A stretch of 64,000 nt of DNA from Eutreptiella sp. 'Long Island Sound 2002' (Eukaryota; Euglenozoa; Euglenophyceae; Eutreptiales; Eutreptiaceae): positions 48,103,843-48,167,842 of the forward strand of contig OZ038384.1 in assembly GCA_964036045.1 (NCBI GenBank), in the 5' to 3' direction. Below are positions 1 to 64,000 of this stretch, in pieces; within the stretch, counting starts at the first letter, position 1, and every line of letters begins with the position of its first letter. A program made the position numbers and the translations under genes. Below the pieces are notes generated by a model. It saw only the letters and a program-made list of their open reading frames with translations. It made no database searches and had not been told where the DNA came from.

Positions 1-199
1 ACGAGCAAGGGACGCGCGTAGGGAAGGGGGCACGGCAAGCACATGGGGAGCGCAACACCGAAACAAAGCACCAGAGAGGGGGGCACCAGGTGGACAGGCG
101 AAGGGCAACACCTAGCACCACGGCACGCACCGCACAGGCACCACGCAGACCGCACACACCCACACTCGCACCCACGGCACGCGGCCAGCGGCCCCCGGC

Positions 200-3100
200 A
201 GCCCGCCCAGAGGGCGGGCAGCAGGGAAGAGGGGGCGCCTGAACCCAGACGCTCCCCGCCACCCCCGTGGCGCGCAGCCCCCCACAGGGCACGCGGGCCA
301 CAGGGCCGATGCAGGGCCCCCATGCCCGCACACCCGCCGGGGGAGGGGGAGCGCCTGACCCCAGACGCCCCTCCCAACGGCGAACGGCAACCCCCCGGGG
401 ACGCCCTTCCGCGACCCCCACGGCGCGCATTGCCGGCCCGCAATGGCGCGCCCCGTGGGGCCGGTGCTGGGTCCCCACGCCCACACCAACCGCACCTGGG
501 ACACACGGGTCGCGGAACCTTGGCTGCTTGACCCAGAGGATGGGCGGCCAGGGGAGGGACAGCGCCTGACACCAGACGCCCCTCACAACGCTGGCAAGCC
601 ACCCCCCCCAGGAACGGCCCCCACCGCCCCGCGGCACGCAACGCCCACAGGGCATGCAGGCCAAGGGACAGTGTTGGGCCCACACACCCACACACCCGCG
701 CCAACAGCATGTGGGTGACGGACCCCAACAGCCCGCCCAGAGGGCGGGTAGTCGGGGGAGGGGGAGCGCCTGACCTCAGACAACCCTCACAACGGCGGAA
801 GGCACCCCCCCCGGGGACGCCCTTTGGCCACCCCCACAGCGAGCAACGCCAGCCCGCAGGGGCGCACGCTGTGGGGCCGGGGCTGGGTCCCCATGCCCGC
901 ACCGACCGCACCCGGGACACACGGGACGCGGAGCCCCGGCTTCCCGCTCCAGAGGACGGGCGGCCAGGGCAGGAACAGCGCCTGACACCAGACGCCCCTC
1001 ACAACGGTGGCAGGCCAGCCCCCCGGGGACGCCCCCCCCCCACCCCCGCGGCACGCAGCCCCCCCAGGGCATGCAGGCCAACGGGACAGTGTTGGGCCCC
1101 CACACCCACACACCCGCGCCCACAGCACGTCGGTGGCGGACCCCAACAGCCCGCCCGGTGGGCGGGCAGTTGGGGGAGGGACAGCGCCTGACCTTCGACA
1201 GCCCTCACAATGGTGGAAGGCAACCCCCCCGGGGACGCCCTTCCGCCACCCCCACAGCGAGCAACGCCGGCCCGCAAGGGCGCACGCTGTGGGGCCGGTG
1301 CTGGGTCCCCACGCCCGCACAGACCGCACCCGGGACACAGCGGTCGCGGAACCCCGGCCGCCCGCTCCAGAGGATGGGCGGCCAGAGGAGGGACAGCGCC
1401 TGACACCAGACGCCCCTCACAACGGTGGCAGGCCAACCCCCCCGGGGACAGCCCCCAACCACCCCCGCGGCACGCAGCCCCCACAGGGCATGCAGGCAAA
1501 GGGGACAGTGTTGGGCCCCCACACTCACACATTCGCGCCCACAGCACGTGGGTGGCGGACCCCAACAGCCCGCCCAGTGGGCGACCAGTGGGGGCAGGGA
1601 CAGCACCTGACCTCGGACGACCCTCACAATGGTGGAAGGTACCCCCCCTGGGACGCCCTTCCGCAACCCCCACAGCGAGCAATGCCGGCCCGCAAGGGCG
1701 CTCGCTGTGCGGCCGGTGCTGGGTCCCCACGCCCACCACGGACCGCACCCGGGACACACGGGTCGCGGAACCCTGGCTGCCCGCTCCAGAGGGCGGGCAG
1801 CCGGGGGAGGGACAGCGCCTGACACCAGACGCCCCTCACAACGGTGGCAGGCCACCCCCCCGGGGACGGCCCACCGCCACCCCCGCGGCACGCAGCCCCA
1901 ACAGGGCATGCAGGCCAAGGGGACAGTGTTGGGCCCCCACACCCACACACCCGCGCCCACAGCACGTGGGTGGCGGACCCCAACAGCCTGCCCAGTGGGC
2001 GGGCAGTGGGCGGAGGGACAGCGCCTGACCTCAGACGCGCCTCACAATGGTGGAAGGCACCCCCCCCAGGGGCGGCCCTTCCGCCACCCCCACAGCGAGG
2101 GACGCAGGCACGCAAGGGCGCACGCTGTGTAGCTGGTGCTGGGTCCCCACGTCCGCATCAACCGCACCCGGGACACACGGGTCGCGGAACCCTGGCTGCC
2201 CGCTCCAGAGGACAGGCGGCCGGGAGAGGGACAGCGCCTGACACCAGACCCCCCTCATAACGGTGGCAGGCCACCCCCCCCGGTGACGGTCCCCCACCAC
2301 CCCCGTGGCACCCAGCCCCCACAGGGCATGCAGGCCAAGGGGACAGTGTTGGGCCCCCACACCCACACACCCGAGCCCACAGCACGTGGGTGGCGGACCC
2401 CAACAGCCCGCGCAGTGGGCGGGCAGTCGGGGGAGGGACAGCGCCTGACCTCAGACGCGCCTCACAATGGTGGAAGGCACCCCCCCCGGGGACGCCCTTC
2501 CGCCACCCCCACAGCGAGCAACGCCGGCCCGCAAGGGCGCACGCTGTGGGGCCGGTGCTGGGTCCCCACACCCGCACCTACCGCACCTCGGACACACGGG
2601 TCGCGGAACCCCGGCTGCCCGCTCCAGAGGACGGGCGGCCGGGGGAGGGACAGCGCCTGACACCAGACGCCCCTCACAACGGTGGCAGACCAGCACCCCC
2701 GGGGACGGCCCCCCCACCACCCCCGCGGCACGCAGCCCCCACAGGGCATGCAGGCCAAGGGGACAGTGTTGGGCCCCGGCACCCAAACACACGCGCCCAC
2801 AGCACGTGGGTGGCGGACCCCAACAGCCCGCGCAGTGGGCGGGCAGTCGGGGGAGGGACAGCGCCTGACCTCAGACGCCCCTCACAATGGTGGAAGGCAC
2901 CCCCCCTGGGGATGCCCTTCCTCCACCCCCACAGCCAGCAACGCCGGCCCGCAAGGGCGCATGCTGTGGGGCCGGTGCTGGGTCCCTACGCCCGCACCGA
3001 CCGCACCCGGGACACACGGGTCGCGGAACCCCGGCTGCCCGCTCCAGAGGACGGGCGGCCAGGGCAGGGACAGCGCCTGACACCAGACGCCCCTCACAAC

Positions 3101-4436
3101 GGTGGCAGACCAGCACCCCCGGGGACGGCCCCCCCACCACCCCCGCGGCACGCAGCCCCCACAGGGCATGCAGGCCAAGGGGACAGTGTTGGGCCCCGGC
3201 ACCCAAACACACGCGCCCACAGCACGTGGGTGGCGGACCCCAACAGCCCGCCCAGTGGGCGGGCAGTCGGGGGAGGGACAGCGCCTGACCTCAGACGCCC
3301 CTCACAATGGTGGAAGGCACCCCCCCCGGGGACGCCCTTCCGCCAACCCTACAGCCAGCAACGCTGGCCCGCAAGGGCGCACGCTGTGGGGCCGGTGCTG
3401 GGTCCCCATGCCCGCACCGACCGCACCCGGGACACACGGGTCGCGGAACCCTGGCTGCCCGCTCCAGAGGACGGGCGGCCGGGGGAGGGACAGCGCCTGA
3501 CACCAGACGCCCCTCACAACGGTGGCAGGCCAGCCCCCCCGGGGACGGCCCCCAACCACCCCAGCGGCACGCAGCCCCTACAGGGCATGCAGGCCAAGGT
3601 GACAGTGTTGGGCCCCCAAACCGACACGCCCGCGACCACAGCATGTGGGTGGCGGACCCCAACAGCCCGCCCATTGGGCGGGCAGTTCGGGGAGGGGGAG
3701 CGCCTGACCACAGACGCTTCTCACAACGGTGGAAGGTACCCCCCCGGGAACGCCCTTCCGCCACCCCCACAGCGAGCAACGCCGGCCGGCAAGGGCGCAC
3801 GCTGTGGGGCCGGTGCTGGGTCCCAACACGTGCACTGACCGCACCCGGAACACACGGGTCGCGGTACCCCAGCCGCCCGCTCCAGAGGACGGGCGGTCGG
3901 GGGAGGGACAGCGCCTGACACCAGACGCCCCTCACAACGGTGGCAGGCCGTCCCCCCCCGGAGACGGCCCCCACCACCCCCGCGGCAGGCAGCCCCCACA
4001 GGGCGTGCAGGCCAAGGGGACAGTGTTGGGCCCCCACACCCACACGCCCGCGCCCACAGCACATGGGTAGTGAACCCCAACAGCCCGCCCAGTAGGCGGG
4101 CAGTCGGGGGAGGGGGAGCGCCTGACCTCAGACGCCCCTCCCAACGGTGGAAGGCACCCCCCCCGGGGACGCCCTTCCTCCACCCCCACAGCCAGCAACG
4201 CCGACCCGCAAGGGCGCACGCTGTGGGGCCGGTGCTGGGTCCCCACGCCCGCACCAACCGCACCCGGAACACACGGGTCGCGGTACCCCAGCCGCCCGCC
4301 CGAGAGGACGGGCGGTCGGCAGAGGGACAGCGCCTGACACCAGACGGCCCTCACAACATTGGCAGGCCACCCCCCCCCGGGGACGGCCCCCCACCACCCC
4401 CGCGGCACGCAGCCCCCACAGGGCGTGCAGGCCAAG
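200..4436 (+). repeat. Tandem array of ~420-bp dimeric units (about 10 copies)
   Basis: The phrase ctcacaatgg recurs at 2461, 2881 and 3301, giving an exact 420-bp step. Each 420-bp unit holds two related ~210-bp halves: one with the cagcgagcaacgccggccc type of segment, the other with cagggcatgcaggccaa. The first half is the monomer that fills LINE F's array. The plus strand is very poor in T, which removes most stop codons and creates long open frames in several phases on both strands. None of these frames is a credible gene. Likely role, by analogy with monomer arrays at the 5' ends of mouse L1 elements, is a repeated promoter. Confidence 0.85.
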
Positions 4437-4905
4437 CCAGGTAGGGAGGAACCGAGACCAGACTGCATCCCCCCCAAGCACGCAAGACGGAGCAAGGGAC
4501 CGGGGCAGGACACGCGGAGGGGCACGGACCACGTGGAACGGCCCTCGCAGCGCCCAGTGCCGGGACCGCGCGAGGTGCGCACGCCACACCACCCAGGGTG
4601 GGGGGGAGCGGACGCCGCGGGAGCGCGAGCGCACACACACGCAAAGGGCACGCAGGGACTACCTGAGGGGCAACCAGACCGAGCTGGTTGATGCACTGAC
4701 CGGGGAGTGGCGAGACGGGGAAGCCGGGGAGGGACGGGGCTCCGAGCCCTGTGAACCCGGGGGACTGCGCCACCAGGCAGGAGGTGCGTCTTGGAGGGCC
4801 CCCCACTAGGATCCGGTGGGGAGCATATCACCTGGCCCGACCAGGTGGCCCCCCGGGGCCGAAAAGCGTCTAGTACCCGCAAAATCAAACCTCAAACCTC
4901 AAACC
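4437..4905 (+). other. 3' segment with (CTCAAAC)n-type tail
   Basis: Unique GC-rich sequence follows the last repeat and ends in about three heptamers of the type ctcaaac (4884-4905), directly before element B LTR sequence. A short tandem-repeat tail instead of poly(A) is typical of several LINE and SINE families. No conserved protein domain is visible. I infer that this is the 3' UTR used for recognition by a LINE reverse transcriptase. Confidence 0.5.
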
Positions 4906-4968
4906 GCTTAGAGCACCTCTAATACAACTAAAGTATACCCTAAAGCATTCGAAAAGCACCTTTCCTTT
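4906..4968 (-). repeat. Remnant of the 3' LTR of element B
   Basis: About 60 bp match the outer end of B's 5' LTR (32651-32714) with few differences, including the shared tract cctctratacaactaaag. Only the U3 start survives. The rest of the LTR is replaced at 4905/4906 by the tail of the ORF-less LINE-type element. Confidence 0.75.
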
Positions 4969-4976
4969 CCCCCCCC
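4969..4976 (-). promoter_or_regulatory. Polypurine tract of element B
   Basis: Eight C on the plus strand (eight G in the element sense) lie directly inside the 3' LTR remnant. This is where the primer for plus-strand DNA synthesis is expected in an LTR retrotransposon. Element A has a six-G tract at the same place. Confidence 0.65.
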
Positions 4977-6070
4977 TTGAGCTTTGGTGGCCACCACTGT
5001 CGCACGTTCAGGAAAAAGGGATTTTTTTCTTGGCCTCCCCTCGGTTTCCACACCCACTTTAAAATACCTATAGCTTCCCTAACACTGGAAAGGAGCACTT
5101 TACCATGGCCAGCAACTCTTGCTGCATTGTTAATGACAATTTCCAACAGAAAGCTCAGCGCTCCTGGCGCTGCAGGGGCTCCTGTGGCTTGTTGGGGTTA
5201 GAATAGGGCATGCCAAGACCATATGCATTTGCATCCCTCCCTCCAAGCTGAAGCGTAACACAGCCCCACGCCAGACTCTCATAGGACGCTCGACCCAAGT
5301 CTCGTGGAACCTGATGGAGACATCAGTCCTGGTACTTGGGCGAGGGTGCGCTGATTGAATTAGAATTGCCCTTGGGGGGGTCTTGGTTCTGGTTCAGTCT
5401 CCTGCTGCTGCTTTTCGGCCCGAAGAGCGGCCTACTTAGCGAGGCTTTGCGAGCATACCTGTACAACGGGGGAATGGGAGGATGAGAGCTGAATCCACGC
5501 AAACGCGAAGCGACAACACCTAAGTCCGTGAAATGACGGCCTATAATTTTTGTGAAAGCACTTACCTGAACAGAATCCATTTATGCATCAGATGCACATT
5601 TTGATAAAATCTGTAGTCATCTCTTGAAGTTTTCAATCAAGAAATTCTTACGCAGAAAAAGGCGGCGCGCAGGAGCGGGTCCTAGCGAAGCGCCAGAAAA
5701 TAAAGATTTAATAAGATGATAAACGCATGTTACGTATAATGACAAACATGACGAGACATACATTAATAAAAAACCATAAAGTTCTCACCCACACTGCCAG
5801 AAAGAATTCAAGATTCAAGAATTCAAAAAGCAACAGAAGGACTTCAATGAATCAGGTAGAAACCACAGGTGTGCTCGTCTTGTATGCAGCATGCACATTG
5901 CTCGTCTCGTGTCCCCGTGAACGTGCCTGGTAGCAGCGCTAACAAACAATAGAGGGGAAGATTAGAAGATTGCAGATGATTGGAGGTTAGTCCGGGGTGA
6001 TTAGACATACACACATATGCATAGCGTCGTTTCTCCCTTGTGTCTCGCTTTTCCCTCACCTTGCTTCACT
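4977..6070 (-). other. 3' noncoding region of element B, outer part
   Basis: Stop-rich mixed-composition DNA between B's polypurine tract and the conserved structured block. I see no protein domain. The short open frames here have no recognisable features. Confidence 0.45.
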
Positions 6071-6826
6071 CCCCAGCGGTGAGTAAGGTAGGTAAGCAGG
6101 GGTGGGGCCATCCCCTGGTGGAGTTCGTGATTGTGGGTAAGATTTGTAGGAAAAAGGAAGAGATGGGAAAAGGTTGTCACAGACTCGTACATGCTCGTGC
6201 ATTCATACACGCATCAAAGGGTAGGCCACGCGTGGTGCGCTCGGTACAACCCTTGTTTAGGTTACCCAGGGGCTCCACCCCCTGTTCTATAAGAGAACGG
6301 GTGGAGTTCCTTAAGCTTGCTTGCTTGTACTGAGGTTTGACGGCAGTGTATTATAGGGCTACCTGAGAAGCGTATAATACGTGGAGGTAGTCTTGGTTCC
6401 TTAGCCGCAAACCTCAGTCATTTGCCTTTGCTTTACAGGTGGGAAGGTCAGGATGAAGTGGTGCAGTCTCAAGCCGTGCTAACATATGCGGCACTGATCA
6501 CACAAACAACAAGCTGCGACTCAGCCAGGATAGCAAGCGCAGCCCGACATCTCCAACATTCACGCTGTGCAAGCCAAAAGAGCACCCCTTCCCTTCAAGC
6601 CCTAGCAGGGAAACGCGTTGTGGTGTCCCTGTTAGGCCACAGAAGCTTAGTAGCTCTGTGTTTTCTTGCCATCTCAGAGCTGAGCTGCTAGGGCTCGTCT
6701 CTTCTTCTTCACCGCCACCCAGTAGAGCGTGCGTGTAGAAGTGGTAGTCCTGAGTGGGGGCTTGAGCCAGTTGCTGAAGTGCTCGCCAAGCAGGATGGTG
6801 CCACTGTAGGGTGTGTAGGACCTGTA
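6071..6826 (-). other. Conserved structured 3' noncoding block of element B (copy 1)
   Basis: Aligns with 8692-9460 in the 3' noncoding region of element A. Shared landmarks include gagtaaggtaggtaag, ggttacccagg, ccttaagcttgcttgctt, the GTATTATA/TATAATAC pair, agcaccccttccct and ctgttaggccacag. The block is cut at 6826 by insertion of element A, and its continuation lies at 18495. It lies after the chromodomain stop and before the polypurine tract, the position where retroviral RNA export or packaging elements can lie. No coding frame is shared between the copies, so conservation is at the nucleic-acid level. Confidence 0.6.
6273..6418. ncRNA. Candidate structured RNA core, copy 1
   Basis: Helices seen in the sequence: H1 6273-6280 with 6299-6306, H1b 6284-6288 with 6294-6298, P1 6329-6338 with 6409-6418, P2 6348-6355 with 6373-6380, P3 6359-6364 with 6385-6390. 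P2 and P3 interleave, so they form a pseudoknot or two alternative hairpins. All pairs are Watson-Crick. Copy 2 in element A keeps all five helices in the same register with 11 compensatory pair changes. The element transcript would be the minus strand, but pairing alone does not fix the strand. It matches no ribozyme consensus I can recall. Confidence 0.55.
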
Positions 6827-6831
6827 GTGCG
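6827..6831. repeat. Target-site duplication of element A (partner 18490-18494)
   Basis: gtgcg directly precedes the left LTR and directly follows the right LTR. Five base pairs is the usual size for Ty3/gypsy integrase. Removing one copy plus element A restores continuity of element B's 3' noncoding block. Confidence 0.85.
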
Positions 6832-7541
6832 AGAAATATGTCCTTGATTAGTGCCCTGGATATTTTGATGAAGTCCTGCAGGTTTTGAAGTTGAAAACCC
6901 AAACCAAAGCAGCAAGTAGAGCAAGAACAGGATGTGGATCGAATCAATGAATAGTTTTGAAATCCAATGTAACACAGAAGGGCTGCAGATAGACAAAGCA
7001 GGTATAAACACAAAGATTCAATCACAAATGGATAATACAAAAGATTTTATATGAAAACTGGTCTGACTCTTGCCTCCAAGATAGCATCAAGCACTTCATG
7101 TGCACTTTTTTGGGTGAAATGGTGCTGGTTAGGAATGTGGGGCATTGATGTCAGGCCAACACAGAAAATGACTTGGCCAAGCAACTGAATTCAGAAACAG
7201 TTAAAAGGTAGAACCACAATAAGTGGTAGAAACAATTGAGTATAGGGGTCTTGGGGTGGGAGACCACTAGGCTTAACCTCCAAGGCCTAAAGCATGAAAT
7301 GCCTATTTTATTTCGGTATATCCTCCATGAAGGAAGGTACCTCCGCTCAGTTGAGTGGCAGGGGAGAACTTCATGGGGGGGCTAGGGTTACAACCCTAGT
7401 TACTCTGAGAGAGTGTACTTTAGGCTTCAAAAGAGAGATAAAAATACTTAAGTTAGTCTTAGCATCAACAAAAGGGTTTTAAGGGGGGCTTGGCCTGGAT
7501 CAAGCCCTCCAAGAAAGACATGGCAGTGACTTTTTCTTACT
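6832..7541 (-). repeat. 3' LTR of element A
   Basis: About 95 percent identical by eye to 17788-18489. In the element sense it starts AGTAAG and ends CTTTCT, a near-perfect 6-bp inverted pair, and lacks the usual TG...CA ends. A TATA-like tract (catataaaat) lies about two thirds of the way along, a plausible promoter. The inner edge joins six G (7542-7547, plus-strand C). Confidence 0.85.
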
Positions 7542-7547
7542 CCCCCC
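7542..7547 (-). promoter_or_regulatory. Polypurine tract of element A
   Basis: Six C on the plus strand directly abut the LTR end cttact. In the element sense this is a G6 tract immediately 5' of the 3' LTR, as expected for the plus-strand primer. Confidence 0.7.
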
Positions 7548-8691
7548 TGGAGTACTAGTTAGCTAAGCTAGTAGGACAAAGGAAAAAGGCTCAAATATTC
7601 CGAAAGATTACCTCAGAAAATGCATCAAACTTACCAGAAACATTCTCATCAGTTCATAGAAGCCTATCACACCGTAGGTACCCTCGAAAAACAGTGTAAT
7701 GTACCGTGAATGATGTCCCTTCGATGGGGCATTCCTCAAAACTCGCCGGCGTGCGACGAAAACGTTTGGTAAAAATTTGGGCATATTGGGGTTCGAACCC
7801 AGGACTCCCTCCCTAGAGCACATATGCTTGCCCACCAGGGTACAGTCCACCGCTCTGATGCGGACGGCTATCGCTGACTAAACAGTGTTTTAGTAAACGT
7901 CCTGACCAAGGGCCAGATCGGAGCAATACTCCCAGTGGAGGACACAAATCTCCAGGAGCTGAAAAAAATAGAAAATGTAACCAACAGGGAGTGATTCCTG
8001 CGGTTTAGCGAAAGGGGTAGCGATTTAACAAGTCAAATCGCTAAAAATTGGAGAAATCACGCGAGAAATCGTCATTTTTACACCAAACCAAAAGTCGCAC
8101 ACAAGCGCAAAGGAAGCAGACTTCAAAAACAAGGTTGCGCAAGCGTAAATGGCTTTTGAAAGAGAAGGTATGAGCCGTAGTTTTTAAAGTTCCAAAGGAA
8201 ATTTTTGCACAGTTGCATCAAAATCTTTATAAACTTTAGGGAAAAGTATTCAAACTCAACCCACATCACAGAGCAGGTGGACAACCCACCTCTCAGGTAT
8301 GCCAGTGTAATCTCTCACGCATGCATTGCGTTTGTGGTGGTTGCTTCGTTAAAGCGTTAGGGTTGTCAACGCTGTATTCGTGGGGGGTTCGGGCGCTCAT
8401 CTCCTTTGCTCTGCATAGGTCAAAACAGGAATGGAAGGTATGCGATGCGAATGGAGCGCGCAGCGCGCACGTAGGGTTAGAATATGCGCTGTGCTCGCTA
8501 TGCATGTGCCTAATTGAGGCATTCACACGCTGTGACGCTTTCGCTGTACCCCAATTCATCCTTGTTCTCTCTTCACAGGTAAGAAAGGAAAGTGTTTGCT
8601 CGTGTAAGGTTGCTTAAAACGCTTAGGCTTGTTTATAACTCGCAATAGGGTTGTTTTGCGTTCGCTTCACTTCGGCATTCACACGATGCAT
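7548..8691 (-). other. 3' noncoding region of element A, outer part
   Basis: AT-richer DNA with many stops in all frames. Apart from the tRNA-like segment at 7775-7860 I see no feature. No counterpart of the B sequence 4977-6070 is obvious, so this part diverges faster than the structured block. Confidence 0.45.
7775..7860 (-). repeat. tRNA-derived SINE head
   Basis: On the minus strand an A-box-like segment (7832-7842, taccctggtgg) is followed about 40 nt later by a good B box (ggttcgaaccc, within 7788-7800). Together these form an internal RNA polymerase III promoter. The flanks do not close an acceptor stem, so this is a tRNA-derived repeat and not a functional tRNA gene. Its right and left limits are not defined. 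Confidence 0.5.
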
Positions 8692-9460
8692 GGTGAGTAA
8701 GGTAGGTAAGCCAAGGAGGAGCTCACCTCCTGGTTGAGTCAGTGTGGTTATGGTTCCGCCTCCCTTCCCTGCATGTGTGCACACGATGCATTAAAGGGAT
8801 TTGACAGTAGGCCACGCGCTGTGCACGCGGTATGAACCCTTGCCAGGTTACCCAGGGCTTCGCCCTACGTTCCATAAGGGAACGGGCGAAGTCCTTAAGC
8901 TTGCTTGCTTGCAACTGGGTTCAGGAACAGTGTATTATAGGGCACACTAAGAAGCGTATAATACGTGGAGTGTGTCTTCGTTCCTCCGTCTTGAACCCAG
9001 TTCATTGGCCTCTGTTGTACAGGTCGGAGAGGTTCAGGGTGATTGGTGCACGCAGCAGCTGCCTTCGGCGGCTATCCCATTTTTCTGCCCCAGCTAAACA
9101 GGAACGCGGATCACACAATCAATTGACTGCGCCTCAGCCAGGAGTGGGTAGGGCAGTTCGAGTCCTTCGCCATCCGCGCTGTGCACGGAACAAGAGCACC
9201 CCTTCCCTCCAAGCCCTAGCAGGGAAAGGTGTTGTGACGTCCCTGTTAGGCCACAGTTGCTTAGCAGCGCTGTGTTCTCTTGCCTTCTTCACAGGAGGGT
9301 CATTAGGACACGAGACCTCATTGACAGCAACACCAAGTAGCGTGTGTAGGGGCTAGGGTCAGCAGGCCTGGCAGGAGTTGAGTGCAGGTGATGAGTGCTC
9401 ACCCTCCCTCCGAAGGCCGGTGCTGGCGTTAGTGAGTGTAGTGTAGTGGTGTCTCCTGTC
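8692..9460 (-). other. Conserved structured 3' noncoding block of element A (copy 2)
   Basis: Counterpart of 6071-6826. The block continues into 9480-9850, which in turn matches 18530-18890 downstream of element B's chromodomain. So A and B share the whole order: chromodomain stop, tail, structured block. Sequence identity is only moderate, but helix-forming segments are kept. Confidence 0.6.
8858..9002. ncRNA. Candidate structured RNA core, copy 2
   Basis: Helices: H1 8858-8865 with 8884-8891, H1b 8869-8873 with 8879-8883, P1 8913-8922 with 8993-9002, P2 8932-8939 with 8957-8964, P3 8943-8948 with 8969-8974. Spacings inside the P2/P3 interleaved unit (3, 8 and 4 nt) equal those of copy 1. 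P1 differs from copy 1 at five pairs, P3 at three, H1 at two and H1b at one, and each change is matched on the other arm. P2 is invariant. Confidence 0.55.
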
Positions 9461-9479
9461 CCGCGTGCTTTTCCTCGTG

Positions 9480-10246
9480 GGCAGGGGAGTGCGTTAGCTT
9501 TTGGCCTGTAGCAAAAATGGGCATTTTGTATGCCCTTAGCACACTTGGCCACCCTTCCCCTCTAGTAGATAGGGCTTTTGCCGTCTTCCCCCAAGGATAG
9601 GCGCCAGCACAGAAATTGGGCGCCATAGGAGTGGTAATAGTACCTGATTAGGACCTTCGGTCCGACGTCAGCGAAGCCCGGTCTCTCGGAGCCACGCCAG
9701 GGAGAGAAGTGAGACACACACAGACATACGTAGCACACATAGGGGTATGGTAAACCCTGTAAGGAAAGGTAGAACCCCCTGGGTCTGGACCAGTCAGGGG
9801 TCCTAACTGTGGGCTCGCTTGTCCCCAAGGAGGGAAGATACACCTTGCCTCATAACACCTTGCATGTCATTCCCCCCTGCTGTAGTAAGCCACCGTTCTT
9901 CGTTGGCTCCCCAAGGTCATTACATCAGGGCAGTCCCCATGCAACACATGATCAACAAGGCATACACTCGCTGGGTGGCTGCAATCCTGATAAGCGGCCA
10001 CCTGGACCACGCTGGAAACCACAGGCATGGGTCTGCAGGGCACAGACAGGGTCAATGCAGTGCTCAGTAAGCAGTAGTCTGTGAAAAACCAATGGCCTTC
10101 GGCCAGGGAGTGGTTGTCAAGGGGCGCTAACGGTCCTGTCCTGCGATGCAATGCGGGGCAACTGTGACAACTGCTCTTACACCCATACACAGGCACGTCT
10201 GCAGAAGAGTGCTCAATGCACCTGTCAGTAGACTGACACAGAGAAA
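9480..10246 (-). other. Post-chromodomain tail of element A
   Basis: 9480-9850 is similar to 18530-18890 of element B. Both contain ggcgc(c)agcacagaaa followed by tgggcgc, a stretch that may form a stem. 9850-10246 holds no domain and no shared motif that I can see. Confidence 0.45.
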
Positions 10247-11362
10247 TTAGTTTCGCTTTTTACGCTGAGACATAGTCTCAGCACGGGTTAGGAGCTGCCC
10301 CTCGTTGTTCTCAACGAGGTAGGTGCGGAAGATGGGGTTGATACTCCCGTCTGGTTGTATGAAGGCTGACATAGGTTCCCAGGTCGCCTCAGATAACCCA
10401 TAGCCATCCCACAGGGTTAGGAATTTCCAGCCCTGTTTATACTCGTGGCGAGCAATACCTGCAACCACGTGGTAACCATCGACTGCCATCTCATTGGCAG
10501 TCATCTCTTCAAGTTCGTCTGCCTTCTCTGGACTCGCAGCGTTCTCTAGGTCTATACGCTCGACCTCACTGTCGCTGAGGCGCCACTCATCCCAAGACAA
10601 ATCGTCAGGGGAGTGATAGTGCCTCAACTGTTTAGGTGCACACAGCAGTTCACCACCTAGACGTGGACTGCACCTGACATGGATCCTGGATCCATCTATC
10701 CTGATTATACAATAGAGTCCAAAATAAGGGTCCTGTAGGCAGTTACGTGGCCAGGAGGGTAGGCGTGAATGGTGTACTAAAACAAGGTCACCAACCTTGA
10801 AGCTGGCAGGTTGCCGTAGGCGGTTCTGTCGGCTCAGTTCACGGTCACAAATGTGTCTCAGGTTAGTCCGAGCCTGGTTAGCCAGAGACTGCTTGTGTTC
10901 CAGCCAATCTCCCACAGGGCTCTTGAAGTCCTCAGGAAAGGGGCTTTTGAAGAACCAAGCAGGTCGTCCTCCATGGAACAGTTCGTGGGGGGTGAAAACC
11001 CTAGAAGAGCTCCGCTGTGAGTTCATGGTGAACACTGCCCAGAGCACTAGGCGTACCCAGTCCTTGGTACGCTCCTGTTTGATCAGGATTCTTAAGTTTT
11101 GCTCTACCACACGGTTCTGTCTCTCACAGAGAGGGTTCGGCGTGTGGGTATAGGGCACACCTGTGGTTACCTCCACGTTGAGTGCATTTAGCACCCGTTT
11201 GTACCACCCAGTGTCACTGCGGATGCGTACATCCTCATCAGAGTGCACCTGCCTAGGTGCTCCATAGGGTTCGAACCATTGTTCGACCAACATTTTCACA
11301 GTCTGCTCACCTGTGATTTTTTTTATTGCAAGGGAACACACAGGTGAAGCGAGATAGGCCAC
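10247..11362 (-). pseudogene. Integrase C-terminal part and chromodomain of element A
   Basis: The frame begins inside the integrase core. Visible are the second catalytic aspartate region (HSDEDVRIRSDTGWYKRV) and the catalytic glutamate region (PNPLCERQNRVVEQNLRI). A GPY/F-like module follows (YFGLYCIIRIDG), then a C-terminal chromodomain (YHVVAGIARHEYKQGWKF, then WDGYGLSEATWEP). Chromodomains of this class direct integration to particular chromatin. The first part of the integrase lies in another frame at 11307-11525, so a frameshift separates them. The element cannot make an intact integrase. Confidence 0.8.
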
Positions 11363-11525
11363 AGGTGCCCACTAGGCAACTATCATAGCCGCCAAAGCCT
11401 GGTAGGCCGTGGATGAAATTCACGTAGAGAAGAGAGTTAGCACAGTAGGGTATGGGTAAGCTGGAGATCAGGCCCCTATCCCTACTGTCGCTTTGCTTGC
11501 TGGCATGACAGCCACAAGCATCCAC
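11307..11525 (-). pseudogene. Integrase core fragment of element A
   Basis: Encodes the stretch around the first catalytic aspartate, with RDRGLISSLPIPYCAN and GGYDSCLVGTCGLSRFT. It aligns with RDRGLYSALLIPHCAN and GYDFALVVTCGLTRFT in element B. The equivalent aspartate appears as asparagine in VNFIHGLP (B has LDYTEMP). It is separated from the HHCC end by the insertion at 11545-11965. Confidence 0.65.
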
Positions 11526-11544
11526 AATGCACCTATGATTTTAG

Positions 11545-11965
11545 CAGCTGTCTTTTCCCAAAATTCAAAAAGTCAGCAAAAAGGGGTTTTTTGCGGGAAA
11601 TGACCTGTGTCTTTGGTTTCTAAGGCCCCAAAATAGGGGGAGGGGGTCCTCTTACCCGAACGTTGTCCAAAAATATCAAAAACTCCGAAATTTGGCCCAT
11701 TTTGGGGTATTTTTGCCTGCTCTGGGCTGGTCCTGCAGAACAGTGCTGCACACCAGTGTCCCTGCCTATAGAGGATTTGCGACAGAAATTCCAATTTTCT
11801 TTGGATTCTCTGGCCCCAAAATAGGGATAGGGGGGTTCCTCCCACCCGAGCTTTCTCCCAAACCATCAAAGACCCTGGAATTCGGCCTATTTTGGAGTAT
11901 TTTTGTCTGCTCTGGGGTGGTGCAGCAGAACAGTGCTGCACACCAGTGTACCTGTATAGTATAAT
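11545..11965. repeat. ~420-bp insertion in integrase, made of two ~188-bp direct repeats
   Basis: The phrase ggccccaaaatagg occurs at 11624 and 11812, and gtgctgcacaccagtgt also occurs twice, giving a 188-bp step. The segment interrupts the integrase of element A relative to element B. I could not define a target duplication, and no coding domain is present. Confidence 0.6.
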
Positions 11966-12058
11966 ATAGGCACGCAAAAACCGGTCTGCATACGCGACCT
12001 CAGTTCAGTCAGGGTTAGACTGGAGTAGAAACACTCACGGAAGAGATCCACTGAGCGA

Positions 12059-14302
12059 TTAGCGCCAGTGTGACCAGAACTGAGACCACTGTAGGCACCC
12101 ATCCTGTCTTGCCTCAGGCACCACAATTCGGTCCTCGTAGAGGAGGTACTGATTGTTTTTATACCACTGGTGCCCGTCAATGACACGGGGTTCGAGACCA
12201 GTGCTGAGGGTTTGGAGAATTTCTTTATACTCTGACTGATAGTCGGTTAGACCCCAACCCCCCAGGATTCCAGCAGTGCGCATGGACAGGTCAAGGTGGA
12301 CATCCATACGCTGGAAAGCCTCTCTGGCGAGCGCCTCAGAGCTCTCACCTATAAGCGCATCGAAGTTGTTGCGCGATATATAGTCAGACAGTTCATTCTT
12401 TATTCCGGGGATATGATGCACTGTCAGCCTGCACTGGCTCAGGTAAGTCCACCACCGCTTTAGCTTTGCTTTCTCTGGTGGTGGGCCCTTCTGAAAAGAC
12501 TTCACAGGCTCCTGGCCACACAGCCAGACAATAGGGTTAGATCCCAGGAGTCGGGATTGTGACGAAAGCACGAACATACCGGCCAGGAGTTCCTGGTCAT
12601 AGGTGCTGTAATTGGAACGCGCTTGGTTCCATTTCCAATTCCAGTGTCCCAGTGGCACCAGTCGCCACTCACTGGTAGGATAGTCATGTTTCAACGAACC
12701 ATCACAGTTCAGTCCATTCGTACGATAATGGCAGTGGGTTAGTTCAGCGGGGTTAAGCTCCTGCCATTGGTAGATTGTACCACCCCCCCCTACATCACTG
12801 GCATCAGTGATCAGGACTATCTCGCCCTTAGGGCGGGGTACACCCAGGCAGTTGGAGGAGGCAATCTTCTTCTTCAACTCCTGGAAACACTCTTCCTCTC
12901 TGGTGGTCCACCTCCAGGGAGTAGTTTTCTTGATTAGGTCAGTGAGGGGGGCAGAGGAGTAAGTGAAATTGTGGATGTGACGCCAATAGGAATTACAGGC
13001 GCCCACAAAACTCCTCACGTCGTGTAGACCCTTCTTGGGGTCATCGCGAATCTGCATGTCCTGTAGGGGCTGCATCTTAGACGCGGCTGGTTTCCACCAA
13101 CCATACCCCACGTCGAAACCCAAATACTCCATCTCCTCTTTCATAAACTCACATTTTTGAAGTTTGATTCGGAGATGGTTTTCCTGACAGACAATGAAAA
13201 ATTCACGGAGGAGAAGGACATGGTCCTCTTGGGTATTAGTACCCAAACTCACATCCTCGATGTGAGCCTTCATTTCTGCACCCCGAGAAATCAACTCCTG
13301 TACTAGAGGCCTGCGCCTCAGTATGTAAAAAATTTTGTTTATTAGCTCCTGGAAGAGCGCTGGGGCATTAGCCACCCCGAAAGGCATAACCTTCCATTTA
13401 AAGACACGGCCTTTGATGGTTTTGAAAGCCAGCAGCTCCTGAGCTGCGGCGGTTAGGTCCACCTGCCAGAAACCAGAGCGTTTGTCCATTTTGGTCTTGT
13501 ACCTGCATTTGGCAATACGCTCCAGGGTATTTTCCATGTTAGGAATACTCCCTGAGTGGTTGTGGGTTTTCTTGTTGACCTCACCATAGTCAACAACCAG
13601 TCGTAGGGCAGTCAACCCCGGTTTGGCAACTAGGAAGCAGGGACTGCAGTGATGGGGGTAGTCCCCCTTCTTATATTCTTCAACGAGGCAAGCATCAATA
13701 CATTCCTGGATCTGGCGCTCGAAATCTTCAACCTGTTCCTGTGGAGCGGAATAGGGACGACACTTCACTCGCGTCTTTTCAAATTCAGGTTTCAGTTTCA
13801 GGTCCATCTGGACCAGTTTTTTACAAGAGAGGGGAGGCGGCAAGGCGCCGAACACCTCCTCATAGGTTATCAGCAGTTTCTTCAGTCGGGGGTCAAGGTG
13901 AAGACTCTCGAGTTTCTGCAGGAAATCCTCCTCAGCATGGAGGTTGCTCTTTCCATGTTCTTTCTTTTTCTGCCGATCAGCAGTTTCGGCAGGCACAGAA
14001 CCATCGTCCCACTCAGGGGGACATTGCTGCCCATAGTGCAGAGAATACACTAGCGGTATCTCAGGATCAGGCAGCGTATAGGAATCATCGTCCTCCTCAG
14101 ACCAGATGGAGGATTTCCAGGTCTGTCTGAGGTATTGCAGCCGCTCTTGGCGTTCAATACCTTCGGCCTTAAGGTACAACAGCCGCCGGAGTTCCTGAGT
14201 GTCATGCTCAGACAATGGCATGTTTTTAGAAGCAGGTCGCGCCAGAGCATCAGCACTCCGGACCACAGGTTCACCTGTGTGCATAGACTGCATGTGTAGC
14301 AC
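12059..14302 (-). CDS. RT-RNase H polyprotein segment of element A (catalytically damaged)
   Basis: A 747-residue frame. Residues ~150-260 hold the RT entry region (KLVQMDLKLKPEF, CSPCFLVAKPG, RLVVDYGEVNKK), then MDKRSGFWQVDL (motif A) and VMPFGVANAPALFQ (motif B). The motif C region reads AHIEDVSLGTN, where a gypsy RT normally has YxDD, so the catalytic pair is altered. RNase H follows: TDASDVGGGG, STYDQELLAG, WLCGQEPV and HHIPGIKNELSDYISR. The frame ends just after the start of the integrase zinc region. RT and RNase H copy element RNA into DNA in cytoplasmic particles. The long open frame with a mutated active site suggests fairly recent decay. Confidence 0.85.
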   Translation of the reverse strand: MLHMQSMHTGEPVVRSADALARPASKNMPLSEHDTQELRRLLYLKAEGIERQERLQYLRQTWKSSIWSEEDDDSYTLPDPEIPLVYSLHYGQQCPPEWDDGSVPAETADRQKKKEHGKSNLHAEEDFLQKLESLHLDPRLKKLLITYEEVFGALPPPLSCKKLVQMDLKLKPEFEKTRVKCRPYSAPQEQVEDFERQIQECIDACLVEEYKKGDYPHHCSPCFLVAKPGLTALRLVVDYGEVNKKTHNHSGSIPNMENTLERIAKCRYKTKMDKRSGFWQVDLTAAAQELLAFKTIKGRVFKWKVMPFGVANAPALFQELINKIFYILRRRPLVQELISRGAEMKAHIEDVSLGTNTQEDHVLLLREFFIVCQENHLRIKLQKCEFMKEEMEYLGFDVGYGWWKPAASKMQPLQDMQIRDDPKKGLHDVRSFVGACNSYWRHIHNFTYSSAPLTDLIKKTTPWRWTTREEECFQELKKKIASSNCLGVPRPKGEIVLITDASDVGGGGTIYQWQELNPAELTHCHYRTNGLNCDGSLKHDYPTSEWRLVPLGHWNWKWNQARSNYSTYDQELLAGMFVLSSQSRLLGSNPIVWLCGQEPVKSFQKGPPPEKAKLKRWWTYLSQCRLTVHHIPGIKNELSDYISRNNFDALIGESSEALAREAFQRMDVHLDLSMRTAGILGGWGLTDYQSEYKEILQTLSTGLEPRVIDGHQWYKNNQYLLYEDRIVVPEARQDGCLQWSQFWSHWR

Positions 14303-14335
14303 TGGCTTCCCAACAGGGGAAGCGGGCTCAGAGGT

Positions 14336-14599
14336 TCACTCTAGATCTACATCCTCTAGCAACAGCTGGGCTAGGAAGGCATCGTGTTTTAGGTCAACAC
14401 AGCTAGGATCAACAGGAGGGATAGTGGTGGCGATCTCAGACAGCTGGTCGTCAGCATCCCCCTTTACAGCTGCAGGTTCCAGATAGTCATCGGGAGACTC
14501 ACACCCTGTAAGTGTGGCAGATAGGTGCTCAGGAGATCGGTTTTTGAGATCAGAAAGGGTCAGGCCATGATTTTCGGCCATGACCTCTTTCAGTAGCAC
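14336..14599 (-). pseudogene. Linker segment of element A pol
   Basis: An 87-residue frame rich in acidic residues. It overlaps the end of the protease-methyltransferase frame by 10 nt and stops shortly before the RT frame. In element B the corresponding linker is fused in frame to RT (N-terminal part of 22764-21259). So in A this is probably a piece of the same polyprotein cut off by stops or frameshifts. No catalytic motif is visible. Confidence 0.5.
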
Positions 14600-15474
14600 C
14601 TGGCTAGGTCACACAGGGGTACGTGATTGAGAGATCCATCAAGGATGGACAAGAAACTGGCCCACTCAGGGGCCTGCATAGCTGTGTCTGAGTCCTCAGG
14701 CACATAGATGGGGCAGTCGGGAAGTTGCACTCTTCCCACAATCATTCGATCTAGCATACGGCGCCAGTAAGCAAGTTCACCAGAGCAGCCCCAGTCAGGG
14801 GTGCACATGACAACCCTTCCTGCCTCATAAGCGATTTTGGTTAGAACCTTCGCGAGCAGGGAGAAGGGAGGGTTAGCGTACGCTAGGCCCATTGCTTTCC
14901 AGAACAAACGGAAAGCATTGTTCAATTGTTTCGAGCAGTACAACTGCATGATGTGCTGTTGTTGGCTCGCAAACAATTCCACCTGGACCTCATCCAGGTT
15001 TACCTGAAGGGCCGCCAGTCCATTTTCAAGAACGTGACGGGCAAATTGGTAGTTTTCAGTAGGATAGTTAGTCTTGGATGCGTAGCGCAGCCCAGACTCT
15101 TTTCGTCCTGACAGCTCCAAAGGTATGGAGAACAGCCCACTGCCAAAGTCGCAGTGCAAAGAATAGGGGCGTTGGAGAGACAGCATTTTTACCTGAGGGT
15201 TTCTTTGTAGGAAGTCTGTACCAATGAAGATGTCAAAGGCGTCGGTGTCCAGCACTCTGCAGTGTTGGGTCACGGTTTCGTCGCCCAGGCATATAGTCAC
15301 ATCGACCCCCCCCAAGGAATGGATGGTACGCCCATCTCCTACTCTTACCGCCACGGTCTTAGTTTTCTTGAAAGTCTTTAGCAGGCGCCGGGCCACTATG
15401 GAAAGTGTTGCACCGGTGTCAAGCACCGCTCGAAAAACCCGATCCCCAATTTTTACGAGGATCCAGAAAACCAA
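14590..15474 (-). CDS. Protease plus Dam/DIRS methyltransferase-like domain of element A
   Basis: 294 residues. The retropepsin is at residues ~10-110, with catalytic AVLDTGATLSIV and flap or C-terminal elements such as FDIFIGTDFLQRN. Residues ~150-260 form an extra domain: VELFASQQQHIMQLYCS, then GLAYANPPFSLLAKVLTK, then GRVVMCTPDWG and AYWRRMLDRM. The order FAS, aNPPFs, l.kvl.Ki, vv...PdW, W..ml is that of the Dam-like domain of DIRS elements, where NPPF corresponds to the N6-adenine methyltransferase (D/N)PP(Y/F) box. A Ty3/gypsy element normally goes straight from protease to RT. The protease call is firm. The methyltransferase relation is inferred from motifs, and activity is unknown. 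Confidence 0.7.
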   Translation of the reverse strand: MVFWILVKIGDRVFRAVLDTGATLSIVARRLLKTFKKTKTVAVRVGDGRTIHSLGGVDVTICLGDETVTQHCRVLDTDAFDIFIGTDFLQRNPQVKMLSLQRPYSLHCDFGSGLFSIPLELSGRKESGLRYASKTNYPTENYQFARHVLENGLAALQVNLDEVQVELFASQQQHIMQLYCSKQLNNAFRLFWKAMGLAYANPPFSLLAKVLTKIAYEAGRVVMCTPDWGCSGELAYWRRMLDRMIVGRVQLPDCPIYVPEDSDTAMQAPEWASFLSILDGSLNHVPLCDLARCY

Positions 15475-15498
15475 GTCTTCCTCTTCGGAGCCGCCCCC

Positions 15499-16575
15499 CT
15501 ACTCATCATCAGGGAACATGACATCCACCCCTGCAGCTATGAGGGACCTGGCCATTGTGGCCAAGCGCCTCTTCTTGGAGTTATTCCCCTCAGGGGTAGC
15601 GTTATCCCCCTGGGGGCGCTTCTTGGGATCACCTGCGGCAGGAGGGGGTGTAGCAGCAGGAGAGGGTGTAGCAACGGGCGCTGATGAGCGCCTCTGGGGG
15701 TTAGGGGGTCCATTTTTGCCACCCCCCTTGCCACCTCCTTTACAACCTTCATCCCCATTCTGGGGGTTTTTGGTGGGTGTTTGGGTCTTCTGGCGTTCGG
15801 CCTCCTGACGCTTGAGTTTATCACTCTCGCGTTTCTTTATGTGACATTCGTCTTCGTAGTGATGACTTTTGCCACAATAGCCACAGGTGATTGTACACCT
15901 GAAAGTATCCTGATGGGTCACAGGTTTCCCATGCTTGGTATGCTGCTGTCGTTTCATCTGCAGCATACAGCTACTGCGTTGATTGTCGTCAGGGGCATGA
16001 CAAGGCCCCCCCTTGTCATTGACAGGTTTGCAGTAGAACAAAGGGGGTGTACCTGCCTCAGGTTTAACCTCATTCATGGCACGTAGGTTACCCCTTCCTT
16101 TACCACCTCCCTGGTTGGCGTTAGTGAGATTTTTAGCCCCTTTCCCTTCGCCACGTTCGGGAATTGGGTTACCCCCTCGACCCAAGTGCTTCTGGAGGAA
16201 TTTCTCCATGTGGGAGTCATTCTCCCTCTCAAGAGCTACCTCAATCAGGAGGTCCACCAGTTCATCGTACGAGTGGGTCCGACTCTTTCTCTCAGAAGTA
16301 AAGCGGCAATCATCCCATTTACGTTGGGGTATCTTACTCATGAGCCACAGGTGGGGTTCAGTGGCTCCGTAGGAGCCCACATTTATCCGCGAAAACAGAT
16401 ACTCCAAGTCGCACACGTATTCCGAGATTCGCGCAGCGGATGGAAACTCAGGGAGCATAGGTAGTTCCTCTATCTGTGTGCGCACACTGAGGTCAGTCTC
16501 ATAGACTTGGAACGTTTTCTCCAACCTCTGGAGTACCTCTGCCCAGGTTGAACAGGTTTTCACAATCTGTTTCAC
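15499..16575 (-). CDS. Gag (capsid-nucleocapsid part) of element A
   Basis: 358 residues. The N-terminal half resembles the gag capsid of element B (QVYETDLSVRTQIEELPMLP against PTYETDLSIRAEIQNLVVLP). A CCHC zinc knuckle, CGYCGKSHHYEDEC (C-x2-C-x4-H-x4-C), follows near residue 235, then a basic, proline- and glycine-rich C-terminus (KKRPQGDN, SKKRRLATMAR). Gag packages element RNA in particles. The frame starts inside capsid; the upstream part lies in another frame at 16671-17063, so a frameshift has split gag. Pol begins about 25 nt downstream of its stop. Confidence 0.75.
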   Translation of the reverse strand: MKQIVKTCSTWAEVLQRLEKTFQVYETDLSVRTQIEELPMLPEFPSAARISEYVCDLEYLFSRINVGSYGATEPHLWLMSKIPQRKWDDCRFTSERKSRTHSYDELVDLLIEVALERENDSHMEKFLQKHLGRGGNPIPERGEGKGAKNLTNANQGGGKGRGNLRAMNEVKPEAGTPPLFYCKPVNDKGGPCHAPDDNQRSSCMLQMKRQQHTKHGKPVTHQDTFRCTITCGYCGKSHHYEDECHIKKRESDKLKRQEAERQKTQTPTKNPQNGDEGCKGGGKGGGKNGPPNPQRRSSAPVATPSPAATPPPAAGDPKKRPQGDNATPEGNNSKKRRLATMARSLIAAGVDVMFPDDE

Positions 16576-16670
16576 CTATCTTTGCGAAAATTTACTTTTT
16601 GCATGAGCGTTGCAGCAGTGAGCATTTGGTGGCCACATCCACATGGGATTTGCCAGTCAGCAAAAGGAAC

Positions 16671-17063
16671 TCAGCAAATTCTTCTGCCCATTCGGGCAGA
16701 TTTTTTGGGGTCAAACTCCGGCAGTTCCAGCTGGATGTTCGCCTGGGCAATAGGTCTGCCCGTCTTCCCACCCCCCGGAGCTAGGCCAGAAGGTGATACG
16801 CCGGCAAGAGGTGCCAGGGCTGACAGCCCTCTTTTCTCAGTCTCTGTCACAGGCACCTCCTGTAGTTCAGCCATGGGCACTGTCCTGGCACGGGGGTGAA
16901 ATGGGCTGGGGCAGGTGACCTTAGGCAACAGCCTTGAGACCCTTGATCTCTTAAGATCTTCGGCCAGGGTACTCAGTCCGGGGGAGGGGGAGGACAACTC
17001 TGGCTTGGGTAAGGGTTCTGCAATACCCAGTTTCGCCTTAACGGCCTCCGATAGGGCCGTCAC
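16671..17063 (-). pseudogene. Gag N-terminal fragment of element A
   Basis: A 130-residue frame ending with IQLELPEFDPKKSARMG, which corresponds to IVVNLPEFAGKDLGKF in element B gag just before the capsid. It is separated from the main gag frame by a short out-of-frame gap (16576-16670). The upstream part is low-complexity and proline-rich. Confidence 0.55.
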
Positions 17064-17738
17064 ATCTGGATCTTCTGATCCAGACAGAAGTTTGGCCAGC
17101 AGTTCGGCCGTATGATCCAGGGCACCGTAGGTTGGCCTTTGATGATGTTGTCCCTCAACTCGAGTCGGGCCTACTTCGGGGGCCCTTGGGGTTGGACAAC
17201 ATGCTCTTGGATATTCGAGTCTCCGTCGTCTTGGCAGGGATGCTGTCTCGGCTCTGTCGGACGGCGGGCCAGAGTGCGTGTAGGACCCTAGGTCTGTACG
17301 TGGTCTCGATCCGTGTACTGCCCATGGCTCCTCCCCATCTTCTCAAGGAATGGATTTGTAGTACTCCTCATGGAGAATGTATTCATCCATTTTCTTCCTC
17401 AGTTTCTCGTATTTTTCATGGCCTCCAATCGCTGTTGAGGATGATGCAGGACAGGCGGATCGGGAGACTGAGGCTGCTACGTGCCTGTGGAGATGATGCA
17501 GGCTGTCTCCACTGTGGGCCGCTAAGGCCTCGGTGGTAAGGATTGTATTTTCTTGCGCCCTTCTGCAATCTGGATCTCCTTGGGACCCAGAGGCGACACT
17601 GAGATGTGGAGCTCGGTGAGGTGGTTCACTCATAGGGTGGGCCATGCTGCCCATTTGTACTTGGACAGTTCTTATGGGCCAGGTCCTGACGCTTGGCGTG
17701 GACATGATGAACTTGTTGTTGAGCATTTTGTGCTGCAC
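17064..17738 (-). pseudogene. Gag leader region of element A (broken)
   Basis: Two short frames (17346-17155 and 17738-17343) lie between the primer-binding site and gag. The outer one starts with MQHKMLNNKFIMSTPS only ~35 nt after the primer-binding site and contains a charged segment (KYEKLRKKMDEYILHEE). This may be the true gag start, now broken by stops. Weakly supported. Confidence 0.35.
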
Positions 17739-17770
17739 TTCTTCTCAGGGTTGGTTCCAAAGGTCACAAG

Positions 17771-17788
17771 GGACTGCCTCTGCTACCA
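17771..17788 (-). promoter_or_regulatory. Primer-binding site of element A
   Basis: In the element sense tggtagcagaggc directly follows the 5' LTR, with the first T shared with the LTR end. It resembles the initiator-Met PBS (TGGTATCAGAGC) common in Ty3/gypsy elements. Element B has tggtagcaagaggc at the same place, which supports a family-specific primer. Confidence 0.75.
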
Positions 17789-18489
17789 GAAAGATGTCCT
17801 TGACTAGTGCCCTAGATATTGTGATGAAATCCTGCAGGCTTTGAAGTTGAAAACCCAAACAAAAGCAGCAAGTAGAGCAAGAACAGGATGTGAATCGAAT
17901 TCATGAATATTTTTGAAATCCAGTGTAGGGCTGCAGATAGACAAAGCAGGTATAAACACAAAGATTCAATCACAAATGGATAATACAAAAGATTTTATAT
18001 GAAAACTGGTCTGACTCTTCCCTCCAAGATAGCATCAAGCACTTCATGTGCACTCTTTTGGGTGAGATGGTGCTGGTTAGGAATGTGGGGCATAGATGTC
18101 AGGCCAACACAGAAAATGACTTGGCCAAGCAACTGAATTCAGAAACAGTTAAAAAGTAGAACCACAATAAGTGGTAGAAACAATTGAGTATAGGGGTCTT
18201 GGGGTCGGAGACCACTAGGCTTAACCTCCAAGGCCTAAAGCATGAAATGCCCATATTATTTCGGTATATCCTCCATGAAGGAAGGTACCTCCGCTCAGTT
18301 GAGTGGCAGGGGAGAACTTCATGGGGTGGCTAGGGTTACAACCCTAGTTACTTTGAGAAAGTGTACTTTAGGCTTCAAAAGAGGGATGAAAATACTTAAG
18401 TTACTCTTAGCATCGACAAAAGGGTTTTAAGGGGCGCTTGGCCTGGATCAAGCCCTCCAAGAAGAACATGGCAGTGACTTTTTCTTACT
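17788..18489 (-). repeat. 5' LTR of element A
   Basis: Partner of 6832-7541. The outer end borders the target duplication at 18490-18494 and the inner end borders the primer-binding site. Eight bases shorter than the 3' LTR through small indels. Confidence 0.85.
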
Positions 18490-18494
18490 GTGCG

Positions 18495-18882
18495 TGTGTC
18501 ACTGTGCCACCCTTTTCCTGCAATTTTAGCGGGGTTGGTGAACAGTGGCAGTGGTTAGGCTAGATTTTGGTCATCGTAGCAAATAGGCATTTTCAAGCCT
18601 TCATAGCTTTTGGCCACCCCTCCCTGTAGTAGGTGGATAGGTAGGGAAAAACAATACCTGGATTAGTACGCTGGGTATTTCCCCAAGGCTTTGCGCCAGC
18701 ACAGAAAATGGGCGCTTAGGGGAGGAGAGACCCGGGGCGTACCCCGTGGCACCAGTAGGACATCCTCCAGGTTTAGCAAGCGTGCAGATGTGGGTATAAT
18801 TACGACACCATTTCTGTGGCTTGCTCTCAGGACGTTAGGAATAGCACACTCACACATACGCTTAGGCAGGTAAGGGTAAGGT
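18495..18882 (-). other. Post-chromodomain tail of element B
   Basis: Noncoding continuation of B's 3' region on the far side of element A. 18530-18890 matches 9480-9850 of A, including the gcgccagcacagaaa phrase. Rejoined conceptually with 6826, it gives the same order of parts as in element A. Confidence 0.55.
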
Positions 18883-19632
18883 TCAGTCCCTAGCTTTAGT
18901 CTTAGAGGCAAGCGTCCGAGCAAGCCTCAGCAACTCACCAAGGTTGTTCTGGGACAAGTAGTCTACCAGAACTGAGTTTCGGCGTCCCTCAGGAAGAACA
19001 AACGCAGAGAAGGGCTCCCAGGTGACCTCTTCGACTCCAAACCCTTCCCAAAGGGTAAGGAAGCGCCAACCCTGGCGATAGCGGTGGCGTAGAACAGACT
19101 TCACCAGGTAGAAGCCCTCCTTAGCCATCTCCTCGGCGTTCATGTCGGGGTGTTTCCCTTCAACTTCCATAGGGCTGGCAGCCCCTTGTAGGTCTAGGAC
19201 GGCGATTTCCTCGTCGTTCAGCTCCCACTCCTCCCCACAGAGGTCTTCAGGATCAGAGTAGCGCTTCAGGTGTTGGGCAGCGCACACCAGGGTCCCCCCT
19301 AGACGGGAAGAACACCGCAAGGTTATACGGTGTTCATCCACAGATAGAATGTTGTAGGGCCCGAAGTATGGGTCATCGCTGGTAGAGCGTGGCCAGGCGG
19401 GTAGTCGGCTGTGGTGCACCAGCACCCAGTCCCCTTCTTGGTAGGTGGCATGTACTCGGTGCTTGTTCTTCTTGTTCCACTGACGCTCCCTCACTCTCTG
19501 GAGCATAGCCTTGGCCTTTTCCACCTTCGCTTGGTGCTCTTGGACCCACTGACCCACGGAAGAATGGGTGTCTTCTGGATAGGGAGCATGTAGGAACCAC
19601 GCCGGGCGCCCCAGGAATAGCTCATGGGGCAA
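18883..19632 (-). pseudogene. Integrase C-terminal domain and chromodomain of element B
   Basis: 249 residues, opening with MPHELFLGRPAWFLHAPYPE, like TPHELFHGGRPAWFFKSPFPE in A. The region GDWVLVHHSRLPAWPR leads to a GPY-type module (YFGPYNILSVDEHRI). The chromodomain is FYLVKSVLRHRYRQGWRF, then WEGFGVEEVTWEPFSAF, then an acidic-basic tail. A short break with a stop separates it from the catalytic core at 19651. Its role would be chromatin-guided integration. Confidence 0.75.
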
Positions 19633-19650
19633 GTAGCCAGTCGCCGAACT

Positions 19651-20775
19651 CTATTGGGAGTTCATCATCAAGGATATGACGGGGAGTGGTCTCACCCAGT
19701 CCCTGGTGCGTTCAGTTTTGCACCATATCCTTACATTCTCCTTGAGGACACGAATCTGTCGCTCACATAGGGGATTGCTCGTGTGAGAGTAGGGGATCCC
19801 CCCAGATGCCTGGACATTGAAGGATCTCAGGACCCTCTTGTACCAGGCGGTATCTGAGCGTACTCGTACGTCCTCGTCGGAGTTGATCTCTTTGGGCGCC
19901 CCATAGACACAAAAGCACTCCTCCAGGAGTATCTTGATAGTCTCCTCCCCGGTAACGTGCTTGGTACATGGAAGCACCCTGGTAAACCTGGTCAACCCAC
20001 AGGTTACCACAAGGGCAAAGTCATAGCCCATGAACTTCGGCATCTCCGTGTAGTCCAAGTAGACACCACTGTTAGCACAGTGAGGGATGAGCAGGGCCGA
20101 GTAGAGACCTCTGTCCCTGATATTCCCCGGTTTGCATGACCTACACAGGGACTTGTACACAATAGGCCGGAGGGTCTTCCGCAGTTGGTCATCAGTCCAC
20201 GTAGTGTGGAACCACTGCTTGAATAGCCTCGGGGTACGGTCAGCACCCACATGACCACTGGACTCATGGGTCAACCTCAGCAGCGCTGGGACTCTGTCAC
20301 TGGGTACCACGATGCGGTCCTCGTGCCAGGGGTAGCTCTTGTCCCTCTTCCACTGTTCTTGGTTGACCAGGAGGCGTTCAAGGCGTTTCTCCAGGCGCTT
20401 GTAGATATCCCCGAACTCCTCTAGGTACTCTGCTTGATGGAGTCCATCTAGGGGGCGTACAAGAGTCATGTTGAGGTCCAAGTGCACGTCCATACGGCTG
20501 AACGCCTCCTTAGCCAGCGCTTCAGACCGGGCCCCAATCAGGGCATCGAAGTTGTTGCGGCTGATGTAGTCTGCACACTCGTTCTTCACTCCCTGGACAT
20601 GGTGTGGCGTCAGCCGTAGTTGGCTGAAGTAGGTCCACCAGTGCCGTGGCTTGGCCTTCTCAGGTGGGGGACCCTTCTGGCAAGTGCGAACCGGCTCTTG
20701 GTCACACAGCCAGACCGCAGGGTTACTCCCCAAAAGTCGTGCTTGAGAGGATAGCAGCAGCATACCCGCGAGCAA
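19651..20775 (-). pseudogene. RNase H C-terminal part and integrase core of element B
   Basis: 374 residues. RNase H end: WLCDQEPVRTCQ and HHVQGVKNECADYISR. Integrase zinc region: LTHESSGHVGADRT followed by YKSLCRSC, an H-x-H-x-C-x2-C pattern. Catalytic core: VYLDYTEMP (first D), INSDEDVRVRSDTAWYKRV (second D) and NPLCERQIRVLKENVRI (E), so the DDE set is complete here. Frames on both sides are broken. The start is only the first ATG of an internal frame. Confidence 0.75.
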
Positions 20776-21073
20776 TTCCTGCTCATAGGTGGAGTAGTTT
20801 CCCCTGGCCTGGTTCCATTCCCAGTTCCAGTGGCCAAGGGGTACTAGGACCCACTTGTCGTCAGTGTAGCTGTGCTTGAGAGTTTCATCTCCCTTGAGAC
20901 CTTCAGTCCCCCATTGGGGAATAGCCGAGACGAAGTCCTCCTACTCTAGTGCTTGCCATTGAAACAACTTTCCACCACGGACCATATTGCTGGCGTCGGT
21001 CACCAGGATAATCTCCCCTTGTGCCCTGGGCACGCCCAAGCACTTAGCGTTTGCCACCTTGTCTTCCAGCTCG

Positions 21074-21340
21074 TCAAACGCTTGTTGCTCTTGTGGGCCT
21101 CAGCGCCAAGTAGTACTCTTCTTGATCAGGTCCGTCAGAATGGGGCTGTTGTAGGTGAAGCTTTTGATATGGTGGCGATACAAGGTGCACGCCCCAATGA
21201 AAACTGCGTACATCATGAAGTCCTTTCTTGGGGTCTTCGTGTCGTACCTTAGTGTCCATCAGGGGTTTGGCTTCAAAGGCCGCTGGGGTCCACCACCCAT
21301 AGCCAACGTCAAACCCCAGGTACTGCATGGTCTCCTGCAT
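21074..21340 (-). pseudogene. RT thumb/connection fragment of element B
   Basis: Contains MQETMQYLGFDVGYGWWTP and DPKKGLHDVRSF, matching MEYLGFDVGYGWWKP and DPKKGLHDVRSFVGACN of element A. It is out of frame with RT upstream (21259) and RNase H downstream (20775); both junctions are frameshifts or stops. The RNase H start (20776-21073) is also broken. Confidence 0.7.
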
Positions 21341-22764
21341 GAACTCTCCAGCTTGAGTCGTGTGTGGTTCTGTTGGCAGACCGCAAAGAACTCACCCAAG
21401 AGGATTAGGTGATTGTCCTTGGTATTGGTCCAGAGGCATACATTGTTGATGTGTGCTTCCATCTGGGCCCCACGGGATATGAGTTCTTGCACCTTAGCTC
21501 TTCGTCGTAGGAAGGACAGGATCTTGTTCATCAGCTCTTTGAATGGAGCGGCTGCGTTGGCCACGCCAAAGGGCATGACCTTCCACCTCAACACCCTTCC
21601 CTGAGGGGTGATGAAGGCTAGTAGCTCCTGAGCGTTGGGCGTCAGGTCCACCTGCCAGAATCCGCTCCTCTTGTCCATCTTGGTCTTGTAGCGACAGGAG
21701 GCTATCTTCTCAAGGGTAGACTCCATATTAGAAATGGACCCTGAGTGGTTCAGCGCTTTCTTGTTCAGCTCTCCGTAGTCCACTACCAGCCGTTTCGCTG
21801 TAGACCCAGGTTTAGCCACCAGGAAACAGGGGCTGCAGTGTTGGGGGTAGTCCCCGTCCTTGTACTCCAGGACTAGGCCAGCGTCGATACATTCTTGTAT
21901 CTGTCGCTCAATCTCGTCGGCCTGCTCTTTAGAAGCCGGATAGGGTCTCTTCCGGATCTTATGACCCACGAACTCGGGTTTCAGCTTGAGGTCCATCTGC
22001 ACCAGCTTGGCAGATGAGGCTTGGGCCGGAAGTTCTCCGAACACCTCCAGATAGGTCCCTTTAAGCTTCTGCACCCGCGGGTCCAATAGCTTGATCTTGT
22101 CCTCGAGGTCCTCGTCAGAGTGTAAGTTGCTTGCCCCCTGAGTAATAGACGTCGACAGGTGATCCTCCACCGACTCTTCGCCCTTGGTAGTGTCCTTCAA
22201 CCCTTGGTAGGCATGGAGTAGGTCTTGTTCAATCATCTTCGGTGGACGATGGTAACATAGGCCCGCTCGAGGGGGTTCACATACACCTTCCTCCGAGAGG
22301 TCGTCCTCCTCTGGGTTCTTCACATGGGCACCCCACACGGTCCTCATGAGCTTGAGATCTACCCCCCTTTGCCAGGTGGTGATCTTCTGTTCGAGGTCCT
22401 CCTTCAATTGGGATAGATCTCCCATACATCCTTGCTTCAGTGGCCATGAGCTGCGGGTAGGCTCAGCGTAGCATAGCTTCTCCGCCACCAACCTCCTCTT
22501 GGAGTCCACGTACTCCCCTAGCCTGGATCGGGGATCCAGCTCTTCGTCCACGGGGTCTTCCACCCTCATGGAGAGTAGGGCTTTCAGTGGGGCGACGCAC
22601 TCAGCATTCTCCACTTCCTCCACGCAAGTCTGCACGAAGAAGGCGATGTGCTCAGTTTCGTCATCCGAGTGGATAGAGCTGGGGAGCTCGGATAGTCCAC
22701 ACTCAGAGACTCCATCAGGAACAGGTACATGGCAGGGAGAGTTGGAGGTGTTGGTGTTAGTCAC
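21259..22764 (-). pseudogene. Linker plus reverse transcriptase of element B
   Basis: 501 residues. Residues 1-240 are the acidic linker also present in A and C (for example SIHSDDETEH and EYVDSKRRLVAEKLCYAEP). RT follows: LVQMDLKLKPEF, CSPCFLVAKPG, RLVVDYGELNKK, MDKRSGFWQVDL, MPFGVANAAAPFKE. The motif C region is AHINNVCLWTN, so both catalytic aspartates are replaced by asparagine. The frame then shifts before the YLG motif. It cannot be an active enzyme. Confidence 0.8.
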
Positions 22765-22823
22765 GACGTTTTCATCCCCTCCGGGTATAGTCTCAATAGC
22801 ATCTTGACGTCATAGTCGATCGT

Positions 22824-23264
22824 TCAAGTCACCTGAGGTGAGTCCATCGCTTTCCCATTGTATAGCCTGGACCAGACTCGAGTCCAGGTCCTCCCAGGGG
22901 ATGGAGGTAAGACCTCTGTCCACCACACTGAGCATACTCCCCCATCGGGGTTTCCAATAGGCGTCTTACGCCCCAGAGGCACGTAGATGGCCTCATCAGG
23001 TAATGGAACGGAGCTGATAGTCAGCCTGTCCAGGAGGGTAGGCAGTACTCGTTGCCCCCATGGGCTCCCCAATCGGGGGAACATAGGACCATACCAGAAC
23101 GTTCCAAGGCTACCTTGGTCAAGATCTTCCCAAGTTCACTGAACCTGGGGTTCCCGTAAGCCATCCCGAAGGAGGGCCAGTAAATTTGTAGCTGCAGTTT
23201 TTACCTTTGCTGCAGTAAAGGTCCAAGACATGTTGCTCGTCGCTGGCGAGCAACTCCACACTCG
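22824..23264 (-). pseudogene. Methyltransferase-like domain of element B (frameshifted)
   Basis: Three frames together give the counterpart of the extra domain in A: HVLDLYCSKGKNCSY, then GMAYGNPRFSELGKILTK and MVLCSPDWGAHGGNEY, then LLDRLTISSVPLPDEAIYVP. The NPPF box of A is NPRF here. Two frameshifts break it. Position between protease and linker/RT is the same as in A and C. Confidence 0.6.
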
Positions 23265-23705
23265 GGTCTTCCCTAGAGTAACCCAACTCCTTCAGACCTT
23301 GGTCTATGACTTCCCCCAATAGTTGATAGTCCTCAGTGTTGGAAGCCGCCATCATGTTCGAGGGCTCTTCCTTCGATACCCTCAGGTAGCTCGAGGTGTG
23401 CTCCCACTGCTCCAGTGGCACGGACTCTCTGCCATGGCTGTGGTCCACGTAGAGGAGGTAGGGTGCTTGCAGCGTCAGGGAATGTATCTGGCAGTGCTGC
23501 ACGAAGAAGTCAGTCCCCAATACAAAGTCGAAGGCCTCAGTGTCCATCACATAGAACCAATGGGCGATAGTTTGGGAGCCCATAGGTACCTCCACTTCAC
23601 AGTCCCTGCAGCTGTGCACCACATGTCCTTCCCCCATTCGTATAGCTGCGGTAGTCATGGTGTTCTTCAGGCTCCCACAAGGTAAAATGTTCTTGGCCAC
23701 TATAG
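23265..23705 (-). repeat. 441-bp flanking duplication, left copy (partner 28820-29260)
   Basis: Aligns without gaps to 28820-29260 at a constant offset of 5555, with about 13 differences (97 percent identity). It encodes the protease C-terminal part of element B (from KNILPCGSLKNTMTT onward). The two copies flank the 5.1-kb insertion exactly, so they behave as a very long target-site duplication or a local duplication made on insertion. Confidence 0.85.
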
Positions 23706-23726
23706 GTAGGTAGGTAGGTAGGTATC
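23706..23726 (-). repeat. (TACC)n tail of the VNTR retroposon
   Basis: Five tandem gtag units on the plus strand directly abut the duplicated target. In the element sense this is a 3' terminal microsatellite, as in LINEs and SINEs that lack poly(A). Confidence 0.65.
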
Positions 23727-24284
23727 TTCGGGAGCTCGGGATGCCTGCTTTGACATTGCAGAAAGAAGGTCTTACCAAGGGGACGTCCTGTCCCTCCAAC
23801 TGCCCTATGTCAGGTGCCTCTTGAGCCGCTCCCGCATGTGCTTGAAAAGGCATTGTCGCGGCCACCCGGTCCATGTGTTTCAGGTGGGAGGGTGTCCCCA
23901 CATGTGTCCATGGGTAGGGCCACATGCCCCCTCCTTTGGGCGGCAGCTCTGGGGGCTGCCAGGCCGTGTGGAGTATCTCTCACCACAAGGGGTATTGCTC
24001 CCGCTAGTCTACGGTACGACCGCCTCACCCTTGTGACTTGAGTTCCGGGGCCACTCTGCTTGGCAGGCGACCCCCTCCTGGACTGTGTACCGGCTCGCCT
24101 GTCACCGGTTGCTTCCATGGCTCCGGGTGACGTTTGCCATGGTCCCTGATGCAGCCTGACCGGGCTCGGACCAGTGGTCTTGGAGTACCGCTCCTGCCAC
24201 TGGCCCGGTGGGTCGGCTGGGTCGCCCCAGTGCGTCCGACCCATGGGGTGTTGGTTCTTTCCTGTCCCTCGGCCGCCCTACGTG
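23727..24284 (-). other. 3' unique segment of the VNTR retroposon
   Basis: An open minus-strand frame (24244-23810) reads through this part but shows no domain: it is rich in R, G, P and T. This may be the 3' UTR, or a shortened coding end, taken from a partner LINE. No similarity to 4437-4905 is evident. Confidence 0.35.
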
Positions 24285-24449
24285 TGTGCAGTGTCCTGGG
24301 CCGCTTGGCTCCTGTTCACCTGTGTGCCCGCGCGGTTTGCTCTGTTGCGTCTGCGGTGTCCTGGGCCACTTGGCTCCTGTTCACCGGTGTGCTCGCTCGG
24401 TGTGTTGTGTTGCGTGTGCGGTGTCCCTTGCTCCTCCCTTTTTTCTTGC

Positions 24450-25950
24450 TTTTCCCCCCTTTTTTTTTCTTCTTCATTACGGGGGCGGCTCGGGTGCGGC
24501 GTTTTTGTTGCTGTGCGTGGGTGTGGGTGTGTGCCGGTGCCGGTGCTGGTCCGGGCGTGGATGTCCTGGGGAACGGGGGTCGGGTGGCTGTTGCGCTCTG
24601 GGTTCCCTGCGTGTGCGCCGGCCCCCAGGCTTCCGGTTTCCAGGGCGCCGGTCCGGGGGGGTGCTGACGGCGGGTGGTTGGCGGCTGTGGCGGCGTGGCG
24701 CTTGCGTGGGTGGTCACGGCCCCTGGGTAGCGCCTGGGTGGCGTGGCCGGGCGCGGGTGCGCGTGTGGGTGTGTTCATGGCGTGGGCTGATGAGGAGGTG
24801 GGCAGTGTGGGCGTGGTTGGTTTGTGTGGGTGTCGGGTACGTGTGCGCCGAAGGCGCGGTGGGTTAGGTTGGGGCACTGTGGGCGATGCAATGGTTGGAG
24901 GAGATGTTGGTGACGCCTACGGGGGGGGTGCTGTAGGCGTCGAAACGGGTTGGTGTTGTTGGCGCTGGTGCTTCAGGTGATGCGCCGGGCGGCCACGGGG
25001 TTGGTGACTCTGATGGTGTCATAGGTGACAGGGCGGGCGCTGGGGGGGGGGCTGCGGCTCCGTTGGTCGCTGTAGGTGGTGCAGTGGGTGGTGGCGTAAC
25101 TGGTGATGTCGGCTGTGGGGTGCTGCAGGTGACGTCGATGGTGAGGGCGCTGCGGGTGGTGTCATGGGTGGTGGCGATGCTGATGTGGGTGTTGCAGGTG
25201 GTGTGCCGACTGGTGGCGCCGCTGGTACTGTCCTTGCGTAGGGTGGTGCTCGGGGTGCTGTGGGCCGTGGTGTTGTCGGTGGTGCCGATGGTGAGGGTGA
25301 CGCAGGCGATTCACCGGGTGACGGTGAGGCCGGTGTGTGCCGTAGGTGACGCGCTGGGAACGGGTGGTGGGGGGCTGGAGGGGGGGTTGCCGTTGGTGCA
25401 ACGGGCGATGGTGGCGTTGGTGCCGCCGGTGGTTGGTCGGGTGCTGGTGTTGTGGGTGAAGGGCGTTTGCGAGGCTGATGGTGTTGGTGGCGAGGGTGTT
25501 GCATGTGGTGCAACGGGTGATGGGGACGCCGGTGGCGCCGACGGTGGGGAGTGCAGTGGGTGGTGGCGTCGCTGGTGATGCCGATAGCGATGGGTGTTGT
25601 AGGCGTTGTCACGGGTGATGGTGACGTAAGCGGCGTCCATGGCGGGCGGGGTGTTGTGGGTGATGCTACGGGTAGTGGCGCCGCTGGCGACTCTGATGAC
25701 GGTGAGCGCAGCTGTGGTGGGTTCTCTGACGTGTGTGGCCGGCTGGTGGCGGGTGTGGTCGGGCCGGTGTGGGCTGGGTGGTGGTGGTGGTTGTGGCTGG
25801 ACTGCTGGGTGGTCGTGGTGTCGGTGGGCGGCCCTGATGATGGGCCTTGGGTGTGTGGTGACAGGTGGGCGTGTATGGTGGTGGTGATGGTGTGTCATTG
25901 CGGGTGGTGTTGGCTGTGGTAACGTTGGGCGTGTGGTTTGCGATAACTGA
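24450..25950 (-). repeat. Low-complexity GC-rich segment
   Basis: Irregular repeats of ggtgatg, ggtgacg and gtggcg words on the plus strand with no fixed period. The minus strand is T-poor and open in several frames, with composition like APPS/T-P-H repeats. I do not regard any of these frames as a gene. Confidence 0.55.
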
Positions 25951-26029
25951 GCACTCACCCCTCCGAGTGGCGCGGGCCCGGTGGTCCGGTAGCCCGTCCG
26001 GCAGGCAGTGCGTGCCCGCCGGGTCCTCA

Positions 26030-26490
26030 CGCGTCGCTTCGGACGGCGGCTGTTCCGTAGCCGGCAGGGGCTGGGTTCACGGCCGGGCGCACACACGTCC
26101 CTCTGGACGGCGGCTGTTTCTTAGCCAGCAGGGGCTGGGTTCACTGCGGGGTGCGCACACATCCATCCGGACGGCGGCTGTTTCGTAGCCCGCAGGGGCT
26201 GGGTTCAGTGCCGGGCGCACACACGTCCATCCGGACGGCGGCTGGTTTGTAGCCGGCAGGGGCTGGGTTCACTGCCGGGCGCACACAGGTCCATCCGGAC
26301 GGCGGCTGTCTCGTAGCCGGCAGGGGCTGGGTTCACTGCCGGGCGCACACACGTCCATCCGGACGGCGGCTGGTTCGTAGCCGGCAGGGGCTGGGTTCAC
26401 TGCCGGGCGCACACACGTCCGTCAGGACGGCAGCTGTTTCGTAGCCGGCAGGGGTTGGGTACCCTGCCGGGCGCACACACGTCTATCCGG
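26030..26490 (-). repeat. 64-bp tandem repeat (about 8 units)
   Basis: gacggcggctg recurs at 26106, 26170 and 26234, a constant 64-bp step. Each unit also has the phrase gcaggggctgggttcact and a cgcacacacgtcc segment. Confidence 0.85.
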
Positions 26491-26989
26491 ACGGCGGCTG
26501 TTGCGCTGTGGGGACTGCGGGGCTTGGACTTGTTCTTGGCGGCTCGTTCGTCATCGCACGTGGGTGTTTGCCGTGGTGGTGTCGTGTTTTGTGCCGTGGT
26601 GCGTGCTGGCGTGCGGTGCTGCGTGTGTGCCCTGCTTGGCCTGTGTGTGGCGCCTGCTCCTTGCCCGGGCGTGCTGTTGCGCAGGCGCGGAAACACACCC
26701 TCTCTCTGGCGGGCCCGTTTGGCTCCATGGCGGGCCCTGTTGGAGCCCGGCTGCGGCCCGGTGCGGGGCAGTGGGGTGTGTGTAGGTTTTGGGGGGGGGG
26801 TTTGGTTCCTCTCCCCTCGCCTTCCCCGCCTTGTCCCTCTGTCCCTTTTCGCCGGCCTGCCCTGCCTGCCTACTCTCTTCGTACCCGCTGGGTTGGCCTT
26901 GGCCGGACGGTTGGTCTTGGTGGTCTGACATGGTGTTTCTCTCTTGCAGGGCGGCGTGGGCTGGGTTCGTTTTGGGGGCGGGTTGCTCG

Positions 26990-28800
26990 TGTGGTGTGCC
27001 GTGCTGCGTGTACGGTGTCCTGGGCCTCCTGGCTCCTGTTTACCAGCGTGCATGCCCTGTGTGTGGTGTTGCGTGTGCGGTGTTCTGAGCCGCTTGGCTC
27101 CTGTTCACCGGTGTGCAAGCTCTGTGTGTGGTGTTGTTTGTACGGTGTCCTGGGCCTCCTGGCTCCTGTTCACCGGTGTGCACGCTCTGTGTGTGGTGTT
27201 GTGTGTACGGTGTCCTGGGCCTCCTGGCTCCTGTTCACTGGTGTGCACGCTCTGTGTGTGGTGTTGTGTGTACGGTGTCCTGGGCCTCCTGGCTCCTGTT
27301 CACCGGTGTGCACGCTCTGTGCGTGGTGTTGCGTGTACGGTGTCCTGGGCCTCCTGGCTCCTGTTCACCGGTGTGCACGCTCTGTGTGTGGTGTTGCGTG
27401 TACGGCGTCCTGGGCCTCCTGGCTCCTGTTCACCGGTGTGCACGCTCTATGTGTGGTGTTGCGTGTACGGTGTCCTGGGCCTCCTGGCTCCTGTTCACCG
27501 GTGTGCACGCTCTGTGTGTGGTGTTGCGTGTACGGCGTCCTGGGCCTCCTGGCTCCTGTTCACCGGTGTGCACGCTCTGTGTGTGGTGTTGTGTGTACAG
27601 TGTCCTGGGCCCCCTCGCTCCTGTTCACCGGTGTGCACGCTCTGTGTGTGGTGTTGCGTGTACGGCGTCCTGGGCCTCCTGGCTCCTGTTCACCGGTGTG
27701 CACGCTCTGTGCGTGGTGTTGCGTGTACGGCATCCTGGGCCTCCTGGCTCCTGTTCACCGGTGTGCACGCTCTGTGTGTGGTGTTGTGTGTACGGTGTCC
27801 TGGGCCTCCTGGCTTTTGTTCACCGGTGTGCACACTCTGTGCCTGGTGTTGCGTGTACGGTGTCGTGGGCCTCCTGGCTCCTGTTCACCGGCGTGCACGC
27901 TCTGTGTGTGGTGTTGCGTGTACGGCGTCCTGGGCCTCCTGGCTCCTGTTCACCGGTGTGCACGCTCTGTGTGTGGTGTTGCGTGTACGGTGTCCTTGGC
28001 CTCCTGGCTCCTGTTCTCCGGTTTGCACGCTCTGTGTGTGGTGTTGCGTGTACGGCGTCCTGGGCCTCCTGGCTCCTGTTCACCGGTCTGCACGCTCTGT
28101 GTGTGGTGTTGTGTGTACGGTGTCCTGGGCCTCCTGGCTCCTGTTCAGAGGTGTGCACGCTCTGTGTGTGGTGTTGCGTGTACGGCGTCCTGGGCCTCCT
28201 GGCTCCTGTTCACCGGTCTGCACGCTCTGTGTGTGGTGTTGCGTGTACGGCGTCCTGGGCCTCCTGGCTCCTGTTCACCGGTGTGCACGTCCTGTGCGTG
28301 GTGTTGCATGTACGGTGTCCTGGGCTTCCTGGGTCCTGTTCACCAGTGTGCACGCTCTGTGTGTGGTGTTGGGTGTACGGCGGCCTGGGCCTCCTGGCTC
28401 CTGTTCACCGGTGTGCACGCTCTGTGTGTGCTGTTGCGTGTACGGTGTCCTGGGCCTCCTGGCTCCTGTTCACCGGTGTGCACGCTCTGTGTGTGGTGTT
28501 GCACGTACGGTGTCCTGGGCCTCCTGGCTCCTGTTCACCGGTGTGCACGCTTTGGGTGCGGTGTTGTGTGTGCGGTGTCCTCGGCCTCTTGGCTCCTGTT
28601 CTCTGGTGCACGTGCTTGTTGTGTTGTGTCGTTTGTGCCGCGTTCTGGGCTTCTCGGCTCCTGTCATCCGGCGTGTCCGCTCTGTGTGCGGTGTCGTGTG
28701 TGTGGTCTCCTGGGCCTTTTGGCCCTTTTGTGCTGGTGTGCTCGGGTGGCGTGTGTTGTGTTGTGTGTGTGGCGTCCTGGGACACTTGATTTGTGTTCTC
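26990..28800 (-). repeat. 65-bp tandem repeat (about 27 units)
   Basis: The gtgtg of caccggtgtgcacgctct recurs at 27176, 27241 and 27306, a 65-bp step, across the whole interval, with degenerate units beyond 28560. Two isolated units lie at 24285-24430. 65 is not a multiple of 3, so open frames rotate between units; the 777-residue plus-strand frame here is a by-product of T-poor repeats. Confidence 0.9.
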
Positions 28801-28819
28801 CGGTGTCGCGGCGTGTTGC

Positions 28820-29260
28820 GGTCTTCCCTAGAGTAACTTAACTCCTTCAGACCTTGGTCTATGACTTCCCCCAATAGTTGATAGTCCTCAGTGTTGGAAG
28901 CCGCCATCATGTTCGAGGGCTCCTCCTTCGATACCCTCAGGTAGCTCGAGGTGTGCTCCCACTGCTCCAGTGGCACGTACTCTCTGCCATGGCTGTGGTC
29001 CACGTAGAGGAGGTCCGGCGCTTGCGGCGTCAGGGAATGTATCTGGCAGTGCTGCACGAAGAAGTCAGTCCCCAATACAAAGTCGAAGGCCTCAGTGTCC
29101 ATCACATAGAACCAATGGGCGATAGTTCGGGAGCCCATAGGTACCTCCACTTCACAGTCCCCGCAGCTGTGCACCACATGTCCTTCCCTCATTCGTATAG
29201 CCGCGGTAGTCATGGTGTTCTTCAGGCTCCCACAAGGTAAAATGCTCTTGGCCACTATAG
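28820..29260 (-). repeat. 441-bp flanking duplication, right copy (partner 23265-23705)
   Basis: See the left copy. Boundaries: 28820 is the first matching base next to the retroposon's 5' end, and 29260 is the last base before copy 2 continues into the protease active-site region that the left copy lacks. Confidence 0.85.
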
Positions 29261-29330
29261 ATATGGTGGCTCCAGTATCCAATACCCCCAGGTATTCACG
29301 TCCCCCTAGTCGGATACGTACCCAGAACAC
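28820..29330 (-). pseudogene. Protease of element B
   Basis: Starts with MFWVRIRLGGREYLGVLDTG and carries an intact retropepsin motif, LDTGATISIVAK. Downstream FDFVLGTDFFVQH matches FDIFIGTDFLQRN in A. The frame runs on into the VNTR insertion, so the natural polyprotein is cut at 28820. The matching 3' part is repeated at 23265-23705. Its role is cleavage of the gag-pol polyprotein. Confidence 0.75.
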
Positions 29331-29360
29331 CAGGTCCAGGGCCTCACCGAAGCGTCCCTG

Positions 29361-31035
29361 TCAGTACTCTGCGGGACAGGTCACCTTGAACCCCTTGTTC
29401 CACAATTTGCGGGCCATCCTCATGAAACGGCCTCTCTTCTTGGCGTTGCCGTCATCACCACCTTCATGCTCACGCTTGGCCCCTTGTTCTCGCTGGGCCT
29501 GAGTTTGCGAGCGTGTGGCAGCACCAGACTGCCCTCCAGAGGGCTCGGACTTCCCCCCCTGGATTAGGGTTGGGGTTACCTCCGTTCTTGTCTGGGTTCT
29601 TGTTGCCCTTGTCTGGCTGGCGGTTAGTGCCTCCTCCTCGTCCACCTTGACTCTTGTCTTGCCCGTTTCCAAGTCCTTTCAACTTGGCCTTGCCGGAGTC
29701 GTTGCCGTTGCCCTTGCCACCGCCCTTGCCAGAGCCTTTGCCAGGATCCTCGCCCTTCAGCTTCGCCGACAGGCGCTGCTTGTGGTAGCACTCATCCTAG
29801 TAGTGCTTCCCCTTCCCACAGAAGGCACAGGTGATATTCCACCTGTAGGGATCCGGCATCCTGGCCTTGGCGCTGGTGTTGGTGTCCTGCTTCTTCCCTT
29901 GGACTACGAAGCAGTCTCGCTGCTCGCAGTCAGGGGCGTGCCGCAGGTGGCCATGCTCATCTCTGTAATCGCACCAGAAGAGCTCCTTGACATTTTCAAT
30001 GATCCGGGCGTGTTTCAGGGTAGTCCCCTGTCCAGGTCTGGGTCCTTGGTACCCTTTGCCATGGCTTCCAGAGCCTCCCTCTCCAGGACGGTAGGCGTTC
30101 AGGTGCTGGTCGCTTTCTTTCTCCAGCGCCAGCTCGGAGAGTAGCACACACAAATCCTCGTAGTTGAGGTCTCCAGCCTTGCGGTCTGCCGTTGACCAGC
30201 ATTCGTCCCACAGCTCCCGAGGGAGCTTAGCCACCAACCAGAAAAGCAGGTCGTCGCTGCTGTAGGAACCGGGCGTCAATCGTCCAGCACAGTGATCCAG
30301 GTCAGCCAGTAGCTCAGATACCCTGCCAGGTTTGGGGTTGTTGGGCAGCACGACCAGGTTCTGGATCTCGGCCCTGATGGAGAGGTCGGTTTCATAGGTT
30401 GGGTACTGCCTCTCCAAGGCAACCAACACATCGGCAAAGGTGGCGGACTTAGTCAAGATCTGCTTGACCCGCTTCTCGGGGTACTTGGTCTTGCAGCACT
30501 GCAGTAGCAGATCACACTTGACCCGCCCACTAGCATGTGTTTGGAGGAACCGGCCAAAGTTCTCAGCGAACTTGCCGAGATCCTTGCCTGCGAACTCAGG
30601 CAGGTTCACCACGATCTTTGAGGTTGCAATGGCCTTAGCCTCCTGAGGCCTGCGTCCCTCAGGGCGCGGGGTCTTCCTCTTCTTCTTCTTCTTCTGCCCA
30701 CTTGGGTTCTCAGGGTCCTTAGGGTCCTCGTCCTCCGAGGGCGAAGCAGAAGTCATGGACGGCGGCTCATTGTCAGAGGGGTCTCCGACTAGGTCACTAG
30801 AGCCATAGGGCTCCACGTCAACCATTGCCCTCAGGGCTGTCAGCCCCAGCCGGTCCAGCTCGGCTTTCGTGGAATTCCCCACGTGGCTGTAGGGTGGCTG
30901 GGCCGTTCTCGGTATGAAAAGGCTTCTCGGTATAACTGCAGGGGTCGGCATTGGTCGGCTCCTCAGGCTCCCCAGGTTGTTTGTCAACCCTGCCACCAGG
31001 TGATTGGCCTGTACTCGGTGGGGTGAAACTCCCAC
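29361..31035 (-). pseudogene. Gag capsid and nucleocapsid of element B
   Basis: The capsid frame 31035-29797 contains ITKI-type leader sequence, IVVNLPEFAGKDLGKF, KTKYPEKRVKQIL, PTYETDLSIRAEIQ and a basic KKKKKRKTPRPEGRR stretch. The zinc knuckle reads CAFCGKGKHY, then a stop codon, then DEC, so a nonsense mutation sits inside the CCHC motif near 29797. The C-terminal gag part is in another frame at 29672-29361 (KKRGRFMRMARKLWNKGF). Protein would coat element RNA. Confidence 0.75.
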
Positions 31036-31185
31036 GATGGTAGGTGATGCTTGGGGTGGAATCAGGAGCTCCAGTTTAGCCCGAATCTCTTGAGTGAGAT
31101 CGCCAACAATTTTAGAGGTGGCTCCTCGGAGTGCCTCGTTTATCTCCGACCGCGTCAGGGACCTGTTTGAGGATCTTCCAGATCC

Positions 31186-31830
31186 TCAACCCCTGCTCCC
31201 GCATGACTCAGGGCCTCTCCTCAGCCCACTCAAGGTTGCATACCCAGGAACATCCACATAAGCTCCCGTAGCGGGTAGAGGTCGGTGATAGTCTGCCGCA
31301 TACCATCGGGGCACAGAACTCGAGGCCACTGGCTCATTGGCAGTAGTGGCCTCTGGAAGTGCAGTGGTAGATGGGTCGACACCATAGGCAGGGTAGGTAG
31401 GCATACCAGTAAAGCCTGTGCCCTCAGCCATAGGCCGGGTGGTTATGGGTGTGGATGTTGTAGCAGCTGGGTCTGGAGTTGGGAGTCTGGTGGTTGTAGG
31501 AGAGGGTGATGCGTGGAGGGCAGAGGCGCTTGGCGCGCCCTCGAAGTTTGACTCACTCGGCGGGTCGTGCTCATGGTCTACTCCTTCCCCTGCCATGCTT
31601 TCTCCTGCCTCCCTCTCTCTCTCCCTCTTTCTCTTCACAGGGTTGGTCGCCACTTCCTCGACTGAGAGGGCCGGCTGCAGTACCTCCAGCGAGTCATCAA
31701 CCACGTCCACTGGCCCATGTAAGGGCACCGAAGGTAGAGCGCTAGGTCCGGGTCCAGGTTCACCAGGTGCTGGCATTGCTGGCGCCTCAGGCGCCGTCCT
31801 CACGTCGGCGTCCTCCTTCTTAGTGTCCAT
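31186..31830 (-). pseudogene. Gag N-terminal region of element B
   Basis: 214 residues starting MDTKKEDADVRTAPEAPAMP about 80 nt after the primer-binding site. It is proline/alanine/threonine-rich and low in structure, with an internal basic stretch (VKRKREREREAG). A stop at the end separates it from the next gag part (31185-31036, with SLTRSEINEALRG). I choose this ATG because it is the first after the primer-binding site and the frame stays open. Confidence 0.6.
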
Positions 31831-31910
31831 ATTCGCGCTTCTTGCTTATGACAGTTCTCGGCGCACTGGATGTACGGCACGGAGTTGCTGCCGGTATGCA
31901 GAGATTGTCT

Positions 31911-31924
31911 GCCTCTTGCTACCA
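31911..31924 (-). promoter_or_regulatory. Primer-binding site of element B
   Basis: tggtagcaagaggc in the element sense directly follows the 5' LTR end, which starts agaa on the plus strand as in A. It differs from A's site by one extra base. Confidence 0.7.
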
Positions 31925-32714
31925 GAAGGTTTTATAGTGTTTTCAGCACCGTGTTTTTGTTGTGCCTCTCCTGCTGCTTGCTGCTGGTGTAGGGTTCATG
32001 CTGCTTGTTTTTGATGAGCAAAATGTTTTATTGTTGAAATACAACCAATCCAGGATAACCCAAGCCAGTGATAAGCAAGTAGAAGATAAACAGGATCAAA
32101 GCATGAAGGGCCGCAGTCACAAAGAGTTAGATGAAGACAACTATCAACAATAGACAACCGCAATTCACATACATTGCAACTCAGGATGAAATATTTTACA
32201 TGTTTGGGAAAAACTGATTGAAAAACTGCCGCAAGGGCTCACTCTCATCCATAGTGCCATCTTGAGATGTGTACCCCTTGTTTTTGGGTCCCATAGGTGC
32301 TGAGGTGGCATGGCTTGTGGCGCTGAGATCACTGCCATGTCACCCGGGATAATCCTGTTTAGCTAGGCTGACTGGGTATTGAACCCAGGACCTCTCGGAA
32401 AGAGGTGCCCCGGCCCCCTAGGGTGCATACCACTAGGATAGCTAAGAATTCATGAGAAAACATAGAAAAATTCATAGGCTCTGCCCTCAATATATCAGTG
32501 CCTCAGTCACTCAGGAAAAGATGTTTTAGGGCATATAGCTTGGGGATCAAGGGGTCCACACAACATCCTGCTTTAGCTTTTGGTTCCATAGGTCAAAATG
32601 TGTTATCACCCATTTTCGTTAGGGCAATACCAAGATAAAAATGCAAGAGTGCTTAGAGCACCTCTGATACAACTAAAGTATACCCTAAAGCATTGGAAAA
32701 GCACTTTTCTTACT
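31924..32714 (-). repeat. 5' LTR of element B
   Basis: Bounded by the primer-binding site and by the terminal tract ttttcttact, which mirrors tttttcttact at the end of A's LTR. Outside lies cccta and then element C linker coding, so B inserted there. Apart from the termini, the sequence is unlike A's LTR. It includes a tRNA-like segment at 32370-32446. Confidence 0.7.
32370..32446 (-). repeat. tRNA-like segment (SINE head) in the LTR of element B
   Basis: On the minus strand an A-box-like tagctatcctagtgg (32430-32444) is followed by a B-box-like ggttcaatacc (within 32374-32386). Spacing fits a pol III internal promoter. Acceptor-stem pairing is poor, so a SINE is more likely than a tRNA gene. 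It may have inserted into the LTR. Confidence 0.45.
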
Positions 32715-33053
32715 CCCTATGCCTGGGCACTCCACTGGCCACAAATTCTGGCTAGTTTGGGCATAGTTCAGTCCTTCAGCCACGACTTGCCTCTTTGCCT
32801 CCACATACTCTTTCTGCTTGGGATGCAGGCCATTCTTCACCTGCTCTACCCTCCTCATTAAGAACAGTGGTTCCTCAGTCGTAGCATAGTCGGCTTGTTC
32901 AACTTCCTCTCCACAGGTCCGGACGAAGGAGGCGTCATGATAGCTTTCATCCTCAGAGTGTATTGAACTATGCAGCCCACATAGTCGACACTCTAAGACT
33001 ACATCAGGAGTACATGCATCGCAGGGGATGTTGGGGGCAGCTGCATCCGGCAC
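32715..33053 (-). pseudogene. Linker segment of element C, truncated by element B
   Basis: SIHSEDESYHDASFVRTCGEE and EYVEAKRQVVAEGLNYAQ match the linker of B (SIHSDDETEH, EYVDSKRRLVAEKLCYAEP). Coding similarity stops exactly at B's LTR end (32714/32715). C's RT and downstream parts are therefore beyond B and not in this window. Confidence 0.7.
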
Positions 33054-33268
33054 AAGGTAATCCTCTCCCTAAGGTAGTTTGCGACACGTCTCCGGGCCCG
33101 AGTCGGTCTTTCAGGACATCAAGGGTATAACCGTTGCTATCGCGTTGCAGCCCTTGGCCCATAAAGGTCCGTGTCATCCCATGGTACTGGTGCCAGGCTA
33201 CCGTCCACAACGCTCAGCATACTCCCCCATCTTGGTTTCCCAATCAAGGTCTTCCTCGGCGATAGCAC

Positions 33269-34066
33269 TTAGATGGCGTCATCCGCCAGCTGGACAGAAG
33301 TTAAGGTTAGCTTTCCCAATAGAGTACACCAGTACTCACTCCCCCCAGGGGGTCCCCTGTCAGGTGAACACAGGACCAGACAAGAACGTTCCAGGGCCAC
33401 CTTGGTGAGGACCTTCCCAAGCTCACTGATGCTTGGGTTCCCATAGGCCATCCCCAACGAGGGAGAGTAAAATGTATAGGAGCATTTTTTCTCCTTGCTG
33501 AAGTGGGGGTCAAAGACGTGCGGCTTCTCACTCGAGAACAGTTCCAAACTAACATCCTCTCTAGAGTATCCCAACTCCTTTAGGCCCTTGTCTAGGTCCT
33601 CCCCCAAGAGCTGATAGTCTTCCATCTTGGCAGCGACCATCATAGCAGAGGGTTGCTTCTGGCATACCCTCAGGTAGCCAGACGCTTCTTCAGTTTGCTC
33701 CAGTGGTACAGATTTCCGCCCGTCCCCATGGTACACATGGAAGAACATAGGGCGCCGGCAGAGTGAGAAACAGTGTCTGTAGATGTTCAGCGAAGAAGTT
33801 GGTACCCAAGACAAAGTCGAAGGCTTCCATGCCCATCCCATAGAACTTGTTGGCAGTACTCTGAGACACCAGAGGCACGTCGACCTCACATCCCCCACAG
33901 CAATGCACCACACGGCCATCCGCCATGAGTATCGCCGCGGTATGCATCGTGTTCTTGAGTACCCCACGAGGGTAAATTGTCTTGGCCACAAGGATGTGCT
34001 GGCCAGGCGTTCAGTACCCCAGGTGCTCTTACCTCCCAAGTCGGATACGTACCGGGAACACCACAT
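33269..34066 (-). pseudogene. Protease and methyltransferase-like domain of element C
   Basis: The protease C-terminal half is in frame 33989-33690 (FDFVLGTNFFAEH). The active-site DTGA of A and B is destroyed here: the matching segment contains a stop and reads TPGQ. The extra domain is SLELFSSEKPHVFDPHFSKE, then GMAYGNPSISELGKVLTK and LVLCSPDRGPPGGSEYW. NPPF is NPSI and PDWG is PDRG, so it is more decayed than in A. The same domain order in a third copy shows that the extra domain belongs to the family. Confidence 0.65.
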
Positions 34067-34091
34067 CTGTATTTCTCCCCGAGCGCCCTTG

Positions 34092-34717
34092 TCAGAACTC
34101 GGCTGGTAGGGTTATATCACAGCCCTGCTTGCGGAGCTTCCGCACCATGTGCATCAGGTGGGACCTATAGTTGGAAGCAAACCTGTCCCCATTGTCCTCG
34201 ATGGGACGTTTAGCGCCTTGCTCTTGTTGTCCTTGAGCTTGAGCTTGAGTTTGTGAACAGGTTGTAGGGCCTGTGTACTGTTGACCTGGTCTTGAGTTGT
34301 CCCCCTTGGCGTAGGGCTGCAATTCCACCTGACTCTTCTCCTTCCTCGTGTAAGGACCACCACGTCCTCCGTTGCCTTGGTTCGTGCCCTTGCTGTAGCT
34401 CTTGAACTTGCCTTTGCCTTTGTCGCCACCAGCCCTGCTGTTTTGACCCCAAGTAGGGGGTGGGTCTCAAACGTTAGCTTGGCCCAGAGGGGCTGCTCAT
34501 GGTAGCATTCATCTTTGTAGTGCTTGCGACCCCGACAGAACGCACAGGCGATGGTACACTGGTTGTGATCCGGCATTTTGGACTTGCTGCCGGTGTTGGT
34601 CGCGTGTTCCTTGCCCTGCACCACGAAGCACTGGTACCCACCACAGTCTGGGACATGGATGGAGCCACCTTTCTCGTCTCGGGAATTGCACCAGAACACG
34701 TTCTGGGTGTTTGTCAT
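34092..34717 (-). pseudogene. Gag nucleocapsid region of element C
   Basis: CAFCRGRKHYKDECYHEQ is an intact CCHC knuckle. A basic Gln/Lys-rich tail follows in a second frame (34328-34092, ending LMHMVRKLRKQGCD). Upstream FWCNSRDEKGGSIHVPDCGG matches FWCDYRDEHGHLRHAPDCEQ of B. Frames are split by indels. Confidence 0.65.
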
Positions 34718-35814
34718 ATACGGAATGTTCTTCAGTGTTTGTCGAGAGGGGCGAGGGCCCTGATATCTGCGTCAGTGGCCAGTGCTTTGCCCCTCAATTT
34801 GGCAGGCATTCAGGTGCTTGTCCAACTCTTTTTCCAGCCCCAGCTCTCGGAGCAACATCGACAAATCCTCCTAGGTGTGGGCTCTTGCCTTCTGCTGGGC
34901 AGTGGCCCCACAATTGTGCGAGAATTCTCTGCGGAACTTGGCCTTGAGCCAGAACAGGAGCTTGTTGCTGCCCTAAGATCGCGGCGCAGTCACCCGGCCT
35001 AGTGGTCCAGTTCTGCCACTGGTTCGGAGATACACGTTGGTTTACGGTTTTTTGGCAGTATGGCCAGGCTCTTGACCTCTGTATGGATCGATAAATCCGT
35101 CTGATAAGAAGGATATTGCCTCTGGAGGGCAACCAGCACCTCCGCAAACGTAGCGGACCTCGTCACGATCTAGTTGACCTGCTTCTCTAGGTACTTTGTC
35201 TTGCAACACTGCAAGAGCAAGGCGCACTTGACACTCACACTAACGTGGGTTTGGCTGGTCATCCTCAGGACCCGGCCAAAGCTCTCAGCGAACTCGCTGG
35301 GGTCATTCCCATTGGACTCAGGTAGACTGACCTCAGTCTTGTAGGTGGCGATAGCCTTGGCCTCCCTGGAGCGCTGTCCATCTTTGCGTGGACTCTTCTT
35401 CTTCTTCTTCTTCTTGCCACCCAGTTCATCTTGGTCCTCTGGGTCGTCATCCTCAGAAGGTGATGCACAACAGAGGGATGATAGCTTGTCGTCCGAGGAG
35501 TCACCAACCATATCACTTGAACCACAGGGCTGCGTATCCGGCATAGCCTTCAAGGCTGTCTAAGCCATTCGGTCAAGCTCCGCATGCGTGGAGTCCTGCA
35601 CATGACTGTAAGGGGGATAAGCAGTCCTTCCCGCAAAAGGGCTCCCCAGAATAGCCACCGAACGTATGAGTTAACTGAGCCACCAAATGGTCGACCTGTA
35701 CCCGGTGAAGCAAAGATCATGTGGTCATAGGCGAAGTTCAGGGTGGTATCAAAGGGTCCTGAAGCGCGTTCGGTAGGGGTGTCCATTTCCTTTGGACTCC
35801 GCCGTTGCTCTCTT
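34718..35814 (-). pseudogene. Gag capsid region of element C (multiply broken)
   Basis: Fragments in several frames match B gag: LLQCCKTKYLEKQVN (35170 area), EVSLPESNGNDPSEFAES, KKKKKKSPRKDGQR and PCGSSDMVGDSSDDK. 35786-35550 continues towards the gag N-terminus. At least four frame breaks are present. Confidence 0.6.
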
Positions 35815-36530
35815 TTCCCAAAACGTAGCTATGTCCCACGTTTTCTGGTGGTGGCAATCAACCTGGTAATTGTTGGGAGTATCTGTTGTCCACGGCAGGC
35901 TCTATTAGACCTTACGTCGTTAAACCATGATCTTTTGATCCAAAATCTTGCAGTCGCCAGGGAAAATGTTTCTCCATCTAACCAAATATGTTTTGGAGCC
36001 GCCGCACGCTTGGTCCTGCCGTCGCACGCTTGATCCTGCTCGATGCTTGGATACTGCTTGATTCTGACGCACGTGTAATCCTGCTTGATGCTTTGATCCT
36101 GCTTGATTTTGCGGCTGCGTATTATACCAGGCCAGAGCAACAAATACCTCAACCTGATTAGCATAGGCACAAGACAATGCAGCGATTTCCTCAAGCTGGT
36201 CCACTGTCCGGCGTTGCTGGCTACGACGTTTTTCAGGACTTTTGCCAGTCCCGATCCCACGCCATGTGACACAATGTGAATGCCTGCAGACAGGAGAAAC
36301 AGAACTGCAGACAATAAAATATGTTCTGACATCGCAAAAATAATTATAATCAATGCGGCAACAAAAATCTACACAGAGCTACATAGCTCCTGCGCACTAT
36401 GTGGTTGCTTGGTGCGGGGGACGGCGAGTTACAATGGCGACAATTGCTTTGCTCTCGCTCCCTCCTTGCAGTTCACATTCTGACAGGCATCAGCTCCAGC
36501 GTAAGCGGCAGTCGTTACCGCATCAGTCCA
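35815..36530. repeat. ~0.7-kb noncoding insertion in element C gag
   Basis: Separates gag fragments of C that lie on either side. It contains a run of imperfect short repeats around atcctgcttgat (36000-36110). No inverted termini or target duplication could be set with confidence, and no domain is visible. Confidence 0.45.
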
Positions 36531-36870
36531 GCTAGGCCCTAATTTCTTCGGTGGGGTCCCGAGTCAAGTCATCCGCCACGGCACGGAGAAATTTTTGTAT
36601 CTCGGAACGGGTCAGCGACTACCCAGACGACCTCCCAGAGCCCCTGCACCTTCCCCCACCAAAGCCGGTGCCACAGAGCACGTAGCAATTAACTGCGGAC
36701 GGAGTCCCGAGCTGGAAATGATGCCGCCATTGGTATGGACTGGTTGTAAATTGCCCAGGTAAAGCCCAGTCCATTCTCCGCTTGCGGTGCTGCTTGAGGA
36801 ATTCCTGCAGCGGCATCAGGATATTCATGGGGAGTAGGATCATGGACGTCAGTGTAGGAAGAGCCAGACA
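36531..36870 (-). pseudogene. Gag N-terminal fragment of element C
   Basis: Frames here (36871-36689 and 36843-36619) carry VSGSSYTDVHDPTPHEYP and LQEFLKQHRKRRMDW. The coding reading continues on the other side of the 6-kb inverted-repeat element at 42909, with ATEPVACT matching ANEPVASS of element B. This places that insertion inside C. Confidence 0.5.
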
Positions 36871-36876
36871 CCTAGG

Positions 36877-37285
36877 CTTTTAGGGCAGGTACGCCTCCCT
36901 AAATGGTGCCATATTACATTCCTGGGTGCCTCAATGCTTTTTTTAGTTTGTATGCCTCTCACGTTGTGCACTACATACAATGAAAAGGATGATGCAAATT
37001 AATTTTCGGTAATCTCCCATCCTATGTCTGATAACTTTGAGCCAAGCCAATTGTCCCCTGTGGTGGCTCAACATTCTGGTGCCATGCGACGGGCGGTTTC
37101 GAATTTTCCGAAAAACGGCATCCACAAGACTAATCAAGGTTGATTGCCTTTTCTCATGTTGACGATCATCCATGGCTCCCAAAACCATGATTGTCCTACC
37201 TGGATACCGCAAAGTGACTTGCAAGTTCGAAAAATATATTTTGGCCCATTTCGTGGCTCAACTATGTGGCACCATGGGACGTGCC
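36877..37285 (+). repeat. Left terminal inverted repeat with subterminal motifs
   Basis: Pairs with 42495-42902. The motif gtggctcaacat...tggtgccatg followed by gac occurs near 37055 and again near 37250, and in inverse at the other end near 42700 and 42520. Four such subterminal copies look like protein-binding sites. Confidence 0.7.
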
Positions 37286-37719
37286 AATACCAAAGCGCCA
37301 TGTCCTAAACCGTGATTAACCTTCGTTCATAGGGTTTATTGCTATTCGAGGTAGAACGATACACGAGCTCTTCGAAATTGTGACTTTGATGACTTGATGG
37401 TCCCCATTATGTTGCCATTGCCCCAAATGCCTACCTGCACGTTGTTTGGGTCCACATTCATGCACCATGATACAACACATCCAGAACTCGGGACACATGA
37501 AGTTTATATTGTGTCTGATCTATGATCACTGAGGGTTCTATCTGTATGTAGCAGGATGCAGCCAACGTTAGCAACAATTTGCTGTAAGGACGGAGGAAAT
37601 CACTGTATTAGATTTGTCCCATTCTGCCGCTCAACAAAAGCGTACCACAGTGCGGGCCAGCAGTCACGTGCGCGCACTGCTGCAGCAACGATCGGAGGCT
37701 GCTGAAAACAAAACCCAAC

Positions 37720-39134
37720 ATGGGACGAACTAAAAAGGTTTTACATGTGATTTTGACAATTCTTTCACCCTGTTCTTGGTCTTGGCCCGTCTTCATGCAC
37801 AGAAATGCGCAACACAGAGAGTGCCTGCTGCAGGACGTCCGAGAAGCCTCAAAGCGCGCCAGGGAAGATGCAGAAGGTGACGAGAGTGGTTCTAATGCCG
37901 ATACGGATGCCGAGGTAGTTGTAATTAGCAATGCAGCGTCGGTGAGGAGGCACGTAAAGGTTGTATGGTTCCATGGCTCATGAATGCGCACGTGACGACG
38001 TGCATGCTTCAGGTCGCCAGCAAAGCCTCAAAGCGCGCAAATGATCGTTCCGATGACGACGCGAGCGAAGCAAGTTGCAACATTAGATCACAGGTTGCTC
38101 GAACTAGCTACTTAGGGTCATACCGAGGCCAAACAAAAATCGGATTGTCCAGTGGCTCGTAAATGTGCACGTCGCTACTTGCTCTGCGTGGGCATAACCG
38201 AAAACTGCTCATTGCGCTGCGCTACCTGTTGCTTCACTACACTTACTGTCTATGCAGCTGCAGCGCCACTCTGAAAGGGAGACGAGCAATGTAGGAAGCA
38301 ATAGACAAGAGACTCAGGAGCGAGGTACTGATGATGAAGATGCAGATGAAGCGGAGTCCGACGTAGGTGATGTTGTGCCACTGCTTGGGAACATTCTCCG
38401 CATGGACGCTGGCATTGTTTCAATTCCTATCTGCTGCATGCACACTGTGCCAGATTCTGCAGATTGAGCAGCCCTGCCCTTGTGTCTATCAGTGACGTCA
38501 AAGCAGTATAAAGAAACATTGGCACGTGAGGCCCTCTTGCTCGACAACCTGCGGCGCCAGGGGAGCAGCCGCTGGTACGAAGCCGATGATGGGTTCTGTC
38601 TGCTTGAGGGCCTTTCAGAGACAACAAAAGACTTGGCACGCCTGATGGTGACCTCTGAGTTTGCTGAGGGTGATTTGAAGAGTGCTGTAATTTGCCGGCT
38701 TCATTACAGTTTGAAGAGAGAGTATAATGTCGTTGTTGAATGTGATCCGTCCAGTGCCACCGTGTTTTGCATGCCAATTGGTATTGAAAGGCGTGTTTCA
38801 GTCAACGCAGGCAATGGTATGTGTACAGAAATTTCTTCTGCGCAAGCCAGTCATCAAATTACACAACGGGTATTCCATGCATGTAAAAGGCAATGCCCAA
38901 ACCTTTGCCTTTATGCTTCTTTGGAGCAACAAGGCTGGTGGCTCTATTGCGCTGGAGTTGCGTGGTGATAAAGGTCCAGACACCACAGTGCATGGCTCTT
39001 CAGGTCAGTTTACGCGCGCCGTGCATCAGAAACTCGTAAGACTGAGCAGCCAGTTTGCAGACCTCCAAAACAATATGAAAAAGCTGGTTGAGTTCATAGA
39101 AAAATTCAACAAAGCGTTTGTGTTAAAGCTTTGA
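37720..39134 (+). CDS. Multi-exon gene of unknown function inside the TIR element
   Basis: Likely exons: 37720-37737 (MGRTKK), 37834-37959, 38013-38093 and 38258-38362. Each is bounded by AG/GT with all junctions in phase 0. A longer exon from about 38493 follows, then an intron near 38818-38891 and an exon to 39134. Exons 2 and 3 are related (VREASKRARED, VASKASKRAND) and highly charged, followed by an acidic Asp/Glu-rich exon. The later part (LLLDNLRRQGSSRWYEADDG ... AFMLLWSNKAGGSIALELRG) looks globular and ends in a possible coiled coil (QFADLQNNMKKLVEFIEKF). I could not fix the junction at 38362-38493. No known family recognised; it could be a transposon accessory protein or captured host gene. 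Confidence 0.45.
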
Positions 39135-39691
39135 AAACTTGTAAAAATTTTGACTCCTCCATCCTTGCGAAACTCCGCTCACTCCTTGTGATTTTCAAAA
39201 CCACAGTTCCCATCTTGATTTTTTCAAATCCACATTTTCGTCATCCTTATATCTTCACCCCTCTGAACTTCTCGACGATGACACTTCTCAAACGGAGGCA
39301 CAACAGTGAACGTGAGGTACATAAGATCCACAGGTCCCAATCGTCCCAAAAGAACCCGCCATCAGAGCGAGATCAGAAGTAACCCATTGCGGCCTGAACA
39401 ACACAAATGATGCTGATGATGCACAGTTTAAAATCAATGATTCAACACTTCAGTGGTACAAATTTGGTCTCAGAAAAACGTAAAATCTGGCAAGCACTCG
39501 ATCTATATGTACAACTCCTGTGCTCTGGCCAATGCGCGCGTGTGATTTGCGCGGCTTACACTAATCAGTACCACAACCATCAATTCACACCATCAACTAA
39601 AACAATAGCATTGCATACACAGACCCTCTTGCACCACGACCTTCTGACCAGACCTGACAGAACAAACTGCTGGCTTGTGGGGACAATTACA
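39118..39691 (+). repeat. 0.57-kb direct repeat, left copy (partner 41780-42338)
   Basis: Starts tttgaaaacttgtaaa and ends at aactgctggcttgtggg. More than 90 percent identical by eye to the partner, which lacks a 16-bp stretch. It follows directly on the stop of the spliced gene. Confidence 0.8.
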
Positions 39692-41779
39692 CCCCCGGCC
39701 CCAGCCCCAAACACCCAGCCAAAGGCTGAAATGCTGTACCCGGGTGTTCTGGCTGAAATGATGACAATCTGACACACTGACCTGCAGTTTACCAACCATC
39801 AAACCAACAGAACAGGAGCAAACACATACCAGATCACTGCGTGACCCCCCCCCCTCTCTGAGTGTTAGGCCCTCCAGGGTTGCTTTCGCATCCCGAAGGT
39901 CAGAGGCATCAGAAAATGCCCCGTTGTCCCCAAAAGGCCCACACCAGAAGTGGGTCTGGGCTCTGGCGTGCCCTGAGAATAAGAATAGCAATTTTCTTGG
40001 ACAATTTCATTATTATCCCATTGCCACAAAAATAATAATGAAACATCATAGCAAGAACAAATGGGTAGTCAGGCACAGATATCAGTCTTCTAGACGCACC
40101 CGGCAAATAGCCAAACAACACATAATACACATACCTCAACCTGAATCTCAGAACATCTCTGTGGCCTTCTATATCCAGCCACTATGGAGTGCACACCATG
40201 GCTGCCATAACCCACATCCAACACTAACACAACACACGATGGTGGCCTCTTCAGATTGCAAGTCCCTCCAGTACAATAGGAGACTGCAAATAAATAAGTA
40301 AATAAATAACTCAGCATACCACCTACATCAGCGTCGATGTCAAAGTGTTCGCCTTGACGTGGCTTTTGGGGCTGGGGGACCAACCCACACCCTCGGGCAT
40401 CCATTGGTCTATGGACCCAAACAAACTGTAGCTATGGGGCGGGTAACCATTAAATACAGTGTGGTTTGCTCTGAGGTGCCATCCAGCTATGCCCATGCAC
40501 TATCCCACCAACTGGTATCCACACAACCCCCATAACCACACAGCATACCCCAAAGTGCTGGTGGTGGTTGCTTAATTTCAGTCTGGCGTCAGGGGATACC
40601 TCACCCCTTTGCCAATGGTGGTGTGTCGATAAACTTAGCACACACACATCCGAAGGGCAAACAAACACCCTGGACTTCGTTTCGGGGGTAGAAGTTAACA
40701 TGTGGGCAATGGAAATTCCCACGGGAAGGGATTGACGCAAGGCCCAATTTGGCACTCTACTCACACACTCACACATATACCGGGTGTCACTGTCACCATA
40801 ACCAAACACCTCCAGGTGACAATGCCTTTCAGACCACCTGGATACTAGAACAGGGGGACAGGGGTACACTAGGCCTTCCAAGAAAGCAAGCAAATGTATG
40901 CGACAACTGTCATCATACTAAAACCTCAGTGCATCTTTGGGACTCCCAAGGTGGTTGAAAGTGTTATCTTTAATGTGTGTGTCACTCTTTCACCTGACCA
41001 AAACTGACAAGCTGATGTACGCTTTATCGCAAAAAATACTGACTGTACCAAAGTCATTTTCTCATGCAAATCAAATCTAACCTTCACTCTGATTCTGGAA
41101 ACCAAAAAACAAAGAAAGACAGTAACACAAGTAAAATAATCCGTTCGTGCAAGGAGCGAAGACGTGAGGCATAACAATGTTGCGGCTGGGCAGTGGGCAA
41201 CAATAATAGGCTCAGGCCCTTTATTCGCGTTGGGCAAAACGAAGCAGAGAAAAGAAAGCCTGGGCGGCAGTGCATTTAAGAGCACTTCTGCAGCCGAAAG
41301 ACAGATGGTGGCGCTGGTCCACAGTTCGTGATAGTCACAAAGTTGACCAATGAACTGTTCACGCAACTAACAAATGGAGGCTTCCACGACACTGACCAAT
41401 GGGGAAGTACACGAAACTTACGAATGCACGCGTTCACCAAACTTGCGAAAAGACGCGTTCACGAAACTGACGAATTGACGCGCGGACACATTCACGAAGC
41501 TGATAAATGGACGCGTTTTCGAAGCCTTCTCCAAACTGACAGTGGAACACCTTCTTGCAGCTGAAGAATCGACGCGTTGCTCGAAACTGATGAAGGAACA
41601 CATTCCCGAAACTGAAGGATGGACGTGTTCTCGAAACTTGTGTTCATGGCGAAATTCACGGCGAACTGCAGAAAAACAGAAGACACACATGGGGCTCGGC
41701 CAACACCTTTGGGCGCCTGAGCTGCGCTCAAGCGAGATCCACGGTTGAGAAGATTGCGACGTGGTGGGACTTCTGAACT
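39692..41779. other. 2.1-kb segment between the direct repeats
   Basis: No domain recognised on either strand. Includes a poly-C tract (39847-39855), an (aaat)n run near 40290-40310 and the degenerate tandem repeat at 41400-41660. It could be an insertion that duplicated its target, as in element B, or the spacer of a local duplication. Confidence 0.4.
41400..41660. repeat. Degenerate 27-33-bp tandem repeat
   Basis: Repeats of the type gacgcgttcacgaaactgac, with spacing 27 to 33 bp and many substitutions. Open on both strands, so any frame through it is uninformative. Confidence 0.55.
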
Positions 41780-42338
41780 TGTTTAAGTTTTGAAAACTTG
41801 TAAATATTTTGACTCCTCCATCCTTGCGAAACTCCGCTCACTCCTTGTGGTTCTCAAAACCAACCGTTCCCATCTTGATTTTTTCAAATCCACGTTTTCG
41901 TCATCCTTATATCTTCACCCCTCTGGACTTCTGTACGATGACACTTCTCAAACGGAGGCACAACAGTGAACGTGAGGTACATCAGATCCACAGGTCCCAA
42001 TCGTTCCAAAAGAACTCGCCATCAGAGCTAGTTCAAGGGTAAGCCATTGCGTGATGCTGATGATGCACAGTTTAAAATAAATGATTCAGCACTTCAGTGG
42101 TACAAATTTAATCTCCGAAAAACGTAAAATCTGGCAAGCACTCGATCTATATGTACAAATCCCGTGCTCTGGCCAATGCGCGCGCGTGATTTGCGCGGCT
42201 TACACCCATCAGTACCACAACCATCGATTCACACCATCAACTAAAATAATAGCATTGCATACGCAGACCATCTTGGAACACGACCTTCTGACCAGACCTG
42301 ACAGAACAAACTGCTGGCTTGTGGGAAAAATTACAGTT
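41780..42338 (+). repeat. 0.57-kb direct repeat, right copy
   Basis: Partner of 39118-39691. After its end the sequence enters the right inverted repeat region. Confidence 0.8.
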
Positions 42339-42494
42339 TGAGGAGTCTCAAACAAAAAGCCAGTACGCACAGCAGCAGGCGTCTGTGCCAAGCATGTACT
42401 GGCACATGGTTCCACAAGTACAACCTCAGTGATCACTCACATGACCCAATGTGTGCTTTGCTTCCGTATCAGTGTTGCCTTCACTTGTTTCGTG

Positions 42495-42902
42495 TGGCTC
42501 GTCCCATGGTCCCACATTGTTGAGCCATGAAACGGGCCAAAAAATGTTTTTCGAGATCACAAATGAATTTGCGGGACCCAGACAGGCGTAAAATCACAAC
42601 TGAAGGTTGATTGTCTCTTCTTCACATCGGTGATCATCCATGCCTTCCAAACTATGACTCTTTGGTGTTCTCCAAATTCGAAATGGCCCGTCGCATGGCA
42701 CCACAATGTGGAGCCACCACGCGGAACAATTAGTTTGGCTCAAAATTATCAGACATAGTATGCAGGATTATCAAAACTGAATTTGGATCATCCTTCTCAT
42801 TGTATGTAGTACACATAGTGGGTGGCATAGGAACCAAAAAAGCATTGGGGCACCAAGGAATAAAAAACGGGACCATTTAAGGAAACATACCTGCCCTAAA
42901 AG
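42495..42902 (-). repeat. Right terminal inverted repeat
   Basis: Inverse partner of the left repeat; divergence of about a quarter of positions suggests an old insertion. Shared landmarks include actacatacaatga and ctatgtctgataa in inverse orientation. Confidence 0.7.
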
Positions 42903-42908
42903 CCTAGG

Positions 42909-43230
42909 TGCATGCAACTGGTTCAGTAGCTGGACGTGCCGCAGGTGGCGCTGTAGCGTGTGTGTCTACTGCAGGGGTAGCATCAGGCAAGCCAGTAAGG
43001 CTGGTCCCTCAGCCACAGGTAGAGTGGTTGTAGAAGAGGATGTAGCTGGATGTTTAGCTGGGTATGTAGTGGCTGCAGGAGAGAAGGTAGCTAGCTGTGT
43101 AGGCAGTTCAGCCGTGGCCCAGGGTGTCGCGGAAAGGGACTTGGCTGCTTCAAGTGCAGTGCCTGTAGCGGAGGGCATCTTAGCAAAGTGCGCATCACTA
43201 GTGAGGCATATCCTCGGACGCTAGGACCTT
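42909..43230 (-). pseudogene. Gag N-terminal leader of element C
   Basis: Alanine/threonine/proline-rich frame (43178-42966, with LPVAEGPALLACLMLP) comparable to the gag leader of B (TRPMAEGTGFTGMPTYP). No primer-binding site or LTR is obvious to the right, so C's 5' end is either diverged or lost. Confidence 0.5.
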
Positions 43231-44600
43231 CTCAGCCTATTCCTGATCCATTTGAACTCAAACAAAACCCCAATTCAACCAAGCAGAGCATACACGAAGG
43301 ACAGTGACAGCCATCAGACTCTGATAGAGGGCCTGAGAGTGAAATGGTACGAAATAACCCCGAGTTAAGTACATAATCCCGCAATAAATCACAGAATTGA
43401 GGTCATTTCACTGTCAATTGACCACATTCAGGTAATGTCAGATCATGGTAGTGTTGCACACAATCCATGTAAATCCATCAAACTTATAACCAGTTGAATC
43501 AGCGTGCGCAGCATGTGTCATCGGTCATTCATGAGATGACTGGGGGCAATGGGGGGGATCATGCATGATATAATGATGGATCATCCATCAGCATGTGAAA
43601 ATCAGATGCCGGTCAAGAATGGCAAAATGACATGAACATAATTAAATATCGACCCCACCCTTGGTATTTCTGAAGACAACGATACAGGTCATTTTCTGAT
43701 CTGAGACTGTGGCATGATGGCCAATGTCCAGATCATCAGTCCTCAAGAATGTGATGATGCATGATGGATGAATCGATGAACATGGTCGATCATTACCAAT
43801 GATGGACGGATGATGGGCAACCAACACTGAGACCTAAATGAGCGAAATGTCTGACATCCGAGTGATGATGACCATGTTGCATGATCATGATGAGATGATC
43901 ATGCAAGATGGAGATGGGGATCATCATTTGTAATGTACAGAAATCATGATGGATTATGTTGAGATCGTCGCGGATGAACCCAGATCTGCCACATCCCCCT
44001 TCCAGAACTCGTTCACAACGACTCATCAACGCTGGGCCAGGTCAAGAGCAGCGGTGCACCACAAGTGAAGGAGGTTGCTTGCAAGATGAGGAAGGATCTG
44101 GAGCAATGTGAGGGCAGGACGAGATCCGTCAGCACATCCGTGGGACAATGGAGGCGTACTGTGGTGTTGCTTTGTGCTTGGTCCAGTGGGCTACCACATG
44201 TGTCTGCGTTTCGTGTCCACAGGTTCCAGTCCGGAAGAATCCAAAGCAAGCACGCAAGGATGGCGGGCGATGGAGCACTGGAAGCGGAAGTACTGGGCCG
44301 TGACCATGTCAGCCACATAAGAAGAGGCGCTGAAGGCAGGTTTTCCCGTGCCATCTCCTCCAATCTGTACAGATTTGAGACAGAATTTCACAATATTCGA
44401 CAGAAAGTGAAGGTTCATATATGAATGAGGGACCAATCAGTGCAAAAGAGGTCTCTGGGGCTGGCTTAGACCTCTTGACGGAGTTGGCCCTGTCAGGGTT
44501 CAGATCTAGACACTTGGGCCTGTGCGAGGAGTGCCATCACCGCTTGACTAGGACTGAGACGAGGTCAATTCAGGGTCATCCATCCTTGATCCGTCATGAT
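43231..44600. other. Noncoding stretch with a GATC/ATGATC-rich part
   Basis: No gene seen. 43540-43990 is crowded with gatc, catgatg and gatgatc words, several in palindromes such as gatcatgatgagatgatc. It lies between the 5' side of C and the 3' side of D and may hold LTR remnants of either. Confidence 0.4.
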
Positions 44601-44615
44601 CTGGTCCTAATCTCC

Positions 44616-45575
44616 TCATGATGCAAGCATATGCTTGGTAATCTTTGGCAGGAGGCCATGGGATCTGCAGTAGTTCCTCCAGGATTTGTTGTAGACCGTG
44701 AGGAAGCTCTCTGCTGGTTCCCATTCGTCGTACTTGGGATGATTGAAGGGCTTTTCCCACCGAACCAGGAACTCAATGTCGTCTGGATCGCATGAGCCAG
44801 GCTTGGGGCGATGCGGAAGGATCCGATCGACGAGGTAGTCGTCTTCCTGGGCGTCACCCTCAGCCAACAGCTTCTCATGGGTGTAACTCAGGTCAATATG
44901 GGCGCCAGTGAGGTCCGTCAGTCGATGCTTGAGCTGAGAGCTGTGAGCGCCCTTGACTGGGTCTCTGGTGGTAGAGATGTTGCCGGTGTTGAGCCCACTT
45001 TGATCTCCACCACTGCCGGTGTCCACCAGGATTTGAACCTGTGGATTCCCACGGGGCGGGGGTGCAGTAGCCAAACGGCATCTCCGTTTTTGTAGACGTT
45101 GCCAGGCTCTGTGTAATCCCTGTGGTCATCAGCGGCAGTTTGCTCTCGTTGGAGGGAGTCTGAGATGAAGCGATGAAGCTCCTTCAGCTTGGAGACGAAG
45201 TCGCCAGCATCAAGGGCCATTCCTGGCTGGTGCCAGGGGATTGGGGTGCTGGTCAAATCCCTGCAGAAAACAGCAACATGGGGGCTTACACCAGTGGGGC
45301 CAGGGAGCTCATGGTAGGCCTGAAGAGCCAGAAAGAGTCCCTCGTACCAACTCACCTTATTCTTTCGATGAAGCTTCGCAAGCCTGTCGAACAATTGCCT
45401 GCCGGTGTTCTCCGCTCGTCCATTGCTCGTTGACAGGTAGGCCACGGATTCTGCCTTGTGTACCCCGTGTAAATTGCAGAATGTCTTGACCCAGGAGCCC
45501 ACAAAGGTCCTGCCTTTGTCGGGGATTAGTTCACGGGGGGTTCGAATACTGTGAACCAGTTGAGCAGCACCTCAC
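44616..45575 (-). pseudogene. Integrase C-terminal part and chromodomain of gypsy element D
   Basis: 45575-44918 carries RTPRELIPDKGRTFVGSW (second Asp region) and LSTSNGRAENTGRQLF (catalytic Glu), followed by EGLFLALQAYHE. An overlapping frame (45074-44616) has a chromodomain: DDYLVDRILPHRPKPGS, IEFLVRWEKPF and KYDEWEPAESF. The sequence is clearly unlike the A/B/C family, so this is a separate chromodomain lineage. It is truncated upstream near 45600, and a frameshift separates the two parts. Confidence 0.75.
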
Positions 45576-46150
45576 ATAGAACGAAGGGGCGGCACGCGCT
45601 GCCATCTGGTGAGTAGTTGGGTAAACTACGACGAAACATTTTTGTAAATCGCTGAAAGCATAAAAAACAGCTAGGCAAAAAAAGCGCGCAGAGAAACGCT
45701 TGAAAACAAAAAACAAAAACATTCGGCCTGAAAGAGGTGAATAGTTAACGCCGTAAGCACCGTAGCGAATGTAGGAGTAGAACGCTGTGCCCCTTGCCCT
45801 CTAACACGCCATACAGGTAAAGAAAAACGCTTCGCGAGCAGCGCGTAAAAACGGAAAATTGTTTTCTCTAAGACACCATGCCCTCTGTCTCGCACCCTCT
45901 GACTTTACTTACCTCACCATGTACCTCCCCCTCCTGTTACCGCCCCACTCTCGCCGTTTTTGCCCTCCGTCACGCTGGAGGCTGCAAAGCAAGCGCACCA
46001 AGGAGAACGACTCTATCAAAGCGACACAACAACAACTCCATGCAACTACAAGCACGAGTATAAGCCCGAGTACGTCAAGAACGACAGGTAACATTTAAGG
46101 TGCCAAGACATACATGGTTTTGCTGCTCGCGGGAGTCATGAGTTGAGGAT
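45576..46150. other. Noncoding stretch
   Basis: AT-rich followed by mixed sequence, with an A/T-only patch of cgcttgaaaac and ggtaaag words. No domain, no repeat family recognised. Frames are short. Confidence 0.4.
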
Positions 46151-46154
46151 ATTG

Positions 46155-48705
46155 TTATTTTATTTCAAAAAAAAGGGGGGGAGCATATTTTGAGGGGTTT
46201 TACAGCGGTTTTTAAAGGAAAAAGGAAAAAGCAAGCATAAACAGCCCCGCAAAGGACAACGCAGCACGACAGCACAGCACAACACAATAGCACAGCACCA
46301 CAGAACACAGCACAGGGCAACAGGGCACCACAGCAACCCACACTAACCAAAGGGAAGCAGGCCATGCTGCTAGACAGGGCCACCGGCACGTAAACACACC
46401 ACCAGAAGAAAGCCCCCGACAACCAGACCCAGCACCGCACCACAGAACACCACAGGAAGCACAACAACGCACAGCAACGCACCACAGCACCAGGCGCCGG
46501 AAACAGCGCAGACCACATGAACAGCACAACGAAAGCGCACCAGCACAACGCAGCACAGCACCGCACAGAGCGGAGAGGACAGGGGACGCACAGCACGACA
46601 CCCGAAGACAAACACAGCACAAAGCACAGCGGCGAACAACAGCAAGCAGGATCATACCACGACAAAATACACACAGCGCATGGAAACACCACAAAACACA
46701 GCCTCTGAAAGCACACAACCCCAGGGCGACGGGCAGCACAAGAGGGCAGGGGACAACAAGCAGCGGCACCAAACGAGCAAGACAAAACAACATAGCACAC
46801 AACAGCACAACGCCGGGGGAACAACGCGCAGCAACGCGGCACAGCACAGCACCCAGGGACGCCGCAAACCACGGCACAGGGCAACGCAGACCAAAACCAG
46901 ACAGCAAACCACAACGCGAACAAGACAGCCGGGCGAAACGACCAGAGACACGGCACAACACGCAGCAGCAACCGACAGCACAGCAAAACACACACGAAAA
47001 GCCGCGCCAAAGAACACTGCACAGCGCGAAGCAGCCCAAAACAACGCAAGGGCGGGCGATAACAAACAACAAACCAAGCGGGCCGCGGCGAAAACCGAGA
47101 AGGAAATACAAAAACCAGGAGGGGAGGTCGGGGGAAGGGGCCACACTGCGCCAACGCCCAGGACACCCGGGGCTTGAAACCACAGAAAGCAAGCGACAGT
47201 GGGGCGCAAAGGGGAAAAAAAAGCCCTGGGGGGGCAGGGCGGGGGAAGAGGGTCACACAGCGCCAAGGCCCAAGACATCAGGACCAGAAACAACAGAAAG
47301 CAGGAGACAGCGGGGGCGCAGAGGGAGGAAGGAAAAAAAAATCAGGGAGGGGAGGGTGGGAAAAGGGGCCACACAGCACCAGGCCCAGGACAGCCGGGGC
47401 TGGAAACCACGGAAAGCAAGAGACAGCGGGGAAAAAACAAACAAACACCAACAAACAAAACAACAAAGGCAAACACAAGGACAGGACAGGGGCAACCCCA
47501 GCCCGGAGAGGGTCGAGCAAAGCAGATCGACAAAGCGACCAAGAGAAAGGTGAGGCGCACCAAAACGCGCCCGGGAGGCCGGCCTGCCCGACCCAGCCAA
47601 GGAGACCACGCACACACACACACACGCACGGGACCCGGGCTCCGCGTACTCCGACCCGAAAGAGGCGGTGTCGGCGATCACACAAAAAAAGCCCCGGTGC
47701 ATCGGCCGAGTCCCCTGTCGAAAGAGGGGCGGTACGGGACGGGACGCGTCAGTGACCGGGTCCATACACACAAATTACCGCAGCGCACGCAGCGCGAAAC
47801 CGACGCCGGAGGGACCCGCCAGGAACAACCCAATTGCGGGCCTCGAACAGGTACAACGCGGAGCGAGCCCAGCGCCCCCGCTCCGCAGTGGCCAGCAGCA
47901 GGCACAAAGAGCCCTGTTGTCGGCCGGCCTCCACGTGCCCCGCGCAGCTGCCCAGTAAATCAGGGGGCGCAGGCCTCCGGGACGGGGAAAGGCACCACAG
48001 CGTTGGGAAAGTCCACCGTAGCACCGAGAGCGACCAGACCGGACGAGGCACGGCGCACCAACGCGGGGCCACGAGGCACCCCAGAGAGGATCGCCGCCGG
48101 CCACAACCAAGGCACACGGACCGGTGCCAAGCAAGAACAGCCACCGGGTGCCGCAAACCCGGGCAGCGCGCACATCCCGCCACGAAACGCGGCACAGAAA
48201 CAGGTGCGAGGCAACACCCAACCCACACACCACAAACTCCGGCCAGGAATGGCGGGGTACGGCGGGGGACAGGCAGAGGGTGCACATCGACATACACACC
48301 CCAACACCCGAGCCAAGAGTGGCGGGACGCAGCCGAAACCCGAATCAAAGCACACACACCCACACGGCACATGCCAGCCAGGATTGGCAGGGTACAAGCG
48401 GGGCGCACACACAAACACAGACACACCCCAACACCTCAGCCAGGAGTGGCAGGGTGCAGCCCAGACCCGAGCCCAAGCACACATACCCACACATGCATCC
48501 CAGCCAGTATTGGCAGGGTACAGGAGGAGCGCGCACACAAACACACACAGACCCGAACACCCCAGCCAGCAGTGGCGGGGCGCAGCCGAAAGCTGGGCCC
48601 AAGCACACACATGCACACCGCGCAACGCAGCCAGGAGTGGCGAGGTACAGGCGGAGCGCGCACACAAACACACACACACCCCAACACCCCAGTTATAAAA
48701 ATTGC
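46155..48705 (+). repeat. T-poor GC-rich composite repeat block
   Basis: Begins at an A8G7 tract. 46240-46990 is a low-complexity run of gcacagcac/aacgcagc words. 47141-47480 has three units of ~112-116 bp (ccacac(t/a)gcgcca, gaaaccac(a/g)gaaagc). 47500-48230 is unique. 48230-48700 is an array of alternating ~62- and ~64-bp units (cagccagga(g/t)tggcagggt at 48375, 48437, 48501, 48563 and 48628), a ~126-bp dimer. The plus strand is almost free of T runs, as in the other arrays. The 499-residue frame through it is not convincing as a gene. By composition it may be another retroposon 5' region; no tail or target duplication was found. Confidence 0.6.
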
Positions 48706-50656
48706 AGGTACCGTGTTTAGGGCACTCTGGTTACATCTGCGATGCTGTCTTCTAATTCTTGTCTCTAGATAATGCCGGTGGTCTGTTATTGTTTGGATGG
48801 CTGGCCTGTCACCGTCGCCATCGCTGACGTCTCAGTTCTTCAAGAGACATTTCATGCTGATGGGACTTTGTGGATTTATTGTCGTGATTTATAAATTTCC
48901 GAATGTCCTTTTATCAATTGAATTGTCTGGTGCCTGAATGTGGATTTTCAAGGCGGTATTTCAGTGCTGTGCGTATCTCATTCATGTACATTCATTCAAT
49001 GCGCATTATTAGCCATGTTCCGCGTCATGTGTGGCGAGTTTGGTGATTGGTTAAGCATACGAGTGGAATGGTTTGGTAGAAGCATGCATTCTTTCAGTCA
49101 TGCATGTTCTCCACACTTGCATACAAATAGTATATGCATAATATTGGTGTTGATCTATCCCAATTGTTATATGTTCCCCTTTTTTGCATCCCTTATCTCT
49201 TTAGAAGCATGTAAGCGGAGGTGAGCCTCGCCCATGCATGGGGCGACACAATTGATACGAGGCACGGGGGCCTCTTGGTGTGGATATGGATGACTTGAGG
49301 TTCAACCAGGTACGGCATAGACAATAGAGATGCACTAATGCCGGACGGAGGAGTGCATTGCCTCAATGTGGCATTGTTGCTCTTGATTGTTGCTCCGTTT
49401 TGTTTGTTGTTTGCTTGATCTTTTGTTATAACATTTTCAAGAGAAGCTTTTTTTGCTCGTGTGCTACCAAACCCACTCCCAAAATATACGAATACATGTT
49501 AACATACACACACATTATACGTGCAAGGAACACACTCGTTTTGACACTGTTTTTCCATTTTTGGGAATATGCCAATTTAGCAAGTTGTGAGCAAGTTACA
49601 AAAGGAGTTGTCTACCTTTTTATCTTTCTGGTAGCAGAGGCTTGCCAAATCTTTGGTTTGCCCATTTTTGAAATTTTGATTTATCAAATCCGAAACTTTG
49701 GTGTTTCTTGTGCCGACTTCTATCATTACCAAAACGCTCTGTTGTGAGTTTGGGATCTTTGGTTCAGTTTTGGTTGCATTATTAGTTTTGTTTCTTGCAC
49801 AACGCCTTCGTGTTTGGCGAGTGTAGCGCTTCCTGTTGGGCGCGTGACAAGTCCCAAGATGTGCTTGCGCTCAGGCACAAGAAACAACCCAGACCCCGCT
49901 GTTGGCTTTGAGATGATCGAGAGTCTGTAAGGACTGGTGGTATCACCCGCACACCTTGCAGACTAATCCCGAGGTTCCCAAACCTCCTTGTTTCTTGTTG
50001 GTTTTTAGTTTCCCCCCTAGGGGAGAAACATTTGGGATCTTTTGCCTAACGTTCCATTTTTGAGTTGGTTTTGTCTTGTTTATTTGTGCTTGCTTGTTTG
50101 TTAGTTTTAAAGTTCCCTTCCCCTCACAGGTCCCAAGGAGAAGCGTATGCTCGTGTTTGCGTCGTCTGGGCGTTAAAGTAGGGTTGTCCTAGACGCTTAG
50201 GCAAGTATTGCGTCGTGCCGTCGTCACACATTAGCGAACGCCCGGCAAGGCGGGAGGACTAGGACACGTTAAGGTAGTGGGGAAAGAAACAGGTATGTTG
50301 CATGTCACGCCGCGCGCGCGGAACGGGCAACGAGCAAAGGTAGCGGCCAAAGGGGTGTGGAGACAAGACAAGAGCAAGTGGGACAATAAACCTACGCACA
50401 CACCGGTCGCACACGCATGTCGCATGACGTACCAGCCAGCTCGAGGTGCCGTGTCGCGACAAAACCGCCGCAGCCGCACGCCCGGTTACGCCCTTTCCTC
50501 TCTCTACGCAGGTTCAAAGGAGGAAGCCCGGGCCAACAAGGAAAAAGACAGAGACACACAACAAAGCGGAGGCAGGGAAAAAGTGCATGTCAGGGAGAAG
50601 GGTAGAGGAAAGGGTAAAGAGCAACGAAGCCGCGAAAGGAACAAGGGGTAGCCAGC
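48706..50656. other. AT-rich stretch without recognised gene
   Basis: Mixed-composition DNA with several polypyrimidine-AG sites (for example near 48770 and 50510). A short imperfect inverted repeat gtctgtaagg/ccttgcagac lies at 49924-49964. No protein domain seen. 50270-50650 becomes GC-rich and may be the start of LINE F's leader or a host promoter region. Confidence 0.4.
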
Positions 50657-50825
50657 GGACGAGCAAGGGGCGCGCACAGGGGAGGGGACACGGCGGGCAC
50701 ACGGCGAGCACAACACCGCACCGAGACACCGCAGAGGGGAGCACCGGAGGACCAAGGGAAGAGCGGCACCACGCACCACGACACGCACGGCACAGACACC
50801 AAACACACCGCACACACCCAACAAA
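50657..50825 (+). promoter_or_regulatory. LINE F leader upstream of the array
   Basis: acgagcaaggggcgcgcac at the start resembles acgagcaagggacgcgcg at window position 1, and similarity continues through gcaccacgcaccacgac and caccgcacacaccc up to the first monomer. A conserved leader before variable arrays suggests that it marks the transcription start side of the element. Confidence 0.5.
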
Positions 50826-53800
50826 CCCCGGCAACCCGCCCAGCAGTGGGCGGGCAGTCGGGAGAGGGACAGCGCCTGACCCCAGGCGCCCCTCACAGTG
50901 GTGGAAGGCACCCCCCCCGGGGACGCCCTTCCGCCACCCCCACAGCGAGCAACACCGGCCCGCAAGGGCGCACACTGTGAGGCCGGTGCTGGGTCCACAC
51001 GCCCGCATCGACCGCACCCGGGACACACGGGTCGCGGAACCCTGGCTGCCCGCTCCAGAGGACGGGCGGTCGGGGGAGGGACAGCGCCTGACTCCAGGCG
51101 CCCCTCACAACGGTGGAAGGCACCCCCCCCGGGGACGCCCTTCCGCCACCCCCACAGCGAGCAACGCCGGCCCGCAAGGGCGCACGCTGTGGGGCCGGTG
51201 CTGGGTCCACACGCCCGCATCGACCGCACCCGGGACACACGGGTCGCGGAACCCTTGCTGCCCGCTCCAGAGGACGGGCGGTTGGGGGAGGGACAGCGCC
51301 TGACACCAGGCGCCCCTCACAACCCTGGAAGGCACCCCCCCCGGGTACGCCCTTCCGCCACCCCCACAGCGAGCAACGCCGGCCCGCAAGGGCGCACGCT
51401 GTGGGGCCGGTGCTGGATCCACAAGCCCGCATCGACCGCACCCGGGACACACGGGTCGCGGAACCCTGGCTGCCCGCTCCAGAGGACGGGCAGCCGGGGG
51501 AGGGACGGCGCCTGACACCAGGCGCCCCTCACAACGGTGGGAGGCACCCCCCCCGGGGACGTCCTTCCGCCACCCCCACAGGCGAGCAACGCCGGCCCGC
51601 AAGGGCGCACGCTGGGGGGCCGGTGCTGGGTTCACACGCCCGCATTGACCGCACCCGGGACACACGGGTCGCGGAACCCTTGCTGTCCGCTCCAAAGGAC
51701 GGACGACCGGGGGAGGGACAGCGCCTGACACAAGGCACCCCTCACAACGGTGGAAGGCACCCCCGCCGGAGACGCCCTTCCGCAACCCCCACAGCGAGCA
51801 ACGCCGGCCCGCAAGGGCGCACGCTGTGGAGCCGGTGCTGGGTCCACACGCCCGCATCGACCGCACCCGGGACACACGGGTCGCGGAACCCTGGCTGCCG
51901 GCTCCAGAGGACGGGCGGCGGGGGGAGGGACAGCGCTTGACACCAGGCGCCCCTCACAACGGTGGAAGGCACCCCCCCGGGGACGCCTCTCCGCCACCCC
52001 CACAGCGAGCAACGCCGGCCCGCAAGGGCGCACGCTGTGGGGCCGCTGCTGGGTCCACACGCCCGCATCGACCGCACCCGGGACACACGGGTCGCGGAAC
52101 CCTGGCTGCCCGCTCGGGAGGACGGGCGGCCGGGGGAGGGACAGCGCCTGACACCAGGCGCCCCTCACAATGGTGGAAGGCACCCCCCCCGGGGACGCCC
52201 TTCCGCCACCCCCACAGCGAGCAACGCCGGCCCGCAAGGGCGCACGCTGGGGGGCCGATGCTGGGTTCACAGGCCCGTATCGACCGCACCCGGGACACAC
52301 GGGTCGCGGGACCCTGGCTGCCCGCTCCAGAGGACGGGCGGCCGGGGGAGGGACAGCGCCTGACACCGGGCGCCCCTCACAACGGTGGAAAGCACCCCCC
52401 CCGGGGACGCCCTTCCGCCACCCTCACAGCGAGCAACGCCAGCCCGTAAGGGCGCACGCTGTGAGACCGGTGCTGGGTCCCCACGCCCTGCACCGACCGC
52501 ACCCGGGACACACGGGACGCGGAACCCTGGCTGCCCGCTCCAGAGGACGGGCGGTCGGGGGAGGGACAGCGCCTGACACCAGGCGCCCCTCACAACGGTG
52601 GAAGGCACCCCCCCCGGGGACGCCCTTCCGCCACGCCCACAGCGAGCAAAGCCGGCCCGCAAGGGCGCACGCTGTGGGGCCGGTGCTGGGTCCACACGCC
52701 CGCATCGACCGCACCCGGGACACACGGGTCGCGGAACCCTGGCTGCCCGCTCCAGAGGACGGGCGGTTGGGGGAGGGACAGCGCCTGAGACCAGGCGCCC
52801 CTCACAACGGTGGAAGGCACCCCCCCCGGGGACGCCCTTCCGCCACCCCCACAGCGAGCAACGCTGGCCCGCAAGGGCGCACGCTGTGGGGCCGGTGCTG
52901 GATCCACACGCCCGCATCGACCGCACCCGGGACACACGGGTCGCGGAACCCTTGCTGCCCGCTCCAGAGGACGGGCGGCCGGGGGAGGGACGGCGCCTGA
53001 CACCAGGCGCCCCTCACAACGGTGGAAGGCACCCCCCCCGGGGACGCCCTTCCGCCACCCCCACAGTGAGCAACGCCGGCCCGCAAGGGCGCACGCTGGG
53101 GGGCCGGTGCTGGGTTCACACGCCCGCATCGACCGCACCGGGACACACGGGTCGCGGAACCCTTGCTGCCCGCTCCAGAGGACGGGCGACCGGGGGAGTG
53201 ACAGCGCATGACACCAGGCGCCCCTCACAACGGTGGAAGGCACCCCCCCCGGAGACGGCCCTCCGCAACCCCCACAGCGAGCAACGCCGGCCCGCAAGGG
53301 CGCACGCTGTGGGGCCGGTGCTGGGTCCACACGCCCGCATCGACCGCACCCGGGACACACGGGTCGCGGAACCCTAGCTGCCCGCTCCAGAGGACGGGCG
53401 GCCGGGGGAGGGACAGCGCCTGACACCAGGCGCCCCTCACAACGGTGGAAGGCACCCCCCCGGGGACGCCCTTCCGCCACCCCCACAGCGAGCAACGCCG
53501 GCCCGCAAGGGCGCACGCTGTGGGGCCGGTGCTGGGTCCACACGCCCGCATCGACCGCACCCGGGACACACGGGTGGCGGAACCCTGGCTGCCCGCTCCA
53601 GAGGACCGGCGGCCGGGGGAGGGACAGCGCCTGACACCAGGCGCCCCTCGCAATGGTGGAAGGCACCCCCCCCGGGGACGCCCTTCCGCCACCCCCACAG
53701 CGAGCAACGCCGGCCCGCAAGGGCGCACGCTGGGGGGCCGATGCTGGGTTCACACGCCCGTATCGACCGCACCCGGGACACACGGGTCGCGGGACCCTGG

Positions 53801-56640
53801 CTGCCCGCTCCAGAGGACGGGCGGCCGGGGGAGGGACAGCGCCTGACACCGGGCGCCCCTCACAACGGTGGAAAGCACCCCCCCCGGGGACGCCCTTCCG
53901 CCACCCTCACAGCGAGCAACGCCAGCCAGTAAGGGCGCACGCTGTGAGACCGGTGCTGGGTCCCCACGCCCTGCACCGACCGCACCCGGGACACACGGGA
54001 CGCGGAACCCTGGCTGCCCGCTCCAGAGGACGGGCGGCCGAGGGAGGGACAGCGCCTGACACCAGGCGCCCCTCACAACGGTGGAAGGCACCCCCCCCCG
54101 GGGACGCCCCTCCGCCACACCCACAGCGAGCAACGCCGGCCCGCAAGGGGCGCACGCTGTGGGGCCGGTGCTGAGTCCCCACGCCCGCACCGACCGCACC
54201 CGGGACACGCGGGACCCGGAACCCTGGCTGCCCGCTCCAGAGGACGGGCGGCCACGGGAGGGACAGCGCCTGACACCATGCGCCCCTCACAACGGTGGAA
54301 AGCACCCCCCCCGGGGACGCCCCTCCGCCACCCCCGCAGCGAGCAACGCCGGCCCGCAAGGGCGCACGCTGCGGGGCCGGTGCTGGGTCCCCACGCCCGC
54401 ACCGACCGCACCCGGGACACACGGGACGCGGAACCCTGGCTGCCCGCTCCAGAGGACAGGCGGCCAGGGGAGGGACAGCGCCTGACACCAGGCGCCCCTC
54501 ACAACGGTGGAAAGCACCCCCCCCGGGGACGCCCTTCCGCCACCCCCACGGCGAGCAACGCCGGCCCGCAAGGGCGCACGCGCTGTGGGACCGGTGCTGG
54601 GTCCCCACGCCCGCACCGACCGCACCCGGGACACCCGGGACGCGGAACCCTGGCTGCCCGCTCCAGAGGACGGATGGCCGGGGGAGGGACAGCGCCTGAC
54701 ACCAGACGCCCCTCACAATGGTGGAAGGCGACACCCCCGGGGAGGTTCTTCCGCCACCCCCACAGCGGGCAGCGCCGGCCCGCAAGGGCGCACGCTGTGG
54801 GGCCGGTGCCGAGTCCCCACGCCCGCACCGACCGTACCCGGAACACAGGGGACGCAGAACCCTGGCCGCCCGCTCCAGAGGACGGGCGGCCAGGGGAGGG
54901 ACAGCGCCTGACACCGGGCGCCCCCCACAACGGTGGAAAGCACCCCCCCTGTGGACGCCCATCCGCCACCCCCACGGCGAGCAACGCCGGCCCGCAAGGG
55001 CGCACGCTGTGGGACCGGTGCTGGGTCCCCACGCCCGCACCGACCGCACCCGGGACACACGGGACGCGGAACCCTGGCTGCCCGCTCCAGAGGATGGATT
55101 GCCGGAGGAGGGACAACGCCTGACACCAGACGCCCCTCACAATGGTGGAAGGCGACCCCCCCGGGGACGTTCTTCCACCACCCCCACAGCGGGCAACGCC
55201 GGCCCGCAAGGGCGCCCGCTGTGGGGCCGGTGCTGGGTCCCCACGCACGCATCGACCGCACCCGGGACACACGGGACGCGGAACCCCGGCTGCCCGCTCC
55301 AGAGGACGGGCGGCCGGGAGAGGGACAGCGCCTGACACCAGGCGCCCCTCACAACGGTGGAAGGCGCCCCCCGGGGACGCCCTTCCGCCACCCCCACGGC
55401 GAGCGACGCCAGCCCGCAAGGGCGCACGCCGTGGGGCCGGTGCTGGGTCCCCACGCCCGCACCGACCGCACCCGGGACACACGGGACGCGGAACCCTGGC
55501 TGCCCGCTCCAGAGGACGGGCGACTGGGGGAGGGACAGCGCCTGACGCCGGACGACCCTCACAACGGTGGTAGACACCCCCCCCGGGGACGCCTCTCCGC
55601 CACCCCCACAGCGAGCAACGCCGGCCCGCAAGGGCGCACGCTGTGGGGCCGGTGCTGGGTCCACACGCCCGCATCGACCGCACCCGGGACACACGGGTCG
55701 CGGAACCCTGGCTGCCCGCTTCAGAGGACGGGCAGCCGGGGGAGGGACAGCGCCTGACGCCAGGCGCCCCTCACAACTATGGAAGGCACCCCCCCCGGGG
55801 ACGCCCTTCTGCCACCCCCACAGCGAGCAACGCCGGCCCGCAAGGGCGCACGCTGTGGGGCCGGTGCTGGATCCACACGCCCGCATCGACCGCATCCGGG
55901 ACAAACGGGTCGCGGAACCCTGGCTGCCCGCTCCAGAGGACGGGCGACCGGGGGAGGGACAGCGCCTGACGCCGGACGCCCCTCACAACGGTGGTAGACA
56001 CCCCCCCCGGGGACGCCTCTCCGCCACCCCCACAGCGAGCAATGCCGGCCCGCAAGGGCGCACGCTGTGGGGCCGGTGCTGGGTCCACACGCCCGCATCG
56101 ACCGCACCCGGGACACACGGGTCGCGGAACCCTGGCTGCCCGCTCCAGAGGACGGGCAGCCGGGGGAGGGACAGAGCCTGACGCCAGGCGCCCCTCACAA
56201 CGATGGAAGGCACCCCCCCCGGGGACGCCCTTCCGCCACCCCCACAGCGAGCAACGCCGGCCCGCAAGGGCGCACGCTGTGGGGCCGGTGCTGGATCCAC
56301 ACGCCCGCATCGACCGCACCCGGGACACACGGGTCGCGGAACCCTGGCTGCCCGCTCCAGAGGACGGGCGGTCGGGGGAGTGACAGCGCCTGATACCAGG
56401 CGCCCCTCACAACGGTGGAAGGCACCCCCCCCGGGGACGCCCTTCCGCCACTCCCACAGCGAGCAACGCCGGCCCGCAAGGGCGCACGCTGTGGGGCCGG
56501 TGCTGGGCCCACACGCCCGCATCGACGGCACCCGGGACACACGGGTCGCGGAACCCTGGCTGCCCGCTCCGGAGGACGGGCGACCGGGAGAGGGACAGCG
56601 CCTAACACCAGATGCCCCTCGCAACGCTGGAAAGCGCCTC
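50826..56640 (+). repeat. ~212-bp tandem monomer array (about 27 units)
   Basis: Units run from ctcacaa(c/t)ggtgg to the next at ~212 bp. A higher-order duplication of seven units is visible: 51750, 51962 and 52170 recur at 53233, 53445 and 53653 (offset 1,483 bp), including the shared rare variants gcgcacgctggggggccgatgc. The last unit decays into the ORF1 start region. Only one monomer type is present, unlike the dimer in array 1. Confidence 0.9.
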
Positions 56641-56751
56641 CCCGGGGATGCCCATCGACCACCCCCACACCGAGCAACGCACCAGCGCACCAATGCACCA
56701 GCCACGGGACATCCGCACCCCACCCCTTCTCTCATACACAGCGACACAGCA

Positions 56752-59700
56752 ATGGCGGAACCCGCGGCACCACGCAAGACAGGCCCCGATCTCCGACGCT
56801 GGACGAAGCACACGAGGTCATCAGGGCGCTGGGACTCAGAGACGGCGAAGGAGACCCCCCACAAGGGGACGAGGGCACGGACTCCGATCTGGAGGCATTG
56901 CCGGAGCCCCCCACGGGAGGCGCGCCCGCAGAACCTGCGCCGCCGGCGGGCAGCGTACCCGCGTTCTGCCCCGCGTGGAAACGGGGCCACTGCACCGGCG
57001 AAGGCTGGTGCTCCAAACAGCACCCCCAGCCCGGCCCCGATGACGGAGCGTTGCCCGAGGTGAGACCCGCGGCCGCACGCGCCGCCCTAAGCTACGGGGT
57101 GGCGCAGGGCTGGATCCTGGATGAGACCGCGCGCGGCAGCGTGAACATCCAGGAGGCCGTCGACCGAGTCACCCACGCGGGACAGGCGGCAGTGGCCTTG
57201 CACACCCGGGGCCGCCACGGCGGACCCGCAGAGGGGATCAATGTGGAACCCTCGGAAACGGTGCTGGTCCTGGCGGCGGACATGGTCCGAGGGGTGCTCC
57301 ACGCGTCCGGCGTGCGGCGGGCGTGCCCACAGTTGACCATCCAGGTGTACAGCCCCCCGCGGGCGTGGCCCTTTTCCACGTGGGCGGTGCTCCCCGTCAT
57401 GTGGCACCTGGCACCAGAGGACGCCCCCACAGGGACCGCGGAGGACATCGCCCGGGACCACCACACCTGGCCGGCCGACCAGGATTACCCCTGGCGCAGG
57501 CCCCGGGGCGGCCTCCCGGTGGCACCAGCGGCAGAGGGGCTCAGCCTCGCGGCAACCCTCCAACGGCACCCCGACAAGCAGGCACGCCACTTCCTGCAGA
57601 GGGGCACGGTCCCGGCCACCCCGCCAGACTCCGAGTGGCGATGGGACGCAGGGGTGGCGCAACCGCTGCCGGGCCCCTGGACCCTCCCGTTGTGGTACTT
57701 GCCCATGGGCACCTTGGCCCACGCCACCCAGGCCGTCAAAGGGGCTTTCCCGCAGCCGCTCCTCCCCGGCGTGGCCCTGCTCCGCAGCCTGCAGGCGGGG
57801 GCCGCCTGGGTACGGTGGAAGGAAGGAAAGGGGCGCTCGAGCCCCTATTTCCCCATGGTCCAGGGCCAGGCGCTGATCCACGCCGAGGGCATGGGGACAG
57901 TCGAATGGGGGGCGATCGTGCCCGGCACGGCGTGCAGGTGGATCACGGCAGCCGCCCCACAACCCATGCGATCGCCGCCGGCGTGCCACCGCCTCCTACG
58001 GATGGTCCCCTCTCTGGCCCCCCAGCACGCCTTTACAAGGGACGTGTGGAAGGTCGTACTGAGCCACACCAGGGAGTGGCTAACGAACCCAGGTGCGCGG
58101 TACCCGCCAGGACCGGTGCTCGAACAGCTCACGGCCCCCACACCCGGGGTCCTCCACGCCCTACACAGGGCGTCGGCCCTCACGAAGCAGCTCAACGACG
58201 AAGTGCTGGACCTGGCGCTGGAGCCGCTGCGGGTGCTCTACCCACAAGCCCACATCCCACCCGCGGGCACGTCCAACCGCCTAGGCCGCCTGCGGTTGCA
58301 GCGCCGCGTCGAGGCCGCGCACCCAGGAGGCGTGGTGGAACAGTGGCTAACGCTCCGCAACCCGTCCACCGCGGAGGGCCACTGGTACCTGCACCAACTC
58401 CTCTTCCAACCACGAGCAGCCCCGGAACACCGCCGGCAAAACCCGTACCACACGCACCCGGAGCGCCGAGGCACGCAAAACTACCCGCAGCCAGTCCCGC
58501 CCGCCCTCCTGCCGGGGCAGGACCCGGAGGCGCTACAGCGGGGCCCCCCGCTCGACACCGCCACCACGGTACAGCAAAGGGGAAGCGACGGCGCGGGCGG
58601 TGCCGAATCGGACTGCACGAACTGTGGAGCGGTGGCCTGGATGGCAGCCTGCAGGCACCTCGCCCGAGATACCACAGGGCTCCGGCAGTACAGACCCACG
58701 GACCGCACGGCGCTGGCGTCCGTGGTCGCGGCCGTCACCATGGGTCCCGTGGCGGCGTGGCTGGCGCAACTGCTGCCCCACGTCCCCTGCCGCGACACGC
58801 GGCCCCGACGGCCGTCCGCGACGCACGCGCCGACGGCACCCCTCACGGCGGAGCAACTATACGTCGTCGCGGCGGCGTTGCTAGCAGACGGCGGGGAGAG
58901 CTTCGTCCACCACCACGGCCCGGCGCAGATTGCGGGATGCATACAAGGGCCTCAGCGCGATGCACCAGACCCGTGGCATGCCACGCTCCGCGGGCGCACC
59001 CGCGTCTGGGGTGCGGGCGATGGCACACCCCCGCCCGGGCCTAAGCAGGGGGAGGCACTGGTACTCCAGTCGGCAGGCTACCAGGCCATCATACACGGCC
59101 ACGCCGGAGGGTACCGGTCACACGTCCTGGCCGGAGGCCGATGGACGGTCTGGCACAGCACCGCCAGGCAAGGGGCTTTCCCGCCCCTGCCCCACATCGA
59201 CTGGCGACAGGGGCCCACCCAGGCCTACTATATGTCGGCGGACCCTCTGGCCGCTGGCGGTCCTGCTACACACTGTCAGCGCCCCGAACAAGAGGCAGGA
59301 GCCGGGGTGGGTCAACCCCCCCACACTGGTGTGGAGGCCCAACCAGGAGGAGCATCTACGGGCTGCGTGGCAGGGAGACGCCATCAGGGCCACGGACGTC
59401 CCGGACCTCCACGCGGGGCCAATCACGCACGGCCGCCCAGCGGCTACTCTGGCAGTGGCCCAACGGGGACAGCAGAACCCGCAGTGGGTGGTCTGCATGT
59501 TCAGCCCGGCGGACGCGCACATCGTCGTCTGCGACCCCGAACGCCTGCCTGGGCCCGAAGCCGTGATCCGCGTGGCAGACTGCACCCGCATGATCATCAA
59601 GGCGCTGCGGGAGGGCGAACACCACGCCCTCCTGCTCCAGGCCAGGCTGAAGGACAACGCCCGGGCGGCGAGGCCGGGAGTCAGGCCGGCAGCGGCGCAC

Positions 59701-60447
59701 CCCGCCGACCTGGAGCTCCAGCTGGCGGTCCCGACCGCGGTGTACCACTGGCTACAGGCCTTCCACGACCTGCGATGGAGGGGCAAGCCCGACCGCCAAA
59801 TCGGCTCCACGCACTGGCAAACGTGGCTGCAAGCAGACGCGCAGCGCGATGCCATCCGAGGTCTCGGGCCCACGCCCGCGACGCGAGCCCTCGATGCGGC
59901 GGCCCCGGGCCGCACGCTGGCACCACACACGGTCCCGCTGGCCAACCTGCCCTTCGAACCAGCGGCAGAGGGCGCCATTCGGAAGTCGGTGCCGCTTCCC
60001 CCGGCGCGAGGGGCCACGGAGCCGACGAAATGCCCCCTGTGTGCGGACAAGTACTACACCAGTGGGGCAATGCTGGAACACCTGGGGTGGCACGCGGTGC
60101 ACGCTGCGGCCCCGGCAGACGATAAGGAGGCGGCCACCAACATCCTGCAGGGGAGAGCACGGAGGTCCCCATGGCAAGCCCCGTACACCCGGCGCCCCCC
60201 GCCCCAGGCAGCCGACCACGCAGATGGAGATGAGGAGGCACCCGGAGCGGCCCCGGGGGCCGGCGGTGCGGCCCCACCAGGGTCCATGTCCATCCCCGCG
60301 GGGCTGGCCCCCCTGGCCCCCCTGGCTCCCCTGGTCCCCCGGGCCCCCCTGTGGGCCCCGCTGGGAACGGGCTCAGCGGATGCGGCGCACCCAGATGCCC
60401 TGGCTGCGCCGGCGAACCCGGCGGTGATGCCGATGCGGGATAGCTGA
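56752..60447 (+). CDS. LINE F ORF1 protein: CCCH finger, possible USP-like domain, C2H2 finger
   Basis: The first ATG after the array (56752, MAEPAAPRKTGPDLRRW) must shift frame near 56800 to join the long frame (LDEAHEVIRALGL...), which otherwise runs back open into the repeats. Features: a CCCH finger CPAWKRGHCTGEGWCSKQH (C-x7-C-x5-C-x3-H) near 56967; an Asn-Cys box SDCTNCGAVAWMAACRHL near 58611; YQAIIHGHAGGYRSHV and GGRWTVWHSTA near 59088-59165, then QAYYMSADPL. This series resembles the Cys box, His box and terminal strand of USP-type proteases. The frame shifts near 59270. A canonical C2H2 finger CPLCADKYYTSGAMLEHLGW with final H lies at 60030, then a proline-rich C-terminus. ORF1 proteins usually bind element RNA. 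About 1,230 residues is long for an ORF1. Confidence 0.6.
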
Positions 60448-60459
60448 CTCCAGGAGGAC

Positions 60460-63400
60460 ATGACGGGCGACGCCCTGTGGCTCCTCTCGTGGAACCTGCG
60501 CAACGGCCTCCTGCCGCCAGACCGGTCCCTCTGGGACACACTCCGGCGGCGCCGGGGGCCGGCGGCCTGCACCGACAAGGAGCACCTCATCACCGGCATG
60601 CTGCCCCAGGAGGGGGGCTTTGCCATCATGCTCCAGGAAACGGGGATCGCCACCAGGGCGCAGGAGATGCACGTGGCCGCGGCGCTCCGGGACAAGGGGT
60701 ACACCGCCTTCTTCAGCAGCCGGCTGGCGGAGACGGGAGCCACCTCCACCTCGAGAGGGGGGGGCCTCCTCACCGCGGTCAGCAGCAAGTACGTGGCGGA
60801 GCACGAGGTGCTCAGCTTCACGGACATTGTCCCCGGGAGGGCCGCGGCCCTGGAGATCCGCACGGACGGGGGAGGCCTCACCCTCATCAACGTCCACGGG
60901 CCGCAAGCGGGCTGCTCCCCGTGGGCGGGACGGGCGGCGTTCTGGGCCGACATACAAATGTCTGCCACGGCACGCAGCCTCGGCGGGAGGCACCCGATGG
61001 TCATCGCCGGCGACACCAACATCTACATGGATGTCCCCGCCAACCCGGCCACGGAGCATTTCCGAGCCGGCTGGGAGGCCTGCGGTTTCCGAAGGGCCGC
61101 AGCAGGCGGCGAGGAGGACATGACCCCCGGCACAGGGTGGACACCTTCCTGGTCAACGAGCCTCTCCTGCCGTGGTCCCTGCGGGAAAGCGTCTGGGCTC
61201 GCGGCATGGCACACCCCCAGGTGGTCTGCTCGGACCACCTCCCGGTCCGCCTGGCCCTGCCGGGTCTCCTCAGCGCAGCGGGGCGCGCGGCGATGCCCAT
61301 CCCCTACAGCCACACAGAGGGCCACCTCCTCCCGTACAACGCCGAGGCCGCGCCCGTCCAACACTGCCTGTGGGCGGCGGTCACCGCCGCGCAGGATGAA
61401 CCCTCCCTGGCGCCCTGGCTGGGTCCCGCAGAGCAGCACGACTACGGGTCCATGCCCGGGGCCGCGGTGGACAAGGTGTTCGAACACCTCCACGCGACGC
61501 ATGACGCCCTGGCGCGCGTGGTGGGACGCCGGCAGCCGTCTCCGGCGGGAACGGACCCGGCGGAGGGGGACCTCCCGGAGAGCGGAAAGCAGCTCCAGGC
61601 AGCGGTCCTCCGCTATGACACCCTGGCAGCGCGCGCGCCGGCAGCGTACCAGGCGGAAGCGGCCAGGCATGGCATCCGGTTCCAGGCGGCGCTCCGGCTC
61701 ACGGAGGAGCTACAGGGTGCAGGGCCAGCTACAGGAGGAGCTGGAGAGGCAAGCAGCCGCCCTCGAGGAGGACATTCGCCAGCTCCGCGCCCTCCTGGCG
61801 GCAGACCGCAAGCGCGCCATCAAGGATTTCTGGCGCCGCCACGCCCCCGACATCGCCCAGCGATGGAAAGCCGTGCGGGGAGCCATAGAGGTAGAGGCCC
61901 CAGGCCCGTCAGGCCTCTGGAACGTGCGGGTTCCCAACACCCAAACGCTCCTCACGGAGGCCCACGACGTGATGTTCGCAGTTCGCGCCTTCTGGCGAGA
62001 ACTGTATGACAAACGCCCGGTGGACCTCCCGGGCTTCCAGGCAGTCCTCGGCCGCCACGTCCCCCGGGTCCCTGAGGGGGCCTGGACACAGGTCCAGCAG
62101 TACTCCATGCAGGACCTGAAGTCCGCCCTGGACAAGGCCGATGGCAAGGCCCCAGGTTCCAACCACGTGGAGGCCCGTTTCATCAAGGCCCTCCCAGCAC
62201 CCGTACAGTGGCTCCTGGTCCATTCCTACCGGGCCATCCTCCGCGGCGCCCCGCCGCCGATGCACTGGAGGGACGCGCACATCTGGCTCAGCCCCAAGGT
62301 ACCAGGCTCTGCCAGACTGGACGACTACAGGCCCATAACCCTGGGCAAGCTGGACATGAAGCTGCTCACGGGCCCCCTCACCCAGCGCATCACGGAAGTG
62401 CTCACACGGCACGGAGTGGTCAGCGACTGGCAGCAGGGGTCCCTCCCTGGCTCCAACACAGGCCCCCCGCTGTTCATGGCGCAGCGGCAGCTCCAGCGGG
62501 GAAGGCCCAACTACGTCTTCTCCTTTGACGCCCGCAAGGCCTTCGACACCACCCCACACGGCGCCCTCCACCTCATCCTGCGCCACCTCTCCGTGCCACC
62601 AGACGTCATCGACCTCCTGCTCTTCCTCCACACGTGCGCCAGGCTGCGCATCGTCACAGCACACGGGCTAACGCAGCCCGTCTACATGCTACGCGGCGTC
62701 CGGCAGGGCAACCCTGAGAGCCCCCTGCTGTACGCGCTCCTCCTGGACCCCCTGCTCAGGGCACAGGGGCACCGCCTGCGCCCGCCGGGAGGGGCCGAGC
62801 ACAGCCTCATCCAGGCCTATATCGACGACCTGCTGGTGGTGGCCCACACGCTGCAGCACTTCGTCGAGGGCGTGGGGGCGGTGGCCGCGTACCTGGGGAT
62901 GATGGGCATGGGGCTCAACCCCCGCAAGTGCGCCATGGCCACCACGGAGGGGGTCCCGGGCCTGCAGCTGCGCCTCTGACCCCATCTGGAAAACCCGTGG
63001 TAATGGGTACCAGCGGCGGACTCCGTCCCCTACCTGGGACTCCAGCTGCAGCCGGACAGGGAGTTCTCCCTGCAGCGCAAGCACCGGCTACGCCTGGCGG
63101 CGGTGCACCACTGGTGCCTTAACACCCTCGCGCCACCGAAAGTGGTGCAGGACGTCATCCTGGCGATCTTCGGGGGGATGACGCAGTACGTTGCCCTTTC
63201 ATCGCCGACGACTCCGACACTGCACGCCACCTGGACCACATCACGGTCCAGGTCGCGAAGGACAGGGCGCGGTACGCCTTCGACGCCTCGCGGGACAGCC
63301 TGCAGGATGACCGGACCCTGGGGCTGACACGGGTGCCCACGCGGTGCCAGCAGGCAGCGGTGGCCCTCGTGGGTACACTCGTCCACCACCGCGCAACCTC

Positions 63401-64000
63401 CGTGCGCGCCGAGGTCACCAAGATGTTCTGGGAGATAGCCGGCGCGCACGGAATATGTCCCGAGGTGCACTACCCCGTCCCGGAGTTCGCAACTCTGGCG
63501 GGAGGCGACTGGGTCCACCGCATACCCCGGGCCGTGGCCGCCCTGGGAGTGGGGGTGTACAACCCCATCGCGTGCCCCAGGGCGGCCCATGTCCAACTAC
63601 AGTCCCCGCCGGGCAACATCGTCACGCTGCGCACCGCCAAGCTGCGACACCGCGACACGTGCCGCCTGACAGTGCCGCACACATCGCCGTGGCATGGGCA
63701 CCGCGGGCCACACCACCCCTTCCCCGACAACGACGATCCGTGGCCGACGGCGCTCCAGGAGTGCCTCAACCAATGCGCCGATGAACACCTCCACTATTGC
63801 CGCCGTGAGCAGGAGCCCACCAACCACCCTGGGTGGCGCGACGCCCTGGCCCACCTCTTCCACACCACCGGCACACGGGACCCCCGCCTGAGACTCGTCC
63901 ACCCCACGAGGACTAAGCAGGACGCCCACACCGGCCCACGGGTGACCCCAGACGGCCTGCACCTCCACGTCAGGGGCTACCGCCGCCGGGACGGCCTATC
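60460..64000 (+). CDS. LINE F ORF2: APE endonuclease and reverse transcriptase (partial)
   Basis: Starts MTGDALWLLSWNLRNG 12 nt after the ORF1 stop. Endonuclease motifs: LSWNLRNG, LQETG, VHGPQ, GDTNIYM and, after a frameshift near 61130, SDHLPV. RT (61715-62979): KAPGSNHVEARFIKALP, YRPITLGKLD, QQGSLPGSN, motif A FSFDARKAFDTTPHG, motif B GVRQGNPESPLL, motif C QAYIDDLLVVA. The YLGLQL motif is in another frame at 63030, with later C-terminal sequence running to the window edge. The enzyme would nick the target and prime cDNA synthesis there. Catalytic residues are intact but frameshifts kill this copy. Confidence 0.85.

Follow-up and report, generated by a model that had tools for sequence, protein, structure and literature searches.

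A covarying RNA domain, probably antisense to gag-pol, in a Ty3/gypsy retrotransposon lineage of Eutreptiella and its possible place in an antisense intron

Host elements and the conserved module

As shown in Table 1, the window (the whole 64,000-nt stretch of Eutreptiella sp. contig OZ038384.1 that was analysed) holds two elements, A and B, and element A was inserted inside element B. With its LTR pair, the GTGCG target duplication on both sides (6827-6831 and 18490-18494), and its protease, reverse transcriptase and RNase H, element A is a Ty3/gypsy LTR element. A preliminary description of this DNA had placed a structured block downstream of the chromodomain, in the 3' noncoding region of a gypsy family. 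The LTRs and GTGCG flanks of element A bear out this context, with chromodomain matches that are below the Pfam cutoff in both elements (E 0.015 in A, 0.01 in B), as is an rve match found in B only (E 0.00056). Both copies of the block were recovered where they had been reported, at 6273-6418 (B) and 8858-9002 (A), and they are 73% identical when aligned.

A core pattern occurred twice in the 64-kb window and never in 100 shuffles. Across the 2.28-Gb genome an anchor-only pattern had 3,971 exact matches, and its reversed control had none. The covarying block is confirmed as real and reaches far past the two copies; the module that contains it is present in many copies of one gypsy retrotransposon lineage, of which our sample was non-random. 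The module around copy A was delimited with 14 chosen copies, whose identity to copy A was 90-100% over 8801-9010 and lower and variable over 9011-9220. Outside the module the right flank was 17-47% identical in 13 of the 14, and the left flank was about random in eight. The left edge of copy B was set by 27 other B-family copies; its right edge rests only on the similarity between A and B, which stops at 6674, and on an acceptor-like site. Of 68 loci 2 kb or longer, 56 had a core that could be placed. Fifty-two of these 56 also had an integrase-frame match, in each case lying to the right and on the other strand, which shows the placement and orientation of the module relative to pol; the other four had none.

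No + strand ORF of at least 150 aa overlaps 5997-6831, and the one such ORF of copy A (8832-9356) crosses the structured block. A conserved antisense reading frame of the Retand type was not found in the module, and the flanks are unconserved.

Table 1. Features of element A and of the two module copies (positions in the window; a slash marks a putative splice junction).
Feature	Element or copy A	Copy B	Strand	Remarks
3' LTR	6832-7541		-	94% to 17788-18489
5' LTR	17788-18489		-	
Reading frames	10247-16575		-	Protease, reverse transcriptase/RNase H, integrase-chromodomain; end at 10247
Frame, gag by position only	15499-16575		-	
Conserved module	8655-9294	5997-6677	+	Antisense to gag-pol of A and B, respectively; A from profile of 14 chosen copies
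Tandem 5' splice-site-like motif	8692-8710	6078-6096	+	GGTGAGTAAGGTAGGTAAG in A; exact in 27/35 A-family copies with enough upstream sequence and in 9/29 B-family copies
H1/H1b bulged hairpin	8858-8891	6273-6306	+	
Near-invariant linker TTAAGCTTGCTTGCTTG	8895-8911	6311-6327	+	17/18 alignment columns invariant, six chosen copies
P1 5' arm	8913-8923	6329-6339	+	
P2 5' arm GTATTATA	8932-8939	6348-6355	+	Conserved as sequence, pairing unsupported
P3 5' arm	8939-8948	6355-6364	+	Extended to 10 bp
H4 apical hairpin	8954-8966	6370-6382	+	GCGTA-TAA-TACGT in A; includes P2 3' arm of the preliminary description
P3 3' arm	8969-8978	6385-6394	+	
P1 3' arm	8992-9002	6408-6418	+	
Branch-point-like TTCATT at P1 foot	9001-9006		+	CAT columns invariant, 23 rows; putative role
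First 3' splice-site-like motif	9015-9024	6431-6440	+	TTGTACAG/GT in A, CTTTACAG/GT in B
H6 hairpin	9213-9251	6599-6637	+	GCCCTAGCAGGGA...TCCCTGTTAGGC in A; matched arm differences by eye, six chosen copies
Second 3' splice-site-like motif	9285-9294		+	TTCTTCACAG; module end; 9/11 columns invariant, six chosen copies

Covariation of the helices

The fold of one typical A copy comprised 62 pairs and that of one typical B copy 59, with 48 in common. Thirteen of these 48 differed between A and B, all 13 on both sides, in a comparison that by construction cannot contain broken common pairs. Covariation was counted over a larger set, in which 128 of 136 loci were parsed and gave 77 distinct arm sets. 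P1 was paired in 91.5% of cells (shuffle mean 67.5, maximum 70.8) with 224 two-sided cells against 71.3 in shuffles, and P3 in 96.0% (mean 78.1, maximum 80.9) with 132 against 45.1. H4 was paired in 95.3% (mean 92.3, maximum 94.0) with six two-sided cells against 0.6, for example GGGTA-TAA-TACCT and CCGTA-TAA-TACGG. For H1 and H1b, counted over 71 arm sets, the percentage paired was above that of all 500 shuffles. As a partial check on further copies, unmatched changes in P1 and P3 were compared with the background rate and lay below it (unpaired cells 8.5% against 32.5% in shuffles for P1, 4.0% against 21.9% for P3). Some alignments gave P1 a paired one-base deletion, which we rejected because most families in the larger set agree with a P1 of 11 bp that has no gap.

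In 23 chosen sequences 96.5% of cells were paired and the covariation score was 0.280 against 0.083, with none of 500 shuffles as high; sliding the partner arms lowered the pairing to 36-52%. Covariation was judged against these shuffle and slide controls. It strongly supports the selection on structure that had been proposed, and the block is almost certainly a folded RNA.

The preliminary description also contained a helix P2 (gtattata/tataatac) interleaved with P3. The two arms and their spacers exist as described; the pseudoknot or two-state switch drawn from them was not supported, as P2 had no two-sided changes. P2 is near-invariant, so that copies A and B alone give no test of its pairing. 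Over the 77 arm sets none of 616 cells was two-sided, and 98.1% were paired in the data and in the shuffles alike. Many of the arm sets were chosen with an exact P2, and its invariance is therefore partly a selection effect. Among rows not chosen by P2, two-sided change was absent from 48 A/B rows and was not seen by eye among the 100 matches listed. A single change TATAACAC, common to whole groups of copies, breaks P2 on the + strand, and on the sense strand P2 in these copies can still pair through G.U. An H-type pseudoknot of P2 with P3 on the + strand was rejected as unsupported for want of covariation in the interleaved helix, with near-invariance limiting the test; on the sense strand such a pseudoknot may still form. 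The P2 3' arm sits in the local hairpin H4, which has a few two-sided changes. The stretches GCTTGCTTG, GTATTATA and AGAAGCGTATAATACGTGGAG are near-invariant as sequence while the adjoining helices vary, although some of the rows were retrieved with a pattern that required P2.

Strand of the folded RNA and splice-site-like motifs

The folded RNA probably comes from the strand antisense to gag-pol. The alifold energy was -41.7 kcal/mol on the + (antisense) strand and -17.6 kcal/mol on the sense strand, and the + strand folded lower in all 23 sequences, which are related. The energy difference of the module averaged -14.4, against a mean of -1.1 (sd 8.6, minimum -24.9) in 200 random windows; strand differences of this size also arise by chance. 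G.U cells outnumbered A.C cells in P3 (161 to 6), H4 (71 to 12) and P1 (51 to 28) over 77 arm sets, in which P2 was opposite in direction (2 to 10), and one P3 pair alternates between G.U (56) and U.G (18). Over 71 arm sets the counts were 13 to 15 in H1 and 13 to 8 in H1b. The G.U strand signal rests on few columns.

On the + strand the motifs follow the order expected within an intron: donor, branch-like motif, pyrimidine-rich tract, acceptors. The donor and acceptor motifs were noticed, in reading by eye, on that strand only, and the preliminary description does not mention them. P2 is preceded, at a distance of 240-270 nt, by the donor-like motifs. The donor motif is also exact in 14 of 26 copies of a third set, and reads GGTAGGTAAGGTAGGTAAG in one B-family copy (L050). 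In six chosen copies 14 of its 18 columns were invariant, which does not stand out, as 90 of 844 windows were equally conserved. The first acceptor-like site, CAG/GT, lies 20 nt downstream of P1 and had 10 of 12 columns invariant in the same six copies; ACAGGT was present in 36 of 36 A-family copies and CAGGT in 118 of 128 tails. In A-type copies the module stops at the second acceptor-like site, and copy B reads CCATCTCAG at that position (6669-6677). The module has the sequence marks expected of a GT-AG intron: a conserved putative donor, then a tract rich in pyrimidines, then a putative AG acceptor. The would-be exons were not conserved in 14 chosen copies, so no spliced product is apparent.

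A candidate antisense intron and its alternatives

We hold, with about even confidence, that the conserved antisense RNA domain between pol and the 3' LTR forms the core of an antisense intron, whose transcription and splicing we infer from sequence. The antisense transcript would probably start in or near the 3' LTR and would contain an intron of 330-360 nt, running from tandem U1-type donors (GT at 8693 in A, 6079 in B) to YAG/GT (AG ending at 9022 in A, 6438 in B). Its 3' half would be filled by H1, the GCTTGCTTG linker and the P1/P3/H4 stem. The fold would bring a branch-point-like UCAU to the base of P1, 18 nt ahead of the AG end, and would shorten the distance from donor to acceptor; it may also control whether the first acceptor or a second conserved one, about 270 nt downstream, is used. 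Such an intron, being antisense, would not be spliced from the genomic (sense) RNA and so would survive retrotransposition. More tentatively, the whole gypsy lineage may keep an antisense intron with tandem donors and a structured, covarying core that supplies the branch point, in which AG/GT may be both acceptor and regenerated donor for recursive splicing, followed by a second acceptor. Recursive splice sites are zero-length exons. The pyrimidine-rich tract and CAG/GT at the first acceptor resemble one, whereas GTGGGA would make only a moderate regenerated donor here.

The strand and covariation evidence would apply equally to an antisense noncoding RNA that acts as RNA, through protein or U1 binding, stability or competition with the sense RNA, the splice-like motifs being its binding sites and any splicing incidental. 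The near-invariance of GCTTGCTTG, GTATTATA and AGAAGCGTATAATACGTGGAG, which suggests a partner that recognises them, and the unconserved would-be exons would also suit this explanation. However, it accounts for neither the intron order of the splice-like motifs nor the end of the A-type module at the second acceptor, and we consider it rather unlikely. A cis element of the sense genomic RNA (CTE-like nuclear export, packaging or stability) is unlikely. The site between pol and the 3' LTR is like that of retroviral export elements, and the G.U pairing of P2 in TATAACAC copies would fit; but the sense fold is much weaker, conserved P3 G.U columns turn into C.A mismatches, and donor and acceptor motifs were seen by eye on the + strand only. 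The export, packaging and minus-strand self-cleavage roles first suggested presuppose a sense RNA, whereas the strand evidence favours antisense. A self-cleaving or other catalytic RNA on the antisense strand is very improbable: the fold is compact and strongly covarying with invariant unpaired stretches, but it has no Rfam ribozyme match and its pseudoknot is unsupported. Least probable of all is a function of the DNA, in which inverted repeats would bind proteins or form cruciforms. Matched changes would likewise preserve such repeats, but several columns switch between G.U and Watson-Crick pairs and there are long one-sided bulges, both as expected of RNA.

Retroviral export elements (CTE/RTE) are, like the block, structured parts of the 3' noncoding region of an LTR element and lie close to splice signals. 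CTE/RTE act in sense genomic RNA, whereas here it is the antisense strand that has the better fold and the splice-like signals. Nuclear export has been described for Cer1 RNA (PMC10309623). Possible pseudoknots in GAG and POL of Ty3 genomic RNA were derived from SHAPE data (PMC11381356); this too is structured RNA in a Ty3/gypsy element, but it is sense RNA, and the words antisense and covariation are absent from the main text of that report. In Retand plant gypsy elements the region from pol to the 3' LTR carries genes on the antisense strand; they are protein ORFs, mostly TRP28 (PMC11963269). Here RNA structure is conserved, and a conserved ORF was not seen on the antisense strand. The main text of the Retand report uses none of the words intron, hairpin and secondary structure. 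Retrozymes with hammerhead ribozymes are also structured RNAs spread by retrotransposons (PMC4918200), but no hammerhead or other Rfam ribozyme matched the module.

A single genome holds natural variants of this covariation-supported RNA by the thousand, which suits the building of a covariance model and the analysis of mutations. Should it prove to be a structured antisense intron, a retrotransposon could keep regulated antisense splicing through cycles that would erase any sense intron, and the role of LTR-element antisense transcripts would become directly accessible to study. An intron kept throughout the lineage would act as a device that controls antisense RNA processing, of a kind not found for LTR elements in the open-access literature searched. 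Nothing in the papers covered by that search was recognised as a structured intron on the antisense strand of an LTR element.

No Rfam family reached its gathering score in the 64-kb window; on both strands of 5900-9500, up to E 5, the only match was mir-22 (E 2.3), far under its gathering score. No tRNA was found. Plasmids had no blastn match to 8807-9288, and viral contigs had no match to one exact core pattern and no stretch matching reverse transcriptase peptide patterns. A looser core pattern had no match in genome contigs. All these collections may omit the records of the source genome itself. TTAGGG repeats were present at several of 12 contig ends examined.

The host elements and the edges of the module

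Element A is a gypsy element on the minus strand, with protease and reverse transcriptase/RNase H frames above Pfam cutoffs. It is bordered at both ends by GTGCG and inserted within the second element, B. The integrase-chromodomain ends gave only weak hits (PF00385, below cutoff at E 0.015 and 0.01). In both elements the structured block sits between pol and the 3' LTR, and the two blocks (copies A and B) share 73% identity over 6221-6674/8807-9288. A direct repeat inside A (11610-11771 and the neighbouring 11798-11959, 82%) has the integrase-chromodomain frame on one side and the reverse transcriptase frame on the other. The primer-binding-site-like TGGTAGCAGAGG, on the minus strand at 17777-17788, adjoins the 5' LTR, and we take it to resemble the end of initiator-Met tRNA. 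The protein P0099, a reverse transcriptase polyprotein (48% identical), has a precomputed PF05869 domain, a Dam-type DNA methylase.

Positions of the elements and of the splice-like motifs in the window
Feature	Position	Strand	Remark
Donor-like GGTGAGTAAGGTAGGTAAG	8692 (A) and 6078 (B)	+	240 and 270 nt upstream of P2
Second acceptor-like TTCTTCACAG	9285-9294	+	point where A-type copies lose similarity
Element A reading frames	16575 to 10247	-	include the protease and reverse transcriptase/RNase H frames
Element A LTRs	6832-7541 and 17788-18489	-	GTGCG at either end
Element B frames	18883-22764		

The genome searched comprised 2,280,300,865 bases (window at C7:48103843-48167842). Copy A gave 2,675 first-look candidates and copy B 2,376; the 40 scored for each had 98-100% and 96-100% identity, respectively, DNA queries returning the closest copies. 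The edge profile of A was made from 14 copies, picked mainly for differing flanks. Identity to A was 90-100% over 8801-9010 and lower and variable over 9011-9220; over most of 8655-8800 it was 80-100% in 13 of the 14, the exception being copy L028, which starts at about 8756. The right flank (9371-9460) showed 17-47% identity in 13 of the 14 and the left flank was near random in eight; L005 and L019 keep left-flank similarity, and L019 right-flank similarity too. The L028 module is 96% identical to A over 8756-9282 and dissimilar outside on both sides; the module may have been transferred, or L028 may be a truncated insert. Three copies (L003, L004, L006) had 85-86% identity over the integrase-end stretch versus 97-100% in the core, a contrast that is partly selection because close similarity within 8845-9030 was what the query favoured.

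Among 27 other B-family copies, the left edge lay near 5990 in about half, and identity was high in the core (6207-6446) and variable over 6147-6176 and 6507-6566. No right edge was seen in these 27, since most remain similar up to 6831. The core could be placed in 56 of the 68 loci that measure 2 kb or more. In 52 of these 56 it is accompanied by an integrase-frame match, which always lies to the right of the core on the other strand (at a distance of 798-1368 nt in 21 of the 52); the remaining four had none.

Matched changes in the paired arms

The predicted folds of a typical A copy and a typical B copy had 48 pairs in common, and all 13 that differed did so on both sides. Patterns with P3 varying, which demanded exact P2 and fixed P3 positions, brought in further families, with 237 and 488 exact matches and none for the reversed controls; P3 variants included CCATCT/AGATGG, AGCCT/AGGCT and GGTC.../...GGCTT. 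Two groups of 20 stretches each were picked by eye for variation.

From 108 loci with the exact P2 core (eight without it were left out), 71 unique arm sets, or distinct combinations of helix arms, were obtained. In H1, H1b, P1 and P3 the percentage paired lay above all 500 shuffles, which bears out the matched change on paired arms claimed in the preliminary description. The number of pair types was less decisive, being reached by 7, 0, 18 and 236 of the 500, respectively. When 128 of 136 loci were parsed into 77 arm sets, pairing was 91.5% in P1 (shuffle maximum 70.8), 96.0% in P3 (80.9) and 95.3% in hairpin H4 (94.0); the shuffles ignore relatedness among copies, and exact percentages would shift in a random sample. 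A pair count on 23 chosen sequences, with copy L128 omitted for its unrelated 5' part, gave 96.5% paired and 61 two-sided cells versus 18.2, with sliding partners pairing at 36-52%. Of the 500 shuffles, 27 reached the observed number of pairs with two-sided change and 65 the number of pair types; helix 4 had no two-sided change in this count. The D family (L105, L111, L118, L129-L131, L133-L135, L146, L147) carries an extra hairpin in the P1 5' arm, whose stem varies in matched fashion (GCTGA..TCAGC, GCTGG..CCAGC, GCTGC..GCAGC). An RNA structure in the block is nearly certain.

Strand of the RNA and the P2 pairing

The plus strand folded better in 23 of 23 sequences (mean -71.6 vs -57.2), as it did in the alignment fold (-41.7 vs -17.6). 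The alternating G.U columns carry more weight as evidence, because the energy difference between strands in random windows has an sd of 8.6. Across the 77 arm sets P3 held 161 G.U and 6 A.C cells, one pair alternating between G.U (56), U.G (18) and G-C (3); the counts were 71 vs 12 in H4 and 51 vs 28 in P1. Little strand signal was found in H1 (13 vs 15) and H1b (13 vs 8), summed over 71 arm sets. The RNA is likely to be on the antisense (plus) strand.

The P2 pseudoknot or switch that had been proposed is not supported on the plus strand: no P2 pair changed on both sides in 48 A/B rows, and the 77 arm sets contained no two-sided P2 cell, with 10 A.C and 2 G.U cells favouring the opposite strand. 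As counted by eye, exact GTATTATA occurred in 90 of the first 100 listed among 3,971 anchor-only matches. The P2 3' arm read TATAACAC or TATAACGC in 11 of the 63 of these with the arm visible, GTATTATA being unchanged in nine of the 11; all five listed copies of the AGACT/AGTCT family had TATAACAC. P2 could still pair on the sense strand, where the TATAACAC and TATAACGC changes would give U.G pairs.

Splice-like signals around the fold

The plus-strand order is donor-like motif, fold, CAT motif at the P1 foot, pyrimidine-rich tract and CAG^GT 20 nt past P1. The exact donor was present in 27 of 35 A-family, 9 of 29 B-family and 14 of 26 other-family copies; in other-family copies matching it at 16 or more of 19 positions, the motif lay 245-270 nt upstream of P2. 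CAGGT was found in 118 of 128 tails. Six chosen copies had 14 of 18 invariant columns in the donor, 10 of 12 in the first acceptor and 9 of 11 in the second; donor conservation is not distinctive, as 90 of 844 windows were equally conserved. Around the first acceptor, CCTTT co-occurs with GAAGG in 46 and CCTCT with GAGAGG in 24 of 90 parsed tails, possibly forming a stem. Hairpin H6, between the two acceptors, shows matched differences between families as read by eye. Copy A also has a textbook-like AG^GT site, TCTTCACAG^GTAAG (8570-8583), upstream of its donor.

From these motifs we infer that an antisense RNA would be transcribed and spliced. That the module is an antisense intron whose structured core gates acceptor use seems to us an even proposition. 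Rfam gave no match at gathering score. By position, the closest relatives are antisense genes in plant Retand elements, described as protein-coding (PMC11963269).

Elsewhere in the window, satellite arrays (234-4513 and 50701 onward) have 212-bp spacing, with a higher period of about 419 bp on the left; their copies are 60-98% alike to the reference, with GC up to 75%. A 65-bp tandem repeat array at 26864-28853 (at least 27 copies listed) is open in frames of 558-777 aa. A non-LTR-like frame (60460-62979) with endonuclease and reverse transcriptase domains lies in sequence of about 70% GC.
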